From Rhodobacteraceae bacterium EL129 (GTDB lineage: Bacteria > Pseudomonadota > Alphaproteobacteria > Rhodobacterales > Rhodobacteraceae), in contig ONZJ01000002.1 of assembly GCA_900313005.1 (NCBI GenBank), positions 727,001 to 791,000 on the forward strand: a stretch of DNA of 64,000 nucleotides, read 5' to 3'. The first letter of the stretch is position 1. The number at the start of each line of letters is the position of its first letter. The notes below the pieces were generated by a model. That model was not told the DNA's origin. It searched no databases and saw nothing but the letters and a program-made list of their open reading frames with translations. Made by a program: the position numbers and the translations under genes. This document shows, piece after piece, positions 1 to 64,000 of this stretch.

Positions 1-527
1 ATGCCAGTGTTGATCCAGCCCGGACAGATCGCGTTGCACCGGATATCCGGCCCGTGATCCACCGCAATGGAGCGGGTCAGCCCGTGCACAAAGGCCTTGG
101 ACGCATTGTAAAGCGCCATGGAGGGGTCCGCATGTCGCCCCGAGATCGAGCCGATGTTGATAATCACCCCTTGGGTGGCCATGTGCGGGATCAGTGCGCG
201 GCACATGTTGAACACGCCTCGACAATTGACCCCGATCACGGCCTCCCAATCGGCATCGGTGCTGTCGACCACCGTCTTTTCAACTTGCACCCCTGCGTTG
301 TTGACCAATATGTCCAGCGATGGGCATGCGCTTGCGAGGGCCGAGGCCTGTGCCGGGTCCGAGACATCTGCTTGCTCCCAATGGCACGCTTCCGGCAATC
401 CTTCTGGTCGCGGGCCCCGCCCGCAGGAGGTGACACGCGCACCTTCGCTTAGAAACGCGTCGACGATACCGCGCCCGATACCTTGCCTGCCACCGGTGAT
501 CAGCGCTGTTTTTCCCTCAAGTCTCAT
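1..527 (-). CDS. SDR family oxidoreductase (3' end outside window)
   Basis: NAD(P)-dependent short-chain dehydrogenase, cytoplasmic; substrate unknown. Translation from the ATG at 527 gives MRLEGKTALITGGRQGIGRG, the classical glycine-rich cofactor loop (GGRQGIG), then an NNAG motif and a catalytic SISG...YNASK serine/tyrosine/lysine set, and NAICPGWINTG near the window edge. The stop codon lies beyond position 1, so about 175 residues of an expected 250 or so are visible. The protein is clearly related to the next SDR upstream on this strand (shared VEKT/IEKT and NAICPG blocks), so the two look like tandem paralogues in one operon with the sulfatase and the Rieske oxygenase. The ATG at 540 is out of frame and hits a stop quickly. 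Confidence 0.9.
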   Translation of the reverse strand, partial: MRLEGKTALITGGRQGIGRGIVDAFLSEGARVTSCGRGPRPEGLPEACHWEQADVSDPAQASALASACPSLDILVNNAGVQVEKTVVDSTDADWEAVIGVNCRGVFNMCRALIPHMATQGVIINIGSISGRHADPSMALYNASKAFVHGLTRSIAVDHGPDIRCNAICPGWINTG

Positions 528-558
528 CCGGGTCTCCCATTGATGTCCTTGCAGGACG

Positions 559-1350
559 CTAGAGTTTCATTTGCTGCACCTGAGCGCTTAACCCGCCATC
601 CAGAACCCATAGCTGTCCACTGGCATAACGCGCCTCGTCCGAGGCCAGCCATGTGACCAGATTGGCAATGTCGTCGGGCGTGCCGTAGGTCCGCATGGGA
701 TGCACGTCGCGCACGGCTTGCTGCAATTGGTCGATGGTTTTGCCGCCCCCGCCTGAGCCATCACCTTCAAAGAAGCTCTGAAGCATCGGCGTGTCGATGT
801 AGCCGGGGCAAATTGCATTGACGCGGATGCCCTCGGGGCCATGATCACAAGCCATCGCGCGGGTCAGCGCGTGCACGGCCCCTTTGGTTGCACAATAGGC
901 CGCCAATCCAGGGTCGGCGATAAATCCGTCGTAGGAGCCAAAGTTAATCAGGCTGGCGCTTTGGCCCTGTCCCGCCGCTGTGCGCATCAAAGGCAAGGCG
1001 TGCTTGGACGTCAGAAACGTGCCGGTGACATTCACCGCGAACGAGCGGTTCCACTCCTCAAGCGTGGTGTCTTCGATGGTTTTTTCAATCTCTATACCCG
1101 CGGCATTGACCAGAATGTCCAGATGCCCAGCCTCATCGCTCACCTGTTGCATCACGCCTTTGACGGTATCCTCATCTGCCACGTCCAGCTGCACAAAGCG
1201 CGACGCTCCGCCAGGCGCGGCAAGCGAGCCGCCCTCGCTGAGATCAGCGGCGTAGACCGTCGCCCCCTCGCGCATAAACCGATCGCAAATGGCGCGGCCT
1301 ATGCCACCGCGCCCGCCTGTGACCAAAGCAATCTTGCCACTTAGTCTCAT
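559..1350 (-). CDS. SDR family oxidoreductase
   Basis: Classical SDR of 263 aa, cytoplasmic NAD(P)-dependent oxidoreductase. Visible motifs are GGRGGIG (cofactor loop, about residues 11-17), NAAG, the YCATKGA active-site Tyr-x-x-x-Lys and the NAICPGYIDTPM block. The frame is open further upstream, but residue 1 is set at 1350: the protein then begins MRLSGKIALVTGG like its paralogue at 1-527, and the ATG overlaps the stop of the sulfatase gene by 4 bp, implying translational coupling. The longer reading would add 66 residues without family similarity. From the operon it probably oxidises an alcohol or hydroxy acid made during breakdown of the sulfate ester or quaternary amine; the true substrate is not visible. 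Confidence 0.92.
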   Translation of the reverse strand: MRLSGKIALVTGGRGGIGRAICDRFMREGATVYAADLSEGGSLAAPGGASRFVQLDVADEDTVKGVMQQVSDEAGHLDILVNAAGIEIEKTIEDTTLEEWNRSFAVNVTGTFLTSKHALPLMRTAAGQGQSASLINFGSYDGFIADPGLAAYCATKGAVHALTRAMACDHGPEGIRVNAICPGYIDTPMLQSFFEGDGSGGGGKTIDQLQQAVRDVHPMRTYGTPDDIANLVTWLASDEARYASGQLWVLDGGLSAQVQQMKL

Positions 1351-2882
1351 TCGTTCGTCTCCTTCAGGGGCGGATAACGGTAGTGCGCAGCGGCCACCGT
1401 CCAATCCATCGTGTTGCGCACATATTCCTGCGAGGCATCGCGGGGCGGGTTGTAGTCCCAGGCGGCGCCTGCACCAGCCTCCATCGCGGCATGCAGCGCA
1501 CGGCGGGATTTTTGCGTGGCTATGATATCGCGGCGCAAAGCGGCACAATCCCAGCGATCTGCCACCTCGGCGGCAAAGGCGGCAGCACGGTTTGCATAGT
1601 CGGGATCAGTGGCACGGTTGACCCGCTCGCCCGGATCACGTTTCAGGTCATAAAGCTGTGCTGGATCACCGTCGCAGTGGATATATTTCAAATCCCCGCG
1701 TCGGATCATGATCACGGGGTTCGGGGTCATCTCGGCGCAATATTCACCGATGGCTTCGTCCACGGGATCAGCCTCGCATCGTGCCAGTGGCAGCAATGAG
1801 CGTCCGTCGATAGGTTCGCCCAGTGTGGTGTCGTCTGCCCCGGCGATGTCCAGAAAAGTGGGCAACAGATCGACCAAAGAGCAGGCATTTGAAGCCACGC
1901 CATGCGTGATGTCCGGACCCGCCATGACAAGAGGGACACGGGCCGAGTGTTCAAAGAAGTTCATCTTGTACCACAGCCCCCTTTCGCCCAGCATGTCCCC
2001 ATGATCGGCGGTGACGATCACGACGGTGTTGTCCAACTCTCCCATCTGGTCCAGCGTGTGCACGATCTCGCCGATCTTGCTGTCGAAATAGCTGACATTG
2101 GCCAGATAGGCGCGACGGGCGCGGCGGGTCTCTTCGTCGGTCATGGGTACGTATGAGGCCTCGATCCCATCCATTACACGCCGCGAGAACGGGTCTTGAT
2201 CCGCGGGTTCAATCACATGGTCGGGCAGATCAATTTCATCATCAGAATACAGATCCCACCATTCGGGTTTGGCCACATAGGGGTCATGCGGATGAATGAA
2301 CGAGGCCACCAAGGCGAAGGGCTGGTCATTGCCCGCGGCCTTTGCACGGCCCCTGTCAATCAGCCATCGACGCGCGGCGAAGCCAACTTCGTCGTCATAG
2401 TCGGTTTGGAACGTGGCGACGGCCACGCCACTTTCCTTCACGGTCTGCATGTTGTGATACCACTTGTCGATCCGTTCGTCCGGGGCTTCCCAATCTGGGG
2501 TCCAGGCAAAATCTGCGGGGTAGATGTCGGTGGTCACACGGTCCTGAAACCCATGCATTTGGTCAGGGCCAACGAAGTGCATTTTCCCTGACAAACCAGT
2601 GCGATATCCCAGGGACGTCAGGTAATGCGCGAAGGTGGGTATCGAGGCTTTGAACTCGGATGCGTTGTCATACGCCGCAATCCGGCTGATCAATTGCCCG
2701 GACATGAACGCAAAGCGCGACGGTGCGCACAGTGGTGAATTGCAATAGGCCGCATCAAAGCGCATACCACGTGCGGCCAAAGCATCCAGATGTGGTGTCT
2801 TGGCGACCTTGTGTCCATAGGTGGCGGTGAAATGGGGCGCCAATTGATCGGCCATGATGACAACGATATTGGGCCGGGTCAT
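1347..2882 (-). CDS. betC: Choline-sulfatase-like type I sulfatase
   Basis: Hydrolyses a sulfate ester, most likely choline-O-sulfate to choline plus sulfate, in the cytoplasm. The 511-aa protein starts MTRPNIVVIMADQL, with the N-terminal metal-binding aspartate. It carries the sulfatase signature LCAPSR with Cys52 as the residue converted to formylglycine (C-x-P-S-R). Blocks such as SGKMHFVGPDQ, TTDIYPADF, GDMLGERGLWYKMNFFE and EYVRNTMDW match what I remember of Sinorhizobium BetC along the full length, and the length is right for that family. No signal peptide is seen. It overlaps the Rieske gene upstream and the SDR downstream by 4 bp each. Usual partners betA/betB are not in the window. 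A related sulfatase with another substrate cannot be excluded. Confidence 0.85.
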   Translation of the reverse strand: MTRPNIVVIMADQLAPHFTATYGHKVAKTPHLDALAARGMRFDAAYCNSPLCAPSRFAFMSGQLISRIAAYDNASEFKASIPTFAHYLTSLGYRTGLSGKMHFVGPDQMHGFQDRVTTDIYPADFAWTPDWEAPDERIDKWYHNMQTVKESGVAVATFQTDYDDEVGFAARRWLIDRGRAKAAGNDQPFALVASFIHPHDPYVAKPEWWDLYSDDEIDLPDHVIEPADQDPFSRRVMDGIEASYVPMTDEETRRARRAYLANVSYFDSKIGEIVHTLDQMGELDNTVVIVTADHGDMLGERGLWYKMNFFEHSARVPLVMAGPDITHGVASNACSLVDLLPTFLDIAGADDTTLGEPIDGRSLLPLARCEADPVDEAIGEYCAEMTPNPVIMIRRGDLKYIHCDGDPAQLYDLKRDPGERVNRATDPDYANRAAAFAAEVADRWDCAALRRDIIATQKSRRALHAAMEAGAGAAWDYNPPRDASQEYVRNTMDWTVAAAHYRYPPLKETNE

Positions 2883-4021
2883 GCGGGCGCCGCCTTGGCA
2901 TAGGCCTCCAGTACCAGCCCGTGAAAGTGGTGCACCGCATGTTCGGATTTTCCCGACCCGGAGGGATCATTCACAATCCGGCCTTGGGTGAAGGCGGGCG
3001 TGTTCATGCCGCGTTGCACGCTTTCGACCAGTCCGATGTCTTCGACCTGCAGCACCTCATCCAGATAGCGGATGGCGTCCAGTTCCATCGGATCGGGGTC
3101 GGGCGTTTCCAGGAAGAAATCGTAGGTTTCCAATGTGCGATCCGGCCCTACGGGGATGATGTTCAGCACAATCATGCTGGAGCGTCCGGGATAACGCATC
3201 AGGCAGGTCGTGGGCCACAACCACCATACCGCGTGGGTGCGCACCGTGGCGTTTGACACGTCATACGCCGTGTTCGTCCCCACGCCTGCATCCGCCATAT
3301 GCGAGGAATAAATTCCGTAGGTGGTGACTTTGTAGGTGTCCATATCCACAAGATCGCAGAAATCCTTGTGGGCCGTCGGGCAGTGGTAACACTCCAGAAA
3401 GTTATCGACGACATTCTTCCAGTTGGATTTGATGTTATAGGTCAGCCGGTGGCCAAAGGTCAGGTTTTCAATGTCCGGCGCCCAGTGGCGAATTTCGGTT
3501 TCGAGATCGCCAGATTGCTGGGCCAACGCAGGGGCGGAGGGATCAAGGTTGACGTAGATAAACCCTGCAAACGCCTCGACCTGGACCTGATCCAGGCAAA
3601 TGTCGTCCGTATTGAAGTTTTCCAGATGCTCGGTTTCAGGTGCGCGCACCAATTGGCCGTCCAGCTTGTAAACCCAGGCATGATAGGGGCACATGATGCG
3701 GCTGGTGGTTCCTTCGCCCGACAGCAATTCATGCGCCCGGTGCTTGCACACGTTGTAAAAGGCACGCAGCTGACCTTCACGATCGCGCACCACGGCCACA
3801 GGATGCCCAGCGACATGTATGGTGATGTAGGACCCCGGTTCACGCAGCTTTTCGACGTGGCAAACCCATTGCCAGCTTTTGGCAAGAATGGCTTGGGCGT
3901 CCGCTGCGAACCACTGATCCTGGGTATAAGCGTTTGCATGCAGAGATAGAGAGTTGCCTTCGTCCGAAGAATATCCCTGACGGATTGCCGCATACTCGGC
4001 TTTTGTAGGCATCTGGGGCAT
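2879..4021 (-). CDS. Rieske non-heme iron oxygenase, alpha subunit (betaine/carnitine monooxygenase-like)
   Basis: Ring-hydroxylating-type oxygenase subunit, likely demethylating or cleaving a quaternary amine such as glycine betaine. The Rieske [2Fe-2S] ligands are seen as CKH...CPYH with about 17 residues between the pairs. The catalytic mononuclear iron site is seen as DNFLECYHCPTAH. Of the possible starts I chose the ATG at 4021 (MPQMPTKAEY) because GGAGAG lies 6 nt upstream; a start 30 bp earlier lacks this. The length of 380 aa fits the GbcA/CntA class. A reductase partner (GbcB-like) is expected but not in the window; it may lie left of position 1. The gene overlaps betC by 4 bp, and a 111-bp gap with operator-like repeats separates it from the regulator. 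Substrate assignment is inference from betC and the regulator type. Confidence 0.85.
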   Translation of the reverse strand: MPQMPTKAEYAAIRQGYSSDEGNSLSLHANAYTQDQWFAADAQAILAKSWQWVCHVEKLREPGSYITIHVAGHPVAVVRDREGQLRAFYNVCKHRAHELLSGEGTTSRIMCPYHAWVYKLDGQLVRAPETEHLENFNTDDICLDQVQVEAFAGFIYVNLDPSAPALAQQSGDLETEIRHWAPDIENLTFGHRLTYNIKSNWKNVVDNFLECYHCPTAHKDFCDLVDMDTYKVTTYGIYSSHMADAGVGTNTAYDVSNATVRTHAVWWLWPTTCLMRYPGRSSMIVLNIIPVGPDRTLETYDFFLETPDPDPMELDAIRYLDEVLQVEDIGLVESVQRGMNTPAFTQGRIVNDPSGSGKSEHAVHHFHGLVLEAYAKAAPA

Positions 4022-4079
4022 GGGTTCTCTCCGGGCAGCGGGGCAGGTCACAGTATGATGTTATTCTTGGCCGTATTGA

Positions 4080-4125
4080 CGAAATTAACCATGCTAATTT
4101 CGCCGTTCATCCAACTTATTTCGCC
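4080..4125 (-). promoter_or_regulatory. Operator-like repeats before the Rieske-betC-SDR operon
   Basis: Two direct repeats read GGCGAAATTAG (4094-4104) and GGCGAAATAAG (4115-4125) on the minus strand and are exactly 21 bp apart. A third, inverted copy of the half-site lies at 4080-4087, making an inverted repeat with 8-bp arms around a 7-bp spacer. AraC-family activators typically bind direct repeats one or two helical turns apart, and the gene just upstream encodes one. Binding is inferred, not shown. Confidence 0.6.
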
Positions 4126-4132
4126 TTATGCT

Positions 4133-5143
4133 CTAGGGTGCTGTTTTATACATCGGCCAGGCTCGGAACTCGAACGGCACACGCCCTTCGATCCTGTCCC
4201 GGCTGGGAGGAAGACCGAAGCGCGCCTTGTAGGCGCGTGCAAAATGGTCTTGCGATCCAAATCCGGAGGCTTGCGCGACCTGCGTGATCGACATGCGTGT
4301 TTGCGTCACCAGACCCCGGGCGCGATCAAGACGGATATCGCGGTAGTATTGAGCAGGCGTAGCTCTGACATGGGATTGAAACAGCCGGTCAAGCTGGCGC
4401 TGTGAAATGCCTGCTCGCTGACAAATATCGGGTATTGGCAACGGGTTCTCTAAGTTGCGCTCCATGACATCAATTGCCAGATGCAGCTTGAGCGGAGCGG
4501 TTGGGCCCAAGGGTTCAGAACTTGTATCTGCTTGCCGGGTGCCCGGGTGTCGGATGCTGTTGTGGCAAAGGTATTTTGCCGCGGCATTGGCCAAGGTGTC
4601 ACCATGCATTTGCTGCAGCAGAATAAGCCCGAAATCGAGACTCGCACTGCCGCCGGCACAGGTGGCGTAATTTCGGTCAAACACCATCAGGTCTTCGCGC
4701 AGGTCAACATCGGGGAACTTTTCTGCGAAAGCGTCGATATGCTCGTAATGGCAGGTGGCGCTGCGTCCCTTCAGAACCCCGGCCCGCGCCAAGATGAACG
4801 CGCCCGTATCGAGTGCTGCAACCATGCTGCCTGCACGTGATCCGTGCCTGACGGCGCTCAACACGGAGGCAGTGGCATATGCCTCTGGTGTCCAACTGCT
4901 TGACACCACCAGCAGGCAACCCGCCAGGTCTGGCAGGTCGCTCAAGGGCTTGGTGTCGACGCTCATGCCGTTGCTGGCCGGGCAGGGGCCGCCTGTTTCG
5001 GACCAAAGGTCCCATTGAAAAAGTGTTTGCCCTCGCAGGTAGTTCGCCGCTCGAAACGGGTCGAGAAAGCCTGTCGTGGCCGCCGCATTGAAATGGGGTG
5101 TGACCAACATGGCGATGTAAACGGGAGCAGAGGGTTCAGACAT
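4133..5143 (-). CDS. GlxA-family AraC-type transcriptional regulator with DJ-1/PfpI domain
   Basis: Transcription factor of 336 aa. Residues about 5-175 form a DJ-1/PfpI amidotransferase-like sensing domain (MLVTPHFNAA at the start, LDTGAFILARAGVL near the usual nucleophile elbow). Residues about 230-325 form an AraC double helix-turn-helix (ISQRQLDRLFQ, then ITQVAQASGFGSQDHFARAY). This is the architecture of GbdR and related regulators of quaternary-amine catabolism. The start at 5143 (MSEPSAPVYI) has GGAGAGG just upstream; the frame is open 12 codons earlier without a site. It is followed by the Rieske-betC-SDR genes on the same strand and is divergent to the aminotransferase-like gene, so it probably controls one or both. 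The ligand is unknown. Confidence 0.88.
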   Translation of the reverse strand: MSEPSAPVYIAMLVTPHFNAAATTGFLDPFRAANYLRGQTLFQWDLWSETGGPCPASNGMSVDTKPLSDLPDLAGCLLVVSSSWTPEAYATASVLSAVRHGSRAGSMVAALDTGAFILARAGVLKGRSATCHYEHIDAFAEKFPDVDLREDLMVFDRNYATCAGGSASLDFGLILLQQMHGDTLANAAAKYLCHNSIRHPGTRQADTSSEPLGPTAPLKLHLAIDVMERNLENPLPIPDICQRAGISQRQLDRLFQSHVRATPAQYYRDIRLDRARGLVTQTRMSITQVAQASGFGSQDHFARAYKARFGLPPSRDRIEGRVPFEFRAWPMYKTAP

Positions 5144-5313
5144 GAGGTCCTCTCCAGTGGGAACCATTGGATAAAACACCAGATCATCTGCCTAATAAAT
5201 AGCCAGTCTTAGACAAAAGATGTCGCAAACGTTTCATTCTGCGCATTGATCGCTTGACACGCCGGAAGCTTTTGACCTGATCAGGCTGTGCCGCTGACAA
5301 AAGGATGCCCGCC

Positions 5314-6570
5314 ATGTTGATTCAAGACAATCCTGCCTTGATTGATGAAATTCGCAATCGATTTGCGCATGTGGACAGCTGCCCATTTCAGGGGCCGCGT
5401 GTGTTTTTTGAAAATGCGGGTGGTGCCCTAACCCTGAAGTCGGTTGTTGAAACCTCTGGCGTTTATGCGGCCATTCCCGACAATCAGGGGCGCGATAATG
5501 TGGCCTCGCACGCGTTGGTGGATGTGATCAACAAAGCCAAAGCCGATCTTGCGGTGTTCATGAATGCACCATCGGGACAATTTTTTGTCGGTGAAAGCGG
5601 GACCGAGTTGTTGTTCCGGATGATCCGCACAGCCTGTGTGAATGCTCCTAGAGGCAGCAAGGTCATCGGGTCCTCGATCGAGCATCCCGCATCGCGGTCC
5701 GCGGCGATCCGGTGGGCGGGGATTGCGGGATTGGACTATGTAAATGTCCAACATGATGATGCGACAGGGTGTGTCACTGCGGCGGATTATGCGGCACAGA
5801 TGACGCCAGATGTGGCGGTCGCCACGATTTTGCATGCCTCGCCCGTGACGGGCATCGGTAACGATGTTGCGGCGATATCAGCTGCGATACGTGCTGTGTC
5901 CCCAGAGTGTTTCATCATTGTCGATGGCATTCAGCATGCGGCCCATGGGCAGATGGATTTGGCGGCGTATAATGTCGATGGCTATGCGATTTCGCCGTAC
6001 AAAGTGTTCTCGCGGCATGGGTATGGCATTGCGTGGATTTCGGACCGGTTGACGGATTTGCCGCATGATATGTTGTTGAATGCCCCGGCAACGGGATGGG
6101 AATTTGGCACACGTGATACGGGCTCTTATGCGACGATGTCGGATGTGATCGGGTATTTTGATTGGCTGGGCGGCGAAGTGTCGGACGAAACAGACCCTCG
6201 CGCCCGGATCGAAGCCGCTGGTCGCGCCATTCATGCCTATGAAACGCATCTGACCGACACGATGATCCGCGGGACCGGAAATTTGCCGGGGCTGCGCGAT
6301 ATGGATCATGTGACTATCCTGGCAGGCGAAGACAATCCGGGCCGTGAAGGTCTGGTGTCGGTTGTGATCAAGGGAATGGCCTCGCCAGATGTCGTCACTT
6401 TGCTGAACGAGCAGGGCATTCGGACCCACACGCGCAAGGCGGATCATTATAGCGGAAACGTGCTGGATCCTTTGGGCCTGAGCGATTGCATTCGCATTTC
6501 GCTGTGCCACTACAACACCGTCAGCGAAGTTTCTCAAACACTCGCGGTGATTCAGAGTCTGGCAGATTAA
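5314..6570 (+). CDS. PLP-dependent class V aminotransferase / cysteine desulfurase-like protein
   Basis: Fold-type I PLP enzyme of about 418 aa. The Schiff-base lysine is most likely in ISPYKVFSRHG (Lys230), with the upstream cofactor aspartate in IIVDGIQHAAHG. The sequence resembles the cysteine desulfurase-like branch (TIGR01976 type) rather than true IscS/SufS, and no SufS-like cysteine loop is evident, so the reaction is unknown. I prefer the ATG at 5314 because AAGGA lies 8 nt before it; an ATG at 5305 is in frame but has the same AAGG touching it. It is divergent from the GlxA-type regulator and shares a 170-bp promoter region with it, which suggests co-regulation with the sulfatase/Rieske operon. 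Confidence 0.85.
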   Translation: MLIQDNPALIDEIRNRFAHVDSCPFQGPRVFFENAGGALTLKSVVETSGVYAAIPDNQGRDNVASHALVDVINKAKADLAVFMNAPSGQFFVGESGTELLFRMIRTACVNAPRGSKVIGSSIEHPASRSAAIRWAGIAGLDYVNVQHDDATGCVTAADYAAQMTPDVAVATILHASPVTGIGNDVAAISAAIRAVSPECFIIVDGIQHAAHGQMDLAAYNVDGYAISPYKVFSRHGYGIAWISDRLTDLPHDMLLNAPATGWEFGTRDTGSYATMSDVIGYFDWLGGEVSDETDPRARIEAAGRAIHAYETHLTDTMIRGTGNLPGLRDMDHVTILAGEDNPGREGLVSVVIKGMASPDVVTLLNEQGIRTHTRKADHYSGNVLDPLGLSDCIRISLCHYNTVSEVSQTLAVIQSLAD

Positions 6571-6677
6571 TTTTTAGGCAACTGCAAATTGGTTTGCAAC
6601 CTATGCGCGAAAATCCGCCGCGTTTACGGAAATGGCAGTTTTTGAAAAATTTTCCCCTTGGCTCGAATCGAAAAAAC

Positions 6678-6719
6678 CCTACTAAATCAAGGCTACGGCA
6701 CGCTCAAACCTACTAAATC
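6678..6719 (+). repeat. Direct repeat pair in the leader of the giant repeat-protein gene
   Basis: CCTACTAAATC occurs twice, at 6678-6688 and 6709-6719, exactly 31 bp apart or about three helical turns. It lies 60-100 bp before the start of the giant gene, in an AT-rich stretch that is otherwise non-coding (6571-6781). It could be a pair of binding sites for a regulator. No regulator gene is adjacent. Confidence 0.55.
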
Positions 6720-6781
6720 TAGAGGGATACTGGAGGTAGGTTCTTACTCACGGGTGTGTGTTAATGAGTAGGGACAGAGAA

Positions 6782-9700
6782 ATGAGCGGAACGTGGCTGC
6801 ACACGGTTTTTGTTAAGTTATTAATTTTAATTTCATTTTTCCTGATTTCAACGACACCCGGACGCGCCACGACCTTTACCACGACCGTCCCGGGCACAGG
6901 CATTCAATTGCCGGCGGATTACCCTGAGGCAGGTGGCATTGCCTTCGTCATCGTGGGTGTGAATGGAAACATCTACTACCAGTTTTCAAATCCAACCGGT
7001 GCTTTTCGCGGGTTTCAGAATTCGGGCCAGCCAGCAGCTTTTCGCGGCAACCCTTTTACGATCAATGATCCGGTTCCTCTGAACTGTGGTTTCAGTGATT
7101 GTGCTGACTATTTCGGAGGTGCCATTTCGAACGTTCATGTGCGCTTTACGGCGTTTGACGGTGACACGCAGCCGGGTGGATTTGACGAAAACGATATCTC
7201 GCTATTGTTGAACGGGATCAACATTGGCAGTTGGTCCGGGCTGACAACCGAGGCCACCAACACCCCTGGGACAACCTCGTTTGGTTTTGGTACCGGGTTC
7301 GGCAACGGCACTTTTGATACAGGTTGGTTCAATTCGACCAACCCTGTGTTGTTCAACAACATCCTGACCACGGGTCAGATCACAACTCAGGTTTTTGATG
7401 ATGATCCCAATGACAACTATTGGGATTTTCGTCGTGGCCAGTCTCTCAACAATAATGACATTGTCACAGTGGCCCCCGGCTATCTGCTCGAAAAAACGGC
7501 AGATCCAACCACTTTTGGCGCGGTCGGGGAGACGATCGAATATACCTACATTGTGACCAACATCGGATCGGTGCCAATCCGGTCCTTGGCGGTGACGGAT
7601 GACAAGATCAGCAATATCACCTGCGACAAGACCGTGATCTTGGATTCGCCAACCCCCGCCAATATGGGCGGGGTCGCTGATTTTGCGACCTGCACGGGCG
7701 AATACGAAATCCAGCAAGAGGATTTTGACGCCGAGCAAGTGGTGAACTTGGCCCAGGCCACAGGCGTGCCAGACTTTGGCCAATTGGGCACTTTGACCGA
7801 TTCCGCCACCGTGACGGGCCCAGCAATTGCGCCCAGTATCTCGATCGTGAAGGACACGGTGCTTGGTGCCTTTGGGAATGCGGGCACGACGGTGCCCTAC
7901 ACATTCGTGGTCGAAAACACAGGCGATGCGACGTTGTTCAACGTGAGCGTCAGTGATCCGAACATTCCCGGTTTGGTGTGTGAAGCGGCTGAATTGGCCC
8001 CGGATGAAGAGCTGAACTGTTCGGCAGATTACACCGTTCTGCAATCTGATGTGGACGATTTCCTCAACGGCGGGACACAGCTGAGCAATACCGCCGAAGT
8101 GACATCACGAGACCCCAATAACGTCACGCGAACAGATGACAGCACAGTCAATCTGGATGGGCCAGATGCGACGCCAACATTCACGCTGGTGAAGACAGCG
8201 GTGCAGAGTGATTTCGATGCCGTCGACGACGTTTTGCAATTCAACATTGTCATCACCAACACTGGCAATGTGACCTTTCCCAACCCACCTGCGATTACGG
8301 ACACCTTGACGGGTGGGGCCAGTTGTCCGGCAGGCCCTGTTGCGCCGACCGCGTCGGTGACATGTACGGCCAGTTATACCGTCGATCAGGATGATCTGGA
8401 CGCAGGAGAGGTGGACAACCGCGCTGATGCGACCATCACCATTGATGGTGTCACCGAAACAGATGGTGACAACGCGATCGTGCCTGCCATTCGCACCGAA
8501 GGCATTACCATCGATAAGCGCCTCGCGCCGACGTCGCCGTCCAGCTTTGCAGATGAGAATATCTTGTTGAGCTACGAATATGTGGTGACCAACACAGGCA
8601 ATGTGCGGCTGGATTCCGTGACAGTGGAAGACGATAAGGTCACGGCGACCTGTACCCCTGACACCATCGACCCGGGTGACAGTGTTGTTTGTACATCAAC
8701 CGACTACCCGACGACGCAACCTGACGTCGACGCGGGCGGCGTGACGAACATCGCCAGTGCCACAGGCACGCCGCGCGGTGGTGCTGGCCCGATCACCTCG
8801 GACACTGATACGGTAACCGTGCCTGCCACGCAGACACCTGGTCTGGGTCTGGTCAAGGACGCGCCAACATTGACGGCTCTCGAATATCAAAGCGGAGAGA
8901 TCGTGACCTATACCTACACGGTCTCGAACACGGGTAACACGACGATCACCCAGCCGCTCAGCGTGACGGACGACAAAATCGGAACCTTCTCCTGTGGTAC
9001 GGTGCCTCTGGCCCCCGGTGCCGACACCAGCTGTACGGCGCAATATCAATTGCAACCAACGGACATCTTGGCTGGATCTGTCACCAACTCGGCCAGCGCA
9101 ACGGACGGCACCTCGGACAGCAACGAGGCAACCGCGACGATCTCGCCTGATCTGGATCCGGATATCAGTGTGACCAAAACAGCGGATCTGGCACAGGTCA
9201 GCTCGACCTCGGATGTGATCACCTACACGTTTGAGGTGCGCAATGCGGGCAATACGCAGATTTTGCTACCTGACCAGCCGATCACCGTGGATGATCCCCG
9301 TGTCGGCGTGGTAGATTGCTCTGCTCAACCCGGGACATTCAATCCAACAGACACGTTTGACTGTACGGCGACCACGACGCCCACGCTGGCCGAGATGAAC
9401 GCTGGCGAGGTGGTGAATACCGCGACGGCCAGCTTCCCCTTTACCTCGGGAGGCACAACAAACACCATTCGGTCGGCCCCTTCCACGGCCACAGTGCCGG
9501 TTGACCCGCAGCCGTCGATGGTTTTTGCCAAAAGCGGTCCGGCCTCGTTCAATGCGTTGAACCAAGAACTGAGCTATACGTTTACCGTCACCAACAACGG
9601 CAATGTCACCTTGTCTCGGGTCGATGTGACAGATCCGCTGATCCCGACGCTCAACTGTGTGATCACGGATCTCGAGCCGACCCAATCCGACAGCTGCACA

Positions 9701-12700
9701 GCCACCTATAACGTCACCCAACCCAACATGGATGACGAAGAGATCATCAACACGGCGACAGCTGTGGGGCAGCCGACCCAAGGTGGCACCATCACCGAAA
9801 CAAGCCAATCCACAGCCAACCTGCCTGCAGGCGTGGCTGATAAATCGGCAGTTGTGCAGAAAGATGCAGACACCAGCACATTTGCCGCTGTGAATGATGA
9901 AATCGAATACACGTTTACCGTCACCAACGACGGCAACCAGACCCTGACCAATCTTGAAGTCCGAGACAGCCTTGATACGGGCTATCTCTGCGTTATCCCC
10001 AGCCTTGCACCGGGTGTTGCGAACACGGATTGCACGTTCACCTATCAGGTGACGCAGGCCGATCTGGATGCGGGTCAAATCCTGAACACAGCCACTTTGT
10101 CCAGCCCAGAGATCACCACGGATACTGATTCAGAAACGGTGACAGGGCCTGCGCGCAATGCTTCGTTTGTCTTCGTGAAATCGACGACGGATACCTACGA
10201 TAGCGAAAATGACATTGTGAACTTTGATTTCAGCGTGACGAACAATGGCAACGTGACCCTGACCAACATTCTTATCACGGACCCCCTGTTCACACCGGCG
10301 CTGAACTGCACGATCCCCAGTCTGCTGCCTGGGGTGACGGACAACACAACCTGTTCGGGGGCCTACACCGTGTCTCAGAACGATGTGAACCAGGGCAGCT
10401 TTACCAACACGGCAAATATTAGCGCCGATGCACCCGCAGGGGTGACACCACCGCCGCCGGATTCCTCGACCGAAGTTGTTGATGGGCCTGTGTCCATGCC
10501 ATTGGTGCAAATCGTCAAAACACCGTCCACGGGCAGCTATGCCAATATATCGGACACGGTGAACTATACGTTCGTAGTGACCAACACTGGCAACGTTACC
10601 CTGACCAACCTGCGCGTAGAAGATCCTCAGCTATCGTTCGATTGTTTTCTCGACAATCTTGAGCCCGGCGACAACACCACCACCTGTTCCGGCGGAGCAC
10701 CAGCTTTGGGCGGTACACTGACAGTGCAGCAACCTCAGATTGACGCAGGCAGCTTTGCCAATATTGCGACGGTCACGGGCAATGCGCTTGTGGGCGGCAC
10801 TGCCGTTGAAGATGCGGACCGCGTTGTCGTGACGGGCCCGGCTCAGACCCCTTCGATTACACTCGCGAAGGTTGCTGATGATCTGACCCCTTACGACGAG
10901 GTGGGAGACGAGATTGATTACACCTATACGGTGACGAACACAGGCAACATCACGCTGACGGCTGACATCACGGTGACGGATGACCGCATTGCTAACGTCA
11001 CCTGTGATCCCATTGGGGCCGGAGTGCCGCCGTCGGGCACGCTGACCTGTCGTGGCACATATGTGGTGGATCAGGATGATCTGGATAATCAATTTGTCAC
11101 CAATACCGCCAGCGCCACGGTGATCCAACCGGTAATCCCGCAAAATCTGGGCGACCCGGCGTTTGTGACAGTCACCTCGCCAGATGTGATGGAAACTGTA
11201 AACGCTGACCAATTGCCTGCGTTGTTGTTGGATAAACGCATCAAAAGCACATCTGCCAGCAGCTACAGTCAAGTTGGCGACACGGTTGTGTTCGAATACT
11301 TCGTGACCAACACAGGGAACGTCACCACGACGGCCGACATCACGATCACGGACAATCGTATTCCTGGTGTATTGACCTGTGGCGCCGCTGGCGTGGCACC
11401 GGGCGGTACAGTGCTGTGCGAGCAAACATGGACAGCTGATCTGCCTGCGTTGAACGCAGGCGAAGTGACCAACACGGCCACCGCCTCAACGCAGTTTGAT
11501 GGCAATACGGTAGATTCAAATGACGACACGGCGACCGTCACCGCTGTACAGGAGCCCTCGCTTGCGATTGTGAAGACACTGGTGGGCAATACGCCACCCC
11601 CCCCTCTGCCTCCCGATAGTTTCGATGTAGGTGTGGTGCTGGACTACTCTTACCTGGTGCGGAACGACGGCAACGTCTCGATATCGGGTCCGTTCACCTT
11701 CAGTGATAGTCTCACGACCCCCTCTTGCGCGCCGGCAGCGCCGGCCACATTGGCGCCGAACTCGACCTTCACCTGTACTGGGCAATATACAATGGGCCCC
11801 AGTGATGTCGCCGTGGGCGTGGTGAACAACGTGGTCACGGTCTCGGGTACATTTGATGGCATGGCGATCACCTCGCCGTCGGACAATGCAACTTTTCCCG
11901 TGGCGAGCGATCCAGCGATCTCGATCACCAAAGTGGCTTTGAATGCGGGGGATACCTTTGATGACATTACGGATGTGATCACCTATCGCTATACTGTCAC
12001 GAATGATGGCAACGCCGGGCTGATCGAAGACATTTTCATCACCGATGACAAGATCGGACGATTCCTGTGTCGTGCGGGCGGTACGGTGCTGAACATTGGC
12101 GCGACGCATACCTGTGATGTGGATCAACCTTACACCCTGACCCAGCCCGATCTGGATGCAGGAGAAGGGATCAACGAAGCCATCGCAGACACGCTGTTTG
12201 CGGCCGGGACACCTGACGAACTGGTCGTGCAGTCAGGACCTGTCACCGAAACGGTCACGTTGGAAGAACTGCCAGGTCTGACAGTCGCCAAGGACGTTAC
12301 GACCGGGGATGATCCGGCCTCTGTGGATGACGATCTGACCTATACCATCACGGCGACCAACTCGGGCAATCAAACGCTGAGTGGGGTGACTTTGTCGGAT
12401 GAGATGTTGGGGGCGCTGAGCTGCACAGTGGGTGGCAATCCGGCTCCGGCCAACGTCATTTTGTTGCCGGGGGAGGCATTGACCTGCACAGGTATGTACA
12501 CGGTTTCGCAGGAAGACATAGATGACCAAACCCTGCCCAACACGGCCACCGCGCGGGGCTCAGACCCCATGGGGGCCACGGTCACGGAAACAGGAGTTGA
12601 CAATCACCCTCTGGAAGGCGCGTCTCCGGGCATCGAAGTGACAAAAGCAGTCTTTCCCGACCCCGGACCGAATATCGCGTTTGAGCTGGAAGGCCAGGAG

Positions 12701-15700
12701 ATCATGTTCCGCGTCACGGTGCGTAACTCGGGCAATATCACGCTGAACAATGTGGTTGTGACGGATGATCGCATACCGGGGGAAAGCTGTACAATTCCAA
12801 CACTCGCGCCCCTGCTCAGTGATAGCAGCTGCGAGTTCACCTATACCATTCTGCAGGCTGATATTGATGCACAAAACGGCACAGATCCGAATTTCTTCGG
12901 TGGCTTTATCAACGTCGCCCGCGCAACGGCGCTGCCGGCCAACCCCGGTGCCACGGAAATCGACGACGATGGCGAGATTTTTGTGCGGGGCCCAGACCAT
13001 GAGCCTGCGTTTGCTCTGACCAAAGAGGCAAATGTCGAAGAGGTCACAACGGCCGGTCAGACGATCACTTACACCTACCGCGTGGTGAACATCGGCAACA
13101 TCACCTTGTTTGATCAACCCTCGATCACTGATGACAAGATCGGGACTTTCGACTGCGGGACCGTACCGGTTGCAGGTCTACCGCCTCAGGCGTTTTTGAC
13201 CTGCACGCAGGATTATACAGTGCGGCAAACGGATGTGGATGCGGGCGAGATCGTCAATATCGCTTCGGTCAGCTCGGATGAAGTGCCATTTGATCCCAAC
13301 GACCCGCTGCGTGCCGAAGCGACAGAAACGGTGGACGCTCCGAGAACGCCTGGCATAACCCTGACCAAAACACCTTCGGTGCTGTTGGGCGTCGAGGCTG
13401 GGGACATGATCGACTACACCTATGATGTGGCCAACACCGGCAATGTAACACTGACTGACGTCACGGTTACAGACCAGCACACCAGCGCCTCTGGCACCAT
13501 CGCGCTGCCCGTCGCGGGCGATACGCAGATCACCGACGGTGGCTTGCCGAACGACAGCACCGATGCCGCAGAGAACGGCATCTGGGACAGTCTTGCGCCC
13601 GGTGATGTGGTGCGTTTCACCGCCAGCTACGAGGTACAGCAAGAGGACGTCGATCAAGGCATCACGATTGCCAACACGGCCACGGTTACGTCGCAAAGTC
13701 CCCCCGGAACAGAGGCCCCCAGCGATGAACAGGACGCCACGGTCAACGTGGTAACACCAGGCCCTGCGATGGTGGTTCTGAAGACGGCCAATGATGACGA
13801 CGTACAGGATCCTGCGCAAATCGGTGATGAAATCGTCTACACCATTACCGTGCGCAATATCGGTAACGTTACGCTCAGCACGCCTGTCCTGACGGACACG
13901 CTTGTCGATGCGGATGGAGAAGCGCTCACTCTGCCTGATCCTGTGTTGCAGGCGGGCGGTGATGCGAACACCAATGGCGACCTCGATGTCGGTGAAATCT
14001 GGACCTACACCACCACCTTTGTGCTGGACCAACAGGCGATTGACACCGGAGGTGTCTCCAATACAGCCAGCGCGACAGCCACGGATCCGTTCAACACATC
14101 CATCACTGATCCTATTGATGCGCCGGTTGTCACAGATTTGCCACGCGCGCCGTCGATAGCGGTGATCAAATCGGCCACGTTTGATGATGGCGGGGATGGT
14201 CAGGCGGATGTGGGGGACACCATCAACTATACCTACACGGTGACAAACACCGGCAATGTCTCGTTGTTTGATATCACCCTGGCGGAAACCACCTTTACCG
14301 GTGTGGGGGATGCCCCTGAGCCTGCGCTGCAATCCGGTGGAGCGGATTTGGGTGGCGATCCTGCCGTGCTGGACTTGTCTTTTGGGCAAAGCATGACATT
14401 CACCGCCAGCTACACTCTGCAACAAGATGACCTCGACGCCACGGGCGTCACTAACCAGGCCACCGCCAGAGGCGATGATCCTGAAGGAGACACAGTCACT
14501 GATCTGTCAGGCGGAGCGCTTGATGACGACACGCCGACCGTAACACCCTTCACGGCCGCGCCAGGATTGGAAGCGACCAAGACCGTGGTTGGCACCGGGG
14601 TGCAATCCCCCGCTCAGATTGACGATGTGGTCAACTACACGCTGACGATTGTGAACACCGGCAACGTGACGCTGGACATCAATGATGTGAACGGGATCGA
14701 CGACACGATGACCCGCGCAGATGGCTCGACAACCGAGCTTGATGCGCCATTTGCCCTGATCTTGGGCGATGCTGATGGGGACGAGCGCCTTGACGTGACC
14801 GAAACCTGGACATTGACGGCGGCCTACACGCTGACACAGGCCGATCTGAACGCTGGTGGTCTGGAAAACACCGTGACAGTCAATGCGACTGACCCCGAAG
14901 ATACACCCGTCATGGACCAATCGGATGACGGAGATGACTCTGACGGGAACACCGAGAACGATCCGACAGTGTTCGAATTTGAACGCGCACCTGAACTCAC
15001 TGTGATCAAATCCGTCAGCGCCTTCACGGGTGTGGCCCCCGGCGACACGGTGACCTTCACCATCAATGCCACTAACACCGGCAATGTCGACCTGACCAAT
15101 TTGTCCGTAACTGACGAGCTCAGCCGCGCAGATGCCACGGTGATCACAGGCGTCACACCTGTGCCTGTGTCTGTGCCTGACACATTGTCGCCGACCGAGG
15201 TGGCGACGTGGACTTTGACCCATACGCTGACCCAGGACGACATCAATGCGGGCGGGTTGCGCAATACGGCAACTGTTACCGCCAACCCACCGGATGGCAT
15301 TGACCCGATCGAGGATCAATCCGCCGATGATGACCCGACTGATGGCAATGATGAAGACGACCCGACCGAGTTTGATATCGTGCCGACACCTGGCCTCGAA
15401 GTGATCAAAACGCTTGATGCCATCGGTGCCAATGTGGGTGAAACGGCCGTGTTCACAATCGCGGCGCGCAACTCGGGGAACGTGACGCTGACGGATGTCG
15501 CAGTCGCGGACACACTGACGCGTTCGGATGATGCAAACACGCCGTTGACCCCTGACAGCATTGTGTTCAGCGGTGCGAATGGCACGCCTCCTTCGCCACA
15601 GGGGACCATTCAGGCGGGTGAAATTGCGACCTGGACAGTGACCTATACGCTGACGCAAGACGATATTGATGCGGGCGGGATTCAAAACACGGCAACCGTG

Positions 15701-17773
15701 ACGGGCCTTGACCCCACTGATGTCGAGATAAGCGATCTGTCGGACGATGATGGAGACGGCGACGGTGATCCGACGGTGGCTCCGATTGAACAAAACCCAT
15801 CGGTTGCTCTGACAAAATCAGCGTCAGATGTAAGCATCCTGTTCCCAACCGTTTATCAGGTCACGTTCACCCTTGCGTTGGAGAACGACGGTAACGTGAC
15901 ACAGACCGGTTTGAGCCTGGTGGACGATCTGGCGTCATTCCTGAGCCCGGCGATACTGTTGTCCGACACCTATCCTCTGCAAGTCACCGCAGATGGGTTT
16001 ACCGACGGAACGGCGAACCCGGCCTATGACGGCGCGGCGGTGACAGACACGCTGACAGGCAATCCGACCCTTGCCCCCGGCGAGACTGGGACCGTCACTG
16101 TGCTGCTGACTTACTCGACGGCGAGCGGACAGCCAGGGCTTGCGAATGTGGCCACGGTGACCTCGGACCAGCTGCCCGAAGCAACTCCTTCGAACGACGT
16201 CGTGGTCGCCTTGGCGGACAGCGATGATGATGGTGTGCCCGATACCCTGGAAAGCACCACCGAAGACCGTGACGGTGACGGCATTCCCGATGCGCTCGAC
16301 TATGATCCGACCGGTTACTTCTATTGTGAAGAAAACGGTGAAATCCTTTCGGGCGGCAGCGTAAGCGTGACCGGACCGGCGGGCACCCAGACGGGTGTTG
16401 GAACCTCGAACAACATCACCATCGTGCGGGACGGCTCTGCCGGCTATTTCCAGTTCTTCGTCACAGCTGCGGGCAGCTATTCCATTAATCTGACCTATCC
16501 CCCGGCAGGAGTGCCGTCGACGGATCGGCTGGATGGTGGGGTGCTGGATGTCACATCGCTTCTGCCGCAAAACCCGGCCTCATTGGGGTCAAGTGAGTTT
16601 GGCACCACAGGCGTGCTGGCGGATTTCACTGCACCTGCGAACCCATGGTTCACGACATTCGTGATCGAGGCCGGGGATCCGACCCTGATCAATGTGAACG
16701 TGCCGCTGACCAATTGCGCAGGTGCACCCAACATCATGGCGACCAAGTCGGCTGATCGTGACAGTGCGGTCTTTGGTGAGGCGGTGAATTATACGCTGAC
16801 GTTTACCAATAACACGTCACTTACCTACACCGGTGCTAATGTGATCGACCAATTGCCTGCGGGCCTTGCCTATACTCCGGGCTCTGCACAGGTTGACGGC
16901 GTGGCGACCGAGCCCACAGCCATCCCAAGAACCAGATTGACCTGGGCCGGGCTTACGATTGCCCCGGCGCAGACGATCACCGTGACCTATTCCGCGCGTG
17001 TGACCGGACAGGCCGACTTTGGCGAGCTGACCAACAGCACCTGGCTGACGGACAGTGGCGGCAATACGCTGTCGAATATCGCGACAGCCACCATCACGGT
17101 GGAGCCCGAGCATGTGTTTGATTGCTCGGACGTGATCGGCAAGGTCTTCGATGACCGCAACCGCAATGGCTATCAGGATGCGCCCGGTGGTCGGGTGACC
17201 GATGACGACCTCTTTGTCGACAAGATGGGAAAACTGCAGGGACCAAAGCCTGCCAAAGACGGCGAACCCGGTTTGCCAGGTGTGCGTTTGGCCACGGTGA
17301 ATGGCACATTAATTACCACGGATGAACATGGGCGTTTCCACGTACCCTGTGCCGAGTTGCCCAAGGCGATCGGGTCTAACTTTACCCTGAAGCTGGACAC
17401 ACGCACGTTGCCCTCGGGCTACCGTGTGACCACGGAAAACCCACGGGTGGTGCGTCTGACTGCAGGTAAAATGGCCAAGATGAACTTTGGTGCCGCCATC
17501 GGCAAAGTTGTGGATGTCGACCTGACCGACCGCGCCTTTGTGCCGGGTGAAGCCCAACCCAAGGCCGCTTTGGCCAAGGGGGTAGACGGGCTGTTGGAGC
17601 AGATCCGCTCGACCCCGTCTGTGCTGCGGCTGTCCTACATCCTGCAACAGGACGAGGACGCGGCGAATGCCCGTGCAAGGCTCCGCGCACTTGAGAAACT
17701 GATCCGCCAGAAATGGCGAGGCAAGGGACGCTACAAGCTCGATATCGAGCGATCAGTGAAGCGGGTGCAGTGA
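6782..17773 (+). CDS. Giant secreted DUF11-repeat surface protein
   Basis: Predicted exported protein of 3663 aa. Start at the ATG at 6782 (MSGTWLHTVFVKLL) has AGGGA 7 nt upstream; earlier GTG 6758 and ATG 6764 lack a clear site. Residues about 1-30 form a signal peptide. Residues 30-236 are a beta-rich domain I do not recognise. From residue 237 there are 24 DUF11-like Ig repeats of about 121 aa with the pattern K...V(T)YTYTVTNTGN. Repeats 1-17 each carry one cysteine pair; repeats 18-24 have none and several end in Asp-rich linkers. Near residue 3145 is a thrombospondin type 3-like motif (DSDDDGVPD, DRDGDGIPD), near 3319 a 25th DUF11 unit, near 3453 an SdrD_B-like block (GKVFDDRNRNGYQD), then a C-terminal domain with SVLRLSYIL. 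The barrel gene starts 1 bp after its stop. Function in adhesion or surface-layer formation is inference. Confidence 0.88.
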   Translation: MSGTWLHTVFVKLLILISFFLISTTPGRATTFTTTVPGTGIQLPADYPEAGGIAFVIVGVNGNIYYQFSNPTGAFRGFQNSGQPAAFRGNPFTINDPVPLNCGFSDCADYFGGAISNVHVRFTAFDGDTQPGGFDENDISLLLNGINIGSWSGLTTEATNTPGTTSFGFGTGFGNGTFDTGWFNSTNPVLFNNILTTGQITTQVFDDDPNDNYWDFRRGQSLNNNDIVTVAPGYLLEKTADPTTFGAVGETIEYTYIVTNIGSVPIRSLAVTDDKISNITCDKTVILDSPTPANMGGVADFATCTGEYEIQQEDFDAEQVVNLAQATGVPDFGQLGTLTDSATVTGPAIAPSISIVKDTVLGAFGNAGTTVPYTFVVENTGDATLFNVSVSDPNIPGLVCEAAELAPDEELNCSADYTVLQSDVDDFLNGGTQLSNTAEVTSRDPNNVTRTDDSTVNLDGPDATPTFTLVKTAVQSDFDAVDDVLQFNIVITNTGNVTFPNPPAITDTLTGGASCPAGPVAPTASVTCTASYTVDQDDLDAGEVDNRADATITIDGVTETDGDNAIVPAIRTEGITIDKRLAPTSPSSFADENILLSYEYVVTNTGNVRLDSVTVEDDKVTATCTPDTIDPGDSVVCTSTDYPTTQPDVDAGGVTNIASATGTPRGGAGPITSDTDTVTVPATQTPGLGLVKDAPTLTALEYQSGEIVTYTYTVSNTGNTTITQPLSVTDDKIGTFSCGTVPLAPGADTSCTAQYQLQPTDILAGSVTNSASATDGTSDSNEATATISPDLDPDISVTKTADLAQVSSTSDVITYTFEVRNAGNTQILLPDQPITVDDPRVGVVDCSAQPGTFNPTDTFDCTATTTPTLAEMNAGEVVNTATASFPFTSGGTTNTIRSAPSTATVPVDPQPSMVFAKSGPASFNALNQELSYTFTVTNNGNVTLSRVDVTDPLIPTLNCVITDLEPTQSDSCTATYNVTQPNMDDEEIINTATAVGQPTQGGTITETSQSTANLPAGVADKSAVVQKDADTSTFAAVNDEIEYTFTVTNDGNQTLTNLEVRDSLDTGYLCVIPSLAPGVANTDCTFTYQVTQADLDAGQILNTATLSSPEITTDTDSETVTGPARNASFVFVKSTTDTYDSENDIVNFDFSVTNNGNVTLTNILITDPLFTPALNCTIPSLLPGVTDNTTCSGAYTVSQNDVNQGSFTNTANISADAPAGVTPPPPDSSTEVVDGPVSMPLVQIVKTPSTGSYANISDTVNYTFVVTNTGNVTLTNLRVEDPQLSFDCFLDNLEPGDNTTTCSGGAPALGGTLTVQQPQIDAGSFANIATVTGNALVGGTAVEDADRVVVTGPAQTPSITLAKVADDLTPYDEVGDEIDYTYTVTNTGNITLTADITVTDDRIANVTCDPIGAGVPPSGTLTCRGTYVVDQDDLDNQFVTNTASATVIQPVIPQNLGDPAFVTVTSPDVMETVNADQLPALLLDKRIKSTSASSYSQVGDTVVFEYFVTNTGNVTTTADITITDNRIPGVLTCGAAGVAPGGTVLCEQTWTADLPALNAGEVTNTATASTQFDGNTVDSNDDTATVTAVQEPSLAIVKTLVGNTPPPPLPPDSFDVGVVLDYSYLVRNDGNVSISGPFTFSDSLTTPSCAPAAPATLAPNSTFTCTGQYTMGPSDVAVGVVNNVVTVSGTFDGMAITSPSDNATFPVASDPAISITKVALNAGDTFDDITDVITYRYTVTNDGNAGLIEDIFITDDKIGRFLCRAGGTVLNIGATHTCDVDQPYTLTQPDLDAGEGINEAIADTLFAAGTPDELVVQSGPVTETVTLEELPGLTVAKDVTTGDDPASVDDDLTYTITATNSGNQTLSGVTLSDEMLGALSCTVGGNPAPANVILLPGEALTCTGMYTVSQEDIDDQTLPNTATARGSDPMGATVTETGVDNHPLEGASPGIEVTKAVFPDPGPNIAFELEGQEIMFRVTVRNSGNITLNNVVVTDDRIPGESCTIPTLAPLLSDSSCEFTYTILQADIDAQNGTDPNFFGGFINVARATALPANPGATEIDDDGEIFVRGPDHEPAFALTKEANVEEVTTAGQTITYTYRVVNIGNITLFDQPSITDDKIGTFDCGTVPVAGLPPQAFLTCTQDYTVRQTDVDAGEIVNIASVSSDEVPFDPNDPLRAEATETVDAPRTPGITLTKTPSVLLGVEAGDMIDYTYDVANTGNVTLTDVTVTDQHTSASGTIALPVAGDTQITDGGLPNDSTDAAENGIWDSLAPGDVVRFTASYEVQQEDVDQGITIANTATVTSQSPPGTEAPSDEQDATVNVVTPGPAMVVLKTANDDDVQDPAQIGDEIVYTITVRNIGNVTLSTPVLTDTLVDADGEALTLPDPVLQAGGDANTNGDLDVGEIWTYTTTFVLDQQAIDTGGVSNTASATATDPFNTSITDPIDAPVVTDLPRAPSIAVIKSATFDDGGDGQADVGDTINYTYTVTNTGNVSLFDITLAETTFTGVGDAPEPALQSGGADLGGDPAVLDLSFGQSMTFTASYTLQQDDLDATGVTNQATARGDDPEGDTVTDLSGGALDDDTPTVTPFTAAPGLEATKTVVGTGVQSPAQIDDVVNYTLTIVNTGNVTLDINDVNGIDDTMTRADGSTTELDAPFALILGDADGDERLDVTETWTLTAAYTLTQADLNAGGLENTVTVNATDPEDTPVMDQSDDGDDSDGNTENDPTVFEFERAPELTVIKSVSAFTGVAPGDTVTFTINATNTGNVDLTNLSVTDELSRADATVITGVTPVPVSVPDTLSPTEVATWTLTHTLTQDDINAGGLRNTATVTANPPDGIDPIEDQSADDDPTDGNDEDDPTEFDIVPTPGLEVIKTLDAIGANVGETAVFTIAARNSGNVTLTDVAVADTLTRSDDANTPLTPDSIVFSGANGTPPSPQGTIQAGEIATWTVTYTLTQDDIDAGGIQNTATVTGLDPTDVEISDLSDDDGDGDGDPTVAPIEQNPSVALTKSASDVSILFPTVYQVTFTLALENDGNVTQTGLSLVDDLASFLSPAILLSDTYPLQVTADGFTDGTANPAYDGAAVTDTLTGNPTLAPGETGTVTVLLTYSTASGQPGLANVATVTSDQLPEATPSNDVVVALADSDDDGVPDTLESTTEDRDGDGIPDALDYDPTGYFYCEENGEILSGGSVSVTGPAGTQTGVGTSNNITIVRDGSAGYFQFFVTAAGSYSINLTYPPAGVPSTDRLDGGVLDVTSLLPQNPASLGSSEFGTTGVLADFTAPANPWFTTFVIEAGDPTLINVNVPLTNCAGAPNIMATKSADRDSAVFGEAVNYTLTFTNNTSLTYTGANVIDQLPAGLAYTPGSAQVDGVATEPTAIPRTRLTWAGLTIAPAQTITVTYSARVTGQADFGELTNSTWLTDSGGNTLSNIATATITVEPEHVFDCSDVIGKVFDDRNRNGYQDAPGGRVTDDDLFVDKMGKLQGPKPAKDGEPGLPGVRLATVNGTLITTDEHGRFHVPCAELPKAIGSNFTLKLDTRTLPSGYRVTTENPRVVRLTAGKMAKMNFGAAIGKVVDVDLTDRAFVPGEAQPKAALAKGVDGLLEQIRSTPSVLRLSYILQQDEDAANARARLRALEKLIRQKWRGKGRYKLDIERSVKRVQ

Positions 17774-17774
17774 G

Positions 17775-20700
17775 ATGAGTAAGATGATGTTGTTCAACAA
17801 ACCCACCCGTTTTCTGACCGTCTGTTCCGCTTTGGCACTGGGAACGAGCCCCAGTCTGGTCTCTGCTCAGGACTGCTCGCTTTATGATGGGGTGTTGCCT
17901 GCAGGATGCGAACAGGCCAATGCAGACGTGGTGGTCAGCACCCCTGTCGGAGCCAACACGGAAGCGGATGAAGCCAACGCCGATCTGGGGGATGCCGGCT
18001 TTACGATCACGATTGACGGTGATGCGGTGATCGAAGACAAACGTGTGGAACACATTGCGCGCAAGGCAGACATCGCCTTGTCGCAGGCCGATCTGCGCGT
18101 ACAGTTTGATGGATTGGGCGCCAAGCCCCGGCTGGACCTGGATATGCTGGGCCCGGTTGAGCGGCCGGGTGCAGGCGATACGATCTCGCTGCAAAGCCGG
18201 ATGAATTATCCCTCATATGTCTCACGCGGAGAATTGCGGGTCATTGACCGTGGCGCGCGGGGTGGGCCACGTACGGTCATGACCGTGCCCATTGACCCGA
18301 ATGGTCAAGCCTCGATCACTGTGCCAGATGGCGAGGATGTCGTGGTGGTGCACCGCGTCTACGACAGTCAGGGGCGGTTTGACGAAACGGCACCGCTGTC
18401 CTTGATGCGCCCAGATGACCGCCCGCTGAGCGATGAGGTTGAAGAAGGCACGAACACTGCCGTCAAACGCAGCATCCCGGTGAATGGCGGGGCAGTTACG
18501 GTTTCGGGCACTGGCGTGCGCCCTGGCGCACAGGTCACCACGTTGGGTGAGACGGTACAACCAGACCCGTCTGGCGCATTTGTGCTGCAGAGAATTTTAC
18601 CGGCCGGAGATCACTCGGTTGAAGTGGCCTTGGACGGAGCGGGTGAGGCCACGCAAATTGAGCGTGATATCACCATCCCGAAATCTGACTGGTTCTACGT
18701 GGCCACGGCCGATTTGACCTTTGGTCGACGGTTTCTTGATAACCAGCCAGACCGCGATTTTACCGAAGGACGTCTGGCGTTTTACACCAAGGGTAAAACC
18801 GCTTCGGGGTGGACGATCACGGCGTCTGCGGACACAGGCGAGCAGGATATCAAGGACCTGTTCCGGGACTTTGACCGCAAAGATCCCTACAACGTCCTGA
18901 ACCGGCTTGATCCGGATGACGCCTATCCGGTCTACGGCGACGACAGCACAATCGAACAGGACGCGCCAACCGATGGCAAATTCTACGTGAAGGCTGAAAA
19001 GAACGGCAGCCACCTGATGTGGGGCAACTATGTCGCGCAGGTTCGGGGTGGCACTTATTTGCGGAACGAGCGTACGCTCTATGGTGCGCAGGGGTACTAT
19101 GTTTCGCCCCAGACAACCTCGCGGGGACAACCGCGCGCGACCATCACCGCCTATGCCGCGCAGCCGGATCAATTGCCGGGACGCGATATTTTCCGTGGCA
19201 CCGGCGGATCTGCCTATTTCCTGCAGCGTCAGGATGTGGCGATTGGCAGCGAAACCATCTCGATCGAATTGCGTGACCGCGATACAGGCCGCGTCGTGGA
19301 AACCCGGCCTTTGTCGCCCGGGCGCGACTATGATATCAACTATCTGCAAGGTCTGGTGACGCTTTCTGCGCCGCTGACGGGACAAACGGGCAGCGGCACC
19401 TTGGTGACCCAGCCCGGTGGCGCCTATGATGTGCGGCTGGTGGTGCAATACGAATATACCCCCACCACAGGTGACGTAGATGGGTATACCTACGGGGGCC
19501 GCGCCGAGACCTGGGTGACAGACAATGTCCGCCTCGGGTTTACGGGCATGGTCGAACAGACCGACATTGCCGATCAGGAAGCCTGGGGCGCTGATATCCG
19601 GTGGGAGCTGTCAGAAGGCACCTTCGTCGAGGCCGAGTATGCCGAAAGCGATGGTCCCGGCTTTGGCTCGTCCTTTTCGGATGATGGCGGGTTGATCATC
19701 ACCAACACCCCCGGGGCAGGCGGCACAGGTCACGCGCTGAACCTGCGTGGTCAGGCGGAACTGACCGAATTGGGACTGGGTGTCGACGGCACGATTGCGG
19801 GATATTTTGAGGAACGCACTGCGGGTTTCTCGTCGTTGGATTATCAGACACTGGTGGATGAAACCCTGTGGGGGGTTGCGGCAGATGTGCAGGCCTCGGA
19901 CCGGGTGCGTGTGCGGCTGTATTATGATGATTTTGAGGATGACAACGGCAAGTTTGTCCGCGAAGGCGGGGCCGAGCTGTACTACGATGTATCGGACCGT
20001 GTGACGCTTGGCTTCGGAGTCGAGCATCAGGACCGTAACGACAGCACCGATCCGCTGGATACCGGCAAGCGCACGGATGTGGCGATACGCGTGGACGTTG
20101 AACAATCCGAGGCCCTGTCGTGGTTCGTCTTTGGTCAGACCACGGTTGAGCGTTCAGGTGGGTTGCGCAACAACGACCGGCTGGGTGCGGGGCTGAAACT
20201 GGCCTTTTCCGAACACTGGACGGTTGAGGCAGAGTATTCCGACGGCACATTGGGGCCGGGTGGATTGCTGATGTTCAGCTATTCGCGTGACAATGAAAAC
20301 TCTGGCTATGCCGGATACCGACTAGAGCCGGGCCGAGACTTTCAGGGCGTGACCCTCAATGGTCGTGACAAAGGACAGTTTGTCGCTGGTGGGCGCCGCA
20401 AGGTGAACGACGAAGTGAGCGTCTATGCCGAGAACACCTATGACATGTTTGGCGCGTATAACTCCTTGGGCTCGACCTACGGTGTGGAATACGCCCGGTC
20501 AGAATACCTCACCTATTCAGGGTCTTACGAGCTGGCGCAGATTGACGACCCTATCATTGGAGACTTTGAACGCCACGCCTTGTCCCTGGGCATGCGCTAT
20601 CAGGACGAGGCCGGGCTAAGCGGTAGCCTGCGGTTTGAGTACCGTCAGGATCGTGGCACCCAAGGAGGAACCATTCGCGATGGGGACAGCTATCATCTGG

Positions 20701-21311
20701 TGGCGGCGGCGAACTACAAAATTGACGAAGAGCGCCGCCTGCTGTTCAGTTTTGACGGGGCAACAACCTCGAACAAAACTGCATCCTTCCAGGGTGGCGA
20801 CTACGCTGAGTTGACCTTTGGCTACGCCTATCGTCCGATTGAGAACGACAAGCTGAACTTCCTGCTAAAATACACGTATCTCTATGACATGTATGGGCAA
20901 ATCATAGATGGGACGGATACACCCGGCCCTGTGCAGGAAAGCCATATTTTCACGGCGGATGCGATCTATGACTTGAACAAACATTGGTCATTGGGTGGTA
21001 AGGTTGGTGTGCGCCTCTCTGAAAGTGCACCCAACCCCACAACTGCGAAACAGCGTAATGATGCTGTGCTCTTCGTGGCCAATGTGCGGTATCACCTGAC
21101 CCACGAATGGGACATGCTGTTTGAGGCGCGCCATCTGGAGGCAGATCAGGCCAAGATCAGTGAAACCAGCTTCCTTGGCGCGGTGTACCGCCATGTCGGA
21201 AACAACTTCAAAGTCGGCGTTGGATACAATTTCGGCAGCTTCTCGGATGATCTGAGCGATCTGACCTATGATGACAAAGGTGCCTTTATCAACCTGATTG
21301 CAAAGTTCTGA
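17775..21311 (+). CDS. Outer-membrane beta-barrel partner of the DUF11 giant
   Basis: 1178-aa exported protein. The signal peptide ends near SLVSAQ. Residues about 60-330 contain soluble Ig-like segments (ADLRVQFDGLGAKP, VYDSQGRFDETAPLSL, VQRILPAGDHSVE-type block). From residue about 310 to the end, alternating aromatic/polar strands fit a large outer-membrane barrel (WFYVATADLTFG, AFYTKGKTASGWTITASADT), ending with the C-terminal phenylalanine (INLIAKF) typical of BAM substrates. Blocks such as DPDDAYPVYGDDST and FRGTGGSAYFLQRQD belong to a family that I recognise next to DUF11 giants in many proteobacteria, often labelled TonB-receptor-like or OmpA/MotB-like; I know of no established function. 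No TonB box or plug is seen. It probably exports, anchors or displays the giant protein. Confidence 0.85.
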   Translation: MSKMMLFNKPTRFLTVCSALALGTSPSLVSAQDCSLYDGVLPAGCEQANADVVVSTPVGANTEADEANADLGDAGFTITIDGDAVIEDKRVEHIARKADIALSQADLRVQFDGLGAKPRLDLDMLGPVERPGAGDTISLQSRMNYPSYVSRGELRVIDRGARGGPRTVMTVPIDPNGQASITVPDGEDVVVVHRVYDSQGRFDETAPLSLMRPDDRPLSDEVEEGTNTAVKRSIPVNGGAVTVSGTGVRPGAQVTTLGETVQPDPSGAFVLQRILPAGDHSVEVALDGAGEATQIERDITIPKSDWFYVATADLTFGRRFLDNQPDRDFTEGRLAFYTKGKTASGWTITASADTGEQDIKDLFRDFDRKDPYNVLNRLDPDDAYPVYGDDSTIEQDAPTDGKFYVKAEKNGSHLMWGNYVAQVRGGTYLRNERTLYGAQGYYVSPQTTSRGQPRATITAYAAQPDQLPGRDIFRGTGGSAYFLQRQDVAIGSETISIELRDRDTGRVVETRPLSPGRDYDINYLQGLVTLSAPLTGQTGSGTLVTQPGGAYDVRLVVQYEYTPTTGDVDGYTYGGRAETWVTDNVRLGFTGMVEQTDIADQEAWGADIRWELSEGTFVEAEYAESDGPGFGSSFSDDGGLIITNTPGAGGTGHALNLRGQAELTELGLGVDGTIAGYFEERTAGFSSLDYQTLVDETLWGVAADVQASDRVRVRLYYDDFEDDNGKFVREGGAELYYDVSDRVTLGFGVEHQDRNDSTDPLDTGKRTDVAIRVDVEQSEALSWFVFGQTTVERSGGLRNNDRLGAGLKLAFSEHWTVEAEYSDGTLGPGGLLMFSYSRDNENSGYAGYRLEPGRDFQGVTLNGRDKGQFVAGGRRKVNDEVSVYAENTYDMFGAYNSLGSTYGVEYARSEYLTYSGSYELAQIDDPIIGDFERHALSLGMRYQDEAGLSGSLRFEYRQDRGTQGGTIRDGDSYHLVAAANYKIDEERRLLFSFDGATTSNKTASFQGGDYAELTFGYAYRPIENDKLNFLLKYTYLYDMYGQIIDGTDTPGPVQESHIFTADAIYDLNKHWSLGGKVGVRLSESAPNPTTAKQRNDAVLFVANVRYHLTHEWDMLFEARHLEADQAKISETSFLGAVYRHVGNNFKVGVGYNFGSFSDDLSDLTYDDKGAFINLIAKF

Positions 21312-21319
21312 CTGCGCAT

Positions 21320-22009
21320 ATGGGGCAGGGGGCACTCATATCACGCAGATTGGCCCTGGCTGGTCTTGCGTCCCTTGCTGCATCACCCGGTTCCGCGTTT
21401 GAATTGTCGCTACATGATCGTGCCAAGTTCAAAAGCTTTGGCGACGATGATTGGTTTTTTAACGATCCGTACGAGCGGTCGCGCCCCGGCGCAGTGCGCT
21501 TGCCCTACGAAGCCTGGCAGCTGAAGCAAAACCGCTCGCAAGCAGGGCAGCTGCTTGATCTTATTGCCTTTGCCGAGGCTGGCGCCAAACAATACGATGC
21601 CGTGCACCATTCTGCCAAGCGTCGTCCACCAGGGCGGCCGACACAAATCACCATCGCGCAGATCTTCGCCTGGACCAAAGCCACGCCTGGCCAGCATCAT
21701 GCCATCGGGCGGTACCAGTTCATCCCATCTACCTTGGTGGCGCTGGTGCGGCGCTCGGGGTTGAAAACCAGCGTCCGGTTTTCGCCCAAGGTGCAGGACG
21801 AGTTGGCGATGATCCTGCTGCGCGATGCGGGCTATGACAAGTTTCGCAAGGGCAAGCTGTCAAGGAAGAAGTTCATGCGCAATCTGGCGAAAATCTGGGC
21901 GGGGCTTCCTCTGGCCAATGGCCGGTCGTATTATCAAGGTTATGCCACGAACCGTGCGACGATCTCTCGGGCGTTCTATGAAACTCAGTTCAACAAGATC
22001 TTCGCCTGA
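21320..22009 (+). CDS. Secreted lambda-R-like lysozyme / lytic transglycosylase (GH104-like)
   Basis: 229-aa exported peptidoglycan-cleaving enzyme, by similarity in pattern to the phage lambda R endolysin. Seen are LIAFAEAG with candidate catalytic Glu86, a following YDAVHH, IGRYQFIPSTL, FSPKVQDELA and IWAGLPLANGRSYYQGY, in the same order as in lambda R. The N-terminus (ISRRLALAGLASLAASPGSA) is a signal peptide with an arginine pair that may be Tat-type. The ATG at 21320 is 8 bp after the barrel stop, so this gene is probably in the same operon; its ribosome site is weak, which suggests coupling. An exported wall hydrolase here could open peptidoglycan for passage or placement of the giant protein. 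Phage origin is possible, but no other phage gene is near. Confidence 0.8.
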   Translation: MGQGALISRRLALAGLASLAASPGSAFELSLHDRAKFKSFGDDDWFFNDPYERSRPGAVRLPYEAWQLKQNRSQAGQLLDLIAFAEAGAKQYDAVHHSAKRRPPGRPTQITIAQIFAWTKATPGQHHAIGRYQFIPSTLVALVRRSGLKTSVRFSPKVQDELAMILLRDAGYDKFRKGKLSRKKFMRNLAKIWAGLPLANGRSYYQGYATNRATISRAFYETQFNKIFA

Positions 22010-22055
22010 TGGGGCTGAAAACCACGAGGACCACTGCGCGTAAGGAGTTTCTGCA

Positions 22056-22463
22056 ATGACGTTTTGTTTTGGGAGATTTGCCGTGATTGGCGCGATCGTG
22101 CTCGGAACTTCGGTTCACGCGCAATCCGAGTATGAAGCATCGCTGTGCGAAGCGGCCAAAAACAACCGGGTGGTCGAGCTGGATTACGACAAAGACGCCA
22201 GCAAGGGATGCTTGCCTCGTCTGGTGGATGTGCATCAGGTCGCGATTGGCAACAACGGCAATTTGTATATGCACGGCTGGCAGCATCGCGGATGTACCAA
22301 GGGGCGGGACTACGCCTCGGAGCGGATATTCAGATTTGACAAGATCAAGTCAGTGGCGTTGATCGAAGGTGAATTTGACGACAAATCCCAAGCCATCAAG
22401 GCAGAAGGCTGGGACGGCTGCATCGGGACCAATTGCTTTATCCGCGAAAACATTTGTGAGTGA
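22056..22463 (+). CDS. Small secreted WYL-like protein
   Basis: 135-aa protein with a signal peptide ending near VHAQ (residue 23). Residues 30-105 (EAAKNNRVVELDYD, PRLVDVHQVAI, NLYMHGWQH, ERIFRFDKIKSVAL) follow the order of conserved features in WYL domains, which bind nucleic-acid or nucleotide ligands inside the cell in known cases. Here the domain would be outside the cytoplasm. Six cysteines (31, 52, 80, 122, 127, 134) in the mature part suggest disulfides. AAGGAG lies about 10 nt before the ATG. It follows the lysozyme-like gene by 46 bp and may be the last gene of that operon. WYL assignment is by eye and needs a profile search. Confidence 0.7.
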   Translation: MTFCFGRFAVIGAIVLGTSVHAQSEYEASLCEAAKNNRVVELDYDKDASKGCLPRLVDVHQVAIGNNGNLYMHGWQHRGCTKGRDYASERIFRFDKIKSVALIEGEFDDKSQAIKAEGWDGCIGTNCFIRENICE

Positions 22464-22499
22464 CGAGGGTGGCGTCGGATGTGCTGTGGTCTTGTAAAA

Positions 22500-22576
22500 T
22501 GGCGATCCCGGAAGGACTCGAACCCTCAGCCTGCTGATTAGAAGTCAGCTGCTCTATCCAGTTGAGCTACGGGACC
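22500..22576 (-). tRNA. tRNA-Arg (TCT anticodon)
   Basis: A 77-nt cloverleaf can be drawn on the minus strand. The acceptor stem GGTCCCG pairs with CGGGATC (one G-T pair), the D arm is AGCTCAACTGGATAGAGC, the anticodon stem-loop is CTGACTTCTAATCAG with anticodon TCT, and the T arm is AGGGTTCGAGTCCTT. The CCA end is encoded at 22500-22502. Stands alone between the secreted WYL-like gene and truA. Confidence 0.95.
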
Positions 22577-22589
22577 GCTGCGCCCAGCT

Positions 22590-23390
22590 TTAGCGGGGGC
22601 GCGAGGTGGGATCAATGGGGGTTTGGTCAAAGGGATCGTCAGGATAGCCGACCCCGTCCAGATAGAGCCCTTGTGGCGGACACACAGGCCCACAGACCGC
22701 ACGATCGCAAGCCTCAAGCGCTGATTTCACCTGTACCGGAGCCCAAGAGCCGCAGCCAACCCGCTCCAACGTGCCCACAAAGCTGCGCACCTGATTGTGT
22801 AGAAACGACCGCGCCCGCAGCCGTAACTGGATTTCGGGACCGGAGGGGCCGTCCACCTGATTTATTTCCAGCGCATCCAGCGTTTTCACCGGGCTGGCGG
22901 CCTGACAGATCGAGGAGCGGAATGTGGTGAAATCATGCTTTCCGATCAGATATTTGGCAGCCTCACGCATCGGCTCAAGCTCGAGCATATGGTTCACACG
23001 CCAAACCAGCCCTGCATCATGCGTGGCAGGGGCGCGGCGCATCAGCAGGCGGAACATGTACCGCCGTTCGATGGCTGAGAACCTTGCGTGCCACTCAGGC
23101 CCGACCTCTGCACAGGCGACAATAGCCACGGGGGCCGGTTTCAGATGATGGTTCAGCGCTTCGGACAATCGAAACGGGTCCCAGTCCTTGTCCAGATCGC
23201 AATGCGCCACCTGGGCACGCGCATGTACACCTGCATCCGTACGCCCGGCGGCAGCGATGGTGTGCTCTGCCGGCTCCAATTTCGCCAGGGCCGCTTCAAT
23301 CGCGCCCTGCACTGACGGTTGATCCGCCTGTCGTTGCCACCCGGCAAAGGGCGCGCCATGGTATTCGACTTTAAGAGCATATCTGGGCAT
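22590..23390 (-). CDS. truA: tRNA pseudouridine(38-40) synthase TruA
   Basis: Converts uridines 38-40 of the tRNA anticodon arm to pseudouridine, in the cytoplasm. The 266-aa protein starts [21 protein letters not shown]. The catalytic aspartate lies in [18 protein letters not shown], and the family block [17 protein letters not shown] is near the C-terminus. The frame stays open 116 codons upstream, but the extra part has no TruA similarity, so the ATG at 23390 is the start. It lies directly upstream of tRNA-Arg on the same strand and is divergent from the ycjX-like gene. Confidence 0.95.
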
Positions 23391-23529
23391 ACCCGTCGCA
23401 TACCGCGCACAGAGCAGGGGAACAATACCCCCAAGCTCCCCCGTTGTCTCCTCTGGCAACTCGGGAAGGGCGTGTTTATCTTCGCACAAGGGCGCAAAAC
23501 ATGCGTTCAAAAAGCAAAAGGCGCAGGCA

Positions 23530-24945
23530 TTGGTCATTTCCGCGATAGCAGACGGCATCACGCGACGGGTTGAAAACCTGTCGGACACTGTGTCTGAAAC
23601 CTTCTTCGAGCCTGTCATCCGGTTGGGTGTCACCGGGCTCGCACGGTCAGGCAAGACGGTGTTCATCACTTCGCTGGTGGCCAATCTCATGGACCGGGGG
23701 CGCATGCCTGCGTTGCTTGCTGCCTCGGAGGGGCGCATTGCGGCGGCGTTTTTACAGCCTCAGCCAGATGATACCGTGCCCCGGTTTGAATATGAGGCGC
23801 ATCTGGGCGCGCTCACCTCGCCCACGCCGCACTGGCCGGACAGCACACGTGCAGTGTCTGAGTTACGCCTGTCGTTGCGGGTGCGCCCGTCAGGATTGCT
23901 GGCCGGGTTGCAGGGGCCGCGCACGGTGCATTTGGATATCGTGGATTATCCGGGCGAATGGCTGCTGGATCTGGCCTTGCTCGACAAGACCTATACCCAG
24001 TGGTCGCAAGAGGTGCTGTCGCGGCTGGAGCCGCGTGAAGAAGCCGCCGCCTATCTGGCGCAGGCCAGCAGCACAGATGCGGCGGCCAAGTTGGATGAAC
24101 CCGTGGCGCAATCCCTGGCGCAGGGGTTCACCGCCTATCTGACAGCCGCCCGCGAGGCTGGTTTTTATGACTGCACCCCGGGGCGGTTTTTGCTGCCGGG
24201 TGATCTGGCGGGCAGCCCGGTGCTGACCTTTGCGCCTTTGGTGGCCCCTGCATCGCCCCCACGCCGGTCACTCTGGCGCGAAATGGAGCGGCGGTTCGAG
24301 GCCTATAAGTCGCAGGTGGTCAAACCGTTCTTTCGCGACCATTTCGCCCGGATCGACCGCCAGGTGGTGCTGGTCGATGCCTTGGGCGCCATCCACAAAG
24401 GCCCCGCCGCGGTCGAGGATATGCGCCGGGCGATGGCTGACATATTGGGAGCGTTTCGCCCTGGGCGGAATGCGTTTTTGACGCGGCTCTTGATGGGGCG
24501 GCGGGTGGAGAAGATCCTCTTTGCCGCCACTAAGGCCGATCACCTGCATCACACGCAGCATGACAATCTGGCCGCAATCATGGGTGCTTTGACCCGCGAG
24601 GCACGAGACCGCGCGGATTTTGCCGGGGCCGACACCCAAGCCATGGCCCTGGCCGCCTTGCGTGCCACGGTCGAGGACCGCATGACCCATGACGGCGCCG
24701 AGCTGGATGTGGTACGGGGCACCCTGCTGGACACGGGCAAGCGCGCGGCCTTTCATCCCGGCGTGTTACCGGATGATCCGGCGCGTTTGCTGTCGCAAGC
24801 CCGCGATGGGTCTGAGGCATGGCTGGACGCCGACTATCAGGTCATGCGGTTTGCGCCGGCGCCCTTGAGCCTAAAACCGGGCGAAGGCCCGCCGCATATC
24901 CGGCTGGACCGGGCCGCACAGTTTTTGATCGGAGATCGGCTGTGA
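23530..24945 (+). CDS. YcjX-like P-loop NTPase
   Basis: YcjX family protein (DUF463), 471 aa. The Walker A motif is [10 protein letters not shown] (near residue 36), followed by [16 protein letters not shown], a Walker B-like/G3-type block, and [13 protein letters not shown]. The conserved [10 protein letters not shown] and [19 protein letters not shown] segments are hallmarks of the family. In E. coli ycjX sits with ycjF in the phage-shock neighbourhood; its precise role is unclear. The start is a TTG at 23530, the only early start in this frame, with AAGG about 8 nt before it. The DUF697 gene follows after 28 bp, matching the usual pair. Confidence 0.9.
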
Positions 24946-24973
24946 TCATCACGAGCAAAGGACACCTAATAGC

Positions 24974-25972
24974 ATGAGCAAAGGCCCCGTTCTGATTGAT
25001 CTGGAGGACACGCCCAAGGCCCCCGGCCCGGATGCCGCACCGCCTGTGCCCGACACGCAACCCGTGCCAGCGCCCGAAGGCCGTGCGATGCAAACCGTCG
25101 CTACCCTGGCGGCGCGGCGGCCATCGCGATTGGCGCGCCTGTTCTGGGGGTTGTTGGCCACCATCCTGGGTGCCGTGGTGTCGATTGCCGCCTATGATTT
25201 CGTCATGGGGCTGATCGCCCGCGCACCGCTGTTGGGCTATGCGGTTACAGTGCTGTTTGCCGTCTTCTTGCTGGTTATGCTGGTGGTGGCCCTGCGCGAA
25301 TTGGCGGCGTTTTCGCGGCTGGCGCGGATCGACAAATTGCACCGGGCCGCGGACGAAGCGTTGTCCTCGAATGATCTGGCGGCCGCGCGGGGCGTGACAC
25401 GCAGCCTCACACGGCTTTATGCAGGGCGCGAAGATACGCGCTGGGGCCGGGACCGGTTGGCGCAATACGGGGACGAACAACTTGATGCGGTATCCCTGTT
25501 GGGATTGGCCGAGACTGAATTGTTGACCCCTCTGGACAAGGCGGCCGAGCAGGAAATTGAAGCCGCTGCCCGGCAAGTGGCGACAGTGACCGCAATCGTA
25601 CCTTTGGCGATGGCCGATGTCGTGGCGGCGCTTACGTCCAACATCCGCATGATAAGGCGCGTGGCCGAGATTTACGGCGGCCGCTCGGGCACGTTGGGCA
25701 GTTGGCGGCTGGCGCGGGCCGTGATGACCCATCTGGTGGCCACGGGCGCTGTGGCGGTGGGAGATGATCTGATCGGTTCAGTGGCAGGCGGTGGGGTTCT
25801 GTCGAAAATCTCGCGCCGGTTTGGCGAGGGGATCGTGAACGGGGCGCTGACGGCCCGCGTGGGCGTTGCAGCCATGGAGGTGTGCCGACCGTTGCCGTTC
25901 AACCGTGGCAAGCGGCCCTCGGTGACCGGATTGGTCAAACGCGCCCTGACCGGGCTTTTCGGTCAGGGCTAA
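24974..25972 (+). CDS. YcjF-like inner-membrane protein (TIGR01620/DUF697)
   Basis: 332-aa membrane protein. After a polar proline-rich N-terminus (residues 1-50), two hydrophobic segments lie near residues 57-80 and 85-108 (FWGLLATILGAVVSIAAYDF and YAVTVLFAVFLLVMLVV). The C-terminal half carries the DUF697 block (TAIVPLAMADVVAALTSNIRMIRRVAEIYGG). It follows the YcjX-like gene at a short distance and is probably its membrane partner. In enterobacteria the pair is linked to envelope stress; no phage-shock genes are seen here. A 10-bp perfect hairpin overlaps its last codons. Confidence 0.88.
   Translation: MSKGPVLIDLEDTPKAPGPDAAPPVPDTQPVPAPEGRAMQTVATLAARRPSRLARLFWGLLATILGAVVSIAAYDFVMGLIARAPLLGYAVTVLFAVFLLVMLVVALRELAAFSRLARIDKLHRAADEALSSNDLAAARGVTRSLTRLYAGREDTRWGRDRLAQYGDEQLDAVSLLGLAETELLTPLDKAAEQEIEAAARQVATVTAIVPLAMADVVAALTSNIRMIRRVAEIYGGRSGTLGSWRLARAVMTHLVATGAVAVGDDLIGSVAGGGVLSKISRRFGEGIVNGALTARVGVAAMEVCRPLPFNRGKRPSVTGLVKRALTGLFGQG
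25943..25969 (+). terminator. Hairpin at the end of the ycjF-like gene
   Basis: A perfect 10-bp stem, GCCCTGACCG at 25943-25952 and CGGTCAGGGC at 25960-25969, with a 7-nt loop. It lies in the last codons of the ycjF-like gene, just before the convergent fasciclin gene. No T-tract follows, so termination is uncertain. Confidence 0.4.
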
Positions 25973-25981
25973 GGATCACCG

Positions 25982-26485
25982 TTAGGGGATCAGAACCTTG
26001 TCGATGACATGGATCACGCCATTGGTGGCAAAGATATCCGGGTTGGTCACATTGGCATCATTGACACGTACTGAGTCCTCAAGTTTGCCGCCTGTGCCGT
26101 CCACTCGGACGGTTTGGCCGTTTACGGTTGCCACATCCACCTGCTGCCCCAGAAGATCACCAGAGGTATAGCTGCCGGGCACGACATGATAGGTCAGGAT
26201 ACTGCGCAGTTGGTCCACATTCTCGGGCTGCAAAAGCGTGTCCACCGTGCCTGCTGGCAAGGCCTCAAAGGCGGCGTTTGTGGGGGCAAAGACCGTAAAG
26301 GGGCCATCACCCCGCAGCGTGTCGACCAGACCTGCCGCCGACAAGGCAGCGACCAGGGTGGAAAAATTTGGATTGCCCGAAGCGATATCGACAATATCGC
26401 TGCCGTCGTCCGGTTGAGCGCAGGCACCAAGCGTGAGAAGCGCGCCAGTCGAGACGGCGCAGGTGATGAATGTACGACGTTCCAT
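25982..26485 (-). CDS. Fasciclin (FAS1) domain lipoprotein
   Basis: 167-aa exported protein with one FAS1 domain. The N-terminus MERRTFITCAVSTGALLTLGACAQ looks like a signal with a lipobox (LGAC, Cys22 as likely lipidated residue). The FAS1 core is visible as ASGNPNFSTLVAALSAAGL, GPFTVFAPTNAAFEALPAG, LTYHVVPG and the terminal NGVIHVIDKVLIP. Such proteins are thought to help cell-surface adhesion, but bacterial functions are poorly known. It is convergent with the ycjF-like gene and 161 bp downstream of the globin gene on the same strand. Confidence 0.92.
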   Translation of the reverse strand: MERRTFITCAVSTGALLTLGACAQPDDGSDIVDIASGNPNFSTLVAALSAAGLVDTLRGDGPFTVFAPTNAAFEALPAGTVDTLLQPENVDQLRSILTYHVVPGSYTSGDLLGQQVDVATVNGQTVRVDGTGGKLEDSVRVNDANVTNPDIFATNGVIHVIDKVLIP

Positions 26486-26646
26486 GTCTTTTTATCCTTT
26501 GTGTGATTGATTTTGAGATCACTCGTGACGCATCAACTCGTTCCTTGAGGGGAGTTACGCGGCCCTGCACCGGGTGGATCAATTGCGGGATCTGGGGTTG
26601 TGAAAACCAGCGACATATCGCCCAAAAGGAGAGCGTACTCGGCGGA

Positions 26647-27057
26647 TCAGCGCAGCTTGGGCACGCCGCCCGGCAAGGTTTCGCGCTCTACCACGCCTGC
26701 CCGCAAAGATCTGCCGATACGGTGGGCGAGGGCAGACCATGCGGCCGCCTGGGGTTCGGACAGTTCGGCGCGCAATACGCTGTCAAACAGATCGAGCCAG
26801 GTTGAAAACATGCCCGGCTTTACGTTCCCAGCTTTCATGTGGGTCACCATCGGATTACCGTCATAGCAGCGCTCATGCAGGATCGAATTGGCCCAGAAAC
26901 TCGTGATCTTGGCCTCATGCGCGTCCCAGTCTGTGACGTGTGCGGCAAAGACAGGCCCCAGTCCGGGATGTGCACGAATGGCGGCATAAAAGGTCGCCAC
27001 CACGCGGGCAATCTCGTCGCGGGTGATGTCAAAGCGAGGGGGCAAAGCGGTGCTCAT
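26647..27057 (-). CDS. Group III truncated hemoglobin
   Basis: 136-aa single-domain globin. It reads ITRDEIARVVATFYAAIRAHPGLGPVFAAHV, then ITSFWANSILHERCYDGNPMVTHMKAGNVKPGMFSTWLDLF. The pattern FW...YDGNPM..H and the F.TWL.LF block are typical of group III truncated globins, with His73 as the proximal haem ligand by family comparison. Likely cytoplasmic binding of O2 or NO. It stands alone before the fasciclin gene. Confidence 0.9.
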   Translation of the reverse strand: MSTALPPRFDITRDEIARVVATFYAAIRAHPGLGPVFAAHVTDWDAHEAKITSFWANSILHERCYDGNPMVTHMKAGNVKPGMFSTWLDLFDSVLRAELSEPQAAAWSALAHRIGRSLRAGVVERETLPGGVPKLR

Positions 27058-27125
27058 GGCACTGACATGCCCGTGTCGCTTGGGGCATGCAAGTGTTACA
27101 AGTTGTGTGAAGTCGTTTGTACATC

Positions 27126-27815
27126 CTACTTCTTTTTGAGTTCCAGCCCTTCTGCGGCTGCTAGTCGATCCAGAATATTCTTCATTGTCTCGGTTTCGGA
27201 ATCCTCAATCCCAAACGTGAGAGAGGCCATGATTTTCTGGACCTTATCTAGGGAATCTTGCGTGCTCAGGTTATACGCCGACCAGTACTTTCTAAGCGCT
27301 AGACCGGGCACATCGTTTACTGGGTTGCCGTTGACGAAGGTTAAAGGCAAGTGGTCAAATGAAAGCATCACTTCATCCATGGTCATTTTCGAGAAATCCG
27401 TTTCTGGTAAATCTATCAATCCCCACCTCGGTTTGGATGGGTCTAATTCTAAGAAATCTAGGATTGCATTCATCGCCTGGCCAAACGTTGGGTTTTCTTG
27501 AAGGCCATGGTTCTTAAGGAGATCTTTTGTATGAGTATTTGGATTAATGCATGCGGATACAATTAGGTCTGTCAACGGTGTTCTAATTCGTTCAGAAGGT
27601 TCTCCTTCTAAACCCGCTGTGGTTGAATCCATTGCCTTCATCAATGGGCTTTCGCCGTCGTATAGATGCAAGCCAGAGGGTTGAAAGGGGGCAAGATATT
27701 GGAGCACTTCTTCGCGTAGATCCGTGCACAGTTTATCGAAATACTCATCGGTCTGTGCGAGCGTTGGAACTGCTGCCGCAAAACACATAATAAAGGCGGC
27801 AATATGCACTTTCAC
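27126..27815 (-). CDS. Hypothetical exported protein
   Basis: I do not recognise this family. From the GTG at 27815 it is 229 aa and begins with a good signal peptide (MKVHIAAFIMCFAAAVPTLAQ); the ATG at 27869 in the same frame would put 18 polar residues before the signal, so I prefer the GTG. The mature part has two cysteines (in KLCTDLRE and SACINPNT), is rich in Asp/Glu/Leu and predicted helices, and ends in a basic ELKKK. Base composition is clearly lower in GC than the neighbours, and more A/T-ending codons are used. This suggests recent acquisition. It sits between the globin gene and a PPOX gene. Confidence 0.7.
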   Translation of the reverse strand: MKVHIAAFIMCFAAAVPTLAQTDEYFDKLCTDLREEVLQYLAPFQPSGLHLYDGESPLMKAMDSTTAGLEGEPSERIRTPLTDLIVSACINPNTHTKDLLKNHGLQENPTFGQAMNAILDFLELDPSKPRWGLIDLPETDFSKMTMDEVMLSFDHLPLTFVNGNPVNDVPGLALRKYWSAYNLSTQDSLDKVQKIMASLTFGIEDSETETMKNILDRLAAAEGLELKKK

Positions 27816-27896
27816 TTCAGATCCAATTCGAGTGATTTGGTGTTGAACCTTGGGCATGTTAGCAGGCACTGCGAAGGCCGTCGATAATCCAAGGCC

Positions 27897-28535
27897 TTAT
27901 TCGTCATACAGCCTCTTTTCGTCGTTGTGTTTGAGCCGTGCGGCAAGAGCATCGGCGTCTTCCGTCAGCTGGCCCATATCCATCAGCGCCTCGGCATAGG
28001 TGGGCAGAGCCTCCACCGAACCTTGTTGGTCAGGCTGCCAGAGTTTGGAGCGGATGATGGCCTTGCCGCAGTGGTAAAATGCCTCTTCCACATGCACAAT
28101 TACGGCGTAGTCGGGGATGCGGCCCTTGATGCTCAGCTGTTCTCGGACCTCCATGTCGCGCACCACGGTGGCGTGGCCATTCACACGCACCACTTCGTTG
28201 CGATTGGGCACTAGAAACACAAGCCCGATCCGCCCGGTTTCGAGTAAGTTGCGAAACCCGTCATAGCGATGATTGCCGGGGCGGTCAGGGATGGCGAGGG
28301 TTTTGGCATCCAGCACTTTGACAAATCCCGCCGGGTCACCCTTGGGAGAGACGTCCATACGGCCCGCTTTGTCGACGGTGGCCATTGTCAGAAATGTCGA
28401 ATGCGCGATCCAGTTGCGGCAATGGTCGTCGATGTGGTCGATGAGTTTTTGCACCTGATTGTTGTAGGGCTGGCGGGCCGTGTCACCAGTATAGAGCTGA
28501 TCTACATGTGTGACAGGGTCTTTGGGCGTGTACAT
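27897..28535 (-). CDS. Pyridoxamine 5'-phosphate oxidase-family FMN protein
   Basis: 212-aa flavin-binding split-barrel protein of the PPOX superfamily, MSMEG_1061-like branch. Seen are FLTMATVDKAGRMDVSPKGDPAGFV, with the SPKGD block, LAIPDRPGNHRYDGFRNLLETGRIGLVFLVP, and VRVNGHATVV. These proteins usually bind FMN; physiological substrates are rarely known. It stands alone on the minus strand; the FAD monooxygenase upstream on the same strand ends 86 bp before its start. Confidence 0.9.
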   Translation of the reverse strand: MYTPKDPVTHVDQLYTGDTARQPYNNQVQKLIDHIDDHCRNWIAHSTFLTMATVDKAGRMDVSPKGDPAGFVKVLDAKTLAIPDRPGNHRYDGFRNLLETGRIGLVFLVPNRNEVVRVNGHATVVRDMEVREQLSIKGRIPDYAVIVHVEEAFYHCGKAIIRSKLWQPDQQGSVEALPTYAEALMDMGQLTEDADALAARLKHNDEKRLYDE

Positions 28536-28621
28536 GGGGCGTGCTTTCTGTGGACCACCTGAACGTTATCACATCGCTGTCGAACCCCAACAAAAGATCG
28601 ATGAGGTTCTGGTCGGCGTGT

Positions 28622-29821
28622 TCACGGGGCAGGCAGCCCACTGCGTAATGGCGGCAGCATATCCCCACACACTAGCCGTGACAGGATGTAGGGCGAAGGC
28701 GGGATTTGCGCCACCGGGGCCAGCAGGTGATTGCGCAGGGCGGGCAGGAAGCGGCTATGTGATTGGTAAAGCGGCGTGAAGACTGCGCTCATCCATTGAT
28801 AGACCCATAAATGCAAACGCCGGGATTTGTGATAGAGCGCCAACGCATCTGCCAAATCGCCCCGCGCAACCAAGGCTTGAGACAGGGCCCAGGCATCCAG
28901 CAAAGCCATATTTGCCCCCTGTCCGAGTTGCGGACTGGCGCGGTGGGCGGCGTCTCCGATGTGAACCAGACCCGGTGCAACAGGCGTGCGTAAACTGCCA
29001 TGGGAATAGAACGCAGGGGTCATCTGATCGTGTTGTGTAATGCCGTCAACATAGGGCGCGGCCTCGGGCCAGAGGGCTTTGGCCTGCGCTTTCCACGCCT
29101 CAATCGGGGAAGCTTGCCAGGCGGCCAGTTCATCCCGGGTCAGTGACCAGAAGAGCGCGGTTTGGCGTCTCGTGCCACCGGGTAACAGACCGATGGGCAG
29201 AACGCCGACCATGCGCCGCGCGGCCTCGTAGCGTTGCGACAGCTGATGGGCGGGCAGGGGGGCATCGTCGGGCCAATCCACCACGCCCCAGATGGCGCCA
29301 TAAGGCAGGGCGCGGGCCCTGAGCGGAGAGAGCGGCGAGCCTGCCCCAGAGGCATCGACCACCAGATCAAAGGGCGCGCTGACCTCGCCATTGGTGAAAC
29401 TGAGCTGGCGTTTGGGGCCATCGCTGACGCTGACAACCTCATGGCTGGCCAGCATTCTAACCCCGACCTTGATCGCTGCCTGATGCACCGCATGAAACAA
29501 CGCCGCCCGGTGCAGCGCCAAGCCGTGCCTTGGTCGACCTTTCACACTGCCGTATTTCACATCCAGAATGGGCATTCGTTTGCCCGTTGCATGGCCCAAC
29601 ATATGGGTGACCTGCGCGCCGTGCGTCTCGGCGACGTCCAGCGCGCCGATCCGGAACAGGACGGCCTGGCCAACGGGTTGGATCACCAGACCGGACCCCA
29701 CAGGGCGCGGCGCATCAAACTGATCATAAACCGTAACGTCGTGGCCTGACCGCGCCAGGGCTGCCGCCAAGGCCAGACCCCCAATGCCAGCCCCGGCAAT
29801 TCCAACTTTCAGTGCCGCCAT
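28622..29821 (-). CDS. FAD-dependent monooxygenase (UbiH/salicylate hydroxylase-like)
   Basis: 399-aa flavoprotein monooxygenase. The N-terminal FAD-binding motif is MAALKVGIAGAGIGGLALAA (GxGxxG), the middle has DLVVDASGAGSPLSPLR, and the second FAD block is GLVHIGDAAHRASPQLGQGANMAL (GD motif, residues about 290-315). Substrate unknown; probably an aromatic or polyprenyl compound. The open frame extends 121 codons further upstream without family similarity and would overlap the start of ileS, so the ATG at 29821 is the start. Confidence 0.88.
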   Translation of the reverse strand: MAALKVGIAGAGIGGLALAAALARSGHDVTVYDQFDAPRPVGSGLVIQPVGQAVLFRIGALDVAETHGAQVTHMLGHATGKRMPILDVKYGSVKGRPRHGLALHRAALFHAVHQAAIKVGVRMLASHEVVSVSDGPKRQLSFTNGEVSAPFDLVVDASGAGSPLSPLRARALPYGAIWGVVDWPDDAPLPAHQLSQRYEAARRMVGVLPIGLLPGGTRRQTALFWSLTRDELAAWQASPIEAWKAQAKALWPEAAPYVDGITQHDQMTPAFYSHGSLRTPVAPGLVHIGDAAHRASPQLGQGANMALLDAWALSQALVARGDLADALALYHKSRRLHLWVYQWMSAVFTPLYQSHSRFLPALRNHLLAPVAQIPPSPYILSRLVCGDMLPPLRSGLPAP

Positions 29822-30062
29822 CTTGCGCCTGTTCCCCAATGTATTTCCCTGCACTTTAGCGAGGGACTGCGCCGGGCACACCCCCTCTGGACGCCGCAGG
29901 CAACCGCGCCTATAAGCGCCCCTATGATGTACGCTCCAGCGATCATTATTCGAATTATATGCCCGGCGCTCTGACCCAATCGAGCTGCCGGGACGAAGGC
30001 GTTTGGACTTGGCCACGCCGCCCCACACATCCCTCCGAAATATACGATGAAGGACGCCACAC

Positions 30063-32981
30063 ATGTGCGCCGATACACCTGAGTACAAACACACTCTGAA
30101 CCTGCCGCAGACCGAGTTTCCGATGCGCGCAGGCCTGCCGAAACGTGAACCCGAATGGCTGGACCGCTGGAATGAGATGGGCATCTATACCCGCCTGCGC
30201 GCCAAGGCTGAAGCTGAGGAGCGTGCACCTTTTACCCTGCATGACGGCCCTCCTTATGCCAATGGCCATTTGCACATTGGGCACGCGCTGAACAAGATCC
30301 TGAAAGACATGGTGGTGCGTAGCCAGCAGATGATGGGCCGAGATGCGCGTTATATCCCCGGCTGGGATTGCCACGGTCTGCCGATCGAATGGAAAATCGA
30401 GGAGCAATACCGCCAGCAGGGTCGCAATAAAGACGACGTAGATGTGGTTGATTTCCGTCAGGAATGCCGGAAGTTCGCAGAAGGCTGGATCAACATTCAA
30501 CGCGATGAATTCAAGCGGCTGGGCGTGACCGGCAAGTGGTCGAAACCCTACCTGACGATGGACTTTCGGGCCGAGCGGATCATTGCAGAAGAGTTTCAGA
30601 AGTTTCTGATGAACGGGACGCTCTATCAGGGGTCCAAGCCCGTTATGTGGTCGCCAGTGGAGAAGACGGCATTGGCCGAGGCGGAGATCGAGTATCACGA
30701 TCATAAGAGCCATACAATTTGGGTGCCGTTCAAGTCGCAGAATGGTCAGGGTGACTTGGCTGAGGCACGTGTGGTGATCTGGACCACGACGCCTTGGACG
30801 ATCCCTTCGAACAAGGCGGTGGCTTATCATCCGAACATCAATTACGGACTTTACAAGGTTGAGGCAACGGAGGAGGAAAGCTGGACAAGTCCGGGCGATC
30901 TATATCTTTTTGCTGATGCTTTGGCGGAAGATGCGCTGGGTAAATCGCGTGTCACTGAGTTCACTCGTGTCCGAGACGTTAGCGCCGAAGAACTGGCCAG
31001 CCTCACCTTGTCGCACCCCTTTGCGGGCCTCGAAGGTGCCGATGGGTTCTGGGACTACGACGTGCCGATGATTGACGGGGATCATGTGACCGATGATGCG
31101 GGCACAGGCTTTGTGCATACCGCGCCTAGCCATGGTGCGGATGACTATGAGGCCTTCGTCAAACGCAACTGGATTGACCGGATGACCCATAACGTGGGCG
31201 AAAACTCCGAGTTTCTGCCACATGTGCCATTCTTTGCGGACTTGCAAGTGTTCGACCGCAAGGGCAAGGAAGGCAAAGCAAACAACGCCATCATCGCCAA
31301 ACTGGTTGAGGCCGGTGGGATCATTGCCCGTGGTCGTGTGACACACAGCTATCCACATTCGTGGCGCTCGAAGGCTCCGATCGTGTTCCGCAACACGCCG
31401 CAGTGGTTTGCCTCAGTCGACCGCGAAGTGGGGGACGGGCAGGATACCTACGGCAAGACCATCCGCGAACGGGCGTTGCGCTCGATTGATGAGCTTGTGA
31501 CTTGGACGCCACAGACCGGGCGCAACCGGCTTTATTCGATGATTGAAGCGCGGCCCGACTGGGTTCTGAGCCGTCAACGCGCTTGGGGTGTGCCTTTGAC
31601 GTGCTTCACCAGGAAGGGCGCATTGCCGACAGATGCAGATTTCCTACTGCGTGACGAAGCCGTGAACGCGCGTATTCTTGAGGCGTTTGAGGCCGAAGGG
31701 GCGGATGCCTGGTACAAAGAGGGGGCTAAGGCGCGGTTCCTGGGCAATGAGTATGACCATGACCAGTGGGAGCAGGTCTTCGACATTCTGGATGTGTGGT
31801 TTGATTCAGGCTCAACCCACGCTTTTGTACTGCGCGACCGCGAGGATGGTAGCGAGGATGGGCTGGCGGATTTGTATCTGGAAGGCACAGATCAACACCG
31901 CGGCTGGTTCCATTCGTCAATGTTGCAGGCCTGCGGAACACGCGGCCATGCGCCGTACCGGGGCGTGCTGACCCATGGGTTCACCCTGGATGCCAAGGGC
32001 AACAAGATGTCCAAATCGCTGGGCAACACCGTGGCACCCGAAGAAGTGGTCAAGCAATATGGCGCGGATATTCTGCGGCTTTGGGTGGCGCAGTCGGATT
32101 ACACTGCCGATCTGCGGATCGGGCCAGAGATTCTGAAGGGCGTGGCCGATGGTTATCGTCGGCTGCGCAATACCATGCGGTTCATGCTGGGCGCATTGGC
32201 GCATAACTCCGACGCAGACCGGGTTGAACCTGCAGATATGCCCGAGCTGGAACGCTGGGTTCTGCACCGTCTAACCGAGCTCGATCACAAGGTGCGCACG
32301 GGCTATGCGGCCTATGATTTCCAAGGGGTGTTCCAAGCGCTCTTCAACTTCTGCACGGTCGAGCTGTCTGCGTTCTACTTTGATATCCGCAAAGACGTTC
32401 TCTATTGCGATGGAGATACCCCGGAACGTCGTGCCGCGCGTACCGTGCTGGATCTGTTGTTCCACCGCCTGACCACCTGGCTTGCACCTGTGCTGGTCTT
32501 CACGATGGAAGAGGTCTGGCTTGAGCGGTTCCCCGGTGCGGATAGCTCGGTGCATCTGGTCGACTTCCCCGACACACCCGGCGAATGGCGCGATGAGCCA
32601 TTGGCGGCCAAATGGGCCGATGTGCGCCGTGCGCGCCGTGCCGTGACCGCAGCACTTGAAGTGCAACGAACCGACAAGGTGATCGGGGCCTCGCTCGAGG
32701 CCGCGCCGGTGGTGCATGTGCGCGAACCGGATTTGCTGGAGGTGTTGAAGTCGGTGAATTTTGCAGACATCTGCATCACCTCGGATATCTCGCTGAACGG
32801 TGATCCGGCCCCCGCTGAGGCGTTCCGCATGCCCGAGGTGGACGGTGTGACAGTGGTGTTTGAGCGCGCTGCAGGTGAGAAATGTCAGCGGTGCTGGAAG
32901 ATCTTGCCAGATGTGGGGCAACACGCCCACGCGGGCACCTGTCGGCGGTGTTCCGACGCCTTGGGAGAAAGCCAGGCGTGA
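30063..32981 (+). CDS. ileS: Isoleucyl-tRNA synthetase
   Basis: Class I synthetase charging tRNA-Ile, cytoplasmic, 972 aa. HIGH is at residues 71-74 (ANGHLHIGHALN), KMSKS at 648-652 (GNKMSKSLGNT), and the C-terminal zinc-type knuckle CQRCWK...CRRCSDAL is present. Catalytic, editing (CP1) and anticodon domains are all full length. AAGGAC lies 10 nt before the ATG. It is divergent from the FAD monooxygenase gene over a 241-bp gap that probably holds both promoters. Confidence 0.97.
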   Translation: MCADTPEYKHTLNLPQTEFPMRAGLPKREPEWLDRWNEMGIYTRLRAKAEAEERAPFTLHDGPPYANGHLHIGHALNKILKDMVVRSQQMMGRDARYIPGWDCHGLPIEWKIEEQYRQQGRNKDDVDVVDFRQECRKFAEGWINIQRDEFKRLGVTGKWSKPYLTMDFRAERIIAEEFQKFLMNGTLYQGSKPVMWSPVEKTALAEAEIEYHDHKSHTIWVPFKSQNGQGDLAEARVVIWTTTPWTIPSNKAVAYHPNINYGLYKVEATEEESWTSPGDLYLFADALAEDALGKSRVTEFTRVRDVSAEELASLTLSHPFAGLEGADGFWDYDVPMIDGDHVTDDAGTGFVHTAPSHGADDYEAFVKRNWIDRMTHNVGENSEFLPHVPFFADLQVFDRKGKEGKANNAIIAKLVEAGGIIARGRVTHSYPHSWRSKAPIVFRNTPQWFASVDREVGDGQDTYGKTIRERALRSIDELVTWTPQTGRNRLYSMIEARPDWVLSRQRAWGVPLTCFTRKGALPTDADFLLRDEAVNARILEAFEAEGADAWYKEGAKARFLGNEYDHDQWEQVFDILDVWFDSGSTHAFVLRDREDGSEDGLADLYLEGTDQHRGWFHSSMLQACGTRGHAPYRGVLTHGFTLDAKGNKMSKSLGNTVAPEEVVKQYGADILRLWVAQSDYTADLRIGPEILKGVADGYRRLRNTMRFMLGALAHNSDADRVEPADMPELERWVLHRLTELDHKVRTGYAAYDFQGVFQALFNFCTVELSAFYFDIRKDVLYCDGDTPERRAARTVLDLLFHRLTTWLAPVLVFTMEEVWLERFPGADSSVHLVDFPDTPGEWRDEPLAAKWADVRRARRAVTAALEVQRTDKVIGASLEAAPVVHVREPDLLEVLKSVNFADICITSDISLNGDPAPAEAFRMPEVDGVTVVFERAAGEKCQRCWKILPDVGQHAHAGTCRRCSDALGESQA

Positions 32982-33030
32982 TCTGTCAGACGTGACCTGA
33001 ATGAGTGGCTGCGCCACGCTCTTGTGATTG

Positions 33031-33088
33031 GTGATGGGGGACGCTGTCCCCCAAACCCCCTGGGATATTTTTGGCCAGAAGAAGCATG
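33031..33088 (+). repeat. Roseobacter-type intergenic repeat with hairpin
   Basis: The segment includes a 7-bp perfect hairpin (GGGGGAC at 33036-33042, GTCCCCC at 33046-33052) followed by AAACCCCCTGGGATATTTTT and GGCCAGAAGAAG. I recognise this text as a very common intergenic element in Rhodobacteraceae genomes, often found at the ends or starts of genes. It lies between ileS and the L,D-transpeptidase gene, whose ribosome-binding region it appears to supply. Confidence 0.7.
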
Positions 33089-33093
33089 GTGTT

Positions 33094-33594
33094 ATGACAA
33101 CCGATGATCTGATCTTGACCCCCATGGGTGTTCGGTTTCGAGGCCGCCGTTATCCCTGCACGATCGGGCGTGGGGGGATAAGGGCCGACAAACGTGAGGG
33201 GGATGGGGCGACACCTGTGGGCGAGCACCGGATTGTTGCTATGTACTATCGGCCTGATCGTATGGCGGCCCCGGTCCCTTGGGCGGTGCCGATCCGGCCG
33301 GGGGATCTGTGGTCTGATGCGGCGGAAGCGCCGGAGTACAACCATCTGGTGCGCGCGCCCTACGGGGCCTCGCACGAGGTGATGCGGCGCGGTGATCCGC
33401 TGTATGATCTGGTGATGATCACGGATTGGAACTGGCCCAACGCCACACCCGGAGCCGGATCCTGCATCTTTATTCACCAATGGCGCAGGCCGGGATATCC
33501 GACAGCGGGATGTGTGGCGTTTCGGCGCGATCATTTGTACCATATCGCCACGCAGATACAGCCCGGCACCCGGCTGGTCGTACGCGACCGCTAA
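33094..33594 (+). CDS. L,D-transpeptidase family protein (YkuD-like)
   Basis: 166-aa protein with a YkuD-type L,D-transpeptidase core: CTIGRGGI near residue 20, GDGATPVGEHRI, and the catalytic segment IFIHQWRRPGYPTAGCVAF with His and Cys. No clear signal peptide is seen, as in many short alphaproteobacterial members. The family cross-links or anchors to peptidoglycan; its exact substrate here is unknown. The start at 33094 (MTTDDLILTPMG) is preferred; the frame opens 22 codons earlier inside the intergenic repeat. Confidence 0.85.
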   Translation: MTTDDLILTPMGVRFRGRRYPCTIGRGGIRADKREGDGATPVGEHRIVAMYYRPDRMAAPVPWAVPIRPGDLWSDAAEAPEYNHLVRAPYGASHEVMRRGDPLYDLVMITDWNWPNATPGAGSCIFIHQWRRPGYPTAGCVAFRRDHLYHIATQIQPGTRLVVRDR

Positions 33595-33600
33595 AGACGC

Positions 33601-33990
33601 TTATTCGGGGTACTTACGCCGCGCCTTCGCTTTGCCCAGCACCTTGCCGCCGCCTTTGGCTGTCGCGCGCCATTCGTAGGTGTGCTTGCCATTCGGAGGG
33701 CAGGGGCTTTTGTATTTGAAGGCTCCAGACGGCAAGGTGCCGCTTGACGAGACTTTGACCTTGCCGCCACCGTGGTTGTAGCCCGGCGCATTGAGGTCCT
33801 TGAGTTTGAAAATCACCTCAGTGGTACCCTCGGGCAAATCAGTGATCTTGAAGGCGGGGCTTCCCACCGTGTTGGGGCGGCCGCTGGTGCAGCGGGGGAT
33901 ATCCCCCCAGTTAAAGGAAATCGCGAACTCTGCTGCAGCCATATTGGCGCACAAAAGCAATGAACTGGTTGAAATGAGCCAAAACCGCAT
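33601..33990 (-). CDS. Small exported PEBP-like protein (YbhB/YbcL type)
   Basis: 129 aa with a signal peptide ending near ANMAAAE (residue 20). The mature part follows parts of the phosphatidylethanolamine-binding fold: SPAFKITDLPEGTTEVIFKLKDLNAPGYNHGGGKV resembles the D-x-DAP...HW ligand loop, and SPCPPNGKHTYEWRATA resembles the GPCPP-G-HRY block. Normal members have 150-190 aa, so it is short. The usual tryptophan of HW is missing (HGGG). GAAGGAC precedes the ATG. Convergent with the L,D-transpeptidase gene. The role is unknown. Confidence 0.7.
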   Translation of the reverse strand: MRFWLISTSSLLLCANMAAAEFAISFNWGDIPRCTSGRPNTVGSPAFKITDLPEGTTEVIFKLKDLNAPGYNHGGGKVKVSSSGTLPSGAFKYKSPCPPNGKHTYEWRATAKGGGKVLGKAKARRKYPE

Positions 33991-34056
33991 CGAGATGTCC
34001 TTCGAATTACCAAGTGAATAGAAGGCAGCATAGGTGAATTTCAGTACATTGGATAG

Positions 34057-34710
34057 TTACCCGTAGTCGCGCGCGCCAAAGATGGCAGATCCCACGCGGA
34101 CATGTGTGGCCCCCAGCGCAATCGCGCTTTCGAAATCGCCGCTCATGCCCATGGAAAGCCCTGACAACCCATTGCGCTCGGCGATTTTGGCAAGCAGGGC
34201 AAAGTGCAGGCTGGGTTCTTCGTCGACCGGGGGAATACACATCAGACCTCGCACAGGCAGATCAAGCGCGCGGCACTCGGACACAAAGGCATCGGCCTCG
34301 CCCGGCAGCACACCCGCTTTCTGGGGCTCTTCGCCGGTGTTGATTTGCAAAAAGATATCAGGGCAATGGCCTTCTTCCTGCGCCAGCCGCGCAATTGTTG
34401 TGGCCAATTTAAGCCGATCGACGGAGTGGATGGATTGAAACAACCCAAAAGCCTGACGGGCCTTGTTGGTTTGCAACGGGCCAATCAGATGCAGTTCCAC
34501 GTTTTCAAATGTCTCGCGAAACTCAGGCCACTTGCCTGCGGCTTCTTGCACACGGTTTTCGCCAAACACGCGGTGGCCTTCTTTGAGGATATCTTCAACA
34601 CGTTGATTTGGCTGAACTTTCGATACGGCGATCAATGTCACATCTGCGGGATCACGCCCTGCGCCCGTGGCTGATTTTTCGATGCGGGTCTGGATGTCTT
34701 CAAGGCTCAA
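34057..34710 (-). CDS. YggS family PLP homeostasis protein
   Basis: 217-aa PLP-binding protein of the YggS/PLPBP family. Seen are the PLP lysine in LIAVSKVQPNQ (about residue 36), FGENRVQEAAGKW, LHLIGPLQTNKAR, and the C-terminal LSMGMSGDFESAIALGATHVRVGSAIFG. It regulates vitamin B6 and amino-acid balance by analogy with E. coli; no catalytic activity is known. The start is a TTG at 34710 (family-typical MSLEDIQTRI); upstream codons give no family similarity. The DUF3576 lipoprotein gene is divergent. Confidence 0.93.
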   Translation of the reverse strand: MSLEDIQTRIEKSATGAGRDPADVTLIAVSKVQPNQRVEDILKEGHRVFGENRVQEAAGKWPEFRETFENVELHLIGPLQTNKARQAFGLFQSIHSVDRLKLATTIARLAQEEGHCPDIFLQINTGEEPQKAGVLPGEADAFVSECRALDLPVRGLMCIPPVDEEPSLHFALLAKIAERNGLSGLSMGMSGDFESAIALGATHVRVGSAIFGARDYG

Positions 34711-34890
34711 CGTGATCGTCCCATTTTGCGAAGTCTGGCTTTCTCTTTGCCACAGGCCCCTCGTGTCCGGCAATCCCTCAGCAGAGCAGAAGCCGCACTG
34801 AGCAGCAGAAACATCGCGAGATGGGCCAAACGTCTTGCCCATGCCGTTCAGCTTGGATACTAGAGAAGAGCAACTAATTCGGACGGTGTT

Positions 34891-35379
34891 ATGATCGCTT
34901 CGCGCCTCAAAAATGCATTTGTAATGATTGGCCTCTCGGTCGTGCTTGCCGCATGCGGCGCGACAGAGACCAAGTTGGACCCTACCGCATCGACCGTGGC
35001 CAGTGGCCGCGAGTCTAAAGGATCTCAACGAGTCAATGGAGGGGCGTCATTGTTTGATGCCTTCCGGGGTGGCAACAGCGAAGTAAAGGTCAACCGCTTC
35101 TTGTGGACGGCGTCGCTCGAGGTGCTGAACTTCTTGCCCGTGCAGGCGGCGGATCCTTTCACCGGGGTTATCACAACCGGATATGGACGTCCTCCGGGCG
35201 GCGGGCGCGCCTATCGCGCGACCATCCTGATCAGCGATCCAGCCCTTGATGCGCGGTCGTTGAACGTGGCGTTGCAAACCAGCGGCGGCGGAGCAGTCAG
35301 TGCCGGCACGCAGCGCGCTGTGGAAGATGCCATTTTGAACCGTGCGCGTCAGCTGCGGATGCAAGCAGGCCGCTTCTGA
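34891..35379 (+). CDS. DUF3576 lipoprotein
   Basis: 162-aa predicted lipoprotein: signal ending in VVLAAC, with Cys22 as lipidated residue. The DUF3576 core is visible (VNRFLWTASLEVLNFLPVQAADPFTGVITTGYG). The family is largely confined to alphaproteobacteria and found near leuS; its role is unknown but probably in the envelope. Here a glycosyltransferase gene on the other strand separates it from leuS. Confidence 0.9.
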   Translation: MIASRLKNAFVMIGLSVVLAACGATETKLDPTASTVASGRESKGSQRVNGGASLFDAFRGGNSEVKVNRFLWTASLEVLNFLPVQAADPFTGVITTGYGRPPGGGRAYRATILISDPALDARSLNVALQTSGGGAVSAGTQRAVEDAILNRARQLRMQAGRF

Positions 35380-35436
35380 TTCAATTCCCTCAGCCTGTCA
35401 GCTTCGATGCGCGATGTGCCTTGGCGTGTCGCGTGC

Positions 35437-36681
35437 TTATCCGATTTTCAGGTCCATGATCGCTTTGACCCACTGTAGTTGCCGGGGCAGGCAAATCCGG
35501 GTGAGATCATATTTGTCGACCATCAATTGCCGCGCCGCTTTGCCCATACGCGTGCGTGCCTCGGCGTCATCGAGCAGACCCACCACCTTTTCTATCAGGG
35601 CCTCTTGATCAAAGAAATCGACCAGCAGGCCCGTTTCATTGTCGCTGATCACCTCGCGGACCGGGGCGACATCGCTGGCCACGATGGCCGCTTCGCAGGC
35701 CATGGCCTCCATCAAGCTCCAGCTCAGGACGAAAGGATATGTCAAATAGACATGCACCCGTGAAACCTGCAAAAGCCGCAAAAACTGGTCATAGGGAATG
35801 CGCCCCAGGAAATGCACACGGGCCCAATCCTCGTCGGGAATTTGATCCCGAACCTCGTCGATGAAGATCTGCTTCCACGTCTGGCCTTTGGGGGCACTGG
35901 CGCCATAGCTGACCTCGTCTCCGCCAACGATCAGAACCTTGGCATTGGGGCGTCGTTTCAGAAGCTCGGGCAGGGCGCGCATAAACCGGTGATAGCCGCG
36001 GTATGGCTCGAGGTTGCGGTTCACGAATGTGATCGCCTCGTCCTCGCGGGTCACGTCGATCTGGCCTTCGATGGTCAGGCGCACATTGGGATCGGGCCGG
36101 GCGGTGTTGGTATCAATCCCGTCATGGCTGACAGCGATGCGCTTGCGAAACGCTGGCGGAAAGGTATCCGCCTGAAACTGCGTCGGGCTGATGCCCGCGT
36201 GGGCCAGCGGAAAATGGATGTGGTTGTTGAGGTTCTTCATCCGGATCCGCAAGGCCGCGGTCAAAGACGGTTTTTCAAACTCCGGATCAAAGTTCATATG
36301 GGGATGGCCAACGAGATGATAAAGCTCGCAATAAAGGCCCAGCCTGGCCTGTGGCCAGACATCACGCAGAAACATTGATTCGCCCCATCCGGGATGGGCC
36401 AGGATCAGATCAGGGGTGAACCCTGTCTCTTTCAGCTTGAGCGCGGCGTGAAAACACGCGTCCGCCCGGGTGACCTTGGTATCGAGATCAACCAGATAAG
36501 GATGCACAATCTGTCCCTGTCGTTTGGGCAGGGCATATGGGACCAGACGCACACCCTTCCAGCCGCCAGCTTCTTTGACCCGCAACGTCAAAGCGACGCA
36601 ATCATGTCCTTGGCTGGCAAGAAGAGGGGCCAGGTGTTTGTACTGGCCAGGAAAGTTCTGGTGGATGAAGAGGATTTTCAT
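35437..36681 (-). CDS. Glycosyltransferase family 4 protein
   Basis: 414-aa GT-B fold glycosyltransferase. The N-terminus MKILFIHQNFPGQYKHLAPLLASQGHD is typical of GT4 enzymes acting on cell-surface polysaccharides. The C-terminal sugar-nucleotide site is seen as NRNLEPYRGYHRFMRALPELLKRRPNAKVLIVGG and LSWSLMEAMACEAAIVASDVAPVREVI, with the E-x7-E element. Donor and acceptor are unknown. It stands alone, convergent with the DUF3576 gene and divergent from leuS. Confidence 0.9.
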   Translation of the reverse strand: MKILFIHQNFPGQYKHLAPLLASQGHDCVALTLRVKEAGGWKGVRLVPYALPKRQGQIVHPYLVDLDTKVTRADACFHAALKLKETGFTPDLILAHPGWGESMFLRDVWPQARLGLYCELYHLVGHPHMNFDPEFEKPSLTAALRIRMKNLNNHIHFPLAHAGISPTQFQADTFPPAFRKRIAVSHDGIDTNTARPDPNVRLTIEGQIDVTREDEAITFVNRNLEPYRGYHRFMRALPELLKRRPNAKVLIVGGDEVSYGASAPKGQTWKQIFIDEVRDQIPDEDWARVHFLGRIPYDQFLRLLQVSRVHVYLTYPFVLSWSLMEAMACEAAIVASDVAPVREVISDNETGLLVDFFDQEALIEKVVGLLDDAEARTRMGKAARQLMVDKYDLTRICLPRQLQWVKAIMDLKIG

Positions 36682-36833
36682 TGCGCGCTGCTGCTCAGTT
36701 TATTGTTTTGTCGGTTATAGGCTGGGGAAATGCGTCTGCCTAGGCCTGCATTGTGGTGCTTTGCGCTGGACCAGCAGGCAATCGGGGCCTATCACGTTGC
36801 GGCAAAACAAAGCTTAAGATCAAGGACCATCCC

Positions 36834-39371
36834 ATGTCGCGTTACGCCGCCGCCGAGATAGAAGCCAAATGGCAAGAGGCCTGGGATAAGGCCAATGTGT
36901 TCCGGGCAGAGCGCTCGGCGGATAAGCCCAAATATTACGTGCTTGAGATGTTCCCTTACCCTTCGGGGCGCATCCACATGGGGCATGTGCGCAACTACAC
37001 CATGGGGGATGTGATTGCGCGGCACCGGTTGGCCACCGGGCATAACGTCCTGCACCCGATGGGGTGGGATGCGTTTGGGATGCCTGCGGAAAACGCGGCA
37101 ATGGCCATTGGCGGCCATCCAAAGGAATGGACCTATGGCAACATCGCGGACATGCGCGCTCAGATGAAACCACTCGGTCTTTCGATTGACTGGACCCGCG
37201 AGTTTGCCACCTGCGATCCCGAATATTACGGGCAGCAGCAGGCCTTGTTCCTCGATTTCCTCGAAAAGGGGCTCGTGTATCGCAAGAACGCGGTCGTAAA
37301 CTGGGATCCGGTCGATATGACCGTTCTGGCCAATGAGCAGGTGATCGACGGCAAAGGCTGGCGCTCGGGTGCTGACGTTGAAAAGCGCGAGCTGACACAG
37401 TGGTTCTTCAAGATTTCTGATTTCTCTGAGGAATTGTTGGAGGCGTTGGACGGTTTGGACAACTGGCCCGCCAAGGTCCGGCTGATGCAGGAAAACTGGA
37501 TCGGCAAATCGCGGGGGATCGAAATCCCGTTCCAGCGCAAGGATGGCGGCGATCCGATTGTCTGTTATTCGACCCGGCCGGACACGATGCGAGGGGCCAG
37601 CTTCATCGCCATCTCGCCCGAGCATCCGGTGAGCCGCGCGCTGGCCGAAGACAATGCTGAACTGGCCACCTTCATAGCCGAAACCCGCAAGATGGACACG
37701 ACCGAGGCGGCCATGGAGAAGGCCGAGAAGAAGGGCATTGAGACCGGCATCACAGTGCAGCACCCTGTCTATCCTGATCAGACCCTGCCGGTTTGGGTCG
37801 GCAATTTCGTGTTGATGGATTACGGTACGGGCGCTGTGTTCGGTTGTCCGGCACACGACCAACGCGATCTGGATTTCGCCCGCAAATACGACTTGCCCGT
37901 GCGCAATGCGTTCTACATGCCGGGGCAGGAGATCGAGGTTGAAAACGAAGCGCTGGTGCCCGCCAAAACCGAGCCTGTTGTGTTCATCGACCACTTTGCA
38001 GGTATCAAAGACGTCACCAGCCAAGATGCTATCGACAACACAATTGACTACTTTGAGGAGCACAACTTAGGCAAAGGTCAGGTCAAATACCGCCTGCGTG
38101 ACTGGGGCCTGTCCCGCCAACGCTATTGGGGTTGCCCGATCCCTGTGGTGCATTGTGACGCCTGTGGTGTGGTGCCCGAGGCCAAGGAAAACCTGCCCGT
38201 TGTTCTGCCCGATGACGTGACATTTGATGTGCCGGGAAACCCGCTCGACCGTCACCCCACATGGCGCGATTGCACTTGCCCGAAATGTGGCGCGGCGGCC
38301 AAGCGTGAAACCGATACGATGGACACTTTCGTGGACAGCTCGTGGTATTTTGCGCGCTTCACCTCGCCGGATGCGGCCACGCCGACCAATGCCGAGGATG
38401 CGGCCTATTGGATGAACGTCGATCAATATATCGGCGGGATTGAGCACGCCATTCTGCACCTCCTGTATTCCCGTTTCTTTGCTCGAGCGATGCACATCTG
38501 CGGCCATCTGCCCGAAAGCGCCAAGGAACCGTTTGATGCGCTCTTTACCCAAGGCATGGTGACGCATGAGATTTACCAGACGCGCGATGCCAATGGCCGC
38601 CCGGTGTATCACCTTCCCGAAGATATCACAGACGGCAAACTGGCCGACGGCACCGAGGTCGAAATCATCCCCTCGGCCAAGATGTCCAAATCCAAGAAAA
38701 ACGTGGTGGACCCGGTCAGCATCATCTCGGCCTATGGTGCCGACACCGCCCGGTGGTTTGTGCTGTCGGACAGCCCGCCCGAACGGGACGTGGAATGGAC
38801 CGCCTCGGGGGCTGAAGCGGCGTTCAAGCACCTCAGCCGTGTGCACCGCATCTGCGCTGAGATTGCAACCAGCAGTGACGCCGCTTCGCCAGAGGCCGAC
38901 GAGCAGCTTCTGCGCGAAATGCACAAGGCCATCCACGACGTGACCGGCGGGGTGGAAAGCTTTGGTTTCAACGCGGCCATTGCCAAACTTTATGGGTTCA
39001 CCAATACGTTGGCGAAATCCAAGGCAGGCGCTGCGGCCAAGCAGCAAGCGGCCAAAACGCTGGCACAGTTGATGTCCCCCATGACCCCGCATCTTTCGGA
39101 AGAGCTGTGGCAGACCCTTGGTGGGGAGGGGATGGTTATTCACGCGCCCTGGCCTGTGGCGGATGAGGCCATGCTCAAGGACGATACCGTGACCCTGCCG
39201 ATCCAGATCAACGGCAAACGCCGCGCGGAAATCAGCGTGTCGCCCGACATGCCAAAGGATGAGGTTGAAAAGCTGGCCATGACGCAGGATGCTGTGATCA
39301 AGGCGCTGGATGGGGCCCAGCCCAAGAAAGTCATCGTTGTCCCGGGACGGATCGTCAATGTCGTCATTTAA
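36834..39371 (+). CDS. leuS: Leucyl-tRNA synthetase
   Basis: Class I synthetase charging tRNA-Leu, 845 aa. HMGH is at residues 48-51 ([12 protein letters not shown]), KMSKS at 616-620 ([11 protein letters not shown]). The editing domain and the C-terminal domain are complete. AAGGA lies 8 nt before the ATG at 36834; the frame is open 27 codons more but that part is not conserved. lptE starts within the last 14 bp of the gene and holA follows, an alphaproteobacterial arrangement. Confidence 0.97.
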
Positions 39372-39849
39372 CCGCCGTGCGTTTTTGGTGCTGAGCGCGT
39401 CAGGCTTGGCCGCCTGCGGGTTTACGCCTGCCTATGGCCCTCAGGGCGGGGGGGGCGCGCTGCAAAGCAACATCGAGGTTGATGCGCCCACCACACGGCC
39501 TGATTATTTGTTGACCCGACATCTCGAAGACCGTTTGGGCCGTGCCACCTCTGCGCGATATGGCCTTAGCTATGCGATCGATCTGTCGCAATCGCCCATC
39601 GCCATTTCCGCCAACAATGTCACCACACGTTACAATGTCTTGGGCGAGATCACCTATGCCCTGCGTGATTTACAGTCTGGCGCTGTTCTGACCTCTGGAA
39701 AGGTGGACAGTTTCACGTCCTATTCGACTTCGGGTACCACTGTGGCCACGCAGGCTGCGGAAAAGGACGCACAGGAACGGCTGATGGTGATCCTTGGCGA
39801 TCAGGTCGTGACGCGCTTGTTGGCCGCAGCCCCAGACTTGCCCGTATGA
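39358..39849 (+). CDS. lptE: LPS assembly lipoprotein LptE
   Basis: 163-aa outer-membrane lipoprotein that, with LptD, inserts lipopolysaccharide into the outer leaflet. Signal [18 protein letters not shown] ends in a lipobox (Cys19), followed by GFTPAYG, typical of alphaproteobacterial LptE. The body contains repeated beta strands ([20 protein letters not shown]). The ATG at 39358 lies 14 bp inside leuS in another frame; an earlier ATG adds 16 residues before the signal and is less likely. holA overlaps its stop by 4 bp. Confidence 0.88.
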
Positions 39850-40871
39850 AACTGCCCCCCCGTGACGCCGCGCGATACTTCGCCAAGCCAGAGCCGCAGC
39901 GTACGGGGCTGCTGATCTACGGCCCGGATGCCATGCGCGTGGCGCTGAAACGGCAAGAGGTGATTGCCGCCCTCATTGGTCCGCAAGGCGAAGAGGAAAT
40001 GCGCCTGAACCGGATTGCGGCGGCTGATCTGCGCAAAGACAAGGCGATGTTGCTGGACGCGATCAAGGCGGTCGGGTTCTTTCCCGGCCCCCGCGTGGCC
40101 TTTGTCGAGGATGTGAACGACACATTGGCCCCGGTGATCATTGCCGCCCTTGAGGGCTGGCAAGAGGGCGACGCACAGGTGATCATCACGGCTGGGCAGC
40201 TCAAGGCCACCTCCAAACTGCGCAAACTGTTTGAAAGCCACCCCAACGCCTATGCCGCTGCCATCTATGACGATCCGCCCAGTCGGGAAGAGATCGAGGC
40301 CGAACTGCGCAAGGCAGGCCTCAGCAATATCGGCGTTGAGGCGATGAAGGATCTGGTGGCCCTGTCGCGGTCTCTGGATCCCGGGGATTTCCGTCAAACG
40401 ATTGAAAAGATATCGCTCTACAAGCTGGGCGACGACACGGAGCTTAATTCCGAGGACGTCATCGCCTGCGCTCCCGGCTCGACCGAGGCGGACATGGATG
40501 ATGTTCTGAACATCGTGGCCGAGGCCCGGTCTGGCGAGATCGGCCCGGTGATGCGCCGTCTGCGCGCGCAGGGCATCCAGCCGGTGGGGCTGTGCATCGG
40601 CGCGACACGACATTTTCGCACGCTTTATGCGGCGGCCTCTGATCCCGGTGGTCCGGCGGCGGGCATTGGCCGCGTGCGCCCCCCTGTGTTTGGCCCGCGG
40701 CGTGATCGGATGCTCAGGCAGGCCCAGAAATGGGGGGCGCCCAAGTTGCAGCAGGCCTTGGGGCTGTTGACGGAGACGGATTTGAAACTGCGCTCGGCAG
40801 GGCAGACGGCCCCTGACATGGCCTTGGTCGAGCGCGCCCTGATCCGTCTGTCACGTCTGGCAGACCTCTAG
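39846..40871 (+). CDS. holA: DNA polymerase III subunit delta
   Basis: 341-aa clamp-loader delta subunit, which opens the beta sliding clamp. N-terminal block RTGLLIYGPDAMRVALKRQEV and the segment AVGFFPGPRVAFVEDVND match HolA; C-terminal SGEIGPVMRRLRAQGIQPVGLCIGATRHF fits the AAA+-lid/collar. Starts at an ATGA overlap with lptE, so the two are translationally coupled with leuS upstream. Confidence 0.92.
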   Translation: MKLPPRDAARYFAKPEPQRTGLLIYGPDAMRVALKRQEVIAALIGPQGEEEMRLNRIAAADLRKDKAMLLDAIKAVGFFPGPRVAFVEDVNDTLAPVIIAALEGWQEGDAQVIITAGQLKATSKLRKLFESHPNAYAAAIYDDPPSREEIEAELRKAGLSNIGVEAMKDLVALSRSLDPGDFRQTIEKISLYKLGDDTELNSEDVIACAPGSTEADMDDVLNIVAEARSGEIGPVMRRLRAQGIQPVGLCIGATRHFRTLYAAASDPGGPAAGIGRVRPPVFGPRRDRMLRQAQKWGAPKLQQALGLLTETDLKLRSAGQTAPDMALVERALIRLSRLADL

Positions 40872-40893
40872 GTTTGAAACGCTTGGTTTTCAC

Positions 40894-41283
40894 ATGACTT
40901 CGCCGCGCCCGCACACTCTGTCGACACTCACGCCTTACTTCACGGTTGAGGACGCAGATGCCCTGATCACCTTTGTCACGGGTGTGTTTGAAGGAACTGT
41001 CCTTGCCGAAAACCGATACGAGGATGGGCGGGTGCAACATGCCCGTATCAGAATTGGCGATAGTGTGATGATGCTCAATCAGGCGTCTTCGGACTATGTT
41101 GCCAATGTTTCGCAAACACATGTCATCGTGGCAGATGTCGAGGCGACCTACGCGGCGGCCCTGCACGCGGGTGCCACAAGTGTTATGGCCCCAAACCTGC
41201 GCCCGCACGGTGCATGGATGGCGGGTGTGACGGACCCCTGCGATAACATCTGGTGGATCGCCGGAGCTGTCGAAACACTTTAG
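40894..41283 (+). CDS. VOC/glyoxalase-like protein (PhnB type)
   Basis: 129-aa vicinal-oxygen-chelate fold protein. The sequence LTPYFTVEDADALITFVTGVFEGTVLAENRY begins a PhnB-like domain, and GAWMAGVTDPCDNIWWIAGAVE ends it. Candidate metal ligands of the family (His/Glu) are partly visible. Function unknown. It follows holA by 22 bp and could be co-transcribed. Its stop overlaps by 4 bp the end of the convergent MFS gene. Confidence 0.85.
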   Translation: MTSPRPHTLSTLTPYFTVEDADALITFVTGVFEGTVLAENRYEDGRVQHARIRIGDSVMMLNQASSDYVANVSQTHVIVADVEATYAAALHAGATSVMAPNLRPHGAWMAGVTDPCDNIWWIAGAVETL

Positions 41284-42491
41284 GTCTCCAGTCTGACGCG
41301 CCGCGCGGCGAAGGCCAAAGCCGTGAACCCCACGACACCTGCCGTAATATACCAAACCAATATGGCGCGTAACTCGGCATAGGGCATCTGGCCTGCGTCC
41401 GAGACGCTGAGCGAGGCCACATACAACGTTCCGGCCAGAACGATCCGACCCACAAAGCTTTGCACCGACAAATAAGTGGCCCGCATATCACTGGACAACT
41501 CAGGCTGAATACGCGCCATGACAAAAGGCGTGGACAGCGATGAAGGCACCATGCGTAGCAGCAGAAAGGCAATCGCGACGACGGTATTGGTCAGTGCCAG
41601 CACCGTAATCAGTCCGATTTGAATGCCAAAGGCCAGCAACAGAACCGCCGCTAATCCAAACCTCTGTCGCAAGCGCCAAGCGATCACTGATGTGCCCACC
41701 GAGATCAGCATCATCAACCCGCTGACAAACCCGCTGATCATGGGGGCATCTCCTTCAAATCCGCGCGTGGCCAATGCTGCAGAAATGTAAGGCTGGCCAA
41801 AGACATAGATGACGTGGCTAAAGGCATACATGATCGTACTCAGCGCAAAGAGCCAGATCAGAACCGACTTTTGCAGGGCGCTGCGTAAACTGCGCATTTG
41901 TTGCGATACTGGCGGGTTTGCAGCCGTCTCGCGCGGTGGCTCGCACAGGCGACTGGCCAAGATCAGCATGATCGCCGCAGTGAGGATCCCGGCGAAGAAA
42001 GGTAAGGTCTCGAAGGCCTGTGCCATCAACCCACCCGTGGCCGCGGACAAGGCAGATGCTACAAATCCAAAGCGCCAGACCCTCAGCTCCTGCGCTTCCA
42101 CTTCGTCGGCGCGGTTTTCAGCACGCAGGCTTTCAAACAATAGGGACGACCCGGTGCCGGATGAAAACGCTGTGCCCGCTCCGATCAAGGCCTGCGCCAG
42201 AGCAAAGACCGCAAATGTGCTTCCGATGGCCAGCAGCGCAGTGCCCAGCACTGCGCAGAGCCCCGACGTCAGCAATGTAATGCGCCGCCCCAGACGATCA
42301 GACATATACCCCGATGGCACCTCAAGCACGGTGACCGCGATGTCATAGACAACATAGAGCAATATCGCTTCGGCCGCTGACAGGGTGTTTTGGAAAAAGA
42401 GAAACCAAATCGCCTGCCAAAAGACCAACCCCTGGGCAAAGACGACCCAGGGGTAAAGCGTGATGTTGTGAGCGGTCGGAGAGGCGCGCAC
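41280..42491 (-). CDS. MFS transporter
   Basis: 403-aa inner-membrane transporter with about 12 hydrophobic segments. The MFS loop 2-3 signature appears as GYMSDRLGRRITLL (near residue 60). Similar to drug-resistance-type or uncharacterised MFS carriers; substrate unknown. The end (FAARRVRLET) is convergent with the VOC gene. The GFA gene on the same strand lies 7 bp upstream, suggesting one transcript. Confidence 0.88.
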   Translation of the reverse strand: MRASPTAHNITLYPWVVFAQGLVFWQAIWFLFFQNTLSAAEAILLYVVYDIAVTVLEVPSGYMSDRLGRRITLLTSGLCAVLGTALLAIGSTFAVFALAQALIGAGTAFSSGTGSSLLFESLRAENRADEVEAQELRVWRFGFVASALSAATGGLMAQAFETLPFFAGILTAAIMLILASRLCEPPRETAANPPVSQQMRSLRSALQKSVLIWLFALSTIMYAFSHVIYVFGQPYISAALATRGFEGDAPMISGFVSGLMMLISVGTSVIAWRLRQRFGLAAVLLLAFGIQIGLITVLALTNTVVAIAFLLLRMVPSSLSTPFVMARIQPELSSDMRATYLSVQSFVGRIVLAGTLYVASLSVSDAGQMPYAELRAILVWYITAGVVGFTALAFAARRVRLET

Positions 42492-42498
42492 CGCAGGG

Positions 42499-42930
42499 TC
42501 AGTTCTCTGGTGGGGCGTACATCGCCATGAATTCGGCCTCTGTCATGCGGGGGGCATCGCCTGCAAAGGCGTATGTGTCTGGTTTGTGATCAATAAAGAT
42601 TTCACCAGCAAATGTCATGCCGCTTTGGTCATCCATGGTACCAAAACCAATATGGTACACCCCTTGCATGGGGCCGGGCATTGTGAGGCGGTAAAACAGG
42701 CTGCTTCCGCATTTTGAACACGAACAGCGCTCTGCCCACTCGGAGGACGGGTAGCGGTTGATATGTTCCTCGCCCTCAATGGTCATCTGATCAGGCTGGG
42801 CTTCTACCCCGATGAACACGCCCCCCGACCATTTGCGACACATGCTGCAATGGCAGGCCCCTGCTTCGGGTTTGATGTCTTTGGCGGTATATGTCACCGC
42901 GCCACAAAGGCAGGATCCGGTCTTGTCCAT
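42499..42930 (-). CDS. GFA family protein (CENP-V/GFA zinc domain)
   Basis: 143-aa protein of the glutathione-dependent formaldehyde-activating-like family. The zinc-binding cysteines are seen as CLCGAV, CHCSMCRKWSGG and CSCSKCGS. Members bind zinc; many have no proven activity. GGAGA lies 6-7 nt before the ATG at 42930 (MDKTGSCLCG); the frame is open 17 codons earlier. Stop to MFS start is 7 bp. Confidence 0.9.
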   Translation of the reverse strand: MDKTGSCLCGAVTYTAKDIKPEAGACHCSMCRKWSGGVFIGVEAQPDQMTIEGEEHINRYPSSEWAERCSCSKCGSSLFYRLTMPGPMQGVYHIGFGTMDDQSGMTFAGEIFIDHKPDTYAFAGDAPRMTEAEFMAMYAPPEN

Positions 42931-43098
42931 GGGGGTATCTCCTGAGAATAAGGTGAAACGAATTGAGACCATCATACACAAGCTATCATGTCAGTTTTTG
43001 TCAGTATCGGCCTCTCCCAATACTCGCTTGAACCCAAATCCATTTGCGCTCAGCATTCCGCCGGGCGCACGGCCCAGTCACAATTCAAGGAGACACCC

Positions 43099-43686
43099 AT
43101 GTATCAGGTCATCGGCACCCGCATTACCCGCACACTGCGTGTCCTTTGGATGATGGAGGAAGCAGGGATACCCTACACCCATATCCCCGCCAGACCGAGG
43201 GACGCCGATGCAGCAGCGGCCAACCCCTCGGGCAAGGTGCCTGCCTTGCGCGAGGGTGACCAGGTGATCACCGACAGCACGGCGATCATGACCTATCTGG
43301 CCGACAAACACGGCGTTCTGACAGCGCCCGCAGGTACGATGGAACGCGCCCAGCAGGATGCGATGACCTTGCAAATCCTTGATGAAGTGGATGCCCTTCT
43401 GTGGGCTGCGGCGCGCCATTCGTTCATTCTGCCCGAAGAGCACCGCGTGCCTGCGATCAAAGACCCGATGAAATGGGAGTACGCCCGTAGTCTGGAGCGG
43501 ATCGCGGCCGCAATGCGTGGGGAGTTCCTGATGGGGGATGCTCTGACGATTCCTGACATTCTGCTGGTTCACTGCCTGCGTTGGGCAGAGACCGCCAAAT
43601 TTCCCGAACCGGGTGACACGCTGGCGGCCTATCACGCCCGCTTGCAGGACCGCCCGGCATTTCGGCGCGCCGTGGCATTGCCCTGA
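43099..43686 (+). CDS. Glutathione S-transferase family protein
   Basis: 195-aa GST-like protein. The thioredoxin-fold N-terminal domain reads MYQVIGTRITRTLRVLWMMEEAG, with the glutathione site NPSGKVPALREGDQVITDSTAIMTYLADK (Pro-Ala-Leu and Asp-Ser). The C-terminal helical domain ends FRRAVALP. AAGGAG lies 7 nt before the ATG at 43099. Cytosolic conjugation or reduction of unknown substrates. Its stop is next to the stop of the convergent flavoprotein gene. Confidence 0.92.
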   Translation: MYQVIGTRITRTLRVLWMMEEAGIPYTHIPARPRDADAAAANPSGKVPALREGDQVITDSTAIMTYLADKHGVLTAPAGTMERAQQDAMTLQILDEVDALLWAAARHSFILPEEHRVPAIKDPMKWEYARSLERIAAAMRGEFLMGDALTIPDILLVHCLRWAETAKFPEPGDTLAAYHARLQDRPAFRRAVALP

Positions 43687-43687
43687 T

Positions 43688-44848
43688 TTACGGCTCCAGC
43701 CATTTTGTGGCGGCTCGTCCGGCCCAAAGCCCCGTCGCAAGGCAGGCGGTGATCAGATAGCCCCCTGTTGGGGCTTCCCAATCCAGCATCTCTCCGGCAG
43801 CAAAAGTGCCGGGCCGAGAGACAAGCATCAGATCCGCGTCCAAGGCGTCAAACCTTAGCCCCCCTGCGGTTGAGATCGCCTGATCCATGGCATTCGGGCC
43901 GTTGTGTTTCACAGGCAGGGCCTTGATCACCGCCGCCGGATCAGAGGGTAAAGGCCGCCCAAGCTCCATCAAAAGCGCCTGCTTTTCAGGTGTCAGTTTC
44001 AGCGCCTTGCGCAGATGATTGCCGAGCGAGGCTTTGCCTTTGGGGCGTGCCAATCGCTCGCGGATCGCGGGTTCCTCCAGATCGGGCATCAGATCGAGGT
44101 ACAGCGTATGACCTTCGCGCATGGTCCGCGACACTTCGTAGATGCCGCCGCCTTCCAGCCCGTCTTTTGAGATCACAATTTCTCCACGGGACGTCTGTGG
44201 CCCGGCGCGCAATCCGATGCCTTTGACGGGACGCCCAAAGTGGCGCTGCATGTGGTCGGACCACTCCACTCGAAAGCCCATGTTGGCCGGGGCGAAATCC
44301 GTCGTTTCGCCAGGTAAGTGCGCCGCCCAAGCGCCATCTGACCCCAGCCGCGCCCAGCTGGCCCCGCCACAGGCCAGAATGGTGACGTCTGCCGTGTGGC
44401 GCACCTCTCCTTCGGGGGTGCCAAACAGGGCGACGTCGCCGTCCCACCCTTGCCATTGCCAGCGCGTTCGCAATGTCACACCCAAACCCTCCAGCCGCGC
44501 CAGCCATGCCCGAAGCAGCGGCGAGGCTTTCATGGATTTGGGAAACACCCGGCCTGTGCTGCCAGTAAACAAGTCCTGGTCCAACCCTCCGGCCCAGTCC
44601 TGCACAGCTTCAGGCCCAAAGACCCGCAACATGGGATGGAGCGCCTCAGCCCCTGCGCCGAAAGCTGCCAAAAACGTCTCTATGTCCTCAGCTTTGGTCA
44701 GGTTCAATCCGGATTTCCCGGCCATCAGGAACTTGCGTGCGGGCGATGGTTTGGCCTCGGCCACCGTCACCTTGATCCCGGCCTGCGCCAGAGCTTCTGC
44801 CGCCATCAACCCGGCAGGGCCGGCCCCGATGACCAATGCGGTGCTCAT
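43688..44848 (-). CDS. TIGR03862-family FAD flavoprotein (HI0933-like)
   Basis: 386-aa flavoprotein. The N-terminal dinucleotide fold is MSTALVIGAGPAGLMAAEAL (GxGxxG), followed by KFLMAGKSGLNLTKAED, a hallmark of the HI0933/BaiN-related branch. The C-terminal FAD block is GTFAAGEMLDWEAPTGGYLI. Substrate unknown. It starts 4 bp inside the end of the mscS-like gene on the same strand, so the two are coupled. Confidence 0.9.
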   Translation of the reverse strand: MSTALVIGAGPAGLMAAEALAQAGIKVTVAEAKPSPARKFLMAGKSGLNLTKAEDIETFLAAFGAGAEALHPMLRVFGPEAVQDWAGGLDQDLFTGSTGRVFPKSMKASPLLRAWLARLEGLGVTLRTRWQWQGWDGDVALFGTPEGEVRHTADVTILACGGASWARLGSDGAWAAHLPGETTDFAPANMGFRVEWSDHMQRHFGRPVKGIGLRAGPQTSRGEIVISKDGLEGGGIYEVSRTMREGHTLYLDLMPDLEEPAIRERLARPKGKASLGNHLRKALKLTPEKQALLMELGRPLPSDPAAVIKALPVKHNGPNAMDQAISTAGGLRFDALDADLMLVSRPGTFAAGEMLDWEAPTGGYLITACLATGLWAGRAATKWLEP

Positions 44849-46173
44849 GTTGCGGGTGGGTCTTTGCCGTCGAGGCCGACGTGATGCACCACACGCTGCG
44901 GGAACGGAATTTCGATGTCATGCGCTTTGAGCGCGTTCCATATGGCGAACAGCACCTGCGGTGTGAACCGGTTCTTGCCATCGTCGATGCCGTTGACCCA
45001 GAATTCCACCGCGAATTCAACGCCGCTGTCGCCAAAGGCACGCAGCTCGCAATCGGGTTTGTCGGGTTCTTGCAGGATGAAAGGCAGGGCGCTCACGGCT
45101 TTTTCGATGATATCGGGGACAAGATTGATATCGGTGTCATAGCTGACGGAAAATGGGGCCTCATAGCGGTTGGCGGTGCCCTGATCGGAATAATTGGTAA
45201 CACGGCTGATGATGAAATCTTCGTTCGGGACCACGATCCAGCGCCCATCAAAGGTCTCAAGGATCATCGCGCGGGCGGTGGTTTTCACGATGGTGCCCGC
45301 CTCGCCGCCATCCAGCTCGACGTAGTCGCCAACGGTGGCCTGGCCTTCCAGTAGCAGGATCACGCCAGAGATGAAGTTGGAGGCGATCTTTTGCAAGCCG
45401 AACCCCAGGCCCACACCGACTGCGCCCCCGAGAACCGCGAGGCTGGTCAGGCTGATGCCCATGATATTCATCAAGATCAGGAAAGCCGCGCCAAAGATGG
45501 CGATTTCAGCCGCTTTGGCGGCCAGTTGCCGCGTGGCAGGCGGCATTTCTTCCTGGGCATGAATATAACCATGTGACTGATCGTTGGACCACCGCCCCAG
45601 CCAGAAGATGACGCCGCCCAGCACGATGCCCTGCAACAGCCACAGCACGTTGAACGACATGTTCCCCAAGGGCACGATGGTGCTTTCCAGTTTTTCGGTG
45701 AACACCTCCAGCAAGCCCACCGCATAGAGGGCCGCGACCGGGATCAGAATGTATTTGCCCAGCAGCTTCAGGAAGGGATCGCCGATGATCCGGTGGACCA
45801 GTATTCTTGCGGCCAGGAACAGGAACACGCGTTTGCCAAAGGCAATCACGGCGCCTGAATCAAACATGGATCTAACAACCGTTTCCCCGATCGCGGTAAA
45901 CCCATAGGCTAGAAGGGGCAGCAACAACGGCACAAAGGCCAAAACAAACCGCCGGGCAGAGGCAAAGATGGATTGGCTTTCGGCATCGGGGGTCAGCACC
46001 CGGCGCAGTACCGGTTTAACCATCCGCGCTAGTAGCCAGGCCAGCACATAGGCGGCGATCAGCAGTGCAAATTGCGACCACGCCGCCGGGCTCATCGCCC
46101 AGGTCTTGGCCAAGTCCCAACCCTGGTGCGCATACTCCAACGCCTGAGTGACGATCTCCGACTGACCTTCCAT
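44845..46173 (-). CDS. Mechanosensitive ion channel family protein (MscS-like)
   Basis: 442-aa inner-membrane channel, with about five hydrophobic segments before the MscS core. The pore helix reads LAVLGGAVGVGLGFGLQKIASNFISGVILL (glycine/alanine pattern), followed by the middle beta domain (VGDYVELDGGEAGTIV, VVPNEDFIISRVTNYS) and a C-terminal cytoplasmic domain. Opens under hypo-osmotic stress. Longer than E. coli MscS because of an added N-terminal membrane part. The flavoprotein gene overlaps its end. Confidence 0.93.
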   Translation of the reverse strand: MEGQSEIVTQALEYAHQGWDLAKTWAMSPAAWSQFALLIAAYVLAWLLARMVKPVLRRVLTPDAESQSIFASARRFVLAFVPLLLPLLAYGFTAIGETVVRSMFDSGAVIAFGKRVFLFLAARILVHRIIGDPFLKLLGKYILIPVAALYAVGLLEVFTEKLESTIVPLGNMSFNVLWLLQGIVLGGVIFWLGRWSNDQSHGYIHAQEEMPPATRQLAAKAAEIAIFGAAFLILMNIMGISLTSLAVLGGAVGVGLGFGLQKIASNFISGVILLLEGQATVGDYVELDGGEAGTIVKTTARAMILETFDGRWIVVPNEDFIISRVTNYSDQGTANRYEAPFSVSYDTDINLVPDIIEKAVSALPFILQEPDKPDCELRAFGDSGVEFAVEFWVNGIDDGKNRFTPQVLFAIWNALKAHDIEIPFPQRVVHHVGLDGKDPPAT

Positions 46174-46277
46174 GCCAAACTCCCTTTTACATCCCGTACA
46201 GATGGCGCGCGCTTGCCAAAACCGGGTTAACCTACATCCTCATGCCTGTCTCAGCAAAAAGGTGCAAGATATTGCCC

Positions 46278-46571
46278 ATGGATGACCCGGTTTGCCCTGT
46301 GTGTGGGCGCAACATTCCACCACAAGCCCGCCAAAGCCTGCATCACCTGACGCCCAAGCTGAAGGGGGGCAAGGGCGGACCCACTGTGCGGTTGCACCAG
46401 ATTTGCCATAATGAAATTCACGCCACCCTGACCGAGGCTGAATTGGCCCGGGACTTTAACACGCCCGAGGCGTTGCGCACCCATCCTCGGCTGGCCAAGT
46501 TCATCGCCTGGGTATCAAAACGCCCGAATGACTTTCATTCCAAAACGCCAGGGCGGCGGCGGAAACGGTAG
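46278..46571 (+). CDS. HNH endonuclease-like small protein
   Basis: About 97 aa. CPVCGRNIPP and LHQICHNEIHA supply the metal knuckle, and HHLTPKLKGGKGG the HNH-like core; the middle Asn is not clearly present. The C-terminus is basic (SKTPGRRRKR). Members of this family (HHLxPK...LHxICHxxIHA...FVAWVxxKP) are common in bacteria and not part of a known restriction system. I prefer the ATG at 46278 (MDDPVCPVCG), though the frame opens at 46242. Confidence 0.82.
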   Translation: MDDPVCPVCGRNIPPQARQSLHHLTPKLKGGKGGPTVRLHQICHNEIHATLTEAELARDFNTPEALRTHPRLAKFIAWVSKRPNDFHSKTPGRRRKR

Positions 46572-46630
46572 TGTTTGGTGGTGTGAGGCATGAGATAGCA
46601 GTGGTTTTTGGTGAGGTTCACGCGTTTGAC

Positions 46631-46683
46631 TCGTGCAAAATCCTGCTTTGAGCCCACTTTGCAGGATGCTGCAGGGTGCACGA
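46631..46683. other. Nested inverted repeats between convergent genes
   Basis: TCGTGCA (46631-46637) pairs with TGCACGA (46677-46683), and inside it ATCCTGC (46640-46646) pairs with GCAGGAT (46661-46667). The nested stems lie in the 152-bp gap between the HNH gene and the convergent TrmH-type gene. No T-tract follows on either strand, so this may be a structured RNA end or a protein site. Confidence 0.4.
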
Positions 46684-46723
46684 ATGGCAGTTTTTCTGCC
46701 GGGCCCGGTTAACTGAACAAACG

Positions 46724-47377
46724 TCAAGCGTCGCCGCGCGGCATAACAGTTGGAAGCGGGTTTGTTCTCTTACCCTTATGTCGAGCGCGTCTGTATTGAC
46801 TTTGATATTCGCGTCTTTGTTTTGTCACTTCATAGAGCACGATGCCTGAACTTGTGCCAAGGTTCAGGCTCTCGATCATGCCGAACATTGGTACAGCGAC
46901 ACACATGTTACTGCGGTTAACCGCAGTTTCACTAATTCCCCGCTTTTCGTTGCCAAACCAAACAGCAAGTTTCGTGTGCTTGGTGAAGTCACCTTCATGG
47001 AGGAAGACGTTAATTTTCCCCTTTACATGAGGAGATGTGACCACGGACACAAAGCCTTTACCTTCAAGATGATCCATGCAGTCTTCGGTACTGTCAAACC
47101 GTTTTACGAACGTCCATTTCACCGCTGAGACAGACGTCGATGATAACGATTTTCGTTCACGCATATCCTGCCAATCTTCTGGCAGAGCTTTGCGCGGATC
47201 AACGACGTAGGCCTTTTCGACCCCAAGCGCGTTTACGTTTCGAATGACGGTTCCGATGTTTTTGATGTCAACGGGGTCTTCGATAACTGCAATCAGGTTC
47301 TTGCATCGAAAATCTTTGATTGCGTCGGCTCGCTTTCTTACCGACGCTTTCTGTTTCTTTGGGACTTCGTTTTCCAT
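46724..47377 (-). CDS. SpoU/TrmH family RNA 2'-O-methyltransferase
   Basis: 217-aa SPOUT methyltransferase using S-adenosylmethionine. Motif 1 is VDIKNIGTVIRNVNALGV, motif 2 is AVWFGNEKRGIS, motif 3 is VPMFGMIESLNLGTSSGIVLYE, the trefoil-knot set of TrmH-like enzymes. Likely methylates a ribose in tRNA, perhaps guanosine 18, but a different site is possible. The basic, Arg/Lys-rich tail is typical. The gene is richer in A and T than its neighbours, hinting at transfer. Confidence 0.9.
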   Translation of the reverse strand: MENEVPKKQKASVRKRADAIKDFRCKNLIAVIEDPVDIKNIGTVIRNVNALGVEKAYVVDPRKALPEDWQDMRERKSLSSTSVSAVKWTFVKRFDSTEDCMDHLEGKGFVSVVTSPHVKGKINVFLHEGDFTKHTKLAVWFGNEKRGISETAVNRSNMCVAVPMFGMIESLNLGTSSGIVLYEVTKQRREYQSQYRRARHKGKRTNPLPTVMPRGDA

Positions 47378-47502
47378 GTCCGCACTATACGTCGAGACGG
47401 CTTACGAACAAGTTCGTAAAGCGCAACAAATAATCCATGCACCCAACAGCAGTCATTGGCGCAGCCGCAGCGAAAGCTCACCTCGTCCGCTTAACGTCAA
47501 TT

Positions 47503-48114
47503 TCACCGGATCATCGCCTTGATTGCTGCGGCATGATCAGACGTTGCCCCAAGGCTGTCCTCGGCCAGCGTTCGGGCGGTGTCCAGCAGGACCTCAGGGT
47601 CTACGATCCGGTCGAACAATCCCCAGTTCAACGCGTCTTCGGACGTGGCCTTTTGACCGGCCATCAGGATCATCTTGGCGCGCGACGGGCCGATAAGACC
47701 GGCGAGCCGTGCCGGATCAGAGGGTTGCGGCAGAAAACCCAGCTTCATCACCGGATAGAATGCCTTGGCGTTGGGCACCGCAATCCGCAGATCGCAGGCC
47801 AGCACCATGCCCATGGCGCCGCCCGCTACAGTGCCGTTCAAGGCCGCAATCGTCAGACAGGGCAGGGCAGAGAGTGCGCCCGACAAGCGCTCCCAAACAG
47901 GGCTGACAGGCAAATCAGTTTTGGCGGCTTCCAGATCCATGCCCGCGGAAAACACCTTGCCGGCCCCTGTCAGGATCAGGGCGCGTGCGTCCTTTGCGGC
48001 TTCGGCGATATTGGCCAAGTCGTCCAACATCTCAAAGGTCAGAGAGTTGGCTTTGTCAGGACGGTTGATCGTGGCGATCCACAGCCCAGTGTCATCTTTC
48101 GTCAGGTCAATCAT
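47503..48114 (-). CDS. Enoyl-CoA hydratase/isomerase family protein
   Basis: 203-aa crotonase-fold protein. The oxyanion-hole blocks are ALILTGAGKVFSAGMDLEAAK and LPCLTIAALNGTVAGGAMGMVLACDLRIA. It is shorter than the usual 255-260 aa, ending soon after the catalytic core, so it may lack a C-terminal helix region. It overlaps the SDR gene upstream by 4 bp and probably acts with it in fatty-acid or similar CoA-ester metabolism; the substrate is unknown. Confidence 0.87.
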   Translation of the reverse strand: MIDLTKDDTGLWIATINRPDKANSLTFEMLDDLANIAEAAKDARALILTGAGKVFSAGMDLEAAKTDLPVSPVWERLSGALSALPCLTIAALNGTVAGGAMGMVLACDLRIAVPNAKAFYPVMKLGFLPQPSDPARLAGLIGPSRAKMILMAGQKATSEDALNWGLFDRIVDPEVLLDTARTLAEDSLGATSDHAAAIKAMIR

Positions 48115-48860
48115 GTCAGTCCTACTGTTTTGCGTATCTCGGGATCGCGCATGGAAATCTCTTGCCCCAGCCAGCCATCAGCCTCGGTACTGCACATCCA
48201 CAACAGGGCCTTGGCGGGCCAATCGGCCGGAATGTGATCCTCCCAATCCAGCTGCGCAACGGGATTCATGCCCGAGGCTTTGATCTGGTGCTGCATCTCG
48301 GTGGCGACGGTTCCGGGTGACAGTCCCATGGCGCGGATGCCTTGCGCTGCCCCTTCCTTGTGGGCGCATAGGGTCAGCATCGCGGCCCCGGCTTTGGAGG
48401 TGCAGTAATGGCTCCAGCCTTCCAGCGCGTTATGTGCCGCACCCGAGCTGATGGTGATGATCGTGCCGCCCCCGGCAGCTTGCATGACAGGCATCGCAGC
48501 GCGCATCCCGTAATAGACACCCTTGAGGTTGATATCGATCACCTGTCCCCAGTCTTCGGGGTCCGAGGCTGACAAATGGGCGATAGGTTCAATCACACCT
48601 GCATTGCCGATCAGGACATCCAGCGCGCCAAATCTGTCGATACAGGACTGAACCGCAGCGGCCACCTGATCGTAGTGGCCGACATCGCAGGGTAGGGCGA
48701 TGGCCTGTGCTCCGATCTCATCTGCCAGCGCGGCAATTGCGTCCGTTGACCGTGCCAGCAGGGCGACATTGGCCCCCGCATTGGCGAACACCCGTGCCGT
48801 TTCTGCACCGATCCCCCGGCTTGCCCCGGTGATCAACACAGTTTTTCCATGTAAATTCAT
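48111..48860 (-). CDS. SDR family oxidoreductase
   Basis: 249-aa classical SDR. The cofactor loop is TGASRGIGAET, then GNAG, the active site SSGAAHNALEGWSHYCTSKAG (Ser, Tyr, Lys) and LSPGTVATEM. The chosen ATG at 48860 (MNLHGKTVLITG) has AGGGGGG just upstream; the open frame continues 34 codons more without family match. It overlaps the enoyl-CoA hydratase gene, suggesting a two-gene operon in acyl-CoA or ketone metabolism. Confidence 0.9.
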   Translation of the reverse strand: MNLHGKTVLITGASRGIGAETARVFANAGANVALLARSTDAIAALADEIGAQAIALPCDVGHYDQVAAAVQSCIDRFGALDVLIGNAGVIEPIAHLSASDPEDWGQVIDINLKGVYYGMRAAMPVMQAAGGGTIITISSGAAHNALEGWSHYCTSKAGAAMLTLCAHKEGAAQGIRAMGLSPGTVATEMQHQIKASGMNPVAQLDWEDHIPADWPAKALLWMCSTEADGWLGQEISMRDPEIRKTVGLT

Positions 48861-48988
48861 AACGCCCCCCTGTAAGTTTTCTCTTGCGTACCTACCTAAA
48901 GGGGTATCGTCCAGCCACAACGCCTCTTGACCGTCCCGCGCTGAGAGCGGAAGTTGTGCCAAAATGATTTGACAAAAAAGGGCTCCAA

Positions 48989-50512
48989 ATGTCGAACTTC
49001 CATAAATCCAGTGCCAGCGTGGCTGCGCTCACCATTTTCATGACCGGAACGGCTGCATTCGCCGATGTTTCATCTCAGGACGTCTGGGATGACTGGAAAT
49101 CTTACATGACGGGCTTTGGCTATACCGTCGAAGGTCAAGAAACCGCTTCGGGCGGTGACGTCATGGTCAAAGATGTGACCATGTCGATGTCCATGCCTGA
49201 AGGCGCAGGCGATTTCGCCATCAAGATGCCCGAGCTGAGCTTTACCGACAATGGAGATGGCTCGGTGTCGGTGGGCATCCCTGCCGTGATGCCAATGACG
49301 ATGAAGGTCATGAACCCCGAAGCCGAAGACGTCGAAATGGGCATTGATTACCTGACCGATGGGTTCACCATGACCGTATCGGGAGATCCAAGCGACTTGC
49401 TGTATTCCTATGCCGCCGACGAAGTGAAGATGTCGCTGGGCAAACTGGTTGTGGATGGAACGCCGGTCGAACTTGGCGGGGCCATGATGAGCGTTGCAGA
49501 CATCGCGGGCACGACGTCGATGAAAGTCGGCAACCTGCGCATGTCCGAGCAAAAAATGACATCGGGTGCTGTGACGTACAGCCTCGATTTCACAGATCCT
49601 ACGACCAATGCGTCCTTTGCCATGAACGGCCAGTTGGAAAGCATGGGCTTTGTGGGCGCAGGTAGCTTCCCCATGGACATGGACCCCAGCAATATGGCGG
49701 CCATGCTCAAGGCGGGTTTCGGCTTTGACGGTGGGTTTACGTACACCGGTGGGGGCTACACTCTGAATGCCGAAGAAAATGGCCAGCCGATCAATGCGAC
49801 ATCGAGCTCAGACGGTGGCACGCTGATGGTGGCGATGGACGAAGGCAAGTTGGCCTATTCCGGCACCTCGGACAATATGAAGATCATGATGATGGGCGGT
49901 GAAATTCCATTTCCCATCGAACTGACTATGCAGCAGGGTGCCTTCAATCTGCTGATGCCGGTCAGTGCGGGGGATGATCAGCAGGATTTCGCCTTTGGGT
50001 TCAAAATGTCTGACTTCACAATGTCCGACCTGATTTGGAGCCTCTTTGACCCCGCGGGCCAATTGCCTCGTGATCCCGCCACGCTTGAAATTGATACGGC
50101 GGGCAAGGTCAAACTGCTGATGGACATCCTTGACCCGGAACAGATGGATGCCGTTGACAGCGGTGAAATGGCCCCGGGCGAGCTCAACGCCATGACGCTG
50201 AATTCGATCATCGTGCGCGCGGCGGGTGCCGAATTGACCGGCAATGGTGCCTTCACCTTTGACAATTCCGACATGGAAACCTTTGATGGCATTCCCGCGC
50301 CAGATGGGGCGATTGATCTGAAGCTGATGGGCGGCAATGGCCTGCTCGACAAACTGGTGGCCATGGGGCTTCTGCCCGAGGAACAGGCAATGGGAGCCCG
50401 GATGATGATGGGCCTCTTTGCAGTGCCCGGTGAAGGCGAAGACAGCCTGACATCGAAAATCGAGGTCAAATCCAATGGCCAGGTCTTGGCCAATGGGCAG
50501 CGTCTGAAGTAA
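48989..50512 (+). CDS. DUF2125 periplasmic protein, methionine-rich
   Basis: 507-aa exported protein with the signal MSNFHKSSASVAALTIFMTG...AFA. The sequence matches the DUF2125 family of alphaproteobacteria (VSSQDVWDDWKSYMTGFGYTVEG). It is rich in methionine in clusters (MSMSMPEG, MPMTMKVM, MKIMMMGG, MGARMMMG) and in beta-type strands. Function unknown; periplasmic or outer membrane-linked by the signal. A GC-rich hairpin follows its stop. Confidence 0.88.
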   Translation: MSNFHKSSASVAALTIFMTGTAAFADVSSQDVWDDWKSYMTGFGYTVEGQETASGGDVMVKDVTMSMSMPEGAGDFAIKMPELSFTDNGDGSVSVGIPAVMPMTMKVMNPEAEDVEMGIDYLTDGFTMTVSGDPSDLLYSYAADEVKMSLGKLVVDGTPVELGGAMMSVADIAGTTSMKVGNLRMSEQKMTSGAVTYSLDFTDPTTNASFAMNGQLESMGFVGAGSFPMDMDPSNMAAMLKAGFGFDGGFTYTGGGYTLNAEENGQPINATSSSDGGTLMVAMDEGKLAYSGTSDNMKIMMMGGEIPFPIELTMQQGAFNLLMPVSAGDDQQDFAFGFKMSDFTMSDLIWSLFDPAGQLPRDPATLEIDTAGKVKLLMDILDPEQMDAVDSGEMAPGELNAMTLNSIIVRAAGAELTGNGAFTFDNSDMETFDGIPAPDGAIDLKLMGGNGLLDKLVAMGLLPEEQAMGARMMMGLFAVPGEGEDSLTSKIEVKSNGQVLANGQRLK

Positions 50513-50539
50513 AGGCGCATTTGATTTAACAAACGATTC

Positions 50540-50568
50540 GGGCCTGTCGATCACCCTTCGGCAGGCCC
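50540..50568 (+). terminator. Terminator-like hairpin after the DUF2125 gene
   Basis: An 11-bp stem, GGGCCTGTCGA at 50540-50550 paired with TTCGGCAGGCCC near 50557-50568 (one wobble pair). It follows the DUF2125 stop by 27 bp. The T-tract after it is poor, so it may act with Rho. Confidence 0.55.
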
Positions 50569-50672
50569 AATGCGTTTCGGGGGCGGGGATGCACAGCAAA
50601 CACCCAACCAAAAGCAATTGAACCCTGCGGCTGCGCAGTCTACCCCTTGGGTCGGGACCGGAGACACTGCTT

Positions 50673-52019
50673 ATGACTTCATCACTCGAACAGATCTCGC
50701 ATGCCTTGCTGGATCTTGCCAAACGGGCAGGGGCGGATGCGGCTGATGTGGTCGCGGTCGAAGGTCAGGCCCTGACAATTGACATGCGCGCAGGCAAACT
50801 GGAGCAAGCCGAACGCGCTGAAGGGGCAGATATCGGCCTGCGCGTTTTGATCGGGCAACGTCAGGCGATGGTGTCGGCCTCGGATTTACGCGACAGCACG
50901 CTGGCGATGCTGGCGGAGCGGGCAGTGGCTATGGCGCGTGAGGCCCCGGAGGATCCGTTTGTCGGCCTGGCCGAGGCGGATCAGCTGGCCACGGGTTGGG
51001 ACATCGCCGCACTTGAGCTGAGCGATCCAAGTCCAGCGCCCACGCCCGAGGCGTTGCAAGAAGAGGCCGCGCGTGCCGAGGCAGCCGCCTTGGCTGTTGC
51101 GGAGGTATCGCAGGTCCAATCGGCCAGTGCCGCCTATCACAGCCGCGCCATCCACACGGCAGCGACCAACGGATTTTCAGCGGGGTTTCAGCGCACCGAC
51201 AAGGGCCTGTCTTGTGTCGCCATAGCTGGCACCGGCACGGGAATGGAGCGCGACGGCGACAGCGACAGCCGCATCTTTCAAGCTGATCTGCGCAGCGCCG
51301 AGGATATTGGCACCCGTGCAGGCGAACGCACGGTGGCGCAGCTGGGCGCGCGCAAGCCTCCCACCGGGACATATCCGGTCTTGTTTGATGAACGCATCTC
51401 AGGCTCGCTCATTGGTCATCTGCTGAGCGCCGCCAACGGATCGGCCATTGCACGCGGGGCCTCGTGGTTGCGCGACAGTCTGGAGCAAAGCGTTTTGCCT
51501 GACGGGATATCGCTGGTGGAGGACCCGCACCGCGCCCGCGTGGCGGCTTCACGGCCTTATGACGGGGAGGGGCTGCCCACGCAAAGGCGCAACATCGTTG
51601 AGGCGGGCGTGCTGACGGGCTGGACGCTCGATCTGGCCACGGCCCGCAAGCTGGGCTTGCAGTCGACTGGCAATGCCAAGCGCGGCACCTCGGGGCCGCC
51701 ATCGCCCGGATCCTGGAACGTGGCCCTGACCCAAGGGGACAAGACCCGTGCAGAGTTGCTGGCAGATATGGGAACCGGTCTTTTGGTCACGGGCATGATC
51801 GGATCGACCATCAATCCCAACACGGGCGATTATTCGCGTGGGGCCAACGGGTTTTGGATCGAAAACGGCGAGATCACCCACCCGATCAACGAATGCACCA
51901 TCGCGGGCAGCCTGCCTGACATGCTGCGCCGGATCATTCCAGCCAATGATGCGCGTGGCTGGCTGTCGCGGGTGGTGCCGTCTTTGCTGGTCGAGGGGAT
52001 GACCCTTGCCGGCGACTGA
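50673..52019 (+). CDS. pmbA: TldE/PmbA-type metalloprotease subunit
   Basis: 448-aa TldD/PmbA family protein, in E. coli the TldE partner of the TldD metalloprotease that cleaves peptides such as microcin B17 precursor. Seen are AGKLEQAERAEGADIGLRVLIG near the N-terminus, the PVLFDERISGSLIGHLLSAANG core, and the glycine-rich end GLLVTGMIGSTINPNTGDYSRGANGFWIENGEI. The HExxH-type zinc motif belongs to TldD and is not expected here. It starts the pmbA-cysQ-EamA group: the next start (TTG) lies 14 bp before its stop. Confidence 0.92.
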   Translation: MTSSLEQISHALLDLAKRAGADAADVVAVEGQALTIDMRAGKLEQAERAEGADIGLRVLIGQRQAMVSASDLRDSTLAMLAERAVAMAREAPEDPFVGLAEADQLATGWDIAALELSDPSPAPTPEALQEEAARAEAAALAVAEVSQVQSASAAYHSRAIHTAATNGFSAGFQRTDKGLSCVAIAGTGTGMERDGDSDSRIFQADLRSAEDIGTRAGERTVAQLGARKPPTGTYPVLFDERISGSLIGHLLSAANGSAIARGASWLRDSLEQSVLPDGISLVEDPHRARVAASRPYDGEGLPTQRRNIVEAGVLTGWTLDLATARKLGLQSTGNAKRGTSGPPSPGSWNVALTQGDKTRAELLADMGTGLLVTGMIGSTINPNTGDYSRGANGFWIENGEITHPINECTIAGSLPDMLRRIIPANDARGWLSRVVPSLLVEGMTLAGD

Positions 52020-52782
52020 TCTGCCTCTGCTGCTTGAGGCGGCCCGCAAGGCGGGTGACATTGCTATGGGATTTGCCGGGAAGACGGCCAGACGTTGGGA
52101 CAAACCAGACGATGCTGGCCCGGTGACCGAGGCCGATCTGGCAGTCAATGACATGTTGGTGACGCTGCTTCAGGGGGCCCGGCCCGCGTATGGCTGGCTC
52201 TCGGAAGAAACCGAAGACAGCCCCGCGCGTCTGGAGCGCGACCGGGTCTTTATCATTGACCCCATCGATGGCACCCGCAGCTTTATCGAAGGTTCAGGCA
52301 CATGGGCGCATTCGATCGCCGTGGCCGAGCGGGGGGTCGTCACCGCCGCTGTTATCTACCTACCCATGCGCGACAAGCTCTATGCGGCTGCGGCCGGGCA
52401 GGGGGCAACGTTGAATGGTCAGCCCATCCGCGCCAGTGCAGCTTCAGAACTGACCGGAGCGACTGTGTTGGCCGCGCGCCCGGCGGCCGAGGCCAAACAC
52501 TGGGCCGCGGGGCAGGTGCCCGACTTCAAACGGACCTACCGCCCGTCGTTGGCCTACCGGTTGGCCGTTGTGGCCGAAGGGCGGTTTGATGCGATGCTGA
52601 CCCTGCGCAAGACGTGGGAATGGGACATCGCCGCAGGTGATTTGATCCTGCGCGAGGCGGGGGCGGTCATCTCGGACCGCGCCGGTGCCGGGCTGATCTT
52701 CAACAACCCCACGCCATTGCTGAACGGGGTGGTGGCCGCGACCCGGCCGCTCCATCCTCAGGTCATAGAGGCCCTGGCATGA
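52006..52782 (+). CDS. 3'(2'),5'-bisphosphate nucleotidase / inositol monophosphatase family
   Basis: 258-aa Mg-dependent phosphatase. The metal site motif DPIDGTRSFIEGSGTW and the second motif EWDIAAGDLILREAGAV are intact, as is the SEETEDSPARL block. CysQ-like enzymes hydrolyse 3'-phosphoadenosine 5'-phosphate; histidinol- or inositol-phosphatase roles are possible. The start is TTG at 52006, with GAGGGG 7 nt upstream, overlapping the pmbA end. The EamA gene starts at the ATGA overlap after it. Confidence 0.88.
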   Translation: MPATDLPLLLEAARKAGDIAMGFAGKTARRWDKPDDAGPVTEADLAVNDMLVTLLQGARPAYGWLSEETEDSPARLERDRVFIIDPIDGTRSFIEGSGTWAHSIAVAERGVVTAAVIYLPMRDKLYAAAAGQGATLNGQPIRASAASELTGATVLAARPAAEAKHWAAGQVPDFKRTYRPSLAYRLAVVAEGRFDAMLTLRKTWEWDIAAGDLILREAGAVISDRAGAGLIFNNPTPLLNGVVAATRPLHPQVIEALA

Positions 52783-53681
52783 CCCGCTCGGACAATCTGA
52801 CGGGCGCGCTGTTGATGATGGCCTCCATGGCGTGCTTTGTGCTGAACGACACGTTCATGAAGGCCATCGGCAATGATGTGCCGCTGAACCAACTGGTTTT
52901 TCTGCGCGGACTGATCACCACGGCGGCCGTTTTGGTGATGGCCTGGCGGATGAAGGCGCTCTTTGTGCGCCCGACCCGCACGGATGCGGCGCTGATCGGG
53001 CTCAGAACTCTGGCCGAGATCGGCATGGTCTATTTCTTCCTCACCGCCCTTTTCAACATGCCACTGGCCAACATCACGGCCATCCTGCAGGCCTTGCCGC
53101 TAACGGTCACCCTGGGGGCTGCGCTGGTCTTCAAGGAACGTATCGGATGGCGGCGGATGGCGGCGATTGTCGTGGGGTTTGCAGGTGTGTTGCTGATCGT
53201 GCGACCGGGCAGCGAAGGGTTCACCATCTATTCTGTCTACGGTTTGGCAGCGATTGTCTGTGTCACGGTGCGTGATCTGAGCACGCGCAAACTGTCGCCG
53301 GACATGCCCTCGATGTTTGTCACATTGATCAATGGGCTGGCCATCACCTTGGTCTTCGGGGCCATCAGCCTGCAATCGGAGTGGACGCCGATGGAGCCCC
53401 GGGAATGGAGGTTCTTGCTGGCGGCCACGGTGATGATCATCGGAGGCAGCCTCTTTGCCATCATGGTGATGCGCGTGGGCGAGATCAGCTTTACCTCACT
53501 TTTCCGCTATTCGGGGCTGCTGTTTGCATTGGCGCTGGGGTGGGTGGCCTTTGGTGACTGGCCGGACAACCTGACCTTGCTGGGGGCCGGGATCGTGATG
53601 GGCAGCGGGCTGTTTACACTGTACCGAGAGGCACAACTGGGGCGGAAAAAACGCGCTTCACATGCTCTTCGTCGACATTGA
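52779..53681 (+). CDS. EamA/DMT family transporter
   Basis: 300-aa inner-membrane protein with about 10 hydrophobic segments arranged as two EamA halves (IGLRTLAEIGMVYFFLTAL..ANITAILQALPL in the first; ISFTSLFRYSGLLFALALGW in the second). Drug/metabolite exporter family; substrate unknown. Starts in an ATGA overlap with the phosphatase gene. Its 3' end overlaps the convergent rhamnosyltransferase-like gene by 68 bp. Confidence 0.88.
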   Translation: MTRSDNLTGALLMMASMACFVLNDTFMKAIGNDVPLNQLVFLRGLITTAAVLVMAWRMKALFVRPTRTDAALIGLRTLAEIGMVYFFLTALFNMPLANITAILQALPLTVTLGAALVFKERIGWRRMAAIVVGFAGVLLIVRPGSEGFTIYSVYGLAAIVCVTVRDLSTRKLSPDMPSMFVTLINGLAITLVFGAISLQSEWTPMEPREWRFLLAATVMIIGGSLFAIMVMRVGEISFTSLFRYSGLLFALALGWVAFGDWPDNLTLLGAGIVMGSGLFTLYREAQLGRKKRASHALRRH

Positions 53682-54438
53682 AGAGTGCGCGAAACCTTGC
53701 TCGTAACTCGTCTGACAGAGGTTCCATGTCGCCGGTTTTGAACTTCGCTGTGGAATCATTGTCGTCGTGTTTGGCCCGCAGATACATGTCTGGCATCGGA
53801 TGGATGATCGTCGGCATATGCGTGTGCAGCTTGTGATGGGCGTAGTTCATCACTGTCTTTCGATCGCCCGGCGCAAAGATCACCGCCAGGCCGCAGGGCC
53901 AATAGGGTGTTTGCACATGTTCGGCCAGGATGCCTTGCTCGGATAGGATCACCGAATAACCACTGTTGTATTCAATCGCCATGTTCTTCCATTTACGGCG
54001 CATCTTCTGGGTCTGGCGGGCGAACCAGCGCGCAGACCGCACAAAGTTGATGGCAACCGCATCGTCGTCATCCAGGCGGAACTGCAGGGATTCCTCGGTG
54101 TCCTCCCCCAGCTCTTCCTTGATGGCAATCTGCATGGCCAACCGGTGCTTCATCGGCTCCATTGGCACGATCTTGATTTGCGGCACCGCTGCCGTGATAT
54201 CGGCCAGTCGATCTGCGTAGGGTTTGGGCATGTTGTCACCCACCACAAGGATCATGGTGAAATCCGCATCCTGCTGCGCCTGGATCGACGGCAATGTCAG
54301 CGTCTCAAAATGGCGAAACCGCAGGTCCATGCGGTCGGAGGCGTACAGATAGGCCTCTCGGTCGGCGACAGTGTCGTGCATGCGTTTGAAACCGCCGAGG
54401 GCGGGATAGGAAAACCGACAGATACCGATGACGCGCAT
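53614..54438 (-). CDS. Putative rhamnosyltransferase (PF11316-like)
   Basis: 274-aa protein starting MRVIGICRFSYPALGGFK, a start typical of the uncharacterised rhamnosyltransferase-like family, with FRLDDDDAVAINFV as the likely nucleotide-sugar metal site (DDD). No membrane segment is seen. Predicted to add sugars to a surface glycan; donor and acceptor unknown. The ATG at 54438 fits the family; the frame is open 23 codons earlier. It overlaps the EamA gene tail to tail by 68 bp. Confidence 0.82.
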   Translation of the reverse strand: MRVIGICRFSYPALGGFKRMHDTVADREAYLYASDRMDLRFRHFETLTLPSIQAQQDADFTMILVVGDNMPKPYADRLADITAAVPQIKIVPMEPMKHRLAMQIAIKEELGEDTEESLQFRLDDDDAVAINFVRSARWFARQTQKMRRKWKNMAIEYNSGYSVILSEQGILAEHVQTPYWPCGLAVIFAPGDRKTVMNYAHHKLHTHMPTIIHPMPDMYLRAKHDDNDSTAKFKTGDMEPLSDELRARFRALFNVDEEHVKRVFSAPVVPLGTV

Positions 54439-54605
54439 AAGGGAGTTTGCCTGACCAACTGCTTTGCTCCGCATGGTGGCAAATGCGGCCCGGCGCGGCA
54501 AGCGCAATTGGGTTAACAGCTTAAGAGCGATGCGATTTGTGGCGACAGGGCCGGTTCGGGGCGATACGCTGGCATAGGATACAACTTAATTCGGATAGCG
54601 CAGAG

Positions 54606-55601
54606 ATGACCACGAAAGACCTTTCCCTGACCGAGATTTACGCCCTAGCACGGGACACCATGCTGGCGAACGGATGTGACGACGCCAACGCCGCCGCACT
54701 GGCTGATATCGTCACCCGGGCGGAACGGGATGGATCGCATTCCCACGGCCTCTTTCGTGTGCCGGGGTACGTCAAGGCGCTGCGCAGTGGCAAGGTGGAT
54801 GGCACGGCGAAGCCGATGGTCAGCCACCCTGCTGGGGCCGTTGTGCGGGTGGACGGCGGCGGCTGCTTTGCGCCTATGGCCCAGTCGGTTGGCTTGCCTG
54901 CTCTGGCGGATGTTGCGTCAAAGACAGGTGTTGCCGCGTTGTCGCTGACCAACATTCACCATTTTGCAGCCCTCTGGCCCGAGACCGAATATCTGGCCGA
55001 TCGCGGTCTCGTTGGGATTGCCTGTACAGCCTATATGCCCACGGTGGCCCCTGCGGGCTCCAAAGAGAAACTGTTTGGCACCAATCCAATTTCCTTTGCC
55101 TGGCCCCGCCCGGGCAAAGCGCCCGTGTGCTACGATATGGCCACCTCGGCCATGGCGCTGGGCGACGTACAGATCGCCGCCCGGGATGGCAAAACAGTCC
55201 CGCCCGGCACGGGGTTGGACCCCGATGGCAACCCCACAACGGATCCCGGGCTGATTGCCAAGGGCGTGTTGCTGCCTTTTGGGGGCTACAAGGGATCGGC
55301 CATTGCCTTGATGGTCGAACTGCTGGCCGCCGGTCTGACGGGCGAGGCCTTCAGCTATGAAGCCGCCGAGAATGACAATCACGACGGCGGTCCGCCGCGC
55401 GGCGGCGAAATGGTGATCGCCCTGTCACCTGCCTTAATTGCCGGGGAAGGCTGGGAGGATCACGTGGAGCGGTTCATGGACAAGCTGACCGGGCTTGAAG
55501 GTGTGCGTGTGCCCGGTGATCGGCGGCACCGGAACCGCCAGAATGAGGGGCTACGCGCCATCAATGCTGATTTGCTCGACACCATTCGCAGCTTGTCCTG
55601 A
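54606..55601 (+). CDS. Ldh-family dehydrogenase (malate/L-lactate or imine reductase-like)
   Basis: 331-aa NAD(P)-dependent dehydrogenase of the Ldh (YbiC/MdhB/DpkA) family. Visible are DGSHSHGLFRVPGYVKAL, the active-site histidine region ALSLTNIHHFAALWPE, KLFGTNPISFAWP, and PFGGYKGSAIALMVELLAAGLTG. Closest by eye to delta-1-piperideine-2-carboxylate reductase or ureidoglycolate/malate types. The ATG at 54606 is chosen; the frame opens 23 codons earlier. The rhamnosyltransferase-like gene is divergent. Confidence 0.88.
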   Translation: MTTKDLSLTEIYALARDTMLANGCDDANAAALADIVTRAERDGSHSHGLFRVPGYVKALRSGKVDGTAKPMVSHPAGAVVRVDGGGCFAPMAQSVGLPALADVASKTGVAALSLTNIHHFAALWPETEYLADRGLVGIACTAYMPTVAPAGSKEKLFGTNPISFAWPRPGKAPVCYDMATSAMALGDVQIAARDGKTVPPGTGLDPDGNPTTDPGLIAKGVLLPFGGYKGSAIALMVELLAAGLTGEAFSYEAAENDNHDGGPPRGGEMVIALSPALIAGEGWEDHVERFMDKLTGLEGVRVPGDRRHRNRQNEGLRAINADLLDTIRSLS

Positions 55602-55650
55602 TGACCGGATGTCTCGTTGATCTGATGGGACCAGACCTGCGATTTGTCGT

Positions 55651-56139
55651 ATGAGCGATTTTGAACAAAGCTATCTGGGCGCATTGCGCAAATTGGTGGG
55701 GTCTCGTCTGTTGCTGGTGCCGGGCGCGCGGATCGTCATTGAAAACGCGCAGGGGCAGGTGCTGCTTCAACATCGCAGTGATTTGGAACTTTGGGGCCTG
55801 CCCGGTGGCAACGCCGAAGCAGGCGAACACCTGGATGATGTCATTCGTCGTGAGGTTTTCGAAGAGACTGGGCTGACCATCTCGGACGCACGTCCATTTG
55901 GGTTTGGGTGCACCCCTGCACTTGAAACGGTTCGATTCCCGAACGGAGATGCATGCCAGTTCTTCGTGCTGAATTATTGGACCCGGAGCTTTACGGGTGA
56001 TCTGGCGATGTTGGACGGTGAAAGTCTTGCGCTTGAGTGGTTCTCTCAAGATGATCTGCCGCCGTTGCTGCCAAACATGCAAGCAAGCCTTGCCGCCTAT
56101 CGGCGCTTTTGCCAAACGGGTGCATTCCAGATGATCTGA
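55651..56139 (+). CDS. NUDIX hydrolase
   Basis: 162-aa nucleoside-diphosphate-linked hydrolase. The complete Nudix box is seen as GGNAEAGEHLDDVIRREVFE followed by ETGL, giving G-x5-E-x7-REVxEExGL. Substrate not predictable. It follows the Ldh-family gene by 49 bp, and the str operon starts after a 336-bp gap. Confidence 0.9.
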   Translation: MSDFEQSYLGALRKLVGSRLLLVPGARIVIENAQGQVLLQHRSDLELWGLPGGNAEAGEHLDDVIRREVFEETGLTISDARPFGFGCTPALETVRFPNGDACQFFVLNYWTRSFTGDLAMLDGESLALEWFSQDDLPPLLPNMQASLAAYRRFCQTGAFQMI

Positions 56140-56211
56140 ACGGGCCGCCATGTGGTCTGCGCCAGAGGCACTTACATCCGGATCATAGCCCGCGAGAAGA
56201 CGCCACACCTG

Positions 56212-56240
56212 TTGACAACAGATTCGACTCCTCGTATACG
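56212..56240 (+). promoter_or_regulatory. Sigma70-type promoter of the str operon
   Basis: TTGACA at 56212-56217, a 17-bp spacer, and TATACG at 56235-56240, a near-ideal housekeeping promoter. It is 236 bp before the rpsL start. Confidence 0.7.
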
Positions 56241-56475
56241 CGCCCCATCTCGGCTCGGGGGTCGCTCCGCAGGTCGATATCATAACTGTAGTGGTCAAGA
56301 TCCGGGCACCTTAATTCGCCCCGATCCTCTGGAAACCCGCCGCGTCGTTCACCTCGGAATGGGAACGAATGCGGTGTTTGCGCTTTGTGGACGCATGAGG
56401 CGCGCGAGAGATAGAAGATGAACCGCATGGACCCCCATGCAATCACATGTGTTGAGAGACGGGAAAGAGACCGGA
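56241..56475 (+). other. Long untranslated leader before rpsL
   Basis: The gap 56140-56475 holds the promoter at 56212-56240 and then about 230 bp before rpsL with no gene. It may contain RNA structure used for control of the ribosomal operon; I see no known riboswitch. A short in-frame extension of rpsL from 56437 would add 13 residues absent from uS12 and is rejected. GAGACCGG lies just before the rpsL ATG. Confidence 0.45.
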
Positions 56476-56847
56476 ATGCCAACAATTCAACAGCTGATCC
56501 GCAAACCGCGCCAGCCTAAAGTACGCACCACGAAATCCTTGCACCTGCAGGGTTGCCCGCAAAAACGCGGCGTGTGCACACGCGTTTATACAACAACGCC
56601 TAAAAAGCCGAACTCAGCCATGCGTAAGGTTGCCAAAGTGCGCCTGACAAATGGCTTTGAGGTCATCAGCTATATCCCCGGTGAAAGCCACAACCTTCAG
56701 GAGCACTCTGTGGTTCTGATCCGTGGCGGTCGTGTGAAAGACCTTCCCGGTGTGCGTTACCACATCCTGCGCGGCGTTCTTGATACGCAAGGCGTTAAAG
56801 ATCGTAAGCAGCGTCGTTCGAAATACGGCGCCAAGCGTCCTAAATAA
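56476..56847 (+). CDS. rpsL: 30S ribosomal protein uS12
   Basis: 123-aa decoding-centre protein. [16 protein letters not shown], then [17 protein letters not shown] (the loop around Lys43, where streptomycin-resistance changes occur; here unchanged) and ...[14 protein letters not shown]. First gene of the str operon; rpsG follows after 12 bp. Confidence 0.98.
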
Positions 56848-57330
<483 letters not shown>

Positions 57331-57351
57331 TTCGGAAGAGGAAAGAGACAC

Positions 57352-59469
57352 ATGGCTCGCGAATATCCCCTCGAACGCTACCGTAACTTCGGGATCATGG
57401 CGCACATCGACGCAGGTAAAACAACCTGCTCCGAGCGCATCCTGTATTACACCGGCAAATCCCACAACATCGGCGAAGTGCACGATGGCGCTGCCACCAT
57501 GGACCACATGGAGCAGGAGCAAGAGCGTGGCATCACGATTACATCGGCTGCGACCACCACATTCTGGGAGCGCACCGAAGACGGCCAAACTGCGGACAGC
57601 GAAAAGCACCGCATGAACATCATCGACACCCCAGGCCACGTTGACTTCACCATTGAAGTTGAACGTTCGCTGGCGGTTCTCGATGGTGCTGTTTGTGTTC
57701 TGGACGCCAACGCTGGTGTTGAGCCACAGACTGAAACTGTTTGGCGTCAGGCTGACCGCTACAAAGTTCCGCGTATGGTTTTTGTCAACAAAATGGACAA
57801 AATCGGCGCTGACTTCTTCAACTGCGTTAACATGATCGAAGACCGTACCGGCGCCAAGGCCGTGCCTGTCGGCATTCCAATCGGTGCCGAAACCGAGCTG
57901 GAAGGTCTGCTGGATCTGGTGACCATGGAAGAGTGGCTGTGGCAGGGTGAAGATCTGGGTGCGTCCTGGGTCAAAGCGCCGATCCGCGCTGAGCTGCAAG
58001 ACATGGCCGACGAATGGCGCGGCAAGATGGTCGAAGCGGCTGTTGAGCTCGACGATGACGCGATGATGGAATACCTGGAAGGCAACGAGCCTGACGTTCC
58101 AACCCTGCGCCGCCTGCTGCGCAAGGGCACTCTGGAAATGGCATTTGTGCCAGTTCTGGGTGGTTCTGCGTTTAAAAACAAAGGTGTACAGCCTCTGCTG
58201 AACGCTGTAATCGACTACCTGCCCAGCCCGTTGGACGTTGTGGATTACATGGGCTTCAAGCCTGGCGACGAAGACGAGGTGCGTAACATTGCGCGTCGTG
58301 CGGATGACGACATGCCATTCTCGGCATTGGCGTTCAAAATCTGGAACGACCCTTTTGTGGGCTCGCTGACCTTCACTCGGATTTACTCAGGTAAAATCGA
58401 GAAGGGCGACAGCTTCCTGAACTCGACCAAAGGCAAGAAAGAGCGCGTTGGCCGCATGATGATCATGCACTCCAACGACCGTGATGAAATCACCGAAGCA
58501 TTCGCGGGTGACATTATCGCTCTGGGCGGCCTGAAAGACACCACAACCGGTGACACGCTGTGCGCGGTCAACGATCCGGTGGTTCTGGAAACAATGACAT
58601 TCCCCGATCCCGTGATCGAGATTGCCGTTGAGCCCAAAACCAAGGGTGACCAAGAGAAGATGTCGACAGGTCTGGCTCGTTTGGCAGCCGAAGATCCGTC
58701 GTTCCGCGTGGAAACTGACATCGAAAGCGGTCAGACCATCATGAAGGGCATGGGTGAACTTCACCTCGATATCCTGGTGGATCGTCTGCGTCGTGAATTC
58801 AAGGTCGAGGCCAACATCGGTGCGCCACAGGTGGCCTACCGTGAAACCATTGGTCACGAAGTTGAGCACACGTACACCCACAAGAAACAGTCGGGTGGTT
58901 CAGGACAGTTTGCCGAAGTGAAAATGATCATTTCGCCAACGGAAGCAGGCGAAGGCTATTCGTTCGAAAGCCGCATCGTCGGCGGGTCTGTTCCCAAGGA
59001 ATACATCCCGGGTGTTGAAAAAGGCATCGAGTCTGTCATGGACAGCGGCCCTCTGGCTGGCTTCCCTGTGATCGACTTCAAAGTGGCCTTGATCGACGGT
59101 AAATTCCACGATGTGGACTCATCCGTGATGGCCTTTGAAATCGCCGCTCGTATGGCAATGCGTGAAGGTCTGCGCAAAGCCGGTGCGAAACTGCTGGAAC
59201 CGATCATGAAAGTCGAAGTGATTACACCGGAAGAGTATACCGGTGGCATCATCGGCGATCTGACCAGCCGCCGTGGCCAGGTGTCGGGGCAGGAGCCTCG
59301 CGGCAATGCCATCGCGATCGATGCGAACGTGCCTCTGGCAAACATGTTTGGCTACATCAACACCTTGCGGTCGATGTCGTCGGGCCGGGCCCAGTTCACA
59401 ATGCAGTTCTCGCATTATGACCCGGTCCCCAGCAACATCTCGGAAGAGATCCAAGCTAAATACGCATAA
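57352..59469 (+). CDS. fusA: Elongation factor G
   Basis: 705-aa translocation GTPase. G1 is [10 protein letters not shown]3 is [16 protein letters not shown]4 is NKMDK; domains II-V are full length. Part of str operon; an inverted repeat (59476-59528) separates it from tuf. Confidence 0.98.
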
Positions 59470-59475
59470 CCGGGT

Positions 59476-59528
59476 GGCGGGGTGAACCCCGCCCTACCCA
59501 CCAACCGTAGGGCGGGGGTCACCCCGCC
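59476..59528. repeat. 22-bp inverted repeat between fusA and tuf
   Basis: Arms 59476-59497 and 59507-59528 are complementary at 21 of 22 positions around a 9-bp loop. The arms carry GGCGGGGTGA and its complement. A long GC-rich hairpin of a type I recall in roseobacter intergenic spaces. It could slow transcription or stabilise the fusA mRNA end. Confidence 0.75.
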
Positions 59529-59558
59529 ATCCAAAAGAAGAAAAGAGGAGCCACACCC

Positions 59559-60734
59559 ATGGCAAAGGAAAAGTTTGATCGTTCCAAACCACACGTCAAC
59601 ATCGGCACAATCGGCCACGTTGACCACGGTAAAACAACGCTGACAGCGGCGATCACCAAATACTTCGGTGACTTCAAAGCCTACGACCAGATCGACGGCG
59701 CGCCAGAAGAAAAAGCACGCGGCATCACCATCTCAACCGCACACGTTGAGTATGAAACAGATGACCGTCACTACGCGCACGTTGACTGCCCAGGTCACGC
59801 CGACTACGTGAAAAACATGATCACCGGTGCCGCTCAAATGGACGGCGCGATCCTGGTTGTGAACGCGGCTGACGGCCCTATGCCGCAGACTCGTGAGCAC
59901 ATCCTGCTGGGCCGCCAGGTTGGCATCCCCTACATGGTTGTCTACATGAACAAAGTCGACCAAGTGGATGACGACGAGCTGCTGGAACTGGTTGAAATGG
60001 AAATTCGCGAGCTGCTCAGCTCATACGAATTCCCTGGTGACGACATCCCAGTGATCCCAGGTTCGGCTCTGGCCGCTCTGGAAGGTCGCGACGAAGAGAT
60101 TGGCGAAAAGTCGATCCGCGCTCTGATGGAAGCCGTTGACAGCTACATCCCAACACCTGCACGTGCTGTTGACCAGCCGTTCCTGATGCCTGTGGAAGAC
60201 GTGTTCTCGATCTCTGGTCGTGGTACCGTTGTAACCGGCCGTGTTGAGCGTGGCGTGATCAACGTTGGCGATGAAATTGAAATCGTTGGCATCAAAGACA
60301 CTCAGAAAACCACATGTACCGGCGTGGAAATGTTCCGCAAACTGCTGGACCGTGGTGAAGCTGGTGACAACATCGGCGCCCTGCTGCGCGGTATCGACCG
60401 TGAAGCGGTTGAGCGTGGCCAGGTTCTGTGCGCACCTAAGTCGGTGAATCCACATACCAAGTTCGAAGCCGAAGCCTACATCCTCACCAAAGAGGAAGGT
60501 GGCCGCCACACGCCATTCTTCGCCAACTACCGCCCACAGTTCTACTTCCGCACAACGGACGTGACAGGCACAGTTGAGCTGCCAGAAGGCACAGAAATGG
60601 TTATGCCAGGCGACAACCTGAAGTTCGAAGTTGAACTGATTGCCCCCATCGCGATGGAAGACGGTCTGCGTTTCGCCATCCGTGAAGGTGGCCGTACAGT
60701 TGGCGCGGGCGTGGTTTCCAAAATCATCGCCTAA
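59559..60734 (+). CDS. tuf: Elongation factor Tu
   Basis: 391-aa GTPase delivering aminoacyl-tRNA. G1 is [11 protein letters not shown]3 is [12 protein letters not shown]4 NKVD; ends [13 protein letters not shown]. The gene is in the str operon after fusA. AAAAGAGGAG lies about 9 nt before its ATG. A hairpin and then rpsJ follow. Confidence 0.98.
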
Positions 60735-60761
60735 GGCCTGACGGTTACAAAGAATACTCTG

Positions 60762-60785
60762 GGGCGCGCTGATCACGGCGCGCCC
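60762..60785 (+). terminator. Hairpin after tuf
   Basis: Perfect 8-bp stem GGGCGCGC (60762-60769) with GCGCGCCC (60778-60785), 8-nt loop TGATCACG. No T-tract, so it may be a partial terminator or attenuator between tuf and rpsJ. Confidence 0.45.
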
Positions 60786-60859
60786 TACGGGTTCGACGAG
60801 GGGGGCCGGATGGTCTGGCTTTCCTCCTATCAACTCCTAAGCCTTGAAAGGCTAAGACT

Positions 60860-61168
60860 ATGCAAAGCCAAAATATCCGTATCCGGCTGAAGGCATTCGA
60901 TTACCGTGTTCTGGACGCCAGCACACAGGAAATCGTGAACACCGCAAAGCGCACAGGCGCTGACGTGCGTGGCCCGATCCCTCTGCCGAACAAAATCGAA
61001 AAATTCACCGTTCTGCGTGGCCCTCACGTGAACAAGAAGTCCCGCGATCAGTTCGAGATCCGCACGCACAAGCGCCTGCTGGACATCGTTGATCCCACAC
61101 CCCAAACCGTGGACGCGCTGATGAAGCTCGACCTGGCGGCCGGTGTGGACGTGCAGATTTCGGTCTAA
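60860..61168 (+). CDS. rpsJ: 30S ribosomal protein uS10
   Basis: 102-aa protein of the 30S head and of antitermination complexes. [19 protein letters not shown], then [20 protein letters not shown] are typical. It starts the S10 operon, 125 bp after tuf, so it may have its own promoter. rplC follows after 15 bp. Confidence 0.98.
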
Positions 61169-61183
61169 GGAGGGCAATCAGAT

Positions 61184-62044
61184 ATGTTGCGCTCTGGAGT
61201 AATCGCAAAGAAAGTCGGCATGACCCGGCTTTTCATGGAAGACGGCAAGCAGATTCCTGTGACCGTTCTTCAATTGGACAAACTTCAGGTTGTGGGCAAC
61301 CGCACACCTGAGCAACACGGCTATACGGCTGTTCAACTGGGGGCAGGCAGCATCAAAGCCAAGCGCGTCTCCAAGGCGATGCGTGGCAACTTTGCCGCGG
61401 CCAAGGTTGAGCCCAAGCGTAAAGTGGCCGAGTTTCGCGTTTCGCCCGAGGCGATGGTTGATGTAGGTGAAGAAATCACCGCCAACCATTACTTTGAAGG
61501 TCAATTCGTGGACGTGTCCGGCACATCCATCGGTAAAGGTTTTGCCGGTGCTATGAAACGTCACAACTTTGGGGGCCTGCGGGCGACCCACGGTGTGTCG
61601 ATCTCGCACCGTTCGCACGGCTCAACCGGTCAGTGTCAGGATCCGGGCAAGGTTTTCAAAGGCAAGAAAATGGCCGGGCACATGGGTGCTGCCAAGGTGA
61701 CAACGCAGAACCTGCAGGTTGTGCGCACCGATGCGGACCGTGGTCTGATCATGGTCAAAGGCGCTGTACCTGGTTCCAAAGGTGGCTGGGTGACAGTCAA
61801 GGACGCGGTCAAAAAACCGTTCCCTGAAAACGCCATTGTCCCTGCTGGTCTGGCTTCTGCCGCGCGTGAAGCTGAAAAAGCCGCCGAAGCTGCAGCCGCA
61901 GCCGCCGCTGCTGAAGAAGCCGCAGCAGCAGCCGCAGCTGCCGAAGCGGAACAAGCCGCCCTGGAGGCCGCTGAGGCTGAAGAGGCGAAAGTAGACATTG
62001 TGGCCGAAGCTGAAGCCGCTGAGAAGAAGGAAGGCGAGGAATGA
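61184..62044 (+). CDS. rplC: 50S ribosomal protein uL3 with alanine-rich tail
   Basis: 286-aa protein, larger than the usual 205-215. The core, [17 protein letters not shown] to the [12 protein letters not shown] block near residue 215, is normal and includes [27 protein letters not shown] near the peptidyl-transferase loop. After about residue 225 comes a tail of some 60 residues, almost only Ala, Glu and Lys, expected to be helical or flexible. Similar tails are known in relatives of this order. rplD starts in an ATGA overlap. Confidence 0.97.
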
Positions 62045-62658
62045 AACTCGACGTGATCAAACTGGACGGCAAGAAAGCTGGCTCGGTCGATCTGGGCGAA
62101 GACATCTTCGGCCTGGAACCGCGCGCAGACATTCTGCACCGTGTCGTCCGCTGGCAGCGTAACAATGCTCAGGCTGGTACGCACAAGGTCAAGACCCGCT
62201 CGGAAGTGAGCTACTCGACCAAGAAGATCTATCGCCAGAAAGGCACCGGCGGCGCACGCCACGGCGCACGTTCTGCTCCGATCTTCCGTGGTGGTGGTGT
62301 TTACAAAGGCCCGGTTGTCCGCAGCCACGGCCATGATCTGCCCAAGAAGGTCCGTATGCTGGGCCTCAAGCACGCTCTGTCTGCCAAAGTGAAAGCAGGC
62401 GAGCTGGTGATCGTGGACAACATCGAAAGCGATGGCAAAACCAAAGCGCTGGCCAAACAGATCAAGGATCTGGGCTGGAAACGCGCGCTGGTCATCGACG
62501 GGGCCGAGGTGAACGAAGGCTTCCGCAAGGCAGCTGCCAACATCGACGGTCTCGACGTGCTGCCAAGCATGGGCGCAAACGTATATGACATCCTGAAACG
62601 TGACACCCTGGTGCTCACGAAGGCAGGTGTCGAAGCACTGGAGGCTCGGTTGAAATGA
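62041..62658 (+). CDS. rplD: 50S ribosomal protein uL4
   Basis: 205-aa protein of the exit tunnel; in E. coli it also represses the S10 operon. The tunnel loop contains [19 protein letters not shown]. Start overlaps rplC; rplW overlaps its stop by 4 bp. Regulation by L4 here is not visible from sequence. Confidence 0.98.
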
Positions 62659-62951
62659 GCGCGAAACCAGAACATTACGACGTGATCCGCAAGCCGGTCA
62701 TCACCGAGAAGGCCACAATGGCGTCTGAAAATGGCGCCGTGGTGTTCGAAGTGGCCATCGGTGCCGCGAAACCCCAGATCAAAGAGGCTGTTGAGGCTTT
62801 GTTTGGTGTCAAAGTGAAGGCCGTGAACACGACCATCACCAAAGGCAAAAACAAACGCTTCCGTGGTCGTCCGGGCACCCGCAAGGACGTCAAGAAAGCC
62901 TATGTGACGCTTGAAGAGGGCAACACAATCGACGTGAGCACCGGTCTTTGA
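62655..62951 (+). CDS. rplW: 50S ribosomal protein uL23
   Basis: 98-aa protein at the tunnel exit, docking site for trigger factor and [36 protein letters not shown] are typical. A strong intrinsic terminator lies 42 bp after the stop, and rplB is not directly next, unlike the standard S10 operon. Confidence 0.98.
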
Positions 62952-62992
62952 TCGGTGCGGCGGGGTAGACCTCGCCTAGCGTTGGAAAATTA

Positions 62993-63032
62993 GGAAACCC
63001 CGGCTGTGTGAATGGCCGGGGTTTTCCTTTTT
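62993..63032 (+). terminator. Strong intrinsic terminator after rplW
   Basis: GAAACCCCGGC and GCCGGGGTTTTC form a GC stem of at least 10 bp (62995-63004 with 63015-63024) with a 10-nt loop, followed by CCTTTTT. On the other strand TTTCC and AATTTTCC follow, so it can serve both directions, including the opposite-strand gene at 63060-63353. Confidence 0.85.
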
Positions 63033-63059
63033 GATCACCGTTATGAGCGGGTCACTCCT

Positions 63060-63353
63060 TCAATTGTTGAGCTTCCATATCTTTTTTAGTTTTGCTGCAT
63101 CTATTGCATTCACAGTTGATCGAAGTTTAGAGTTGCTCGTCGATTTTGAGAAAAACATTTTATAAATCATTGATCCGTCGGCGTCTTTTTCGCTCATGAA
63201 GGAGAATTCCAGTTCATGTTCCTCGGTCAAGACATCCTCTAAATAATCAAAAACCTCGTAGTCTTTGACGATCAACACCGTGTGATCTTCCGTTTCTTCA
63301 ATTTCGAGGAGAGTTTGTTTCATGTACTTGAAGCTAACAGGAAGAGACTTCAT
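63060..63353 (-). CDS. Small hypothetical protein inserted in the S10 operon
   Basis: 97 aa, no family recognised. The start at 63353 (MKSLPVSFKYMKQT) has GGGAG 9 nt before it; the inner ATG at 63323 lacks a site, and the open frame upstream is non-conserved-looking arginine/proline-rich text. The sequence is acidic and soluble (IEETEDHTVLIVKDYEVFDYLEDVLTE... style) with a basic end KLKKIWKLNN. Base composition is much lower in GC than the ribosomal genes around it. It is transcribed against them. Confidence 0.68.
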   Translation of the reverse strand: MKSLPVSFKYMKQTLLEIEETEDHTVLIVKDYEVFDYLEDVLTEEHELEFSFMSEKDADGSMIYKMFFSKSTSNSKLRSTVNAIDAAKLKKIWKLNN

Positions 63354-63413
63354 ACACCAGCACTCCCATTGTTCATAGGGACATGATCTTGGCCGGTTAA
63401 CAGCGCCAAAGGC

Positions 63414-63558
63414 GCCCGGCCATCGCCAGACCGCCCGGACGGGCTGGCGATATGGTGAGGCTGGGTGCTGCGTTCGTTCGGATGGATGTGTTTTGCAGGC
63501 ATAAAGTGCCATAGCGCGACCGTCTGATCGCCACCCCGCGGTCTGGCGATGGCCGGGC
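63414..63558. repeat. Perfect 20-bp inverted repeat, 105-bp spacer
   Basis: Arms at 63414-63433 and 63539-63558 are perfect reverse complements. The inner part of the arm (ATCGCCA) also occurs, in part, twice within the spacer, giving alternative local hairpins, e.g. ATCGCCAG 63422-63429 with CTGGCGAT 63444-63451. The spacer has no gene on the plus strand. It may be a regulatory RNA structure or a small mobile-type element. Confidence 0.7.
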
Positions 63559-63645
63559 AGCGTTGCATGTGGTGAGACGGCAGGTTTTCTTGGCCGAAAC
63601 GCTTGACGCGCACCCCATCCTCACCTATCAGACCCCATCGGCAAG

Positions 63646-63675
63646 GCCCCGGATTCGTCCGGGGCTGTGCTTTTG
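63646..63675 (+). terminator. Hairpin terminator upstream of rplB
   Basis: Perfect 8-bp stem GCCCCGGA (63646-63653) with TCCGGGGC (63658-63665), TTCG loop, followed by TGTGCTTTTGTT. Looks like a terminator or attenuator on the plus strand between the break and rplB. The stretch 63354-63788 has no plus-strand gene but holds this, the inverted repeat and the direct repeats. Confidence 0.6.
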
Positions 63676-63697
63676 TTCGTAAGGACAATGAACCGGG

Positions 63698-63739
63698 CAC
63701 CTACGGGGGCCTATACATTTGCCACCTACGGGGGGCTAT
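63698..63739 (+). repeat. 17-bp direct repeat just before rplB
   Basis: CACCTACGGGGGCCTAT (63698-63714) and CACCTACGGGGGGCTAT (63723-63739) differ at one position and are 25 bp apart, 50-90 bp before the rplB ATG. They may be regulator sites or traces of local duplication. Confidence 0.6.
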
Positions 63740-63788
63740 CACATAGGCGGGGCAAGCCCTCGCCACTGCTAAACGGAAGACAGAAAGC

Positions 63789-64000
63789 ATGGCACTTAAG
63801 TCGTACAAACCAACGACGCCGGGCCAGCGTGGGCTGGTGCTGATTGACCGTTCGGAGCTGTATAAAGGACGTCCTGTCAAATCTCTCACCGAGGGTTTGA
63901 CCAAGTCGGGCGGCCGGAACAACACCGGACGTATTACCTCGCGGCGGCGGGGTGGGGGGGCAAAACGCCTCTACCGGATCGTTGACTTCAAACGCAACAA
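63789..64000 (+). CDS. rplB: 50S ribosomal protein uL2 (3' end outside window)
   Basis: First 70 residues of uL2, [20 protein letters not shown] then [19 protein letters not shown] and YRIVDFKR, typical. The ORF runs to the window edge without a stop. The ATG at 63789 has GAAGA 8-13 nt before it. Separated from rplW by 837 bp. Confidence 0.96.

Follow-up and report, generated by a model that had tools for sequence, protein, structure and literature searches.

In the window, the 64,000-nucleotide stretch of DNA analysed here from the marine Rhodobacteraceae bacterium EL129, a giant repeat protein is encoded immediately upstream of an outer-membrane barrel protein. These two proteins constitute a widespread alphaproteobacterial pair, a conclusion that is well supported by their recurrence in named genomes. 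The novel point is the barrel, which represents an unnamed family. A lysozyme gene and a small WYL-like gene complete the block. Taken jointly, the data incline us, by a modest degree, towards a surface-fibre module in which the barrel would export and hold a locked adhesin, the wall enzyme would be an accessory and the WYL-like gene cargo.

Layout and insertion of the gene block

The block consists of four open reading frames (ORFs), all on the forward strand and separated by 1, 8 and 46 bp (Table 1). The preliminary description had read them as same-strand genes with export signals throughout, the first coding for 3663 aa of repeats, the second ending as an outer-membrane barrel, the third lambda-R-like and the fourth WYL-like. 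This reading was confirmed in all its parts: the ORF coordinates agree; hydrophobic, export-type leaders were recognized by eye at the start of the four proteins; the DUF7507 and DUF11 scores of the first protein lie far over their cut-offs; the second protein terminates with KF and is modelled as a barrel by AlphaFold; the third one matches the PHROG 90 endolysin family (E = 1.2e-19); and the fourth one reaches 25.7 bits for Pfam WYL (cut-off 21.8). An alternative start codon of the giant ORF, GTG at position 6758, would give a protein of 3671 aa. A pattern scan for promoter- and terminator-like sites revealed no excess over shuffled sequences and therefore says nothing on the transcript.

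In two of the seven congeneric sites fetched (L278 and L279), the block is absent and a homologue of the left-neighbour gene 5305-6570 (83% identical) directly adjoins the tRNA-Arg gene; the other five sites have different left neighbours. The blastn matches of the flanks stop at position 6536 of the window and resume at 22498-22499. These breakpoints indicate that about 15.96 kb, with exactly four genes, were inserted or lost there. The G+C content of the block is 0.570, against 0.577 and 0.586 for the flanks, and the linked loci of G211 and of the THAF9 plasmid (see below) have neighbours that differ from those of the window. The block is a mobile gene block. A repeat-bounded element was rejected, since no integrase is present among the four genes and the ends compared (6561-6800 and 22401-22620) share no stretch of more than 8 bp.

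Table 1. Features of the block and of related loci (positions in the window).
Feature	Position	Strand	Remarks
Inserted block	6537..22497	.	~15.96 kb with exactly four genes; adjoins the tRNA-Arg gene at its 3' end
Giant secreted protein, candidate fibrillar adhesin	6782..17773	+	3663 aa from ATG 6782
Giant, N-terminal non-repeat region, possible tip	6872..7480	+	Residues 39-241
Giant, stalk, 24 tandem CLIPPER/CLIPPER_2-type repeats	7481..16187	+	Lys at residues 246 to 3020
Giant, 25th stalk repeat	16733-17095	+	Lys 3330
Giant, C-terminal beta-alpha-beta-alpha-beta domain, proposed docking module	17504..17764	+	AlphaFold, block pLDDT 90-98
Outer-membrane barrel protein, partner of the giant	17775..21311	+	1178 aa
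Barrel protein, N-terminal helix and beta-rich domains, proposed periplasmic docking part	18039..18677	+	Residues 89-301, AlphaFold
Barrel proper	18687..21308	+	Residues 305-1178; ~38-40 predicted strands, of which 34 follow residue 551 (AlphaFold)
Small inserted beta region in usher-plug-like position	19173..19366	+	Residues 467-530, after ~6 strands
GH104-type (lambda-R-like) exported lysozyme/lytic transglycosylase, predicted	21320..22009	+	229 aa; catalytic core from ~21533
Small exported Cys-containing WYL-domain protein, probably bystander	22056..22463	+	135 aa
tRNA-Arg (TCT), insertion landmark	22500..22576	-	Directly after the block
Lysozyme relatives in S10-spc regions			L074, L075, L078-L083, L089, L091, L092, L095-L097, L099, L102; in the genus, for instance, L157, L158

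A candidate isopeptide-locked stalk in the giant protein

The whole giant scores 1375 bits with DUF7507 (cut-off 27) and 257 bits with DUF11 (cut-off 24.6), these families being found in 25 and 18 stretches, respectively, at E ≤ 1, with partial overlap. In the stalk repeats, the triad residues of intramolecular isopeptide bonds are highly conserved: Lys and Asn are each present in 25 of 25 repeats and Asp in 24, the remaining repeat having Glu; 17 of the 25 carry in addition a Cys pair. One of the repeat counts was obtained with a model built from the window's own repeats. The last stalk repeat matches the structure PDB 9IFR, and integrins score equally in the same fold list. This composition makes the giant a candidate for a fibrillar adhesin whose stalk is probably covalently reinforced. 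The earlier statement that such a pair has no defined function is outdated for the repeats, the accessible text of a 2025 paper describing DUF11 and DUF7507 as domains with isopeptide bonds that build the stalks of fibrillar adhesins and renaming them CLIPPER and CLIPPER_2 (PMC12617251). Most known adhesin stalks with isopeptide locks are those of Gram-positive bacteria; the survey in the 2025 paper gives one earlier solved case outside them, plus 9IFR.

Both ends of the giant differ from the stalk. No Pfam family matches residues 39-241 at E ≤ 1; a blast match to this region was found in 6 of the 18 fetched barrel neighbourhoods, and several giants are cut at its end. In the AlphaFold model, the order of strands and helices in the C-terminal domain resembles that of OmpA-type C-terminal domains, and Pfam OmpA matched none of four giant ends searched whole. 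The VIA fold lists barely covered this domain, and the lack of a match in them is no evidence. The same domain also ends the split giants.

Conservation of the pair and natural fusions

A search of named genomes with the single barrel protein revealed no relative; an alignment-based search found at least 562. At 80 loci examined, which belong by title to Rhodobacterales and Hyphomicrobiales, the end of an ORF adjoins the barrel gene in 76 cases and the C-terminal region of the giant is present in 73. As 37 of these 76 upstream ORFs had been used to build the giant C-terminus profile, the 39 others were considered separately, and 36 of them match it. The spacing seen most often between the two genes is an overlap of 4 bp, the first possible start codon being used for the count. 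In the family sample, the pair was present in all 18 neighbourhoods fetched (from 37 barrel match rows). The recurrence of the pair, as stated in the preliminary description, is thus in agreement with both surveys.

The two partners can also be found in one chain. A class-wide match is an open frame of 4545 aa; it is perhaps cut, since its start lies at base 19 of the contig. In this natural fusion, a DUF11 and SdrD-B-like part is followed by a short Gly/Ala-rich linker and by the barrel from about residue 305. Approximately 45 residues separate the giant and barrel profile matches, which leaves no room for either the C-terminal domain of the giant or the N-terminal domains that precede the barrel. 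Since both are absent once giant and barrel share one chain, the simplest reading of this one fusion is that they are the docking modules of the split version. Three further proteins of 1907-2032 aa (the fused type hereafter) have colinear giant-like and barrel-like parts with extra domains at the junction.

These shorter fusions belong to a second module (L072, L093 and L101), composed of a protein of ~170-225 aa, a protein of ~880 aa annotated as NEW3-domain in one record, the 1907-2032 aa fusion and a lysozyme; a response-regulator-like gene lies near it in two of the three loci. Among the barrel relatives, one is split over two open frames (L264, G299) and another was matched in two parts within one frame (L263, G589); decay, insertion or assembly error are possible causes.

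Predicted structure and family of the barrel

One AlphaFold model, based on 46 sequences (pLDDT 78.9, pTM 0.72), predicts at least 34 and probably 38-40 strands for the barrel. The median amphipathic alternation of the strands is 3.92, higher than the null median of 2.48, and only 16 of the 40 predicted strands exceed the 95% null level. A small beta region inserted after the first strands (Table 1) lies in a position like that of the plug of ushers. No solved barrel covering the model is present among the best 50 Foldseek rows (TM normalised by the model ≤ 0.20), the best partial fold matches being ushers and smaller porins. The TM values to SprA entries are ≤ 0.16; SprA does not figure among the best 50 rows of the fold list, an absence that is no evidence.

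The barrel protein has no Pfam or NCBIfam family over a cut-off, and its relatives are named TonB-dependent receptor or hypothetical protein in public records. Several labels of the first kind, the ushers and porins among the partial fold matches, and the fact that isopeptide bonds could form after export are compatible with a barrel that is a mere membrane anchor or receptor of ordinary width, the giant leaving the cell unfolded, as a type V-like hairpin, or through some other export system. We consider this rather unlikely. The protein has no Pfam score at E ≤ 1 for receptor, plug, POTRA or usher families; no TonB-dependent plug or receptor family of Pfam or NCBIfam matches it, and its predicted strand count also differs from the 22 of such receptors. 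Furthermore, giant and barrel are a single chain in natural fusions, the model has at least 34 long strands, and the Cys pair in 17 of the 25 repeats would favour folding in the periplasm before export.

SprA likewise has no match at E ≤ 1 in Pfam or NCBIfam. The barrel family has no name and did not qualify for any of the known export families against which it was tested. In the accessible text of the literature found, up to 36 strands are reported for one barrel chain; the modelled barrel may exceed any single-chain width reported there and would possibly be of record size for one chain. Among the papers listed by the literature search, none deals with this barrel family or with the pairing of its members with DUF11 giants.

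A GH104-type lysozyme as probable optional accessory

The lambda-R-like character given to the third gene by the preliminary description is in agreement with its alignment. Glu86 falls on Glu19, the catalytic residue of the phage lambda enzyme R, and is invariant in the seven alignment rows; the core motifs are common to both enzymes, at an overall identity of 27%. Two relatives are annotated GH104 in public records, and no Pfam or NCBIfam family exceeds its cut-off. The lambda lysozyme in the PDB was found at E = 0.29 with a profile of 15 lysozymes versus 0.16 with the single protein.

In the family sample, the lysozyme is present in 46 of 198 genomes, the barrel in 31 and both in ten. Four lysozymes lie at most 2 kb from a barrel or fused gene, for 0.0157 expected (Poisson; the 2-kb limit was chosen by us and the figure ignores common descent, which the tree count below does not). 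They are the enzyme of the window and those of G006, G067 and G149, located beside the fused type, an opposite-strand gene standing between the two in G149. The fused-type cases represent 3 of the 40 lysozyme neighbourhoods fetched (from 54 match rows); a long fused-type frame occurs in seven genomes of the family, three of which have a lysozyme beside this frame and four of which are without any lysozyme match. In the genus, the barrel was detected in 4 of 84 genomes and the lysozyme is directly downstream in three of these, on the same strand and after 8 bp (window), 10 bp (G244, plasmid pTHAF9_b of Roseovarius sp. THAF9) or 133 bp (G211). A fourth barrel-linked lysozyme was found in Sulfitobacter aestuariivivens (L237). 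On the barrel tree (a quick tree with one support measure), the four linked barrels sit in three separate supported places, which corresponds to at least three changes.

At the named barrel loci, 71 of which have at least 1.2 kb of sequence downstream, the lysozyme was found once in 80, and it is absent from the 18 family neighbourhoods. A class-wide search (12 and 4 of 385 genomes) revealed no pair with lysozyme beyond the window's own. As an obligate part, the lysozyme was rejected on the counts of 1/80 and 0/18. The membership proposed by the preliminary description can be retained in a weaker form, the linkage beyond chance, the tree changes and the fused-type case arguing for it and the same two counts against a core role: the lysozyme seems to be a supported but optional accessory that joined such pairs several times.

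Could it be a hitchhiker, a plasmid-borne conjugation gene that settles close to other cargo of plasmids and is without role in fibre export, beside a pair that works as proposed? That most pairs have no lysozyme is compatible with this explanation, as are its relatives in plasmid conjugation loci and the two linked copies that are plasmid-borne. A hitchhiker would not readily account for the same-strand position directly downstream of the barrel in three congeneric loci, for linkage on three separate barrel branches and again beside the fused type, for the second lysozyme copy that two carriers hold elsewhere, or for the intact frame with its catalytic Glu in the window. We judge it unlikely and retain the optional accessory.

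In the lysozyme tree (71 rows), the linked copies form one weakly supported group (78/46) that includes one long-branch conjugation-linked copy, and an N-terminal motif common to linked and conjugation-linked enzymes was recognized by eye. A branch supported at 95/83 separates 53 rows, comprising all 32 ribosomal-region copies and the three fused-type neighbours. Eleven plasmid stretches were inspected out of 36 records with a match, and nine show no giant; in eight of these nine, its gene lies downstream of those for a coupling protein and mobF, from which one or two genes separate it. This gene order is in keeping with a family of enzymes dedicated to cutting the wall for envelope-crossing machines.

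On conjugative or related alphaproteobacterial plasmids (L242-L245 and L247-L250), the GH104-type enzyme comes after a coupling protein, a mobF relaxase and one or two genes, and is mostly annotated as hypothetical protein. In many Rhodobacterales, another relative lies among the S10-spc ribosomal-protein genes (the label of 32 of the 71 tree rows), in many cases close to rplP and to a conserved protein of ~206-245 aa; the gene names in this region are presumed from sequence.

A phage lysis cassette was also considered. The phage collection gave 112 records with a match, all below 60% identity (27.6-36.9% for the best 20 of the 112), and cellular and plasmid copies reach 50-60%. Because these are closer than the phage copies and no holin or spanin gene is present among the four block genes, the cassette was rejected.

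The WYL-like gene

Apart from Pfam WYL, the fourth protein has no domain over a cut-off, and no NCBIfam match. Usual WYL proteins are DNA-binding transcription regulators; this architecture is not that of the 135-aa product, which has an export-type leader, several cysteines and no DNA-binding part. Three of the 198 family genomes and two of the 84 genus genomes carry the gene, the window being counted in both samples. Its relatives in G055, G146 and G198 (71-75% identical) have no barrel or lysozyme near them in the sequence inspected (19 kb in two cases, 3.4 kb in the third). It is absent from the 80 named barrel loci and from the 18 family neighbourhoods, and no plasmid match was obtained.

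The preliminary description had united the four genes in one dedicated surface-assembly system, WYL-like protein included. The common strand, the short spacings, the export-type leaders and the single insertion would fit such a system, which nevertheless becomes very improbable in view of the distribution above, of the last position of the WYL-like gene after a 46-bp gap and of its lower G+C content (0.532 vs 0.572-0.578). As a system part the gene was rejected, having no link to the pair (0/80, 0/18) and relatives that stand apart from barrel and lysozyme; it is probably cargo or a bystander. What stands of the proposed new surface-assembly system is the giant/barrel pair and the lysozyme linkage; the lysozyme as core and the WYL-like gene as part do not.

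Proposed mechanism

The repeats and their triads, the conservation of the pair, the fusion architecture, the lysozyme linkage and the insertion were computed here, and the surface-fibre module is built upon them. The giant would cross the inner membrane via its leader peptide, and its 25 Ig-like stalk domains would be locked one by one by Lys-Asn isopeptide bonds, 17 of them probably by a disulfide as well. Its C-terminal domain would stay periplasmic and dock on the N-terminal domains of the protein made from the adjacent barrel gene. Through this barrel the fibre would then leave, probably as folded domains since the barrel is predicted to be wide, and it would be held by its docked end. The GH104 enzyme would act as an accessory whose local cuts in the wall permit assembly of the complex. 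On several occasions, such modules would have gained it from a gene family of which conjugation machines also make use. The WYL-like gene would be cargo and no part of the machine. What we infer is that the bonds form, that the two proteins dock, that the domains are exported folded, that the fibre is exposed at the surface and that the wall is cut.

A further proposal is put forward tentatively, with clearly less than even confidence: a single-chain pore of ~38-40 strands and its giant could form an undescribed Pseudomonadota route for folded, locked adhesin domains, with C-terminal docking and a wall cutter added repeatedly. In the case of the giant/barrel pair, the natural fusion would point to the docking parts, and the lysozyme would be a recurrent accessory.

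Comparison with known systems

Type V secretion systems (two-partner Vb and autotransporters Va) likewise combine a large passenger and an outer-membrane barrel, in two genes or in one chain. Type V barrels have 12-16 strands, in contrast with the at least 34 predicted here, and no POTRA domain was found (no match at E ≤ 1). Compared with the chaperone-usher systems FimD and PapC, whose barrel has 24 strands, the predicted barrel has more strands, no usher family matched and no chaperone gene is present among the four block genes. The phage lambda R enzyme of family GH104 resembles the block enzyme in the alignment of the catalytic Glu and in the core motifs, whereas the latter is of an exported cellular or plasmid type, with no holin or spanin gene among its block neighbours. 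The SprA/Sov translocon of the type IX system, for which the accessible text reports 36 strands and a width sufficient for folded cargo (PMC7463736), is of a size class similar to that predicted here; it differs in that the barrel has no SprA family match and the block no further type IX gene among its four, and the type IX system is described, in the text accessible, as specific to another phylum.

The closest counterpart of the giant is the Gram-negative CLIPPER adhesin B9T28_05395 of Acinetobacter silvestris (PDB 9IFR; Protein Sci 2025, PMC12617251), which shares with it a tandem DUF11/DUF7507 stalk, Lys-Asp-Asn triads, a leader peptide and a very long chain. The accessible text of that paper describes no export partner for this adhesin and no outer-membrane crossing of isopeptide-locked fibres, the words "outer membrane" having no occurrence in its main text. 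For the giants studied here, in contrast, the barrel gene comes next in 73 of 80 named loci, and the pair would supply this crossing step with a partner gene that is both defined and widespread.
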